Origin: Candidatus Gastranaerophilales bacterium | GTDB taxonomy: Bacteria > Cyanobacteriota > Vampirovibrionia > Gastranaerophilales > Gastranaerophilaceae | Reading direction: 5' to 3' | NCBI GenBank assembly: GCA_944323875.1 | Contig: CALUUH010000020.1 | Span: 1-32,643, forward strand | DNA length: 32,643 nucleotides | Shown here: positions 1-32,643 of the stretch, piece by piece | Layout of the letters: each line of letters starts with the position of its first letter | How positions within the stretch are numbered: position 1 is the first letter of the stretch | Program-made: the position numbers and the translations under genes | The notes under the pieces: generated by a model | What the model was told of the DNA's origin: nothing | Seen by the model: the letters and a program-made list of their open reading frames with translations, nothing else | The model's database searches: none

Positions 1-272
1 ATAAGTAGACGTGTATAAACAGCCTTTGTCCAGTGATTTCTAACATTAAAATCTTTAAAATATTTATCATAATCAATTTTAATAAATTCAATAGAAAAAT
101 TGTCGAAGCTGGTTTTCAACGATTTAATTTTTTCAACATTACCAGGAAAAATGCCGCCATCTAATACATAGAATTCAATAAAAGATTTAGTGTTAGCCAG
201 AATGCTTGCCATAGTTGTTGCAACAAGCGGAGCATAGTTGTTATCACTTGACAGAAATATTGGTATATTCAT
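1..272 (-). CDS. Glycosyltransferase family 8 protein, partial (3' end off window)
   Basis: The reading frame opens at an ATG (272-270) behind a GAGAG Shine-Dalgarno-like stretch and stays open to the window edge, giving about 90 residues beginning MNIPIFLSSDNNYAPLVATT. This is the nucleotide-binding N-terminal part of a GT8 (LgtC/glycogenin-like) retaining glycosyltransferase. The acceptor side and the DxD metal site lie beyond the edge. It overlaps the end of the upstream GT8 gene by 29 bases, which suggests translational coupling at the distal end of the same operon. Its sequence closely follows the N-termini of the next two genes, so it is the third member of a tandem paralogue array. The family call is secure from similarity to its neighbours; sugar donor and acceptor cannot be read from the fragment. 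Confidence 0.85.
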   Translation of the reverse strand, partial: MNIPIFLSSDNNYAPLVATTMASILANTKSFIEFYVLDGGIFPGNVEKIKSLKTSFDNFSIEFIKIDYDKYFKDFNVRNHWTKAVYTRLL

Positions 273-1203
273 GATTTTTCTCTCTTTCAAATTTGATTTT
301 TGTATGCTTTGCGTATAATTTCCAAGTCATTAAGTCTATTTGCATATTGCGCAACAAGTCAGTTTCTCTTTGTCTATTATGAGTTTTCTCATCCAGTTCT
401 CCGTAAAAAGGTGTCATCTTAGCGTAATGCCAAAATTCTTTTAGATTTGGCATAAGATTTGTTTGAGTATTTTCGTTTATTTGCCATGGTCTTATACGAC
501 CAACCATGTGACGCAGAATTATATCCTTGTCATTCTCATAGTATACGAAGTTTGAAGTCAGGTAATTATATTTACGCGGCAAGATTTTATAATTATTGTC
601 GAAACATTTATTTAATAAATCCTGATCAACGCATTTTATTTTATCTTCATATTCTACTTGAATATCCAAAAATTTTTCAAATAATTTTTGACTCCGCCAT
701 TTTTCGCAGTTGATTAATAATACACCGGCATTAAAATATTTGTGAGACGAACTGGAATTCAAATACTCTTTGCGGTGTTGATTCCAGTAACCATCTTCTG
801 TTTCTTGCCAAATCGCTCCAATAATATAATCATCTAATTGTTCATTGTATAATTCTATTATATCTCCAGTCGCAATGATATCAACATCTAAATAAATAGC
901 TTTGTTAATATTCGGTTTCAAATTTGGTATTAAAAGTCTTGAAAAAGTTGATTTGCTCCAATGACCCGTTGCGTTAAATTCTTTAAGAGCTTTATCATAA
1001 TCAATCTTAATAAATTCAATAGAAAAATTGTTGAAGCTGGTTTTCAAGGATTTAATTTTTTCAACATTATCAGGAGAAATGCCGCCGTCTAATACATAGA
1101 ATTCAATAAAAGATTTAGTGTTAGACAGAATGCTTGCCATACATGTTGCAACAAGCGGCGCATAGTTATTATCACTTGATAAAAATATTGGTATATTAGA
1201 CAT
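244..1203 (-). CDS. Glycosyltransferase family 8 protein (319 aa)
   Basis: A GT8 transferase that should move a sugar from a UDP-sugar to a growing glycan in the cytoplasm with retention of configuration. Visible marks are the N-terminal strand MSNIPIFLSSDNNYAPL, the metal-binding D106-V-D108 in AIYLDVDII, and a C-terminal His/Gly/Pro-Trp stretch (RHMVGRIRPW) corresponding to the family's HxxGxxKPW. The open frame runs further upstream to 1236. The start at 1203 is preferred because GGAGG lies nine bases before it and because the protein then aligns with its paralogues from residue one. It overlaps the preceding GT8 stop by eight bases. Large parts, mainly the N-terminal 65 residues and the C-terminal 90, are nearly identical to the next gene upstream, while the middle differs. 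The donor sugar is unknown; UDP-Gal, UDP-GlcA or UDP-Xyl from the same operon are candidates. Confidence 0.9.
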   Translation of the reverse strand: MSNIPIFLSSDNNYAPLVATCMASILSNTKSFIEFYVLDGGISPDNVEKIKSLKTSFNNFSIEFIKIDYDKALKEFNATGHWSKSTFSRLLIPNLKPNINKAIYLDVDIIATGDIIELYNEQLDDYIIGAIWQETEDGYWNQHRKEYLNSSSSHKYFNAGVLLINCEKWRSQKLFEKFLDIQVEYEDKIKCVDQDLLNKCFDNNYKILPRKYNYLTSNFVYYENDKDIILRHMVGRIRPWQINENTQTNLMPNLKEFWHYAKMTPFYGELDEKTHNRQRETDLLRNMQIDLMTWKLYAKHTKIKFEREKNHEYTNISVK

Positions 1204-2131
1204 TAGATAAAGCCTCCGTCTTTCTAGCCTTTTCAATCCATATTTTTAGGTAAATTTCATCAATCTGGGCATTTCGTAATAGTAACGCCTGCTGTTTTGA
1301 TTCATGAGTTTTCTCATCCAGTTCTTCATAAAAAGGTGTCATCTTAGCGTAATGCCAAAATTCTTTTAGATTTGGCATAAGATTTGTTTGAGTATGCTCA
1401 TTAATCTGCCACGGTCTAATTCTGCCAACCATGTGACGTAGAATTATATCCTTGTCATTCTCATAGTATACGAAGTTAGGTGTCAGATAATTATATTTAC
1501 GCGGCAAGATTTTATAATTATTTTCGAAACATTTGTTTAAAATGTCTTGATCGTTCGTTTTTTTTCTATCCTTATATATTTTCTCAATCTCAACAAGTTT
1601 ATTAAATATTCTGTCTTGTCGCCATTGTTTGCAATCGATTAATAAAACACCAGAATTAAAATACTTATGTTTGTCGTTAAATTCCATGCAAATTTTACGT
1701 TCCGGATAAAAAATATATTGGTTAAACTCTTCCCAAACTGCACCAATTGTATAGTTTGTTAAATCTTCATTATAAAGTTCAGAAATATCGCCTGTTAAAA
1801 TAATATCAGTATCAAGGTAAATTGCTCTATTAATTTGCGGTTTTAAATCAGGAATTAGGAGTCTTGAAAAAGCTGATTTAGTAAGACGTTTTGTTAATGT
1901 AAAATCACTCAACATTTTTTCATAATCGATCTGAATAAATTCAATAGAAAAATTGTTGAAGGTATGTTTTAATGATTTAATGTTTTCAACATTATCAGGA
2001 GTAATGCCGCCATCTAACACATAAAACTCAATAAAAGATTTAGTATTAGAAAGTATGCTTGTCATACATGTGGCAACAAGTGTTGCATAATTATTGTCAC
2101 TGGATAAAAATATAGGAATATTTGTTTTCAT
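1196..2131 (-). CDS. Glycosyltransferase family 8 protein (311 aa)
   Basis: Second complete member of the GT8 array. It begins MKTNIPIFLSSDNNYATL, carries the DxD metal site D107-T-D109 in AIYLDTDII, and ends with the same RHMVGRIRPW and FWHYAKMTPFY blocks as its neighbour. The central 100 or so residues, which shape acceptor binding in GT8 folds, diverge from the neighbour, so the copies probably use different acceptors. The ATG at 2131 has only a weak AAGGT-like ribosome site and lies 14 bases after the stop of the GT2-GT8 fusion gene, so it is likely translated by coupling. The C-terminal 30 residues are charged and helical in look, as in several bacterial GT8 proteins that associate loosely with the membrane. 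Family call firm, substrate unknown. Confidence 0.9.
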   Translation of the reverse strand: MKTNIPIFLSSDNNYATLVATCMTSILSNTKSFIEFYVLDGGITPDNVENIKSLKHTFNNFSIEFIQIDYEKMLSDFTLTKRLTKSAFSRLLIPDLKPQINRAIYLDTDIILTGDISELYNEDLTNYTIGAVWEEFNQYIFYPERKICMEFNDKHKYFNSGVLLIDCKQWRQDRIFNKLVEIEKIYKDRKKTNDQDILNKCFENNYKILPRKYNYLTPNFVYYENDKDIILRHMVGRIRPWQINEHTQTNLMPNLKEFWHYAKMTPFYEELDEKTHESKQQALLLRNAQIDEIYLKIWIEKARKTEALSNV

Positions 2132-2145
2132 TTATAGTTATACCT

Positions 2146-4080
2146 TTAGTTCGGAATTAGAGTTTTAGTTGCACGCAGTTTTTTGTTTTCTTCAAAAACA
2201 ATAGCTTTTACTCGTAATTTAAGCATATCTTTTTGTGGTGTATATTTGACTTGTTTTAGTATATCTTCATAGAATGATGTAAGTTTTGCGTAATGCCAAA
2301 ATTCTTTTATTCTCCTCGAAGGAGGTATATTCTCATGTTCTCCAAAATCAGGAGTGAAGTGCCAAGGCTTATCATTGTTTAAGAAATGCAAAATGGCTTT
2401 ATCTTTATAAGCAAAATGTGTTGGTGGTATATTGTATATATCATCAATACGTTTATAACCGCCATTTTTATTACAGTATATATTTAGGCAGCCTTGATCT
2501 GCATCACCAAGAAGATCGCGATATTGATTTTCTATTTCCAATAGTTTGTCAAATATTTTATCCTTATTCCATAGGGCATTATTGAGCAGTAACACACCTG
2601 CATTAAAATATTTATAATCTTTATTTAATTTAAATTTACTTCTCAATTCTTCTTGCGATAACCAAACTGCAGGTCGTGCTGCAATTGGATATCCTTCCAT
2701 ATCCGTATCATACAAATCTTTAATATCAATGAGTGTAATGGTATCTACATCAAGGTATATGCATTTTGTAAACTCTGGTTTAAATTTGTGTATCAAAAAT
2801 CGATTATAAGTAGATATAGATAAATGCTCTACGCAGGAACGAAAATTAGAAAAATATTTCTCTGTGTCAATTTTTAAATATTCAATATCAAAATTATTAA
2901 ATTTGTTTTTTAATAGCCCGATTTTTTCTTGGTTTTCATCGCTGATACCGCTGTCCAGAATATAAAAATTGCAGAAAGATTTCGTGTTATCACAGACGCT
3001 CGCTATCGTTGTAGCAACGAATGGAGCATAATTGTTATCCGCAGCTAGAAATATTGGAATGTTTGTTTGTTTTTTGTTCATTTGTTGTTTTTTGTCCTGA
3101 TTATCCAATATAGTTTTCCTTAATTCCAGCAATCTTGGAGATAAGTTATATTTTGCGCAGTATTCTGGGTAAGAGTTAGTTTCTATAAACTGTTTTGCAA
3201 AGAATATATCAAAACTACTATACAAATATTTTTTTGCCCAAATACTGTCCTTGATTTTGTTAAAAAACTCTTTAAATTCATAATATGTCGTTTCTGTTAT
3301 ATAGCGTTTACATAGATTAGTCGCTAAAAAGAGTTTAATGTTTTTAGATTGTAATAAATTATTTTTACATAAATATTTATATAATAACTCATATATTTTT
3401 ATAATTTTAATTTCGCTGTTTGGCTCTAATTTTATTATGCTATCGGAGCGTTGGCGATAATGATAGTATGGTCCTTTAAAAACATAAAATTCATCAGTAT
3501 AAATATGTGTAATATAATGATAATAAATATCTTCCCAATTGTATCCATCAGGAAAGCGTAACTTATATTCATCTAAGTAAGATTTTTTATATAGATATGC
3601 CCAGGTCATCCAAGGGTAATACGTGACGGACTCCTCACAGTTTACAAAATTTCCGTCATCAGCCAGATCTTTGTAATCATCATAACATTGAATAATACTT
3701 CGTTCAGAAAGTTCTTTTACAATGCTGGTATTTAGAACCATTGGTGAAGATGTTTTTTTTATTGTTTCTACCATTGCATAAATATAATTCTTATCAATCC
3801 AGTCATCTGAATCCAGAAAATAGATATATTCCCCTGTTGCAAAATCAAGTCCTGTATTTCTTGCAGTAGAAAGTCCGCCATTTGTTTCGCGGTTGATTAT
3901 TTTAATGCGTTCATCTTTAGCGGCATAGTCCTGTAAAATTTTGTCGCAATTATCAGGAGAGCAATCATTGACACAGATAATTTCAAGATTTTTATATGTT
4001 TGATTACAAACACTTTCTAAACAATCCGGAAGATATTTTTCTACATTATAAATCGGAATAATAACAGATACTTTACACAT
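2146..4080 (-). CDS. Two-domain glycosyltransferase: GT2 fused to GT8 (644 aa)
   Basis: A bifunctional enzyme predicted to add two sugars in succession. Residues 1 to about 230 are a GT-A inverting family 2 transferase: start MCKVSVIIPIYNVEKYL, VND after the second strand, and the D90-S91-D92-D93 metal site followed by W. Residues 231-330 are a helical linker. From M334 a complete GT8 domain begins (TNIPIFLAADNNYAPF), with metal site D434-V-D436 and a C-terminal HFLNNDKPW version of the HxxGxxKPW motif. The GT8 part starts at a methionine exactly where the free-standing paralogues start, so the fusion looks like an in-frame joining of two full genes. The gene overlaps the stop of the GT2-HAD gene upstream by eight bases. 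Acceptor and donor are not deducible; UDP-sugars made by the operon are the natural guess. Confidence 0.9.
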   Translation of the reverse strand: MCKVSVIIPIYNVEKYLPDCLESVCNQTYKNLEIICVNDCSPDNCDKILQDYAAKDERIKIINRETNGGLSTARNTGLDFATGEYIYFLDSDDWIDKNYIYAMVETIKKTSSPMVLNTSIVKELSERSIIQCYDDYKDLADDGNFVNCEESVTYYPWMTWAYLYKKSYLDEYKLRFPDGYNWEDIYYHYITHIYTDEFYVFKGPYYHYRQRSDSIIKLEPNSEIKIIKIYELLYKYLCKNNLLQSKNIKLFLATNLCKRYITETTYYEFKEFFNKIKDSIWAKKYLYSSFDIFFAKQFIETNSYPEYCAKYNLSPRLLELRKTILDNQDKKQQMNKKQTNIPIFLAADNNYAPFVATTIASVCDNTKSFCNFYILDSGISDENQEKIGLLKNKFNNFDIEYLKIDTEKYFSNFRSCVEHLSISTYNRFLIHKFKPEFTKCIYLDVDTITLIDIKDLYDTDMEGYPIAARPAVWLSQEELRSKFKLNKDYKYFNAGVLLLNNALWNKDKIFDKLLEIENQYRDLLGDADQGCLNIYCNKNGGYKRIDDIYNIPPTHFAYKDKAILHFLNNDKPWHFTPDFGEHENIPPSRRIKEFWHYAKLTSFYEDILKQVKYTPQKDMLKLRVKAIVFEENKKLRATKTLIPN

Positions 4081-6568
4081 TTATAAGCTCCTTGTTATTA
4101 TTTACTTTAGTAACTATGTTTGAATATAAAAGTGTTTTGTAATTAGATTGTTCAACATTTGAAGCATGTTTAACCTGAGATAAAAAATATTTATCTGAGC
4201 TATCTAAATTTTCCCAGTAATTAACTAAATAATTAAGCACATTAGGTAATTGAAAACTGAACTGATTTGCTTTCATATATTTTATATAATCATTTACAAA
4301 ATCTAATTCACCATCTTCAATAAATGAGAATACTTTATGGCGTTTTACCTCATCAGAACTAAGGGGTTGCAGAAAAACAGGTTTCCCGTTTAACATGTCT
4401 ACTATTGGATCTTCAGGAGATGTCATTAATAACTCAATTAAGTCCCAGTTAAATCCAACTGTACCTCCGCTTTTACCAAAAAGATTTATATAGTTATATT
4501 GGTAATTTAATTCTACTGCAAGATATATGCCAATAATATCTTTATCTGTTAAAAATTGTTCAATAAGTTTTTGTGCACTGAATAATCTTGTACAAGTATC
4601 AACAAGTCCTATTTTATTTCCCAAAAGTGATACAGAGTCAATATACTTTTTGTATTCATTTGCTGAAAATTCGTTATATTCAGTATTTTCTTGCAAGCAT
4701 AGCCTACTTAACTGCCTTTGAGCATAAATATAATGATTTTTGGCTTTACAATTACCTTTCAATAAAGGATAGATTTTGTTTAGTATATATCCATCCCGAG
4801 CGACAAAAAATAAGTCTGTTAATTCTCGTATTTTAGCAATATCTATTATTGTTTGCATGAATGCTAAAACTAACGGGCCACCATACTGATAACCCAATTT
4901 ATACCAGTAGTTTACGTTTTTAGGATTGACATCATTAAAAACTTGCAAACTGATTACAGTATTAAAAGTTTTATCTTTATTTGTTTGCCAGAATATTCTG
5001 TTTTTTTCATTTGTAACACTGTTTAAGTAGCGATCACGTAAAATCTGGTAATAAAAAGTGTCAATTCCCGCTTTGTTTGCATTAACTATGTCAGACTGAT
5101 AATTGTCACCTATATGCAATATTTTTCCTGCAGGCACTGCTAAGTCATTAATTATATACTTATATAGATTTCCTGTCGATTTCGTTTTTCTGATTTCTGA
5201 AGAAACATATATTTTAAAGTAATTGTCATAACCATTGGCTGACAAAACTTTTATCAAAAAATCTTTGCTTAAATACATATCCGAAGTTATAATAATCGTT
5301 TTCTTCTTATCAAGGGCATATTTGTATGCTTCGTATATTTCCTTATTTTGCGTCAAAGTTTCAGCTTCGATTTTTAATTCTAATTCTTTAAAGTGTGGAT
5401 ATAATTTATTTAACTGCCCTGCATATATTTCATCAAAAGTTACATCTTCATAATCTTTATGTTTTAGTTTGACTCTTACTCTGGCCATTTTTTCTTCAAA
5501 CTGTCTGTATTCAGCAAATTGCGACATTTGCTTTTGTAGCCCAAGATAGGCAAATAAATCGGTAGGCTGCAAAAAAGGGCGTAATAAAAGAGTATCAAAT
5601 ATATCAAAGGATATAATATCATGATTGTCAATTAAATCCTTTAATCGTTCTATATCAAAAGCATAAGTAGGAGTACTAGATGTTAGAAATAGTTTATAGA
5701 TTGAAGGGGCAATGTTTTTAACATATTGTTTAAATTCTTCTTTATATTTGATTTGTTGGAAAAAATTTATTCCCTTCAGTTTAACTAAATCTCCTGTAGA
5801 GGATAGAGTATTCCTTAATGAATCCTGTATAACATTTATAAACCAAAAACCTAAAACATAGCAATAAGATTTGGAAGATATATTTGCGGTGTTTAAAAGT
5901 TTCTGAATCATACTTAACCCCTCAAATTTATCTTTAATTTGAGGAAGTTCAGGATAACCGGAGGTAATAGAGTTTTCGCGTGTTCTGATATTTATATACG
6001 TATCGACAATTTCAACTTTGTTTGCAAGAAGTGCAAATTGTACTGTAAATACGGGATCTTCCATATCTGATAAATTCGGAAAACGGATATTGTTTTTACT
6101 TATAATTTCACGCTTAAAAATGGCGCTGCAATATGAGTAGGCAAAATTATTTTTATCTTCTTTTATCTTATCATTCAAAAGTTTATCAACATAACTGTTG
6201 TCAGCATTCTTATAATTGCCTTTAGCAGCATCCGCGCCGGTTTCAATTGCCTTTTGGTACAATTTTTCGTAGAAATCCAAATCAGGGTAGTCATCAGAAT
6301 CAACAAAACCGATATATTCACCTGTTGCTATTTCTATACCGGCATTTCTTGCAGCGGCTGCCCCTTTATTTTCTTCAAAGCTGATAACCTTTATTCTGTT
6401 ATCCGTTGCCGCATACTGCTTTAATACCTCAAGAGAATTATCAGTAGATGCATCATTTATGCAAATAATTTCAATGTCAGACAGTGTCTGGTTGCAAACA
6501 CTGTCAAGACATTTCTCAAGATATTTTTCTGTGTTATATACAGGTATAATAACAGATACTTTAGGCAT
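4073..6568 (-). CDS. GT2 glycosyltransferase fused to HAD-like domain (831 aa)
   Basis: Residues 1 to about 230 are a family 2 glycosyltransferase (MPKVSVIIPVYNTEKYL, metal site D90-S-D-D). Residues 312-510 form a HAD-superfamily unit with the nucleophile motif F321-D-I-F-D-T, the second motif ITSD ending at D430, and the acidic motif HIGDNYQSD (D488, D493). Large HAD proteins of this look (COG5610-like) occur in cell-surface polysaccharide loci. Residues 510-831 are a further conserved region (FFVARDGYILNKIYPLL) that often follows such HAD domains. The HAD part keeps the Asp nucleophile and the Asp two residues on, so a phosphatase or phosphotransferase activity on a sugar phosphate or lipid carrier is possible but unproven. 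The start ATG is 10 bases after the stop of the PqqD-like gene, and the gene overlaps the next gene by eight bases. Confidence 0.85.
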   Translation of the reverse strand: MPKVSVIIPVYNTEKYLEKCLDSVCNQTLSDIEIICINDASTDNSLEVLKQYAATDNRIKVISFEENKGAAAARNAGIEIATGEYIGFVDSDDYPDLDFYEKLYQKAIETGADAAKGNYKNADNSYVDKLLNDKIKEDKNNFAYSYCSAIFKREIISKNNIRFPNLSDMEDPVFTVQFALLANKVEIVDTYINIRTRENSITSGYPELPQIKDKFEGLSMIQKLLNTANISSKSYCYVLGFWFINVIQDSLRNTLSSTGDLVKLKGINFFQQIKYKEEFKQYVKNIAPSIYKLFLTSSTPTYAFDIERLKDLIDNHDIISFDIFDTLLLRPFLQPTDLFAYLGLQKQMSQFAEYRQFEEKMARVRVKLKHKDYEDVTFDEIYAGQLNKLYPHFKELELKIEAETLTQNKEIYEAYKYALDKKKTIIITSDMYLSKDFLIKVLSANGYDNYFKIYVSSEIRKTKSTGNLYKYIINDLAVPAGKILHIGDNYQSDIVNANKAGIDTFYYQILRDRYLNSVTNEKNRIFWQTNKDKTFNTVISLQVFNDVNPKNVNYWYKLGYQYGGPLVLAFMQTIIDIAKIRELTDLFFVARDGYILNKIYPLLKGNCKAKNHYIYAQRQLSRLCLQENTEYNEFSANEYKKYIDSVSLLGNKIGLVDTCTRLFSAQKLIEQFLTDKDIIGIYLAVELNYQYNYINLFGKSGGTVGFNWDLIELLMTSPEDPIVDMLNGKPVFLQPLSSDEVKRHKVFSFIEDGELDFVNDYIKYMKANQFSFQLPNVLNYLVNYWENLDSSDKYFLSQVKHASNVEQSNYKTLLYSNIVTKVNNNKELINV

Positions 6569-6578
6569 TTATTAGACT

Positions 6579-7049
6579 CTACACTTCCATTTTAGCTTCA
6601 CGTTCTGCGGTTTCTTCTTTTGAGTAACCTATTGATTCTTTTTCCGGTGTCCAGCCGGTTTCTTCTTTTATTTCGTGGATCGGATCTGCAAGAAGCAATT
6701 CTTGCGCATCATTGTATTCGTTTACATCCATTTCAAATTCATCTTCTGCCGCAATGTTCGCATCTATATTCGCGTCTGCATCTGATGCTGCACCTTCCAT
6801 AATCAGTTCATATCCAACCATTGTGTCGATGAATTTTGTTAATCTTGCTTCAACATCTGCAGGTGCCCCGTTACAAGATTTTAATGCTGCCAGTACTTTT
6901 TCTGAAGATGCACCGTTCATCAGGTTTTCGTAAACTGCTGTTCCTAAACCGTTTAAGCCGTAATATATACCGGTTTCTGAGTTAATGATGATTGCAATGC
7001 CGTCTGTTACATCCGCAAACATTTTTGAATCATTTAATACATAGTTCAT
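6579..7049 (-). CDS. PqqD-like (RRE-fold) protein with acidic C-terminal tail (156 aa)
   Basis: Residues 5-85 read as a PqqD-family domain, the winged-helix fold that binds leader peptides in RiPP pathways. Diagnostic stretches are DGIAIIINSETGIYYGLN and AVYENLMNGASSEKVLAAL. Typical PqqD proteins are about 90 residues. This one has an extra tail, residues 86-156, rich in Asp, Glu and Ala and then in Glu/Lys (DEFEMDVNEYNDAQELLLAD, ETGWTPEKESIGYS). The start ATG at 7049 has AGGAG seven bases upstream and overlaps the end of the kinase gene by 20 bases. A second, related PqqD-like domain is at the end of that kinase, so the pair likely arose by duplication. The role is inferred: it may present a peptide or protein substrate to the kinase or nucleotidyltransferase. 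No substrate is identifiable, and the tail itself could be a target. Confidence 0.75.
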   Translation of the reverse strand: MNYVLNDSKMFADVTDGIAIIINSETGIYYGLNGLGTAVYENLMNGASSEKVLAALKSCNGAPADVEARLTKFIDTMVGYELIMEGAASDADANIDANIAAEDEFEMDVNEYNDAQELLLADPIHEIKEETGWTPEKESIGYSKEETAEREAKMEV

Positions 7050-8556
7050 GTTCTTTCTCCTTTATTTCTTCTTTTATTAATTGTCTGTGTTGTTCTTCTG
7101 CATGTTCAACAAAAGATAATTTATAATTATTTTTTACTGCAAAATCAGCATTTATACAAGGTAATTTATCAGAATTACCCGATTGGGTAAATATTCCTTT
7201 AGCCTCTAATGCATTCATAAACAGATGAAGTTCTTTTTGAATATTTTCATTTTTATCTTCAAATACTTTTAGAGCCGCGGCGATATTTTCACTTGAAACT
7301 CCATTGAGTAAATTTTCATAAAGATTCGTTGCAAATTCATTCATAGAATATATAATTCCGGTTTCTGTGTTCAGAATATTTGCAAGATCAAATGTTATAT
7401 CTATCGCAATTTTATCAGCTTCAATAATTTTATTTTCCTCTTTGTCGAGATTGTTCATGAAATCTCTCAAAAATTCGGTATTTGCATCAATATTGTGGCA
7501 TAGATTGAACTTATAAAATGGCAGATCCTTTATCATATTCATCATCTTTTTTACAGTCCAATTTTCGCAAAGATCATTTGTCTGGCATAAGGTTGATTGA
7601 ATAAGATGTACCATTGCTCGTCCTTTTTCAGCACTTGTACAAGGTCTGATACTTGGTTTTTCGTCTGTCACAATCTCCGGAAATATCGCAATTTTTATCG
7701 GATAATTCATTCTGAATTCGTCGTGGAAGTTTGCAATATTAAACACATATTTATCTTTTCTTGCATTGTTTGAAACGAATCTTGAGTCGCCTAAATAATC
7801 ATACAGTTCGTTGTACATTTTCGGTGACAACGTAATTATTGAATAAATCGGACTTGATAAAAGTTCTTTGCCGTTTTTGTGCAAAATTAAATAGTCATCA
7901 GAAACATATTCAAAACCTTTCATCATTGAAAGCACCGCAAGGGTTGACTTGCCGCGTTGTCCGCGTGCACACATCAATATTCCGTCGCCGTTAAGCCCGA
8001 TAACAGCACCGTGCGCAAGATTTGATGTCTCTGTTTTTAAAATGTTGTTAAAGAATTGAACAAATAAATGGCCTTCTTTGATAAATTCCTCTGGCTCAAG
8101 ATTGCCAACTCCGTAATAATATGTATTGTTTTCGTAATCATTTCCGATGAAAAATCCTGCCTCTGATTTTACGTCAATGATTGGTTTAACCTTGGAAATG
8201 CTTTCATCAATTACACGGATATCCCAGATCGTCTTTTTAGAGTAAAGCAAATCAATTCTTAATCTCATATTGAATTTGGGATTGAATTTGGGCAAAAGAT
8301 TTTTCCCGAATTCAAATGCATTAGCTTCTTTCCAGAGAATAAGCGTTGCATCATATTTTGGCGCATTATCTCTCAAGACAAACGTAAGCTGTTTTTCAAT
8401 ATGCGGCAAAAATTCTTCACTATATCCGATTAGACGAACAACCTTGCAGCCAAGATCAACATATTTTACAAACTTTTGTTCTAATGTCGATAAATATTTA
8501 TCAACATTATTAAAACACTCTCTTATTTCATTTTTTGTTAAATCTTTATAATTCAT
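7030..8556 (-). CDS. HPr-kinase-like ATPase with C-terminal PqqD-like domain (508 aa)
   Basis: The central part carries a P-loop at residues 197-204 (ARGQRGKS followed by T) after the strand GAVIGLNGDGILMC, and an acidic pair in YVSDDYLIL (D220, D221) at the place where HPr kinases have their DD motif. This is the pattern of HprK-related kinases, including those that phosphorylate lasso-peptide precursors. Residues 1-180 are an unassigned N-terminal domain. Residues 381-455 are a PqqD-like domain (LNTETGIIYSMNEF, LYENLLNGVSSENIAAAL), followed by a charged tail of about 50 residues. The frame also allows a TTG at 8559, but GAGG five bases before the ATG at 8556 favours the latter. It follows the nucleotidyltransferase stop by ten bases and overlaps the PqqD-like gene. 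Kinase activity and target are inferred. Confidence 0.75.
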   Translation of the reverse strand: MNYKDLTKNEIRECFNNVDKYLSTLEQKFVKYVDLGCKVVRLIGYSEEFLPHIEKQLTFVLRDNAPKYDATLILWKEANAFEFGKNLLPKFNPKFNMRLRIDLLYSKKTIWDIRVIDESISKVKPIIDVKSEAGFFIGNDYENNTYYYGVGNLEPEEFIKEGHLFVQFFNNILKTETSNLAHGAVIGLNGDGILMCARGQRGKSTLAVLSMMKGFEYVSDDYLILHKNGKELLSSPIYSIITLSPKMYNELYDYLGDSRFVSNNARKDKYVFNIANFHDEFRMNYPIKIAIFPEIVTDEKPSIRPCTSAEKGRAMVHLIQSTLCQTNDLCENWTVKKMMNMIKDLPFYKFNLCHNIDANTEFLRDFMNNLDKEENKIIEADKIAIDITFDLANILNTETGIIYSMNEFATNLYENLLNGVSSENIAAALKVFEDKNENIQKELHLFMNALEAKGIFTQSGNSDKLPCINADFAVKNNYKLSFVEHAEEQHRQLIKEEIKEKEHELCIK

Positions 8557-8566
8557 CAATGCCTCT

Positions 8567-9769
8567 TTAGTTTAAACAGGTTATGCCGTAATCACGTTCT
8601 TTCAAATCTTTGATTAAGAATTTTATCAGATGCGGGTGGCCGCGTAAAAGTTTTAGCGTAAAATATGCCGGTTTTAATTTCAGATACTCAGAAATTTCTG
8701 ACGGATTTTTCAGTAAATCGCTGACTTTCATCGGTCTGCATTTTGTTCTTAAATCGTTCAGATAAAATCTGTCATACATGATTTCGATTGAATAATTTGA
8801 AGTTTCTTCTTCAAAAATTATGTTGTTTTGAATATTTTTAGGCAAAATATTCGGACTGATTTTGTTGATGAATTTAAGTGCAAAATTCATCTGTATTTCC
8901 ATATTAATTGCTTTAGCATTGCTGATTACGATATTCCAGTCAAAATCAGGTTTGCTGTTCATAAGAAAATCGCAGTCAAAGAGCGCATATAAAAGACCTG
9001 CTTTGCTGGTATTTTCTTTTAAATTTCTTGCAAGATTTATCAGAGTGATAAACAATAAATCTTCATTTGACGGAATGAGTGATTGAACCCCGAAAATGTT
9101 TGCTTTTCTGGCACGCTTGTACAATAATTTTGCAAGCTTAGGCCCCATTTTAGAGTCCATTTCAATATACTTATGCAAATCAAGCGCACCGGCTTCCTGT
9201 CCTATTTCGTGGAAATCAACGGAATGATCATACATTTTGTCATATTCATATTCACCGGTATCAAGAACAATTTTTACAGCTTTGGCAAATTCTTCATCTT
9301 TAACCAGAGCATCAATGTCGCCCATTACGCGCGGCAAATCAGGGCGAAGATATTTCATTGCGCCGCCCTTTAATATCATCGGTGTTATTCCGTTTTCATT
9401 AAGTGCTCGGCCTATTTTGCTATAGTGTGAAATAATTTTCAGATTGTGAAATCTGAAATATTTTAACAAACCTTTTAAACGCGGACCTTCATAGTCTGAG
9501 AATTTTAAATTCGGGTGCTGCTTCATAAAGTATGCGAGCATTAAAGCTTTTGCGCCGCCTTTTACTTCAATATCCCAAATTTTAAGTAAATTATTTAATT
9601 CTTCCTGAGTAGGGTTTGGCGTGAAAAACAATTCCAGAAGTTTTCTGTCCTCCGGTTTCATAACTTCTTTATAGAAATTTTCGATAAGAGCATCTGTTAT
9701 TGATATATTATTATTCAAATAACCGCTATCAATCACCTTATCTATTTCTTTTTTCCATAAAACTGCCAT
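8567..9769 (-). CDS. Nucleotidyltransferase family protein, NTP_transf_5-like (400 aa)
   Basis: The core motif is MILKGGAMKYLRPDLPRVMGD followed by IDALV: a Gly-Gly pair, an invariant Arg region, and the metal-binding D151-I-D153 of the pol-beta-type nucleotidyltransferase fold. The third acid is probably D197 in GALDLHKYIE. This matches the uncharacterised NTase family (PF14907) that accompanies HprK-like kinases and PqqD proteins in lasso-peptide and exopolysaccharide loci. The N-terminal 100 and C-terminal 170 residues are helical. The protein is predicted to transfer a nucleotide or nucleotide-derived group to an unknown acceptor in the cytoplasm. Ribosome site AGGGG lies 11 bases before the ATG. 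The 109-base gap to ugd is the largest within this gene train and is very AT-rich; I could not find a convincing second promoter in it. Confidence 0.75.
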   Translation of the reverse strand: MAVLWKKEIDKVIDSGYLNNNISITDALIENFYKEVMKPEDRKLLELFFTPNPTQEELNNLLKIWDIEVKGGAKALMLAYFMKQHPNLKFSDYEGPRLKGLLKYFRFHNLKIISHYSKIGRALNENGITPMILKGGAMKYLRPDLPRVMGDIDALVKDEEFAKAVKIVLDTGEYEYDKMYDHSVDFHEIGQEAGALDLHKYIEMDSKMGPKLAKLLYKRARKANIFGVQSLIPSNEDLLFITLINLARNLKENTSKAGLLYALFDCDFLMNSKPDFDWNIVISNAKAINMEIQMNFALKFINKISPNILPKNIQNNIIFEEETSNYSIEIMYDRFYLNDLRTKCRPMKVSDLLKNPSEISEYLKLKPAYFTLKLLRGHPHLIKFLIKDLKERDYGITCLN

Positions 9770-9878
9770 TATTTTTCTAACCCCTCTTGTGGGAAATGTA
9801 TTAATAATTTTAACTATATTTTTAATATACTATAAACAGGTATTGATAAAATATATTATTAATATTTGTAACTACTTC

Positions 9879-11177
9879 TTATCGGCCGACACAATAGTAT
9901 TCAAATCCGCGCTGTTTAAGTCTTTCTGCATTGTATTGATTACGGCCGTCAAATATTATTGGTTGTTTCAATAACTCATTTATTTTATCAAAATCCGGAC
10001 GTCTGAACTCGTTCCATTCAGTCAGAAGCAGCATGCAGTCTGCATCTGTTAAAGCCTCATACGCTGATTTTGAGTAAATTATTTTATCTTTGAAATAGAA
10101 TTTTGCGCATTCAAAAGCTTTTGGATCATAAGCCTGAATTTTTGCTCCATGTTCCAGCAGTGCATTTATAATTGTAATAGCAGGCGCTTCGCGCATGTCA
10201 TTTGTTTTGGGTTTGAATGCAAGCCCCCATATAGCAAAAGTCATGCCGGATAAATCTTCACCAAATCTTTTGAGAATTTTTTGTATAAATATTTGCCGCT
10301 GTCTTTTGTTAACATCATCTGCCGCTTGCAAAAGTTGGTAGTCGCATCCGTTGTCTTTTGCGGTTTTTAATAATGCTTTTACATCTTTAGGGAAACAGCT
10401 TCCGCCATATCCTAATCCCGGGAATAAAAATTGTGAACCGATGCGTTTGTCTGAACACATGCCAATTCTTACCATTTCAGCATTTGCTCCGACTTTTTCA
10501 CAAATATTAGCTATTTCATTAGCATAAGATATTTTGACTGCAAGAAATGAGTTAGCCGCATATTTAGTCATCTCAGCAGATTTTACATCCATAATTATTA
10601 CAGGGTTACCCGTACGCAGGAACGGTGAATATAAGTCTTGCATAATTTCTGTTGCGCGATGAGAATTAGACCCGATGACAACTCTGTCCGGCTTCAAAAA
10701 GTCATCCACTGCAGCACCCTGTTTAAGAAATTCCGGATTAGAAACCACATCAAATTCTTCATTAGTTTTTGACTTTATAATTTCGGTTACTTTTTCGGCT
10801 GTGCCAACCGGAACAGTGGATTTGTCAACTATTACTTTGTATCCGTTAAGAGCTTCGCCGATACTTTCCGCCACCTGATAAACGTATTTTAAATCAGCAG
10901 AACCGTCCTCACCTTGAGGAGTGCCTACTGCAATAAAGCATACAAGAGAATTTTGGACTGCTTCTTTCAAATTATCAGTAAAAGAGAGTCGTTTTTCTGC
11001 TACATTTACTTTGATTAATTCTTCAAGTCCCGGCTCATAAATCGGGACAATACCCTGTTCAAGCTGTTCAAGTTTTTTCAAATCATTATCAACACAAATT
11101 ACATTGTTGCCCATTTCCGCAAGACATGTTCCTGCAACGAGTCCGACATATCCGGTCCCGATTACACATACTTTCAT
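9879..11177 (-). CDS. ugd: UDP-glucose 6-dehydrogenase (432 aa)
   Basis: Oxidises UDP-glucose to UDP-glucuronate with two NAD+. The N-terminal Rossmann motif MKVCVIGTGYVGLVAGTCLA binds NAD. The catalytic cysteine is C261 in GLGYGGSCFPKDVKALL, and the central helix with K205 in MTKYAANSFLAVKISYANE is intact. Length is normal for bacterial Ugd. The ATG directly abuts the stop of the UDP-glucuronate decarboxylase gene at 11178, so the two are co-translated: Ugd makes the substrate and the decarboxylase consumes it to give UDP-xylose. Gene order galE, uxs, ugd is a compact sugar-nucleotide supply module for the transferases downstream. Confidence 0.97.
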   Translation of the reverse strand: MKVCVIGTGYVGLVAGTCLAEMGNNVICVDNDLKKLEQLEQGIVPIYEPGLEELIKVNVAEKRLSFTDNLKEAVQNSLVCFIAVGTPQGEDGSADLKYVYQVAESIGEALNGYKVIVDKSTVPVGTAEKVTEIIKSKTNEEFDVVSNPEFLKQGAAVDDFLKPDRVVIGSNSHRATEIMQDLYSPFLRTGNPVIIMDVKSAEMTKYAANSFLAVKISYANEIANICEKVGANAEMVRIGMCSDKRIGSQFLFPGLGYGGSCFPKDVKALLKTAKDNGCDYQLLQAADDVNKRQRQIFIQKILKRFGEDLSGMTFAIWGLAFKPKTNDMREAPAITIINALLEHGAKIQAYDPKAFECAKFYFKDKIIYSKSAYEALTDADCMLLLTEWNEFRRPDFDKINELLKQPIIFDGRNQYNAERLKQRGFEYYCVGR

Positions 11178-12122
11178 CTATTTTCCCCCTCTTAATTTTT
11201 TGTCAAAGTATTCAATTGTTTGAGCCAAACCATCTCTGATATCAACTTTTGGCTCCCAGTTTAACTCTTTTTTAGCGAGAGTTATATCAGGTTTTCTTCT
11301 GCACGGATCATCACCCGGTAAAGGTTTATAAACTATTTTAGAATTAGAGTTAGTCATTTCAATTATCAACTCTGCAAATTCAAGAATAGTTCTTTCTGAC
11401 GGATTGCCGAGATTAACAGGGCCGATAAATTTTTGCGGGTTGTTCATCATTTTTATCATACCGTCAACAAGGTCGGAAACATAACAGAATGAGCGGGTTT
11501 GCGAACCGTCGCCGTAAATCGTTATGTCATGGTTTTGAAGCGCCTGAACAATAAAATTAGAAACAACGCGGCCGTCGTTCATATCCATATTCGGACCGTA
11601 AGTATTAAATATACGTATAATTCTCGTATCTACATTATTCTGCCTGTGGTAATCCATCATAAGCGTTTCTGCACAGCGTTTGCCCTCGTCATAGCAGCTT
11701 CTTATACCTATCGGGTTAACATTGCCCCAGTAGGTTTCTGTTTGCGGATGTATTTGCGGATCCCCGTAAACCTCGCTTGTTGATGCCTGTAAAATTGTCG
11801 CTCTGCAGCGCTTGGCAAGCCCGAGCATATTAATGCAGCCCATAACTGATGTTTTTATTGTTTTAATTGCATTGTATTGATAATGCGGCGGGCTTGCAGG
11901 GCATGCCAGATTGTATATCTGATCAACTTCCGCAAAATATTCTTTTGTAATGTCATGCCGCACAAGTTCAAAATGATCGTTTGAGAGAAGATGTCTGATA
12001 TTATCTTTAGAACCTGTGAAAAAATTATCTAAACAGATAATGTCATTACCTTCGTTTAAAAGTCTTTCACATAAATGGCTGCCGATAAAACCTGCACCGC
12101 CTGTTATTAATATTCTTTTCAT
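11178..12122 (-). CDS. uxs: UDP-glucuronate decarboxylase / UDP-xylose synthase (314 aa)
   Basis: An extended short-chain dehydrogenase that decarboxylates UDP-glucuronate to UDP-xylose. Evidence is the NAD-binding [17 protein letters not shown] at the N-terminus, the catalytic Y144-D-E-G-K148 ([12 protein letters not shown], hallmark of UXS enzymes), T115/E117 in STSEVYGDP, and [10 protein letters not shown]. There is no membrane anchor, unlike eukaryotic Golgi forms. The start overlaps the galE stop by four bases (ATGA), and the stop is directly followed by the ugd start. It is distinguished from dTDP-glucose 4,6-dehydratase by YDEGK and by its ugd neighbour. UDP-xylose in this operon implies a pentose-bearing surface glycan. 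Confidence 0.95.
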
Positions 12123-13129
12123 AAATCAGACTCCTTATTGATCAATTTTTGTAAACGACATTCCCAGTCGTAAGCTGTTTTAATACTCTGTTCAATAGTT
12201 TTAGCCGGCTGCCAGCCAAGCAGAGTTTTTGCTTTTTGCGCATCTGCATATAATTTTGCAGGATCCCCTGCGCGGCGCGGCGCTATTTCAACAGGAATTT
12301 TTTTATCTAAAACTTTTTCGCATGCATCAAAAATATTTTTTACACTGTCGCCCTGCTCTGTACCGAGATTAAACACATCGGATTTATTTTCTTTGTTAAG
12401 GTACTCAAGTGCAAGCCTGTGCGCGCGGGCAAGATCTTCAACATTCACATAATCTCTGATACATGTTCCATCAGGCGTGTTGTAATCGTTGCCGAAGATT
12501 TTGAATGTCTGTCCTTTGCCAAATGTGGATTTTAATATATTTGGTATAAGGTGAGTTTCAGGATTGTGCCATTCTCCGACCCTGCATTTTTCATCACATC
12601 CGGCAACATTAAAGTAACGCAGTTTGATTGATTTAAGCCCGTATGCAATGTCGTAATCCGCCATAATTCTTTCCACCATGAGTTTGGACGCCCCGTAAGG
12701 ATTAATCGGATTTTGCGGATGTTTTTCATCTATCGGAGTGTATTCCGGTTCGCCGTAAGTCGCACAGGTAGAGGAGAACACAATTTTTTTAACATCATGC
12801 TTTAGCATTGTATCAAGCAGGTTAAGAGTGCCGTAAGTGTTGTTGCGGTAATATTTAGCCGGATTAAAAACACTTTCTCCGACAAGTGAAAACGCTGCAA
12901 AATGCACAACGGCTTCTATATCATATTTGAAAAAAAGCTTTTCAAGATCATCAAGGTTTCTCAAATCTCCTTTTTCAAAACTTACATGCCCGATTGGTTT
13001 AAGAGTTTCAATAGTTTCAATATGTCCTGTTTCAAGATTATCAAAAATCACAACGTCATATCCTGCGTTAAGAAAATTAATAGCAGTGTGACTTCCGATA
13101 TATCCGGCCCCTCCGGTAATTAAAATCAT
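12119..13129 (-). CDS. galE: UDP-glucose 4-epimerase (336 aa)
   Basis: Interconverts UDP-glucose and UDP-galactose. Visible are the NAD-binding [17 protein letters not shown], the catalytic S120-T121 and Y145-G-A-S-K149, RYFNVAGCD and the C-terminal [12 protein letters not shown]. Length is typical. The ATG has GGGAG nine bases upstream and is the first gene of the minus-strand train. No promoter close to consensus is obvious: TTCACT and an AT-rich TAATAA/TAATAT stretch lie in the region 13150-13195. Together with uxs and ugd it gives the operon UDP-Gal, UDP-GlcA and UDP-Xyl. It could also accept N-acetylated sugars, which sequence alone does not settle. Confidence 0.97.
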
Positions 13130-13208
13130 CTTTTAAGCTCCCGATCTGGAAATTACAACAAAATATTATTACCATAAACAAAGAGAAAAGTGAAGGGAGG
13201 AGCAAATA

Positions 13209-13365
13209 AAGACGTTAGGACGTTAAGTCTGTTAATGTGTGATTAAGTGATTAAGTCGTTACAGAGATAGTGATCCGTAAAAAGTGAACTATTGCAACAA
13301 GTAAATCAACGAAAAAATGAACATTGCCTGATTTTGTAATGAACTTAACGTCTTAGCGCCTTTTA
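13209..13365. repeat. Intergenic inverted/short-word repeat (CGTTAAG type)
   Basis: In the 283-base gap between galE and the response regulator, the left part contains repeated words of the form GACGTTAGGACGTTAAG and then GTGATTAAGTGATTAAGTCGTTA. The right part (about 13341-13361) has the opposite-strand version ACTTAACGTCTTAGCGCC. The two outer arms pair with 13 of 17 positions matching. The middle, around 13265-13340, is unremarkable. No open frame or RNA gene was seen. The arrangement looks like a degenerate mobile intergenic element or a palindromic repeat unit rather than a terminator, because no T-run follows. Confidence 0.5.
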
Positions 13366-13386
13366 CGTCATGCTCAAAAAATAACG

Positions 13387-13410
13387 AAAGAGGCTCATAA
13401 GAGCCTCTTT
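13387..13410 (-). terminator. Rho-independent terminator of the response-regulator gene
   Basis: A perfect 10-base-pair stem (AAAGAGGCTC with GAGCCTCTTT) closes a four-base loop just two bases beyond the stop codon at 13413. On the minus strand it is followed by CGTTATTTTTTG, a usable U-run. It separates the regulator from the galE operon. Confidence 0.85.
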
Positions 13411-13412
13411 TG

Positions 13413-14102
13413 TTACACCATACCTTCCTTTACAGCCTTTACTGCGGCTTGTACACGATCGTTTACACACATCTTTTGCAATATAGAGCAAACATGTGCT
13501 TTTGCTGTGTGAACACTGACAATTAATTCTTTTGCAATTTCTGTATTGCTTTTGCCAGATACAAGATGTTTCAAAACTTCAAATTCTCTTTCGGTCAGAG
13601 GCACGCGGCCTTCTGATTGTGATTTGTTCGGTAAAAATCCTACATTCTCAACTTTCGGGAAAGAATTTAAAGCAAGTTGTGCCACGACTGGATCTATCCA
13701 ACATACACCTATTGACACATCTCTTACTACATCGGCAAGTTTTTGCGGATCAATATCTTTAAGACAATATGCACTTGCGCCAGAACTTAATGCCGCAACA
13801 ACTTCTTCTGCTCTGTCATGAGATGTTAATGCAATAATTTTTGTTTCAGGTGCAAACTCCTTAATTTTAATCATCGCCTCGATACCGTTCATGCCCGGCA
13901 GTCCTAAATCCATTAATACAACATCAGGTCTGTATCTTTCTACATATTTTACTCCGTCAATTGCATTTTCGGATTCCGCTACTACCTCCATGTCATCATT
14001 GGCATTCAAAGCGCAACGCAACCCCACGCGCGTTAGCTTGAAATCCTCCACGATAACAATTTTGATTACTTTCTGCATTTCTTTTGAATTTTTGTCTTCC
14101 AT
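13413..14102 (-). CDS. NarL/FixJ-family response regulator (229 aa)
   Basis: A two-domain transcription factor. The receiver domain (residues 13-130) has the acidic pocket E19-D20, phospho-acceptor D65 in VVLMDLGLPGMNG, T93 in IALTSHD and K115 in YCLKD. The C-terminal LuxR-type helix-turn-helix (residues 165-229) begins LTEREFEVLKHLVSGKSNTE and continues VSVHTAKAHVCSILQKM. All phosphorylation residues are present, so it should be controlled by a sensor kinase, yet none lies in the window: it is an orphan here. The ATG at 14102 has a strong AAGGGGG five bases upstream. A perfect inverted repeat (GGAATA/TATTCC) lies 20 bases before the start and may be an operator. Targets are unknown. Confidence 0.93.
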   Translation of the reverse strand: MEDKNSKEMQKVIKIVIVEDFKLTRVGLRCALNANDDMEVVAESENAIDGVKYVERYRPDVVLMDLGLPGMNGIEAMIKIKEFAPETKIIALTSHDRAEEVVAALSSGASAYCLKDIDPQKLADVVRDVSIGVCWIDPVVAQLALNSFPKVENVGFLPNKSQSEGRVPLTEREFEVLKHLVSGKSNTEIAKELIVSVHTAKAHVCSILQKMCVNDRVQAAVKAVKEGMV

Positions 14103-14121
14103 CGAAGCCCCCTTACTTTAT

Positions 14122-14137
14122 GGAATATTTCTATTCC
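14122..14137. promoter_or_regulatory. Inverted repeat GGAATA-N4-TATTCC in the leader of the response regulator
   Basis: Two perfect six-base arms separated by TTTC, 20 bases upstream of the regulator start. It could be an autoregulatory operator or a small RNA hairpin. A similar GGAAT...ATTCC palindrome lies before the GGDEF/HD-GYP gene at 32229. Confidence 0.4.
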
Positions 14138-14194
14138 CCACTTACATGAATATTAAAGGATAGCTGAAAGAATTAATCCATTACCCATATGGCT

Positions 14195-14223
14195 ATAATT
14201 ATTGTATTGCATACAATTATTAT
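14195..14223. promoter_or_regulatory. 29-bp near-perfect palindrome upstream of the GH13-like gene promoter
   Basis: Arms ATAATTATTGTAT and ATACAATTATTAT match at 12 of 13 positions around a TGC centre. The element ends four bases before the -35 box at 14228, the usual place for an activator site. It lies between divergent genes, so it could act on the response regulator as well. The regulator is unknown. Confidence 0.5.
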
Positions 14224-14227
14224 TTTT

Positions 14228-14256
14228 ATGACATTTATTATTGATTATGCTATAAT
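14228..14256 (+). promoter_or_regulatory. Sigma-70 type promoter of the GH13-like gene
   Basis: ATGACA (14228-14233), a 17-base spacer, and TATAAT (14251-14256) preceded by TGC, giving an extended -10. Predicted transcription start near 14263. This promoter lies inside the N-terminal part of the longest open frame and so supports the downstream ATG at 14294. Confidence 0.75.
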
Positions 14257-14293
14257 AATTATCAGAGATAGTATTACAGTTGAGGGATATGCG

Positions 14294-16582
14294 ATGCTAA
14301 ATTTTATTTTTGGTAAAAAAGAAACTAAAACAGACAAATGCGGACATTTAAACCAAATTTATTCAAAACTTGTTGAAAAATACAATTTTGACAGCATTTC
14401 TGACGAGAGAAAAAAAGAACTTTCTGAACTTATAGAAAAAAACGGATATCTTCCTTATCCTCATATCAAAGTTCTTGAAGAGTTGACAAATGCGGAAACT
14501 CTGTTCGGACTTCAAATAAAATGGAAGCAAAACAATGTTTTCAAAGACGGAAAATTTGTATTTGATAATGATAAAATAAGCGTTTTTACAAGAAATAACA
14601 CCAAAAATTCAGACTGGATTAAACGCGAAGGACATAACATAAAACTTATCAATCTGGCCGGACTCGGAAATGGCAACACTTCAAAAGAACCGGGAAAATT
14701 CTTTGACTGGCTGAAACAGTTGCTCATTTTGCCGACCGGTAATTTGGAAAATAATATCTTTAATACAACGATTTATTTAATTCCGTTCCATCCGAGGGAA
14801 TTCGGCTGTGCATACCTTCCCAAAAGCACAGAAGTCAGCGAAAATCTTTTGGATCTGGAACTCAAAGGTCTGACTGATATGGACGCAAAGCAGCAGGTGC
14901 AGACTTTTATCACAATGGCACAGCTTGCCGGCCACCCTGTTATTTACGATATACTGCCGCAGACCGGAAGATTTTCCAAAGCTGTTCTTGCAAATCCGCA
15001 TATCGCACGCTGGTTTGATATAAATGAACTCAATATTAAAATAGATGAGGCCGTTGAAAAAATTGCATCTGACCTATCGCCTGAATATGACAGTGACGAT
15101 ACCGAATTAATAAAACGCATTTATCGTCAGGCACAGCAGGGCTGTCTCGGGGATTTGAGCGAACATTATCAATCTTTGTTTAATCTGTTTGATGAAAAAA
15201 TGGCAGAGGTTAAAAAAGAATTATCAAATAAAATGTTAGAACAGCCGCTGCAGCAAAAAATACACAAACGTGTAAAAGAGATTGTGGCAAGAATTGAGGA
15301 AGTAAATTCAAATAAAAAGCTTGAAGAACAAGATATATCTAAACATATAGATATAATACAAGAACTTATAAAAACCGGTTTGTGGCCGGCTCCTGGCGGA
15401 GCATGGTGTTCGGCCGGCGTTCCTGTTTATGACAAAATGAGTGAATGCGGCGGATACCCGACATTTAAACATTACGATTACAAAGGCGAGGACGTAACGG
15501 ATTTTGCAAATCTTGATTGCCAAACCCCATATTATTTCGTAAACCTTGAGAGCGGAACTTATAATAAAGAGGTTATTGACTTTTTTCTGAATGCAATGAA
15601 AGCTCTTCAAAAAGATTATAACTTTGACGGTTTCCGTGTAGACCATATTGACCATATCGTAGATAAAGTATCGGAAAAAGACGGTACGCCGATAAGTTAC
15701 CGCGCGCCGCGAAAAGTTTTAGGCGAGTTGAATAAAATGATGAAAAATGAGATACCTTATTTTGCAACACTCGCTGAATACATGCTCTGGGATGATTTTC
15801 TCAAAGAATATCATGAAGATATGAAATTCGATCTTCTCTGGGGCAACGACATTGTTTCCCAGTCAGATAAAAATCCGGAAAATATCGTTGCTGATAACCA
15901 GCATTTAGCAAATTACAATCTGGCACTTAAAAATTCCGATTACCTGTCAATCTTAAAAACATATAACAATCAAGACGGTGAATTTCGCAGTATAGACCAG
16001 TATCCGGGGCAGCTTGGCGAGGACGGTGCTTTATATAAATGGTTTAAGTACAAATTACTCCCCGGCGGCAAATATGCACAGCGTTCAATGTTGTATGTAG
16101 ATGGTGATGAAAGCTTTACCAAACGAGGTATCGAAAGCGTTATAGGTGAAGAAATTTCAATGCCGCGTGAAAATAATATTCAATTCTTTGAAAAATTTAA
16201 TGCAATTGATAAATTAGTAAAATCTCAGCCTATAATAACTGACGGCGAAGCTCAAATTATCTGTCAGGATGATGACGGTTTTGTATCATGGATTATTACA
16301 AAAGAGCCGCTTAAAACAGCCTTTTTAATAACTTCAAACTACAAATATCCTACAGAAAAAGTCAACGTCACCGATGAGAACGGAAATTCTTACAAAGAAA
16401 TTGTTCACGGCAAAAGCGTTTACAACAAAACCGTACAAATCCCTTGTGATTACACGGTAGAGAATGAATATGTTCTTGTTGACGGAGAATATCAGCCGCA
16501 GCCGCTCAAACTTGACGGAAATCACGTCGAATTCGGCGAACTCAAGCCGGGTGAATTTTCTATCATTGAGTTAAAACGTTAA
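14294..16582 (+). CDS. Divergent GH13-like (alpha-amylase superfamily) protein (762 aa)
   Basis: The catalytic barrel shows the GH13 landmarks in order. YDILPQTGRFS is region I-like. D450 in FDGFRVDHIDHIVD is the putative nucleophile region, with Arg two residues before. E495 in FATLAEYMLWDDF is the putative acid/base, and D561 in KTYNNQDGEF the third acid. Residues 1-180 and a helical insert near 230-340 have no clear assignment, and the last 120 residues look like a beta-rich C-terminal domain. It probably acts on cytoplasmic alpha-glucans such as glycogen or maltodextrin; no signal peptide is present. The start at 14294 has GAGGG seven bases upstream. The longer frame from 14189 would add an Ile-rich stretch that is only promoter DNA. 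The exact activity (hydrolase, branching or transferase) cannot be decided. Confidence 0.7.
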   Translation: MLNFIFGKKETKTDKCGHLNQIYSKLVEKYNFDSISDERKKELSELIEKNGYLPYPHIKVLEELTNAETLFGLQIKWKQNNVFKDGKFVFDNDKISVFTRNNTKNSDWIKREGHNIKLINLAGLGNGNTSKEPGKFFDWLKQLLILPTGNLENNIFNTTIYLIPFHPREFGCAYLPKSTEVSENLLDLELKGLTDMDAKQQVQTFITMAQLAGHPVIYDILPQTGRFSKAVLANPHIARWFDINELNIKIDEAVEKIASDLSPEYDSDDTELIKRIYRQAQQGCLGDLSEHYQSLFNLFDEKMAEVKKELSNKMLEQPLQQKIHKRVKEIVARIEEVNSNKKLEEQDISKHIDIIQELIKTGLWPAPGGAWCSAGVPVYDKMSECGGYPTFKHYDYKGEDVTDFANLDCQTPYYFVNLESGTYNKEVIDFFLNAMKALQKDYNFDGFRVDHIDHIVDKVSEKDGTPISYRAPRKVLGELNKMMKNEIPYFATLAEYMLWDDFLKEYHEDMKFDLLWGNDIVSQSDKNPENIVADNQHLANYNLALKNSDYLSILKTYNNQDGEFRSIDQYPGQLGEDGALYKWFKYKLLPGGKYAQRSMLYVDGDESFTKRGIESVIGEEISMPRENNIQFFEKFNAIDKLVKSQPIITDGEAQIICQDDDGFVSWIITKEPLKTAFLITSNYKYPTEKVNVTDENGNSYKEIVHGKSVYNKTVQIPCDYTVENEYVLVDGEYQPQPLKLDGNHVEFGELKPGEFSIIELKR

Positions 16583-16622
16583 CATTGTTGTTCAAAATGA
16601 TTTTTTGAGATATCCTGAAAAT

Positions 16623-18272
16623 ATGATTAAGCAGCTAAGAATAAAAGATTACATTTTAATAGATGAACTGACAGCCAATTTTCACGAAGGGTTAAACGTA
16701 ATCACTGGCGAAACCGGCTCAGGTAAAAGTATTCTTATAAATGCTATCGATCTTGTTTTTGCTCCGCGCGTATCAAAAGAAGTTATTAAAACAGGCAAAG
16801 AAAAGGCCGTTATTGAACTTACCGTTGAAAACAGACGGCACAATGTGGAGAAATTTTTTGCAGAAAACGGCGTTGACTACTACGGAACAGAAATTGTTAT
16901 CTTAAAAGAAATTACGCCGAATAATGTTCGAACAAGGGTTAATGGCACACTTGTTAATCAGGATTTTATCAGGCACTTAAAAAATTTGTTTCTGGATATT
17001 CATTCCCAACACCAGACATACTCTTTTATGCAGCCTAAATCACACATTATACTGCTTGATAACTATGCAAAAGACTGTTATGGCGAAAAGCTTAATCACT
17101 ATAAAGAATGTTACAAACATTATCAGGAATTAAAAAATCAGCTAGAAACGCTTAAAACCGCCGCTGATACAACAGAATCACAACTTGATTTTCTTAAATT
17201 TCAGATAAATGAAATTGAGTCGGCCGAAATTCAAAGCGACTCGGAAGATACAGATTTGCAGGCCGAACTGGAAGTGCTTGAAAATGCCGAGAAGTTAAAA
17301 GAATTAACAGGTACTTCCTACTGGGCGATAAACGGTGATGACGGCTCTATTATGGAGGCCCTTGGAAAAATCAAGCAAAATGTCTCTAAAGCAGCGTCTT
17401 ATGATGATAAGCTTACACCAATAGAACAGTGTCTTATAGATGCAATAGAAAATCTTAGAGAAGTCGGAAGTGATTTGCGCGACTACAGCCAAAAACTTGA
17501 TAACGATACAGAAAGGCTGAACAATATTCAAGAACGCCTGTATCTTTTGGACAAGTTAAAACGCAAATACGGCGGAACACTTGAAAGTGTTCTTAAAACG
17601 TATGATGACCTGTCAAAAGAACTTTCGGCAATTGAATTTTCAACACAAAATATTGATGAGTTGGAAACACAGATAGCGGAAGCCGAAAAACAATTGGCGG
17701 CAATGGCGGACGAAATAAGCGAAAACAGAAGTAATTACGCAAAAGTTTTATCCTCACTTGTTCAGGATAAATTAGAAAAACTGGAATTACCTAAGGCGCG
17801 TTTTGAAATAGCCATAAAACCTAAAGAATTGTCATCAGACGGTGTTGATGATGTGGAATTTATGATATCAACCAATGTGTCGGAAGAATTGAAACCGCTT
17901 GCAAAAGTTGCCTCAGGCGGTGAGATTTCCCGCGTGATGCTTGCTATAAAATCAATTTTTGCACAGAGTGACGACATAAATACTGTTATTTTTGACGAGA
18001 TTGATACTGGAATTTCCGGTAAGGCTTCTCAGAGCGTGGCGGACGAGATTGTTGACCTTGCAAAATACCACCAGATAATTCTGATTACCCATCAGGCAAT
18101 TATCGCTTCTAAAGCTGACAAACATTTCTACGTACGGAAGTCACAGAATAATGAAACACAGGTGGAAGTTTACGTGCTGACAGGAGAAAACAGGATTAAG
18201 GCACTCGCAGAACTAGCAGGCGGCGATATTAATGAACAATCCATAGAGTTCGCAAAATCATTACTCGGGTGA
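16623..18272 (+). CDS. recN: DNA repair protein RecN (549 aa)
   Basis: An SMC-like ATPase that acts in double-strand break repair on DNA in the cytoplasm. N-terminal Walker A is G29-E-T-G-S-G-K-S. The middle is a long coiled coil (about 160-345) rich in Glu, Lys and Leu. The C-terminal half has the ABC signature KVASGGEISRVMLAIKS, Walker B VIFDEIDTGISG and the switch LITHQAIIASKADKHF. The ATG at 16623 begins the family-typical MIKQLRIKDYILID; a TTG at 16605 would add six residues without homology. No Shine-Dalgarno sequence precedes the ATG, and a TATCCT hexamer sits six bases before it, so this could be a leaderless message. Confidence 0.95.
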   Translation: MIKQLRIKDYILIDELTANFHEGLNVITGETGSGKSILINAIDLVFAPRVSKEVIKTGKEKAVIELTVENRRHNVEKFFAENGVDYYGTEIVILKEITPNNVRTRVNGTLVNQDFIRHLKNLFLDIHSQHQTYSFMQPKSHIILLDNYAKDCYGEKLNHYKECYKHYQELKNQLETLKTAADTTESQLDFLKFQINEIESAEIQSDSEDTDLQAELEVLENAEKLKELTGTSYWAINGDDGSIMEALGKIKQNVSKAASYDDKLTPIEQCLIDAIENLREVGSDLRDYSQKLDNDTERLNNIQERLYLLDKLKRKYGGTLESVLKTYDDLSKELSAIEFSTQNIDELETQIAEAEKQLAAMADEISENRSNYAKVLSSLVQDKLEKLELPKARFEIAIKPKELSSDGVDDVEFMISTNVSEELKPLAKVASGGEISRVMLAIKSIFAQSDDINTVIFDEIDTGISGKASQSVADEIVDLAKYHQIILITHQAIIASKADKHFYVRKSQNNETQVEVYVLTGENRIKALAELAGGDINEQSIEFAKSLLG

Positions 18273-18299
18273 CAACTAACAAATCATGTTCGGGTAAAA

Positions 18300-19868
18300 T
18301 TAAACCTGTTTCCCTGTATTTGCATCAATCACGGTAATTCGTTTTTCATCTTTAATTTCTATAGGGCTCTGTCTTTTTTTGATGTAATCACAGGCCAGCT
18401 GGTCTTTATCAAAATCAAAGATTTTATCTATAAAGTTCGGGTTTCTTTTAGAGAAGTAACCGTCACCGCCGGTTGCCGTAAAATCATCCATTGCTATTTT
18501 GTAAAATTTCTCACTGCTTGGATTATTTACATCTATTTCGTGTTCAACATTTTGTTTGTCTATAAATTTCAAATCAATAAGTTCGCCGTTTGTATTTACA
18601 GTGTATTTCAAGCCTGATACGTAGAATATACCGGGCTTGTTACCTTTGTTGACAAAAGATTTTGTACCGACCTTGATAGCATCTACTAATTCTTTTTCAG
18701 ATACATTTGCTATAACCATTTTATTTTTGAATGGTGTAATATCAGATATCAATCTGGAATCCACAGTTCCTACATCAAAGTTGCCTCTGATATTACCGGA
18801 ATTTAACAGTGCTATATCAGCATCAAATTCCTCTTTCATAGCATCAACGATAATGCTGACATTTGGATTGTCACTTATGAGCCTGTTTTTAGGTACAGGA
18901 GGTACAGACTTTATTTCTCCCAGAATTTCCGGTTTGCCTAAAATGCCTTCAACAGAATATTTGATAGGCAAAATACGTCTGAATTCTCTTGTCGTGGAGA
19001 GGTTGTTTTGAACTTTTGTTATAATCCCGTTTTCGTCAAATTCCAGATTAAGCACTCCGAATTTTTCACCGTCTTTACCGGCCTGAGTAATGATAACAGG
19101 TTCTCCGTCTTTTGAAGTTAAAAGATTAACACCGTCTTTTACATTTTCCAGAATATTATGTGAGTGACCGCCAAGAATGACGTCAAGGCCAGAGGTTTCG
19201 GCTGCAATACGCTTGTCGTTGTCGTACCCGCTGTGAGAAAGTAATATAACTTTATTTATCCCCTGAGCTTTGAATTTATCTATTTCTTCCTGAACTGATT
19301 GGATCGTTGACTCAAGATCGCTTACGTGCATTTCTTCAACCGACTTGTTGTGTTTAACACGATCAAGAACATCTGACGGCGCAATTCCGATAATGCCGTA
19401 TTTGTTACCGTTGTGTTCTTCAACGAATGATTTAGTAATTTTGCCATCCATTGGAGTGCCTTTATCAACAGTTACATTTGCGCCGAGAATTTTATATTTT
19501 GCGTCTTTTGTTAATTCAGACATTTTAGTCGGAATAACATCCATTTCGTGGTTTCCGAGAGCCGTTGCACTAAATCCGGACCAATTCATAAAGTTATGCG
19601 CAACTTTATTCGCCAGATAGTTTTCGCCTAAGATTATATCTCCTGAGGCAAGTTTTAATTTATCCATTTCGTATGACGGGGTAAAATAATCAAACTGTTT
19701 AGAAATGGCATAAAGTCTCTCCATATTAGTCATTTTTCCGTGAAGATCATTTATATAAAAGATACTTGCACGGGTATGTTTTGGAGGCGTTTTTTGTGTC
19801 TGAGCCTTGTTCGGGGATGCTTGTATATATCTGTTAAGTAAATTTGTTGGAGGAAGATTATTTACCAT
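18300..19868 (-). CDS. UshA-type metallophosphatase / 5'-nucleotidase family (522 aa)
   Basis: A two-domain nucleotidase or phosphodiesterase. The metallophosphatase domain (about 33-270) has the metal ligands D41-L-H43, D77 in ASGDIIL, N106-H107-E108 (GNHEMD), the LSHSG motif and GGHSHN. The C-terminal 5-nucleotid_C domain (about 320-510) includes NSGNIRG and ATGGDGYF. Family members usually sit in the periplasm or on the surface. Here the first 32 residues (MVNNLPPTNLLNRYIQASPN and a Lys/Thr/Pro stretch) are polar and lack a hydrophobic signal core, so the location is unclear. The gene is convergent with recN, 27 bases apart, with no terminator seen between them. It follows the peptidase-like gene on the same strand after 78 bases. 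Substrate not determined. Confidence 0.85.
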   Translation of the reverse strand: MVNNLPPTNLLNRYIQASPNKAQTQKTPPKHTRASIFYINDLHGKMTNMERLYAISKQFDYFTPSYEMDKLKLASGDIILGENYLANKVAHNFMNWSGFSATALGNHEMDVIPTKMSELTKDAKYKILGANVTVDKGTPMDGKITKSFVEEHNGNKYGIIGIAPSDVLDRVKHNKSVEEMHVSDLESTIQSVQEEIDKFKAQGINKVILLSHSGYDNDKRIAAETSGLDVILGGHSHNILENVKDGVNLLTSKDGEPVIITQAGKDGEKFGVLNLEFDENGIITKVQNNLSTTREFRRILPIKYSVEGILGKPEILGEIKSVPPVPKNRLISDNPNVSIIVDAMKEEFDADIALLNSGNIRGNFDVGTVDSRLISDITPFKNKMVIANVSEKELVDAIKVGTKSFVNKGNKPGIFYVSGLKYTVNTNGELIDLKFIDKQNVEHEIDVNNPSSEKFYKIAMDDFTATGGDGYFSKRNPNFIDKIFDFDKDQLACDYIKKRQSPIEIKDEKRITVIDANTGKQV

Positions 19869-19946
19869 TTTTCATAGTTCCGTTACTGTCTGTTAGATGA
19901 ACACTTATAAATTTATTTTTTTGCCTTAATGTAATGTTTTGTAACA

Positions 19947-21347
19947 TTAAGCTGCTTGTCGTTTCATTTCTCTGTAAGATTTCAGACCTTCTACCCAGTT
20001 TTCCACGATATTAACATCGTTTTCAACAACACTTTGCGGCAACGCTGCGTGGTGAATTTTCGGGAGAAGATAATCTTCTGTATAGACTATTGATCCAGAA
20101 TAGTCATCGTCCGTATCATTGCAGATAAATAACAGTTTGCCGTTTGGCTGTTGTTTAACCCCTGTTATTGTTATTTCGTGGCCGTTAATGATTTTGTTTG
20201 TTTCATCGGTCTGAGTATAGCCGATAATAACATTTTCGCCCATTGCAAGTGCTGAGATTATCTGTTTTTTCATTGTATTAAAATCGGTTTCATAACCTGT
20301 GATACGTGCATTTTCATCTACTGTCTGATAAGTCATTGATATTTTATTTTTATCTTCGACAACAGATTCAGTGAAGGTTTTTTCAAATTCAATAAGTCCT
20401 TTATCGTTCTGGTTAAACTTACCGCCGCGTGTGTCAGTCAAAGCATCATAGGCTTGTTGTGAGCCTACCTGCATTAGCGTTGACTGCATTAATACGTCTA
20501 TTACTGAGCGCTCGCCCGGATCACGGTGAGAATTTTGTATCTGAGCACGAAGTATGGCATTTTTATCAGGGGCAAAAGTTAATTCAGCCGTGTGATAATT
20601 GTCTGCTTTGAACGGCACTTCAAAAGCATTCAAAAGCCAGACCGCGTCTAAAACATTGTCCGCAAGATTACTCAATTTTATTTCTTTTTGAACAGAAAGT
20701 TTTGGAGAACTTAGACTTTCCGCAAATCTTACAAATTCAGCAGGGTGCTTTTGAGCGAGGTTGAACTCAATACTTGCCGCAACACAGGTGCCTGAATGTT
20801 CAAGATTAACATTGGAGTTTGCCATTCCACGCTGTATGAGATTGGTAGTTGAAGGGTTAAATTCAGGGTGTTTTTCAGCATAACGTTTAAGCGCTTCGGC
20901 CTGATATTCCTGCGGAATATCACCGAATTGCTGCGTAATTAAATACGGATTGGAAATTGTTTCAATTGCCTCTTTTAATATCACTGCATTATCCAGCCCT
21001 TGAGCACGCGGAGTTGTGGAGATTTTATACAAATTATCAAGAACAGAAGATCTGTCATTTGACTCGTTATTCAGAAGCACACCTGTTTTTAAAAGCTTAT
21101 TCAGTTCTTTTTTAGTCGTCTTGTCAAGCTGTGAAGTTAAATATTTGTATTTTTCTTTCTCATCTTTTGTTCTAAGTTCAGTATTGAGAGTGGCTTTATA
21201 GCTTTGAGAACTTATGTTTTCAGAAGCTGCATTGTTGACAGCGGCGGCCTTGAATGCAGGAGCAGTGTTTTTCACCATGCCTGTACGGGCAATTCCGCTT
21301 GTGCTATAATTATATTGTTGATTAATAGGGTTAACTGAATACAACAC
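19947..21347 (-). CDS. Predicted papain-like (Cys/His/Asn) protein, family not recognised (466 aa)
   Basis: I do not recognise a named family. Seen from the GTG start, residues 1-50 are polar and rich in Asn, Ala and Ser, with no signal peptide. HSGTCVAASIEFNLA places C188 at the head of a helix, as in papain-like enzymes. INGHEITITGV gives H390 on a strand, and LLFICNDTDDDYSG gives N410 about 20 residues later. The order Cys, His, Asn and the GH-I-I-TG pattern are those of papain/C39/transglutaminase folds, so a cysteine peptidase or related amidase is a reasonable inference. The open frame extends to 21401, but a TATAAT box at 21371-21366 lies within that extension. GGAG at 21359-21356 is eight bases from the GTG at 21347 and only two from the ATG at 21353. 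Confidence 0.55.
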   Translation of the reverse strand: MLYSVNPINQQYNYSTSGIARTGMVKNTAPAFKAAAVNNAASENISSQSYKATLNTELRTKDEKEKYKYLTSQLDKTTKKELNKLLKTGVLLNNESNDRSSVLDNLYKISTTPRAQGLDNAVILKEAIETISNPYLITQQFGDIPQEYQAEALKRYAEKHPEFNPSTTNLIQRGMANSNVNLEHSGTCVAASIEFNLAQKHPAEFVRFAESLSSPKLSVQKEIKLSNLADNVLDAVWLLNAFEVPFKADNYHTAELTFAPDKNAILRAQIQNSHRDPGERSVIDVLMQSTLMQVGSQQAYDALTDTRGGKFNQNDKGLIEFEKTFTESVVEDKNKISMTYQTVDENARITGYETDFNTMKKQIISALAMGENVIIGYTQTDETNKIINGHEITITGVKQQPNGKLLFICNDTDDDYSGSIVYTEDYLLPKIHHAALPQSVVENDVNIVENWVEGLKSYREMKRQAA

Positions 21348-21365
21348 TACCATAACTCCACTACA

Positions 21366-21371
21366 ATTATA
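21366..21371 (-). promoter_or_regulatory. -10 box (TATAAT) of the papain-like gene
   Basis: A perfect TATAAT on the minus strand about 18 bases before the start codon. No good -35 hexamer is present at 16-18 bases, the upstream stretch being a T-rich run. It implies a very short leader and argues against the longer open frame. Confidence 0.5.
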
Positions 21372-21423
21372 ATAAAAAACTAAAAATAAAAAAGTTGCCA
21401 TTACCGGAAGTTTAAGTTAAAAA

Positions 21424-22440
21424 ATGTTACAAAAGATGACTGAAATTAAAATAAAACCGCTGACCAAAGAACAAATCTTAATTTCAACAGACCGCCTGAC
21501 AAGGTTTAAAGAAACGGAAATAAAATATTTAAGAGTTTTTTCAGATATCATAACCTCAAATCTTTTAGAACCGCGTTATAAAAAATCTGAAATATTAGAG
21601 ATGGATTATTCAAAAATTAGAGATTTGGCCGAGCGAATAATCAATTTTTCACTTGAACAAAACGGAATTTCTTTGACTGATGATTACGTGATTAATCAGC
21701 GTTTATACGACTATGAGAATGCTGTTTTTTACAATAGTGATGAGGTTAAAAAACTTCTTAAAAATAAAATAAATTATAAAGCAATAACAGACTTAATAGA
21801 GCCGGCAAGTCCAAAAAATCTTTTATGGCTCAAGGAATTGGCAACAGCCGTGGACATAAAACAAGAACGTCGTGAAAAGGGGCTTTTGTATCCTGTTGAA
21901 AAACTTGTGCTGGTAGAAGGTATAACAGAAGAAACTCTGCTGCCGGAATTTGCCGGAATTTGCGGGGTGGATTTTGACCAAAACGGAATATATACTATTT
22001 CTGCAGGCGGCAAAAATCAGGTTGTGAAATATTTTTACAGGCTTTCGCAAACTTGTAAACTGCCGGTATTTGTTTTGCTTGATAGCGATGCGCAGCAAAA
22101 TTTAGAAGAAATAAAACCTAAATTGCGCGAGACCGACAGAGTTCATATTCTCCATTGCGGTGAATTTGAAGATATTTTGCCGGATTCGCTTGTAAAAAGA
22201 ACTCTTGATTATGCAACCAGAAATATTTCACTTGCACCGGCGTCAGAAATTGAAATTAACGGGTCACGTGTTGAATTTCTTGAAGCATATTTCAGGCATC
22301 GCGGTCTGCACGAATTTAAAAAAGCTGATTTTGCCGCAATGGTAAAAGAAAATTTAAAAGGCCAAGAAGATATTTCCGCTGAAATACAGGAGATTTTTAA
22401 TGAATTGTTTTCTCCTATGCAGGAAAAATCCGTATTCTGA
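21424..22440 (+). CDS. Stand-alone TOPRIM-domain protein, OLD-nuclease-like (338 aa)
   Basis: The C-terminal half is a TOPRIM fold: strand KLVLVEGITEETLLPEF with the catalytic E165, then ISAGGKNQVVKYF, then VFVLLDSDAQQN with D220-S-D222, and GEFEDILPDSL with acids 247-250. These match the TOPRIM nuclease part of OLD-family proteins (COG3593-like), which is normally attached to an ABC ATPase. Here the first 150 residues are helical and have no Walker motifs, so the ATPase is absent. It could be a metal-dependent nuclease, or an accessory to another ATPase. The ATG at 21424 has GGAAG 13 bases upstream; a second Met four codons on is also possible. The gene is divergent from the papain-like gene, 76 bases apart. 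Confidence 0.7.
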   Translation: MLQKMTEIKIKPLTKEQILISTDRLTRFKETEIKYLRVFSDIITSNLLEPRYKKSEILEMDYSKIRDLAERIINFSLEQNGISLTDDYVINQRLYDYENAVFYNSDEVKKLLKNKINYKAITDLIEPASPKNLLWLKELATAVDIKQERREKGLLYPVEKLVLVEGITEETLLPEFAGICGVDFDQNGIYTISAGGKNQVVKYFYRLSQTCKLPVFVLLDSDAQQNLEEIKPKLRETDRVHILHCGEFEDILPDSLVKRTLDYATRNISLAPASEIEINGSRVEFLEAYFRHRGLHEFKKADFAAMVKENLKGQEDISAEIQEIFNELFSPMQEKSVF

Positions 22441-22473
22441 TTTTTATATTTCAAAATTGCCTTTTATTTTTTA

Positions 22474-22482
22474 TGATATAAT
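22474..22482 (+). promoter_or_regulatory. Extended -10 promoter of purB
   Basis: TGATATAAT: a perfect -10 hexamer at 22477-22482 with the upstream TGn. The -35 position is weak. The start point expected seven bases after the hexamer is the A of the purB ATG itself (22489), so the transcript would be leaderless. Confidence 0.65.
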
Positions 22483-22488
22483 ACAACT

Positions 22489-23781
22489 ATGATAGACAGA
22501 TATTCACGCGAAGAAATGAAAAAGATTTGGGAGCTTAATTCCAAATTCCAATACTACCTTGATGTAGAAATTGCTGTTGCAGAAGCATACGCGGAACACG
22601 GTGATTTTCCGAAAGAAGATATCGAAGAACTAAAAAAACTAGCAAAGTTTGATGTAAAAAGAATTGATGAAATTGAAGCCGAAGTGCATCATGATGTCAT
22701 TGCATTTTTGACAAATGTTAATGAGAATTTGGGCAAATATGCAAAATATATGCATGTCGGGATGACAAGTTCTGATGTGATAGATACGGCTTTTGCGCTC
22801 CAGATAAAAGACAGCGGAAAAATAATTGTAGAAGATCTTGATAACGTTATCCAATCATTAAAGGATCTTGCCAATAAACACAGAAACACTGTCTGCATAG
22901 GGCGTTCTCATGGTGTACATGCAGAAATTATGACATTCGGCGTAAAGATTTGCAACTGGATAGATATTATGGAACGTCAGCGTGCAAACTTCATACATGC
23001 GCTGGATCAAATTGCTGTCGGACAAATTTCAGGGCCTGTCGGCACCTACAGCAATATTTCACCGGATATTGAAAAAATAACGTGTACCAACCTCGGGCTT
23101 ATGCCGGCAAAAATTTCTACACAAATCATTGCCCGCGACTATCACGCGTATTTTATGCAGTCACTTGCACTTATAGCGAGTGTTCTGGAGCAATTTGCAA
23201 CAGAAATACGTCACCTGCAGCGAACAGAAGTTTTGGAAGTGGAAGAGGGGTTTGGCAAAAATCAAAAAGGTTCGTCAGCAATGCCGCACAAAAAAAATCC
23301 TGTGTTGAGCGAAAATTTATGCGGACTTGCAAGAGTTGTCAGAGCAAATTCAATTGTCGCACTGGAAAATATTCCGCTCTGGCATGAACGCGATATTTCA
23401 CACAGTTCGGCTGAAAGAATTATTTTTCCGGACAGTCTTACGCTCGTAGATTTTATGCTTAACCGTTTTGATAACATTGTCAAAAATCTGGTTGTTCATG
23501 AAAAAAATATGCTCAAAAATACCGACAAATTCGGCGGAATTGTATTCTCGCAAAAAGTTCTTCTAAAACTGGTTGAAAAAGGCTTAACCAGAGAAGAAGC
23601 ATACAAAATCGTTCAACGGAATGCGCTGAATGCATTTGAACACGACGGAAATTTCAGAGAAAATCTTATTAATGATTTTGAAGTAACAAAATTACTTACA
23701 CCTCTTGAAATAGACGAAATATTTAACAAAGAAGAATTTCTGAAAAATATCAATGAAATTTATTCAAGAATTTTAGGGTAA
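22489..23781 (+). CDS. purB: Adenylosuccinate lyase (430 aa)
   Basis: Catalyses two fumarate-releasing steps in purine synthesis: SAICAR to AICAR, and adenylosuccinate to AMP. The fumarase/aspartase-superfamily signature GSSAMPHKKNP (S262-S263, catalytic loop) is intact, as are H141 in GRSHGVHAE and the substrate-binding TSSDVIDTA (residues 93-101). Length matches bacterial PurB. No Shine-Dalgarno sequence precedes the ATG, and an extended -10 box ends six bases before it. It ends eight bases from the convergent prepilin gene with no terminator visible between. Confidence 0.97.
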   Translation: MIDRYSREEMKKIWELNSKFQYYLDVEIAVAEAYAEHGDFPKEDIEELKKLAKFDVKRIDEIEAEVHHDVIAFLTNVNENLGKYAKYMHVGMTSSDVIDTAFALQIKDSGKIIVEDLDNVIQSLKDLANKHRNTVCIGRSHGVHAEIMTFGVKICNWIDIMERQRANFIHALDQIAVGQISGPVGTYSNISPDIEKITCTNLGLMPAKISTQIIARDYHAYFMQSLALIASVLEQFATEIRHLQRTEVLEVEEGFGKNQKGSSAMPHKKNPVLSENLCGLARVVRANSIVALENIPLWHERDISHSSAERIIFPDSLTLVDFMLNRFDNIVKNLVVHEKNMLKNTDKFGGIVFSQKVLLKLVEKGLTREEAYKIVQRNALNAFEHDGNFRENLINDFEVTKLLTPLEIDEIFNKEEFLKNINEIYSRILG

Positions 23782-23789
23782 TATATAAT

Positions 23790-24578
23790 CTAATCACATT
23801 TTGTTTTGCCACCCCAGACAAGACCTGTGCAATGTAAATAAGCCATGTTATCATTTTCAAGTGCCCAGGCAGTACATCCACGACCGTTCGATCTATCTGT
23901 TCTTGACAAATTACAGTAAGTTTCAAAAGGATACGCTGTACCTTCTCTGCTCCCCATGGGTTTTACACCATCAGGGCTCAAGTAAAAGAAAAAGTGATTT
24001 TTTCCTTGTGTAAAGTTGTTTTTAGTATTTGGCAAAAATACAATTATATCGCCACAATAATTTTCATCACCTAAACATCTTGTCATTGAAGGAATATGTC
24101 CAAATTGAACAATAGTGCCGTCATTTAAACGTAAACCGTTTTTGCGTGTTTCCGTGGTTGCCGGAGTATAGCTGCCGCCTTGATTTATTGTACCATCCAA
24201 CGATTTGACAACAGGTATTTTATCAAAGTCAACGTATTCGGCCTGTAAATATTGTTTAAAAATTGCAGTGACTCTGTTCATTCCTGAATAATCCTCATAA
24301 AGTTCACCATCTTCATTTGTTTCGCCAGATAGTGTTGTTGTGAGTCCCCAGTAATCAAGCTCTCCATACTCTCCTTTGGCAAACAGAAATGCTTGATTTA
24401 ATACGGTGTATGTTTTTTTTAATTTAATTAGATATTGTTTCTCTTCATATTTCTGGGTTAATGAAGGAATTGTTACTGCGGCAACTATTCCAATAATCGC
24501 CAGTGTTATTAATACTTCAGCAAGTGTAAAAGCGGTATTGACTGATTGTAGTTTGAATAATTGAAAGTGTTTTAACAT
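23790..24578 (-). CDS. Prepilin-type N-terminal methylation domain protein (pseudopilin-like, 262 aa)
   Basis: The leader MLKHFQLFKLQSVNTA is followed by the type IV pilin signature FTLAEVLITLAIIGIVAAVTIPSL. Cleavage is expected between A16 and F17, with Glu at mature position 5 (E21) and a hydrophobic assembly helix. Position -1 is Ala rather than the more usual Gly. The remaining 220 residues form a globular head with four to six cysteines (RCLGDENYCGD, ETYCNLSRTD, GRGCTAWA, LHCTG, KTKCD) that may form disulfides outside the membrane. Such single-gene pseudopilins are common in gut Melainabacteria (general knowledge). AGAGGAG lies eight bases upstream of the ATG. It is transcribed divergently from a small Xre regulator. 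No other pilus gene is in the window. Confidence 0.88.
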   Translation of the reverse strand: MLKHFQLFKLQSVNTAFTLAEVLITLAIIGIVAAVTIPSLTQKYEEKQYLIKLKKTYTVLNQAFLFAKGEYGELDYWGLTTTLSGETNEDGELYEDYSGMNRVTAIFKQYLQAEYVDFDKIPVVKSLDGTINQGGSYTPATTETRKNGLRLNDGTIVQFGHIPSMTRCLGDENYCGDIIVFLPNTKNNFTQGKNHFFFYLSPDGVKPMGSREGTAYPFETYCNLSRTDRSNGRGCTAWALENDNMAYLHCTGLVWGGKTKCD

Positions 24579-24602
24579 AGTGAATTCTCCTCTGCTTACC
24601 TC

Positions 24603-24631
24603 ATTAAAACAAATTTAGCGCCTATTGTCAA
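24603..24631 (-). promoter_or_regulatory. Sigma-70 promoter of the prepilin gene
   Basis: On the minus strand TTGACA (24631-24626), a 17-base spacer and TTTAAT (24608-24603). The -35 is perfect and the -10 is one base off consensus. The adjacent upstream DNA carries the operator-like half-sites. Confidence 0.85.
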
Positions 24632-24634
24632 CCA

Positions 24635-24702
24635 TTAGTATACTTTATTATTACCATAAGTAAACTAATATAAGATAATCTAAGTTTACCGGTAGTAAAT
24701 AG
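24635..24702. promoter_or_regulatory. Operator-like half-site array between prepilin and Xre regulator
   Basis: Four related half-sites occur in 68 bases. TTAGTATACTT (24635-24645) and AAGTAAACTAA (24658-24668) are inverted to each other with 10 of 11 matching. CTAAGTTTACC (24680-24690) and GGTAGTAAATAG (24691-24702) are inverted around CCGG. The shared word is AGTAAA/TTTACT. The last site runs into the AGGAG of the regulator, and the first lies just upstream of the prepilin -35. A weak promoter for the regulator (TTACCA, 17 bases, GATAAT at 24674) lies inside. This suggests self-repression plus control of the prepilin gene. Confidence 0.55.
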
Positions 24703-24710
24703 GAGTGTGT

Positions 24711-24995
24711 ATGCTTGAATTTGGAAGCAGGATTAAACAACTACGAAAACAAAAGGAGTTAACGCAGGAGCAACTTGCAAAACGTCTCTGGGTCTCAAAA
24801 TCTATAATAAGTTCCTATGAATCAGGGAATAAATTTCCGTCGCTTGATATATTGATAAAACTTGCATATACATTTAATGTTTCAACAGATTATTTACTGG
24901 GAGTGGACAAAAGGCAATTTATAGACGTGACGGATTTGAGTTCGCGGCAAATTGAAATTTTGAACAGAACTATTGATGAATTTAGAAGAAAATAG
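24711..24995 (+). CDS. Xre/Cro-type helix-turn-helix regulator (94 aa)
   Basis: A small DNA-binding protein. Residues 5-62 are an HTH_3 domain (GSRIKQLRKQKELTQEQLAK, then VSKSIISSYESGNKFPS and LDILIKLAYTFNVSTDYLLG). The 30-residue remainder ends in a basic helix (RQIEILNRTIDEFRRK), probably for dimerisation. It resembles phage-type or SinR-like repressors by general layout only. ATG at 24711 has AGGAG five bases upstream; a GTG at 24705 overlaps that ribosome site and is unlikely. It diverges from the prepilin gene, and the operator-like repeats between them make that gene and itself the probable targets. Confidence 0.85.
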   Translation: MLEFGSRIKQLRKQKELTQEQLAKRLWVSKSIISSYESGNKFPSLDILIKLAYTFNVSTDYLLGVDKRQFIDVTDLSSRQIEILNRTIDEFRRK

Positions 24996-25016
24996 TTGTT
25001 TTTATATTAAATTTTT

Positions 25017-25041
25017 GATATATTACTGCATGTAATATATC
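25017..25041. promoter_or_regulatory. 25-bp palindrome upstream of the ferredoxin/hydrogenase cluster
   Basis: Perfect ten-base arms GATATATTAC and GTAATATATC around TGCAT. A possible promoter TTGTTT (24996-25001), 17 bases, TATATT (25019-25024) overlaps the left arm, so a bound protein would block transcription. The stem is AT-only apart from three G/C pairs and is not followed by a T-run, so it is not a terminator. Regulator unknown. Confidence 0.6.
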
Positions 25042-25058
25042 TATTAAAAGAGGATATT

Positions 25059-25298
25059 ATGGCAAAATTAAATATAACAGTGTGCATGGGCAGTTCTTGT
25101 TTTGCCCGCGGAAACGAAAAAAATCTCGCATTTCTTGAAAGCTATATTCAGGAACATGATCTGGAAGCAGAAATTAATCTTGCCGGTTCTTTGTGTGAAG
25201 GCAAGTGCGCCAAAGGCCCTAATATTATTGTTAACGGGGTTGAGTATAATAACGTTGACGAAGCAAAAATCGAGAAGATACTTAGCAGTGAACAGTGA
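25059..25298 (+). CDS. Thioredoxin-fold [2Fe-2S] ferredoxin, NuoE-like (79 aa)
   Basis: A small electron carrier with four cysteines in the pattern C9-x4-C14 ... C46-x3-C50 (TVCMGSSCFARG and GSLCEGKCAKGP), the ligand set of thioredoxin-like 2Fe-2S ferredoxins and of the NuoE/HydC subunits of complex I and bifurcating hydrogenases. It should pass electrons in the cytoplasm to or from the [FeFe]-hydrogenase-type proteins downstream. GAGG lies five bases before the ATG. The last codons (Ser-Ser-Glu-Gln-stop) are written in the GTGAACA repeat that fills the gap to the next gene, so the C-terminus was probably altered by insertion of that repeat. Confidence 0.9.
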   Translation: MAKLNITVCMGSSCFARGNEKNLAFLESYIQEHDLEAEINLAGSLCEGKCAKGPNIIVNGVEYNNVDEAKIEKILSSEQ

Positions 25299-25442
25299 AC
25301 TGTAAACTGTGAACAGTTGTTATAATAAATGAGTCGGTCTAATTGGACAAAAACAACTCAATAGAAAAGCACCATTTGCCGTTCACAGTTCACAGATAAA
25401 TACAGTAAAGCACAGTTCACGGTTCACCGTTCACAGTTCACA
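25286..25442. repeat. GTGAACA-word repeat with inverted arms
   Basis: The left arm (25286-25316) reads CAGTGAACAGTGAACTGTAA and onward to CTGTGAACAG. The right arms GTTCACAGTTCACAG (25381-25395) and CACAGTTCACGGTTCACCGT with following GTTCACAG (25411-25442) are the opposite-strand version. The centre holds TGTTATAAT (25318-25326), a possible extended -10 promoter for the sensory hydrogenase gene. AGTTGTT/AACAACT (25315-25321 with 25352-25358) could close a hairpin in the leader. The element starts inside the ferredoxin coding end and stops eight bases before the next ribosome site. Confidence 0.7.
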
Positions 25443-25462
25443 GATAGATAGGAGTTTTGAAA

Positions 25463-27199
25463 ATGGATAAACAACACGCAGTCTATACTCTGTCAAATGA
25501 ATGCCACGACTGCTATAAATGCATAAGAAGTTGTCCGGTTAAAGCAATTAAGATAGAAAACGGACATGCCTCCGTAATACCGGAAAAATGTATTGCCTGT
25601 GGCAACTGTGTCATTACCTGTCCGGCTAACGCAAAACGCGTCAGAGTTGATATTGATCGTGCTAAAAATTTGCTTAACTCTAAAAAAGAAGTGTTTGTTT
25701 CGCTCGCACCTTCATGGAGCGGAGTCTTTGAATACAATTCAGAAAAAATGATATCCATTTTGAAACGTCTCGGGTTTAAAGAAATATCAGAAACCGCTCT
25801 CGGGGCTCAGGAAGTTTCAATCAAAACAGCAGAAATATTGAATAATGCTGGAAAAGGTTTGTTTATCTCAAGCGCCTGCCCTGTAATCGTTGACTACATA
25901 AGATTGTATCATCCTGAATTTGTAGATTGCATAACTCACATCGGCTCTCCTGCAATGACTCACGCCAAGATGTTAAAAGAACGTTATGGCGACGATATTG
26001 GTATTGTTTTTATAGGGCCTTGTATCGGTAAAAAAAATGAAGCTGATTATTCTGATTTGATAGATGTTGCTCTGACATTTGAGGAATTAAAAATCTGGAT
26101 TAATGATATGATTCCTGACATCTCTGCTGTAGATATTGCTGCAAATGCCAAATTTGTTCCGTCTAATGCCTATGAAGGCGCTTTATATCCGATAGACGGC
26201 GGAATGAATGAAACTATTAAAAAAATCGGTGTCAGAAAAGATATCCAACTTATTAATATTTCGGGAATTTATGAATTTAGCCGTGCAATAGACGAGTTAA
26301 AACCGGAAAATATTCAAAAAACTATCTTTATAGAAGCGCTTTCCTGTGAAGGCGGTTGTATTGCCGGCCCGTGCAACTCTACACGCAAACCGGGCTTGAG
26401 TATTGTATCAGATATACTTTCTAATATAAAAGAACGGGAATTTATACCGAAAAAGCCGGCTACCGTTGTTGAATATGCTATTCAGCCTAAAAAAGTCGTT
26501 CAATCACAACATTCACTGGAAGAAATTTTAAAAGCTTTGAAAAAAATCGGTAAACACTCTGTTGATGACGAACTCAATTGCGGCGGATGCGGTTATGCAA
26601 CCTGCCGTGATCTGGCAAAAGCACTTCTTGACGGAGATGCAGAAACGGCAATGTGTACATCTTATATGAGAAAAATCGCCATGCGTAAAGCAGCGGCAAT
26701 GGTTCGCTGCATGCCGGCGGCCATTGTTATGGTTGACAACGAAATGAATATTATTGAAGCTAATGACGCGTTTATGAAAATGTTTACCGGCGATATGTAC
26801 GAAATATTTAAGGCAAGACCGGACGGGCTTGTCGGGGCTGCAATTGAAAGAATTGTTGATTTTGCCGATATTTTCAGAACAATTCTGAAATCAGGTAAAG
26901 ATTTACATAAAGAAAGATATTCTGTTAACAACAAATTATATGATATAAATGCCTTTACGATTGAGCCGAATGAAATTGTGGGGGCTGTCATTACCGATGT
27001 CACCCAGACAGAATACACACGCGAAAAAATTGCACAGAAGGCACATGAAGTTATTTCCAAAAATATCTCTATTGTTCAGGAAATAGCCTGTCTGCTCGGA
27101 GAACACATGGTCGAAACAGAAACGCTTTTAAGCTCCATCGCCAATGATTATGATGACAATGACGATGATGAAGATGAAACAAATAAGGAACAGCAATAG
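25463..27199 (+). CDS. Sensory [FeFe] hydrogenase with Fe-S and PAS domains, HydS-like (578 aa)
   Basis: A predicted H2 sensor rather than a catalyst. Domain order: two 4Fe-4S clusters (C14, C17, C20, C24; C43, C46, C49, C53), then the hydrogenase fold. Its H-cluster loops are SSACP (A138-C139), GPCIGKK (C187) and EALSCEGGC (C295, C299). Next comes a four-cysteine Fe-S domain CGGCGYATC...C (373, 376, 381, 398), a PAS domain (about 408-518) and an acidic tail. The first loop has Ala where catalytic enzymes have the proton-relay Cys (TSCCP), as known for HydS-type group C proteins. The ATG at 25463 has AGGAG eight bases upstream; a TTG at 25457 is too close. The stop overlaps the phosphatase GTG, so signalling probably passes to that protein. 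Confidence 0.9.
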   Translation: MDKQHAVYTLSNECHDCYKCIRSCPVKAIKIENGHASVIPEKCIACGNCVITCPANAKRVRVDIDRAKNLLNSKKEVFVSLAPSWSGVFEYNSEKMISILKRLGFKEISETALGAQEVSIKTAEILNNAGKGLFISSACPVIVDYIRLYHPEFVDCITHIGSPAMTHAKMLKERYGDDIGIVFIGPCIGKKNEADYSDLIDVALTFEELKIWINDMIPDISAVDIAANAKFVPSNAYEGALYPIDGGMNETIKKIGVRKDIQLINISGIYEFSRAIDELKPENIQKTIFIEALSCEGGCIAGPCNSTRKPGLSIVSDILSNIKEREFIPKKPATVVEYAIQPKKVVQSQHSLEEILKALKKIGKHSVDDELNCGGCGYATCRDLAKALLDGDAETAMCTSYMRKIAMRKAAAMVRCMPAAIVMVDNEMNIIEANDAFMKMFTGDMYEIFKARPDGLVGAAIERIVDFADIFRTILKSGKDLHKERYSVNNKLYDINAFTIEPNEIVGAVITDVTQTEYTREKIAQKAHEVISKNISIVQEIACLLGEHMVETETLLSSIANDYDDNDDDEDETNKEQQ

Positions 27200-28362
27200 T
27201 GTTTATTGATATTGACAGTTGTCAGGTAAAAAAATATAACCAGAATGCTTACGGAGATTATTTTATCTCCAAAAGATATCCGGATGAAGGCCGGCTTATT
27301 GCTGTTCTGTCCGACGGACTAGGCAGCGGTATAAAAGCAAATATTTTGTCCTGTATGACAGCGACCATGCTTTTAAGATTTATAGAAAATGAACAAATTT
27401 CAATCAAAAAAGCTGCAAAAATCATTATGAACTCACTTCCTGTATGTAAAGTGCGTCATATCAGCTACTCAACATTTTCTGCCGTAGACTGCAATGATGA
27501 AGGTGATGTCAAAATCGTTGAAGAAGGTAATCCGCAATTTATCTGGATTAGGAACAACGAAGTTATGAAGCCTGATTGTGAAATAATTAAATCAAAAACC
27601 TTCAAAAACCGGCAAATGAAAGTGTATAGAATAAAACTCAAGCTTGGCGACCGATTGATATTTTGTTCTGACGGGGTAACTCAATCCGGACTGGGCGGCG
27701 GACGTTTAAAACTCGGATTAAGACGTGAAGGTCTGATTGTGTTAATAAAAGATAAACTTGCCGAACATCCTGATATTTCAAGTACAGAACTAGCACAATA
27801 CATTGTCCAGCAGGCAATTAACATAGAAACCAACCGTCAGCCTAAAGATGACATTTCCGCCTGCGTTATGTATTTTAGAGATCCGCGTGAATCTCTTGTA
27901 TTCACCGGCCCTCCGTTCCACCAGAATAAAGATGCTGAATACGCGCAGATGTTTGCAAACTTTAAAGGTAAAAAAGCGATTTGCGGCGGTACAACCGCAA
28001 ACCTTCTATCAAGAGAATTAAACAGACCTGTTACAATGGAAAAAACAATAAGTATAGGTAAACTGCCGGCATGTTCTTATATGGAAGGCGTAGATTTGGT
28101 GACAGAAGGTGTTCTGACTCTAACCAAGGCTCTTGAATATTTAGAATCCGGAACATGTGATATTGACAACGCGGCCGGAAAGCTGGTAAAATTTTTCTTG
28201 GATAGCGACTGTATTAATTTCATGGTAGGCGCAAAGCTTAATCAGGCACATTATGATCCGGCTTTACCTATAGAGATTGAAATTAGAAAAACAATCGTTA
28301 AAAAAATAGCTGCAGTATTGCAGGATAAATATCTAAAACAAGTAAGTGTGCAATATATGTGA
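27199..28362 (+). CDS. PP2C/SpoIIE-family phosphatase, output of the H2 sensor (387 aa)
   Basis: Residues 1-225 are a SpoIIE-type PP2C domain: metal ligands D39-G40 in AVLSDGLGSG, D158-G159 in LIFCSDGVTQSG, and D217-D218 in KDDISACVMYF. Such enzymes dephosphorylate serine in anti-sigma antagonists or other regulators. Residues 227-387 form an extra domain (FKGKKAICGGTTANLLSREL, KLPACSYMEGVDLVTEGVLT) that I cannot name. A GTG start overlaps the sensor stop by one base (TAGTG), with AAGGAA about eight bases upstream, so the two are made together. The pairing of a group C hydrogenase with a PP2C phosphatase is known from anaerobic Firmicutes. The target here is not encoded visibly in the window. 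Confidence 0.88.
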   Translation: MFIDIDSCQVKKYNQNAYGDYFISKRYPDEGRLIAVLSDGLGSGIKANILSCMTATMLLRFIENEQISIKKAAKIIMNSLPVCKVRHISYSTFSAVDCNDEGDVKIVEEGNPQFIWIRNNEVMKPDCEIIKSKTFKNRQMKVYRIKLKLGDRLIFCSDGVTQSGLGGGRLKLGLRREGLIVLIKDKLAEHPDISSTELAQYIVQQAINIETNRQPKDDISACVMYFRDPRESLVFTGPPFHQNKDAEYAQMFANFKGKKAICGGTTANLLSRELNRPVTMEKTISIGKLPACSYMEGVDLVTEGVLTLTKALEYLESGTCDIDNAAGKLVKFFLDSDCINFMVGAKLNQAHYDPALPIEIEIRKTIVKKIAAVLQDKYLKQVSVQYM

Positions 28363-28391
28363 GGAAGTTCCTCAGTTAGGAAGGTAGAAAA

Positions 28392-28655
28392 ATGGATAAA
28401 AAAATTAGTGTTAAAGTATGTTTGGGAACAACATGTTTTGTTATGGGGTCTGCAAATTTACAGGAACTTATTGACATAGTCCCGGCCAAATACGGCGACA
28501 AAGTTGAAGTTGCAGGTGTTCCATGTCTCGGACTCTGTTCTATAGACTGGGAATTTTCAAAAGCTCCGTATGTAAAAGTAGATGATGAAGTTATCAAAGA
28601 AGCAACTGTAGAAAAGGTTTTGACAGCTATTGATAACAAATTAAAAGAAAGTTAA
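28392..28655 (+). CDS. Thioredoxin-fold [2Fe-2S] ferredoxin, second copy (87 aa)
   Basis: Same fold and spacing as the carrier at 25059: C10-x4-C15 (VKVCLGTTCFVMG) and C45-x3-C49 (GVPCLGLCSID). It starts 29 bases after the phosphatase, with AGGAAGG upstream, and precedes the second hydrogenase by 56 bases. The N-terminal halves of the two ferredoxins share the pattern xVCxGxxCFxxG, but the remainder differs, so they are old paralogues. It likely serves as redox partner of the catalytic-type hydrogenase. Confidence 0.9.
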   Translation: MDKKISVKVCLGTTCFVMGSANLQELIDIVPAKYGDKVEVAGVPCLGLCSIDWEFSKAPYVKVDDEVIKEATVEKVLTAIDNKLKES

Positions 28656-28664
28656 TATGTAATT

Positions 28665-28684
28665 GGCGGGGATTTTCCCCCGCC
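28665..28684 (+). other. GC-rich hairpin between ferredoxin and hydrogenase genes
   Basis: GGCGGGG pairs with CCCCGCC over a six-base loop. No T-run follows (TGATAAAATAG), so it is not a full terminator. A processing or RNA-stability hairpin that raises hydrogenase message is possible. Confidence 0.5.
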
Positions 28685-28711
28685 TGATAAAATAGCAAAG
28701 GAAAAATGAAA

Positions 28712-30181
28712 ATGGCAATTAATACCCCCAAGCAAACATCACATTTGAAACGTGAAATATTAGTCAGACTAATACGCTCTTTTTTAAGCGACAATTTTGA
28801 AGAAAATACAAGACTAATCCCTTTTGATATGCGTCCGAAAGGTCATGAAGTTCCTTACAGATGCTGTATCTACAAAGAAAGAGCAATCCTTCGTGACAGA
28901 ACAGTAGCCGGTCTTGGTTTTTCTATTGAAGATACAGATGACAGTACTTTACTTTCTGAACTTGCGCATAATGCATTAGACAGAAAAGAACCTGAAGAAA
29001 ATCCGCTTACTGTTTTAACAACAGCATGCAAAGGCTGTGTTCCTGCACGCATTTATGTTACCGATCTTTGTCAGGGATGTGTTGCAAGACCTTGTGTAAA
29101 TACATGTAAATTCGGCGCTATCAGCATCCAGAACGGTAAATCCGTTATCGATCCTGATAAATGTAAAAATTGCGGAATGTGTGTTCAGGTTTGCCCTTAT
29201 CAGGCAATTACAAAAATTATTGTACCTTGTGAAAGCGCTTGCCCTGTAGGCGCTATTGCAAAAGGCGAGGACGGACACGCTAAAATAGATTTTGATAAAT
29301 GTATTTCCTGCGGTAAATGCGTTTCAGCCTGCCCGTTCGGTGCTGTACACGAAAAAAGCCAGATTATAGATGTATTAAAAGCAATTAAATCAGGTAAAAA
29401 AGTAGTTGCAATGCTTGCTCCTGCTATTATGGGACAATTACCTTGTACACCTAAACAGTTACGCGAAGCAATACTGAAATTAGGTTTCAGCGATGTTTAC
29501 GAAGTTGCTCAGGGTGCTGATGTGACAACAAGAACAGAAGCCGCTGAATTTGTGGAAAGAATGGAGCACGGTGCTGAGTTTATGACAACTTCCTGCTGTG
29601 CCGGCTACAATGAACTTATTGCAAAACATCTTCCTGAAATTAAGCCGTTTGTGTCTGATACAAAAACACCGCTTTACTATACAGCGGAAATAGTTAAAAA
29701 AGACCATCCGGATGCAATAACCGTATTTTTCAGCCCTTGTGTTGCAAAACGTCGCGAAGCACTTCAAAATCCGAATGTAGACTATGTTTTGAACTATGAA
29801 GAAGTCGGAGCATGGTTTATCGCATTAAACATTCAGGTGGATACTTGCGAAGAATCTTCATTCAAAACAGAAGCGTCAGCAGAAGGCCGCAACTACGCAC
29901 AAACAGGCGGAGTTGCAAAAGCTGTTCAATCTATGCTTCCGGAAGAAATTCCGGCTCATCCGGTTATTATCGACGGATTGAATAAACAATCTATAAGAGA
30001 TTTGAAAAAATACGCGAAAAACGGAGTTTGCGATATCGGTAATTTGATTGAAGTAATGGCTTGTCAGGGCGGCTGTCTTGGCGGTAATGCTACAGTTAAC
30101 AGTTACAAAGCTGCATCTAAACAACTTACAAATTACGTTAATGAAAGCAAACATATTAAAGAACTTGATGAAGAAAAATAA
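28712..30181 (+). CDS. Monomeric [FeFe] hydrogenase, group B-like (489 aa)
   Basis: Predicted to reduce protons or oxidise H2 using ferredoxin. The N-terminal 100 residues have no cluster but contain YRCC. Three cysteine groups follow for 4Fe-4S clusters: C120/C123/C128/C132; C151/C154/C157/C161 with C173/C177; and C197/C200/C203/C207. H-cluster loops are TTSCCAGYNE (C295, C296), FFSPCVAKRRE (C343) and EVMACQGGCLGG (C451, C455). Both active-site cysteines of the first loop are present, unlike in the sensor. The loop has Ala-Gly instead of Pro-Ala-Trp, and PCxxKR instead of PCxxKK, as in group B enzymes. AAGGA lies nine bases before ATG 28712 and only three before ATG 28706, so the former is preferred. 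No maturase gene (hydE, F, G) is in the window. Confidence 0.9.
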   Translation: MAINTPKQTSHLKREILVRLIRSFLSDNFEENTRLIPFDMRPKGHEVPYRCCIYKERAILRDRTVAGLGFSIEDTDDSTLLSELAHNALDRKEPEENPLTVLTTACKGCVPARIYVTDLCQGCVARPCVNTCKFGAISIQNGKSVIDPDKCKNCGMCVQVCPYQAITKIIVPCESACPVGAIAKGEDGHAKIDFDKCISCGKCVSACPFGAVHEKSQIIDVLKAIKSGKKVVAMLAPAIMGQLPCTPKQLREAILKLGFSDVYEVAQGADVTTRTEAAEFVERMEHGAEFMTTSCCAGYNELIAKHLPEIKPFVSDTKTPLYYTAEIVKKDHPDAITVFFSPCVAKRREALQNPNVDYVLNYEEVGAWFIALNIQVDTCEESSFKTEASAEGRNYAQTGGVAKAVQSMLPEEIPAHPVIIDGLNKQSIRDLKKYAKNGVCDIGNLIEVMACQGGCLGGNATVNSYKAASKQLTNYVNESKHIKELDEEK

Positions 30182-30196
30182 ATTAAGTTTAATATA

Positions 30197-30227
30197 TCAG
30201 GGGCGGCATTTTCAATGCCGCCCCTGA
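30197..30227. terminator. Strong terminator after the hydrogenase operon
   Basis: A perfect 14-base-pair stem (TCAGGGGCGGCATT with AATGCCGCCCCTGA) and a three-base loop, followed by TTTTATC on the plus strand. It lies 16 bases after the hydrogenase stop and seven bases beyond the stop of the convergent gene, so it may serve both, though the U-run is better on the plus strand. Confidence 0.9.
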
Positions 30228-30233
30228 TTTTAT

Positions 30234-32162
30234 CTAAATCGTTGTTGATAATGACGGAGCAATAGCAATAAAATGACGGACTAAATCGCTGTCCCATTGC
30301 GTTCCTGCTCCCATTTTTAATATTTCACAGGCTTTTTCTACACCCAATCCTTTACGATACGGACGGTCGCTTATTAAAGCATGGAAGGCATCTGCCACAG
30401 CAACAATTCTTGCTGATAACGGAATTTCTTCGCCTTTTAGTTTATCAGGGTATCCGCTTCCGTCAATATGTTCATGGTGATACTTAACCATAGGGATAAG
30501 GTCATGCAATGCTTCGTTAGGCGCAAGAACTTTTTCTGCGCCGATTGTCGGGTGCTGCTTCATAATCTGCCATTCATCATCAGAAAGATGTGACGGCTTT
30601 TTCAAGACATTTTCAGGTATACCGATTTTGCCGACATCATGGAGCAGTGCCCCGAGTTTGATGCGTTGGACTTCTTCTTCCGGAAGATTTATTGCACGCG
30701 CAAGCGCCTCTGAATATCTTGATACTGAAGTAGAGTGGCCCTTAGTATACGGATCTTTGGCATCAATAGCCCCTGCAAGTGAAGTAACCATTTCCATAAG
30801 GTGGTTTTGCGAAACAATTTGTTCATTGTTGAATTTATGAACAAGTTCATCTTCAAAATTTATACCTAACTGTGAATGACGTTTTGCAATAACTTCCGCA
30901 AAAGAATTAAGTGCGGCATCATCCCAGAAATTAAAATCAGAAGAACTGATAATTGCGGACATACCTTCTTTATAGCCTTTGGCCTGAGAAATATACATTG
31001 CCTGCTCTGCAAGAATAAGCAGTTTTTCCTGATCCTTTGTACAATCAGGATATGTTGAAATACCTACAGAGACCTTAACAGGTCCTACATCATCAACAAA
31101 GCAGCAAGATAATGTGTAAGTTATATATTCAGCCAGATACTTGGCATCAGCAGTATTTGTATCTGGTAAGATTACAGCAATTTCATCACCGCCGTAACGG
31201 CCTGCTTTGTCATTACTTCTTATATTTTGCTTAATCTTTTCCGCAAGCAGCTTTATTATTTCATCACCTTTGGCATGCCCTAACTCTCTATTGATTTTTG
31301 AAATGTTGTTTACGTCAAACATAATAATAGAGAGTTTGGTATTGTCCGCTTCTGCGCGCTGAAGTTCAGATGTAAGTAACTCCTGAAAACCGCGGTGCGT
31401 GTACAAACCTGTTAAATTATCGGTATTAGCATACTTTCCGGCCATTTCACGCAATTCAACATTATCCATAAACATTGCACAATAGTTTGATAAAAATGAA
31501 AACAAACCTATGTGAGATTCAACATCATCCTTTCCGATAATCATAACACCTTTGCAACGATTTAGAGAGATTAACGGTATTAACAGTGCTGAAGAATTTG
31601 ATAAGTAGGGGATATTCAAAAATTTATTATCAGGCTGAATAACAGGCGCAACAGATGTAAAACACTGTACAACAGGGTTTTTGTCATCTGATAAAAATAC
31701 TTTGGATGAATACGGGCTGCCTGCATGGTTGAATAATTTTAAATTTATACATTTTGATTTTTCATGAAAAACGCCGAATGCAGTATATACATTGTTCAAT
31801 TTTTCTAAAAAGACATTATGAACAGCTGCAAACATATCATGAACCGTGCTTTTATCATTCAAAGCCTTGCCAAATTCCGTGATTAACTCCATATAATCAA
31901 CGGATGTATTATTTGTATGAATACGCGGATCAGTCATAAATCCGCCGTATAAACGGTTTTGATTTTTTACATTAAAATTATTTATCCGCGCAACAATATT
32001 ATTCGCCTCCTGCTCAATAGCAGAGGACATATTTATTTCAGAAGCAGGCATGCCCGGAATATTCCTTTTTATAGGATCCGTGGCGCTTTTTCTGCGAATA
32101 GGGGCTGTTTGCCGCTGTTTCACAGTATTTTTAGTTTCTATTTCCTGATTATTTTTGTTCAA
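30234..32162 (-). CDS. GAF-GGDEF-HD-GYP cyclic-di-GMP signalling protein (642 aa)
   Basis: Domains in order: a polar, Lys/Gln/Thr-rich N-terminus; a GAF-like sensor (about 90-235); a GGDEF domain beginning TDNLTGLYTHRGF with the active-site variant G324-G-D-E-I328; and an HD-GYP phosphodiesterase with H508-D509 (LLHDVGKIGIPE) and YHHEHIDGSGYP. All HD-GYP metal ligands look intact. The GGDEI site is a conservative change that need not abolish cyclase activity. No membrane segment is evident, so it is probably a cytoplasmic enzyme. The frame has no early ATG: the first is at codon 38. TTG at 32162 is preferred because AGGTGG lies nine bases upstream; another TTG at 32207 has no ribosome site. 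Confidence 0.9.
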   Translation of the reverse strand: MNKNNQEIETKNTVKQRQTAPIRRKSATDPIKRNIPGMPASEINMSSAIEQEANNIVARINNFNVKNQNRLYGGFMTDPRIHTNNTSVDYMELITEFGKALNDKSTVHDMFAAVHNVFLEKLNNVYTAFGVFHEKSKCINLKLFNHAGSPYSSKVFLSDDKNPVVQCFTSVAPVIQPDNKFLNIPYLSNSSALLIPLISLNRCKGVMIIGKDDVESHIGLFSFLSNYCAMFMDNVELREMAGKYANTDNLTGLYTHRGFQELLTSELQRAEADNTKLSIIMFDVNNISKINRELGHAKGDEIIKLLAEKIKQNIRSNDKAGRYGGDEIAVILPDTNTADAKYLAEYITYTLSCCFVDDVGPVKVSVGISTYPDCTKDQEKLLILAEQAMYISQAKGYKEGMSAIISSSDFNFWDDAALNSFAEVIAKRHSQLGINFEDELVHKFNNEQIVSQNHLMEMVTSLAGAIDAKDPYTKGHSTSVSRYSEALARAINLPEEEVQRIKLGALLHDVGKIGIPENVLKKPSHLSDDEWQIMKQHPTIGAEKVLAPNEALHDLIPMVKYHHEHIDGSGYPDKLKGEEIPLSARIVAVADAFHALISDRPYRKGLGVEKACEILKMGAGTQWDSDLVRHFIAIAPSLSTTI

Positions 32163-32228
32163 AACTATTTTCCACCTACTTACACATGTTCTTAAAACTT
32201 CTAACAACTATTTCTTGCGCGAAGTTTT

Positions 32229-32245
32229 GGAATGTTTAACATTCC
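32229..32245. promoter_or_regulatory. Palindrome at the predicted start point of the GGDEF/HD-GYP gene
   Basis: GGAATGTT and AACATTCC are perfect eight-base arms around a single T. The element touches the -10 box at 32245 and spans the expected start point near 32238, the classic place for a repressor site. It has the same outer GGAAT/ATTCC as the repeat at 14122. Confidence 0.55.
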
Positions 32246-32273
32246 TTAAAACATTTTACCCTAACACTGTCAA
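32245..32273 (-). promoter_or_regulatory. Sigma-70 promoter of the GGDEF/HD-GYP gene
   Basis: Minus-strand TTGACA (32273-32268), 17-base spacer, TTTAAG (32250-32245). The -35 is perfect; the -10 matches four of six. The leader to the TTG start would be about 75 bases. Confidence 0.65.
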
Positions 32274-32529
32274 AAAACAATACGTCGTTTGGACGGCAAA
32301 ACACTATAATGCTTTTGACATTACAAAAATATTTATAATTATGTAAATCCTTTCTACCTCAATTTATACCGAACACAATTAGCACTACATTTGTAGTATA
32401 ACATTTTTTCTCATGTATTTCTACCCCTTGACGCGAAATTTTAAATTTTGTTAAAATATATTTTCTAATTTATATTTTTTTACACCGGTTAAAATATCTG
32501 TAATGTGGTAACATACTTGATATAAGGAC
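32274..32529. other. AT-rich intergenic stretch, no gene
   Basis: No convincing open frame or RNA gene. It contains a possible upstream plus-strand promoter, TTGACG (32428-32433), 18 bases, TAAAAT (32452-32457) preceded by TGT. A ten-base direct repeat GTTAAAATAT occurs at 32450 and 32488. The rest is featureless. Together with the two promoters this region separates the divergent GGDEF/HD-GYP and rpsU genes. Confidence 0.45.
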
Positions 32530-32558
32530 TTGAAATATTTTTCTTTTTCTGTTATAAT
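32530..32558 (+). promoter_or_regulatory. Promoter of rpsU
   Basis: TTGAAA (32530-32535), 17-base spacer and a perfect TATAAT (32553-32558) preceded by TGT, an extended -10. Start point expected near 32565, about 39 bases before the ATG. Confidence 0.85.
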
Positions 32559-32603
32559 ATTATCATACAATGTACTACAAGTTTTTAAGGTGGTGAAATA
32601 TAA

Positions 32604-32643
32604 ATGGCAGAAGTTAAAGTTGGCGAAAACGAATCAATTGAAA
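32604..32643 (+). CDS. rpsU: 30S ribosomal protein S21, partial (5' end only)
   Basis: Thirteen codons, MAEVKVGENESIE, are visible before the window ends. The VGENE-x-IE stretch is the conserved N-terminus of bacterial S21, a small basic protein of the 30S subunit that helps in start-site selection. AAGGTGG (32587-32593) lies ten bases upstream. A strong promoter precedes it, as expected for a ribosomal gene. Confidence 0.85.
   Translation, partial: MAEVKVGENESIE

Follow-up and report, generated by a model that had tools for sequence, protein, structure and literature searches.

The nearest described counterpart of the locus considered here is the phosphopeptide machinery of linear polyphosphorylated peptides (LPPs) and paeninodin. 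In the RRE-marked LPP clusters of Bacillota, which lie in capsule loci, the kinase LppK polyphosphorylates a Ser of its precursor, LppN had no activity in a heterologous host, and the biological role of such capsule-locus phosphopeptide systems is stated as unknown (Popov et al. 2026, PMC13381572). For pseudomycoidin, phosphorylation is by PsmK and hexoses are added by PsmN, and a His-Lys-Asp-Asp set of residues is required in lasso-peptide kinases (review PMC9266682).

The window, a stretch of 32,643 nts that is the whole of one contig (C20) of a 1.94-Mb genome from Gastranaerophilales (Cyanobacteriota), gut-dwelling relatives of cyanobacteria, carries a nucleotidyltransferase (NTase), an HprK-like kinase with its own RRE, and a standalone PqqD/RRE protein. 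Their genes are part of a minus-strand glycan gene train, GalE – SDR – UDP-sugar dehydrogenase – NTase – kinase – PqqD – GT2/HAD – GT2/GT8 – GT8 – GT8, which extends to the contig end (Table 1). Since the window is one entire contig and a GT8 is cut off at the 3′ end of the operon, the absence of a partner gene from it proves nothing. With moderate confidence, the three-gene cassette is interpreted as an RRE-guided module of Cyanobacteriota for protein or peptide phosphorylation and phosphate-glycosylation, related as a sister type to the machineries of paeninodin and LPPs. The genes had been described from the letters alone as adjacent and overlapping; position and strand are as given, but overlap is confined to the end of the kinase gene and the start of the PqqD gene (20 nts), the NTase and kinase genes being 7 nts apart. 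The GT2 gene starts 10 nts downstream of PqqD. Though the kinase start is listed as TTG (8559), ATG at 8556 is probably the correct one. Of the enzymes encoded upstream, the dehydrogenase is likely to supply UDP-glucuronate and the SDR enzyme is, by position and family, presumably UDP-xylose-synthase-like.

Table 1. Features of the gene train in the window, with positions of NTases and radical SAM-like proteins in related loci (numbered within each locus)
Feature	Position	Strand	Evidence
Further GT8-like ORF, cut by contig end	3-290		
GT8 glycosyltransferase	244..1236	-	Pfam
GT8 glycosyltransferase	1196..2131	-	Pfam
GT2-GT8 two-domain glycosyltransferase, same operon	2146..4080	-	Pfam
GT2 glycosyltransferase with C-terminal HAD-like region	4073..6568	-	Pfam 2.1e-41
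Conserved PqqD C-terminal tail, aa 109-156	6579..6725	-	Identity, pLDDT, kept in Cyanobacteria
Standalone PqqD/RRE protein, 156 aa	6579..7049	-	Pfam 2.5e-7; TbiB1 fold Z 11.6
HprK-like kinase with fused C-terminal RRE/PqqD domain	7030..8559	-	Pfam, fold, catalytic residues
PF14907 nucleotidyltransferase (NTase), 400 aa	8567..9769	-	Pfam 5.5e-23
UDP-glucose/GDP-mannose dehydrogenase family	9879..11177	-	Pfam
SDR family sugar-nucleotide enzyme	11178..12122	-	Pfam families
UDP-glucose 4-epimerase GalE	12119..13129	-	TIGR01179 431 bits, cut-off 262
NTases of the DxD comparison	L130 6367-7431 and 14199-15473; L164 8894-9943		
Radical SAM-like examples	L019 13707; L032 4851-6992; L034 32-958; L026 7714-8667		

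Among 41 related loci, almost all of them from Gastranaerophilales and most of them from MAGs, 33 have NTase–kinase–PqqD in this order, contiguous on one strand, which is not due to chance; the co-conservation anticipated for the three genes is thereby borne out. The other eight loci comprise two contig edges, one inverted NTase, one degenerate copy and four with dispersed genes. Where the order is broken, usually either the contig stops or the missing gene is at another place in the genome: in G103 the kinase lies on a different contig from NTase plus PqqD, the two contigs accounting for two of the 41 loci, and in two other genomes (G001 and G209) the NTase is elsewhere. Six of the seven genomes of the family without PqqD that were tested also lack the NTase (the exception is G004). 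Co-occurrence at the loci is partly, indeed mostly, physical linkage. The proposed tie to glycosyltransferases also held: in 24 of 37 loci no other gene of the locus matches the window GT2 as well as the one directly after PqqD. A second, decayed cassette (L035, 4277-6339, in G003:C3), with the kinase cut at 290 aa, no PqqD, an intact NTase and upstream sugar-nucleotide genes much like those of the window, is on a contig that also carries an intact cassette.

A profile of PqqD with its conserved C-terminal tail has matches in 40 of the family's 383 genomes (15 of 41 genera), and one of the tail motif matches 27 of 385 Cyanobacteriota genomes. In the phylum sample the tail is present in every kinase-positive genome searched for it, and in four extra tail genomes HprK-like matches adjoin it. 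In the true Cyanobacteria examined in detail, PqqD ends roughly in [YFH]xDMx[DE]LLxLDPIH[DE]..GWP..K; these PqqDs are divergent, have a shorter form of the tail and adjoin an HprK-like kinase and mostly PF14907-like proteins too. Crinalium epipsammum PCC 9333 has PqqD–NTase–kinase on a 44-kb plasmid, the only one among the plasmids searched with a PqqD-plus-tail protein, and the viral contigs searched had no relative. The sampling beyond Cyanobacteriota, which covered plasmids, viruses and one alphaproteobacterial order, gave PqqD-plus-tail in 2 of 153 genomes of that order (a third match is weak and doubtful); this distribution suggests transfer, the assignment resting on MAG labels. The full cassette is at 7884-9885 of locus L022, in a MAG labelled Alphaproteobacteria, and in a second genome of the same order (G766) a tailed PqqD is found at a short open frame; either transfer or misbinning would explain these genes. 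The statement that such a modification system had not been described for this type of organism stands within the literature searched, but its novelty is narrower, as the same trio is present in true Cyanobacteria and its close kin, the LPP systems, have been reported from Bacilli, where they lie in capsule loci (PMC13381572).

The NTase scores 82.3 bits with PF14907 (cut-off 31.2) and has the active-site pattern KGG...GDID...DLH (K134, G135, D151, D153 and D197), of which the DxD and the third D are retained in about 40 of 45 relatives. A PDB sequence search with it returned lincosamide nucleotidyltransferases only, at chance level, and its putative reaction is modelled on that of its counterparts in the described systems. 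In Crinalium and a relative, the NTase adjoining PqqD is without the DxD (SNFHLLV) and the second NTase of the Crinalium locus retains it (FNDLDILV); judged from these motifs, the two may be an inactive/active pair.

The kinase has an N-terminal domain (residues 1-175), a P-loop kinase domain (178-377) and a C-terminal RRE/PqqD domain (382-460). By sequence its Hpr_kinase_C match is weak (6e-4, below Pfam's cut-off), its score with the HPr(Ser) kinase equivalog TIGR00679 is 17.1 bits (cut-off 240), and a PDB search found no match. In its AlphaFold model (mean pLDDT 73, with the P-loop region of low confidence) residues 178-377 superpose on HprK/P with Z 8.8 and an rmsd of 3.6 over 133 residues, and the model suggests that only the fold is shared with HPr kinase/phosphatase. 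The best fold matches are to PEPCK (Z 9.7), whose fold is known to be related to that of HprK, and were not taken to indicate function. H183, K204, D221 and D222 are invariant (48-49 of 49 relatives), in agreement with the suspected link to paeninodin-type kinases. Residues 382-460 are PqqD/RRE by Pfam (2.4e-5; 25.0 bits, cut-off 23.4), and their modelled fold matches the lasso B1 protein TbiB1 with Z 8.5. This RRE retains a relic of the start of the PqqD tail, without DPIH, as if it had been copied from a gene for a tailed PqqD. An apparently conserved C-terminal ‘ELCIK’ is merely the coding overlap with the PqqD start.

The HprK fold, the constant coupling to one GT2 gene and the finding of no precursor in 43 loci would also suit a regulatory module, in which the kinase would phosphorylate a glycosyltransferase or other biosynthetic enzyme and so switch glycan synthesis, as HprK/P does HPr, with the NTase perhaps nucleotidylating the same target. 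However, RRE domains otherwise recruit substrates for peptide-modifying enzymes, the kinase has the H-K-D-D set of lasso kinases, and there is no obvious reason for a regulator to have a PF14907 partner; regulation of this kind is considered unlikely.

Standalone PqqD scores 31.4 bits with PF05402 (cut-off 23.4); all three proteins fall in the families to which the sequence-only reading had assigned them. Its model is mostly confident for residues 1-112 and matches TbiB1 over 83 residues; lasso B1 proteins of the TbiB1 type, matched by both RRE folds, were solved with leader peptides. A feature absent from the earlier reading is its conserved C-terminal tail, YxDAQELLLADPIHEVKEETGWTPEK, with the core motif YNDAQELLLADPIHEIKEETGWTPEK at aa 112-137. 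Mean pairwise identity is 84% for aa 109-138, 47% for the fold (35-85) and 34% for the linker, and the tail is predicted to be disordered (pLDDT below 50 for residues 116-142). Where its residues are identical, the codons vary as much as elsewhere (0.48), so that selection on it acts at the protein level; an RNA or DNA element was ruled out, synonymous change being as high as in the fold. The tail is outside all NCBIfam and Pfam family models scanned, including those for lasso RREs (88 or fewer positions). No Ser, Thr or Tyr in it is universally kept across Cyanobacteriota: Crinalium has Phe and L168 has His in place of its Tyr, and L034 has lost the Ser that follows the motif. With no hydroxyl residue kept throughout, a universal phospho-acceptor was rejected, and the tail looks like a docking motif rather than an acceptor. 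L167 has a natural fusion of PqqD, tail and kinase in a single protein of 649 aa, with a second, weak PqqD-like stretch between PqqD-tail and kinase; an apparent PqqD–GT2 fusion (L112, in G082) contains unknown bases and was left out. Inserts that resemble repeats, share small ORFs and may be a mobile repeat element lie around and after PqqD in several loci of one genus (L092, L094 and L095).

Potentially PqqD could itself be the acceptor, phosphorylated in its tail or N-terminal region and bearing a glycan primer, with RRE and substrate as one polypeptide. No other small protein is always present, conservation of its disordered tail far exceeds that of the linker and of most of the fold, and the 43 loci yielded no other precursor. 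The changes of Tyr and loss of Ser noted above, and the internal position of the tail in the L167 fusion, tell against this; lineage-specific sites or the conserved N-terminus could possibly serve, but the acceptor role is judged improbable.

Within about 8 kb around the 43 loci there is no conserved small precursor ORF, only repeats and HTH proteins, and none with the LPP leader YxxPxVLxHQxIxFET; a small ORF co-occurring with the cassette, which had been suggested as a check, did not materialise. No B2 leader peptidase or asparagine-synthetase-like cyclase is among the operon and flanking window proteins scanned, nor was either type recognised as a recurring family in the locus neighbourhoods, as the remark that protease, cyclase and evident precursor are missing had it. 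Neither an SpI-type leader peptidase nor an MsbA-like transporter is a recurring family among the cassette neighbours. Multi-TM proteins are few in 40 loci (two are MsbA-like by eye), and the scarcity of membrane exporters or polymerases near the cassette is consistent with cytosolic assembly. The window operon has no radical SAM enzyme; the genome has 19, of which the three inspected, on contigs C36, C21 and C27, have unrelated neighbourhoods. A radical SAM-like family of about 310-350 aa recurs in 15 cassette neighbourhoods (Table 1).

Because the scan spanned only that distance, precursor, leader peptidase and exporter could lie beyond it, the product being a secreted linear phosphopeptide as for LPPs and the glycan genes bystanders. 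LPPs with the same kinase, RRE and NTP transferase in capsule loci, and an ABC transporter in the Crinalium locus, accord with such a classical RiPP cluster, but no precursor-like small ORF was found, GT2 is more constant than any transporter and lasso RRE models lack the tail, making it quite improbable. Least probable, and given very little weight, is PqqD as a self-priming carrier, its RRE fused to a tail that kinase and NTase modify and the whole serving the operon's glycosyltransferases as base for a phosphate-linked glycan assembled in the cytosol, which if true would be a novel mode of initiating a surface polymer in bacteria.

A discrete RRE, an HprK-like kinase, an NTP transferase, capsule-type loci and the lack of a macrolactam cyclase are common to LPP clusters and the present loci. 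LPP clusters have, in addition, a recognisable precursor with a YxxP leader, an SpI-type leader peptidase and an MsbA-like exporter, none of which is constant here; the RRE–kinase fusion, the DPIH tail and the constant GT2 characterise the present system and may set it apart from LPPs. With paeninodin/pseudomycoidin lasso tailoring (PadeK, ThcoK, PsmK/PsmN; PMC9266682) it shares the H-K-D-D kinase, an NTase-type partner and a B1-type RRE, but not the B2 protease, the cyclase or a precursor with a C-terminal Ser. Kinase and PqqD are below the family cut-offs of the HPr-rel-A, lasso and SynChlorMet models. The HPr-rel-A kinases (TIGR04352) have the HprK-like fold in common with the present one, and the sequence-only reading had drawn an analogy from kinase, PqqD and NTase close to exopolysaccharide genes, but membership, which had been entertained, fails at 22.8 bits (cut-off 200), and here there is an extra RRE domain and tail. 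SynChlorMet (Scm) cassettes, known for two radical SAM enzymes, also have PqqD-like and HprK-like proteins, with weak ScmD and ScmC matches here; radical SAM-like proteins are in only the 15 loci mentioned.

By analogy with the activities of LppK and PsmK/PsmN, the expected chemistry of the cassette is phosphorylation of a polypeptide and decoration of that phosphate. In the favoured RRE-guided scheme the RRE of the kinase, of standalone PqqD or both would bind a leader-like stretch within a polypeptide whose gene lies elsewhere, and the kinase would phosphorylate a Ser of that polypeptide. The PF14907 enzyme might then attach a sugar or nucleotide to the phosphate, as PsmN appears to do, and neighbouring glycosyltransferases could extend the glycan with UDP-sugars from the upstream gene products, the disordered DPIH tail perhaps docking kinase, NTase or GT2 to the RRE–substrate complex. 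A phosphate-linked glycan on a cytosolic polypeptide is favoured as product since precursor, peptidase and cyclase were not seen, GT2 recurs, UDP-sugar genes are upstream (in the window genus) and membrane proteins are few. It is this setting that is new, a kinase–RRE–NTase core with no visible precursor, protease, cyclase or constant exporter and yet a recurring glycosyltransferase pointing to glycan attachment. A kind of machinery so far seen mainly with phosphorylated peptides of Bacilli would with it reach a further group of bacteria. Against the RRE-guided scheme are the lack of a conserved small ORF in the 43 loci, the inactivity of LppN in a heterologous host and the DxD-less NTases of some cyanobacteria. 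The question is open to testing, since the DPIH tail offers a brief motif to mutate and the set is present in a named strain, Crinalium epipsammum PCC 9333.

Elsewhere in the window, two large ORFs (14189-16582 and 19947-21401, of 797 and 484 aa) have no Pfam match at 1e-4. At 25059-28655 there is a [FeFe]-hydrogenase-like protein with a possible PAS region, together with a SpoIIE-type phosphatase and small proteins (25059-25298 and 28392-28655) that are ferredoxin-like by eye, and these genes resemble a sensory hydrogenase cluster.
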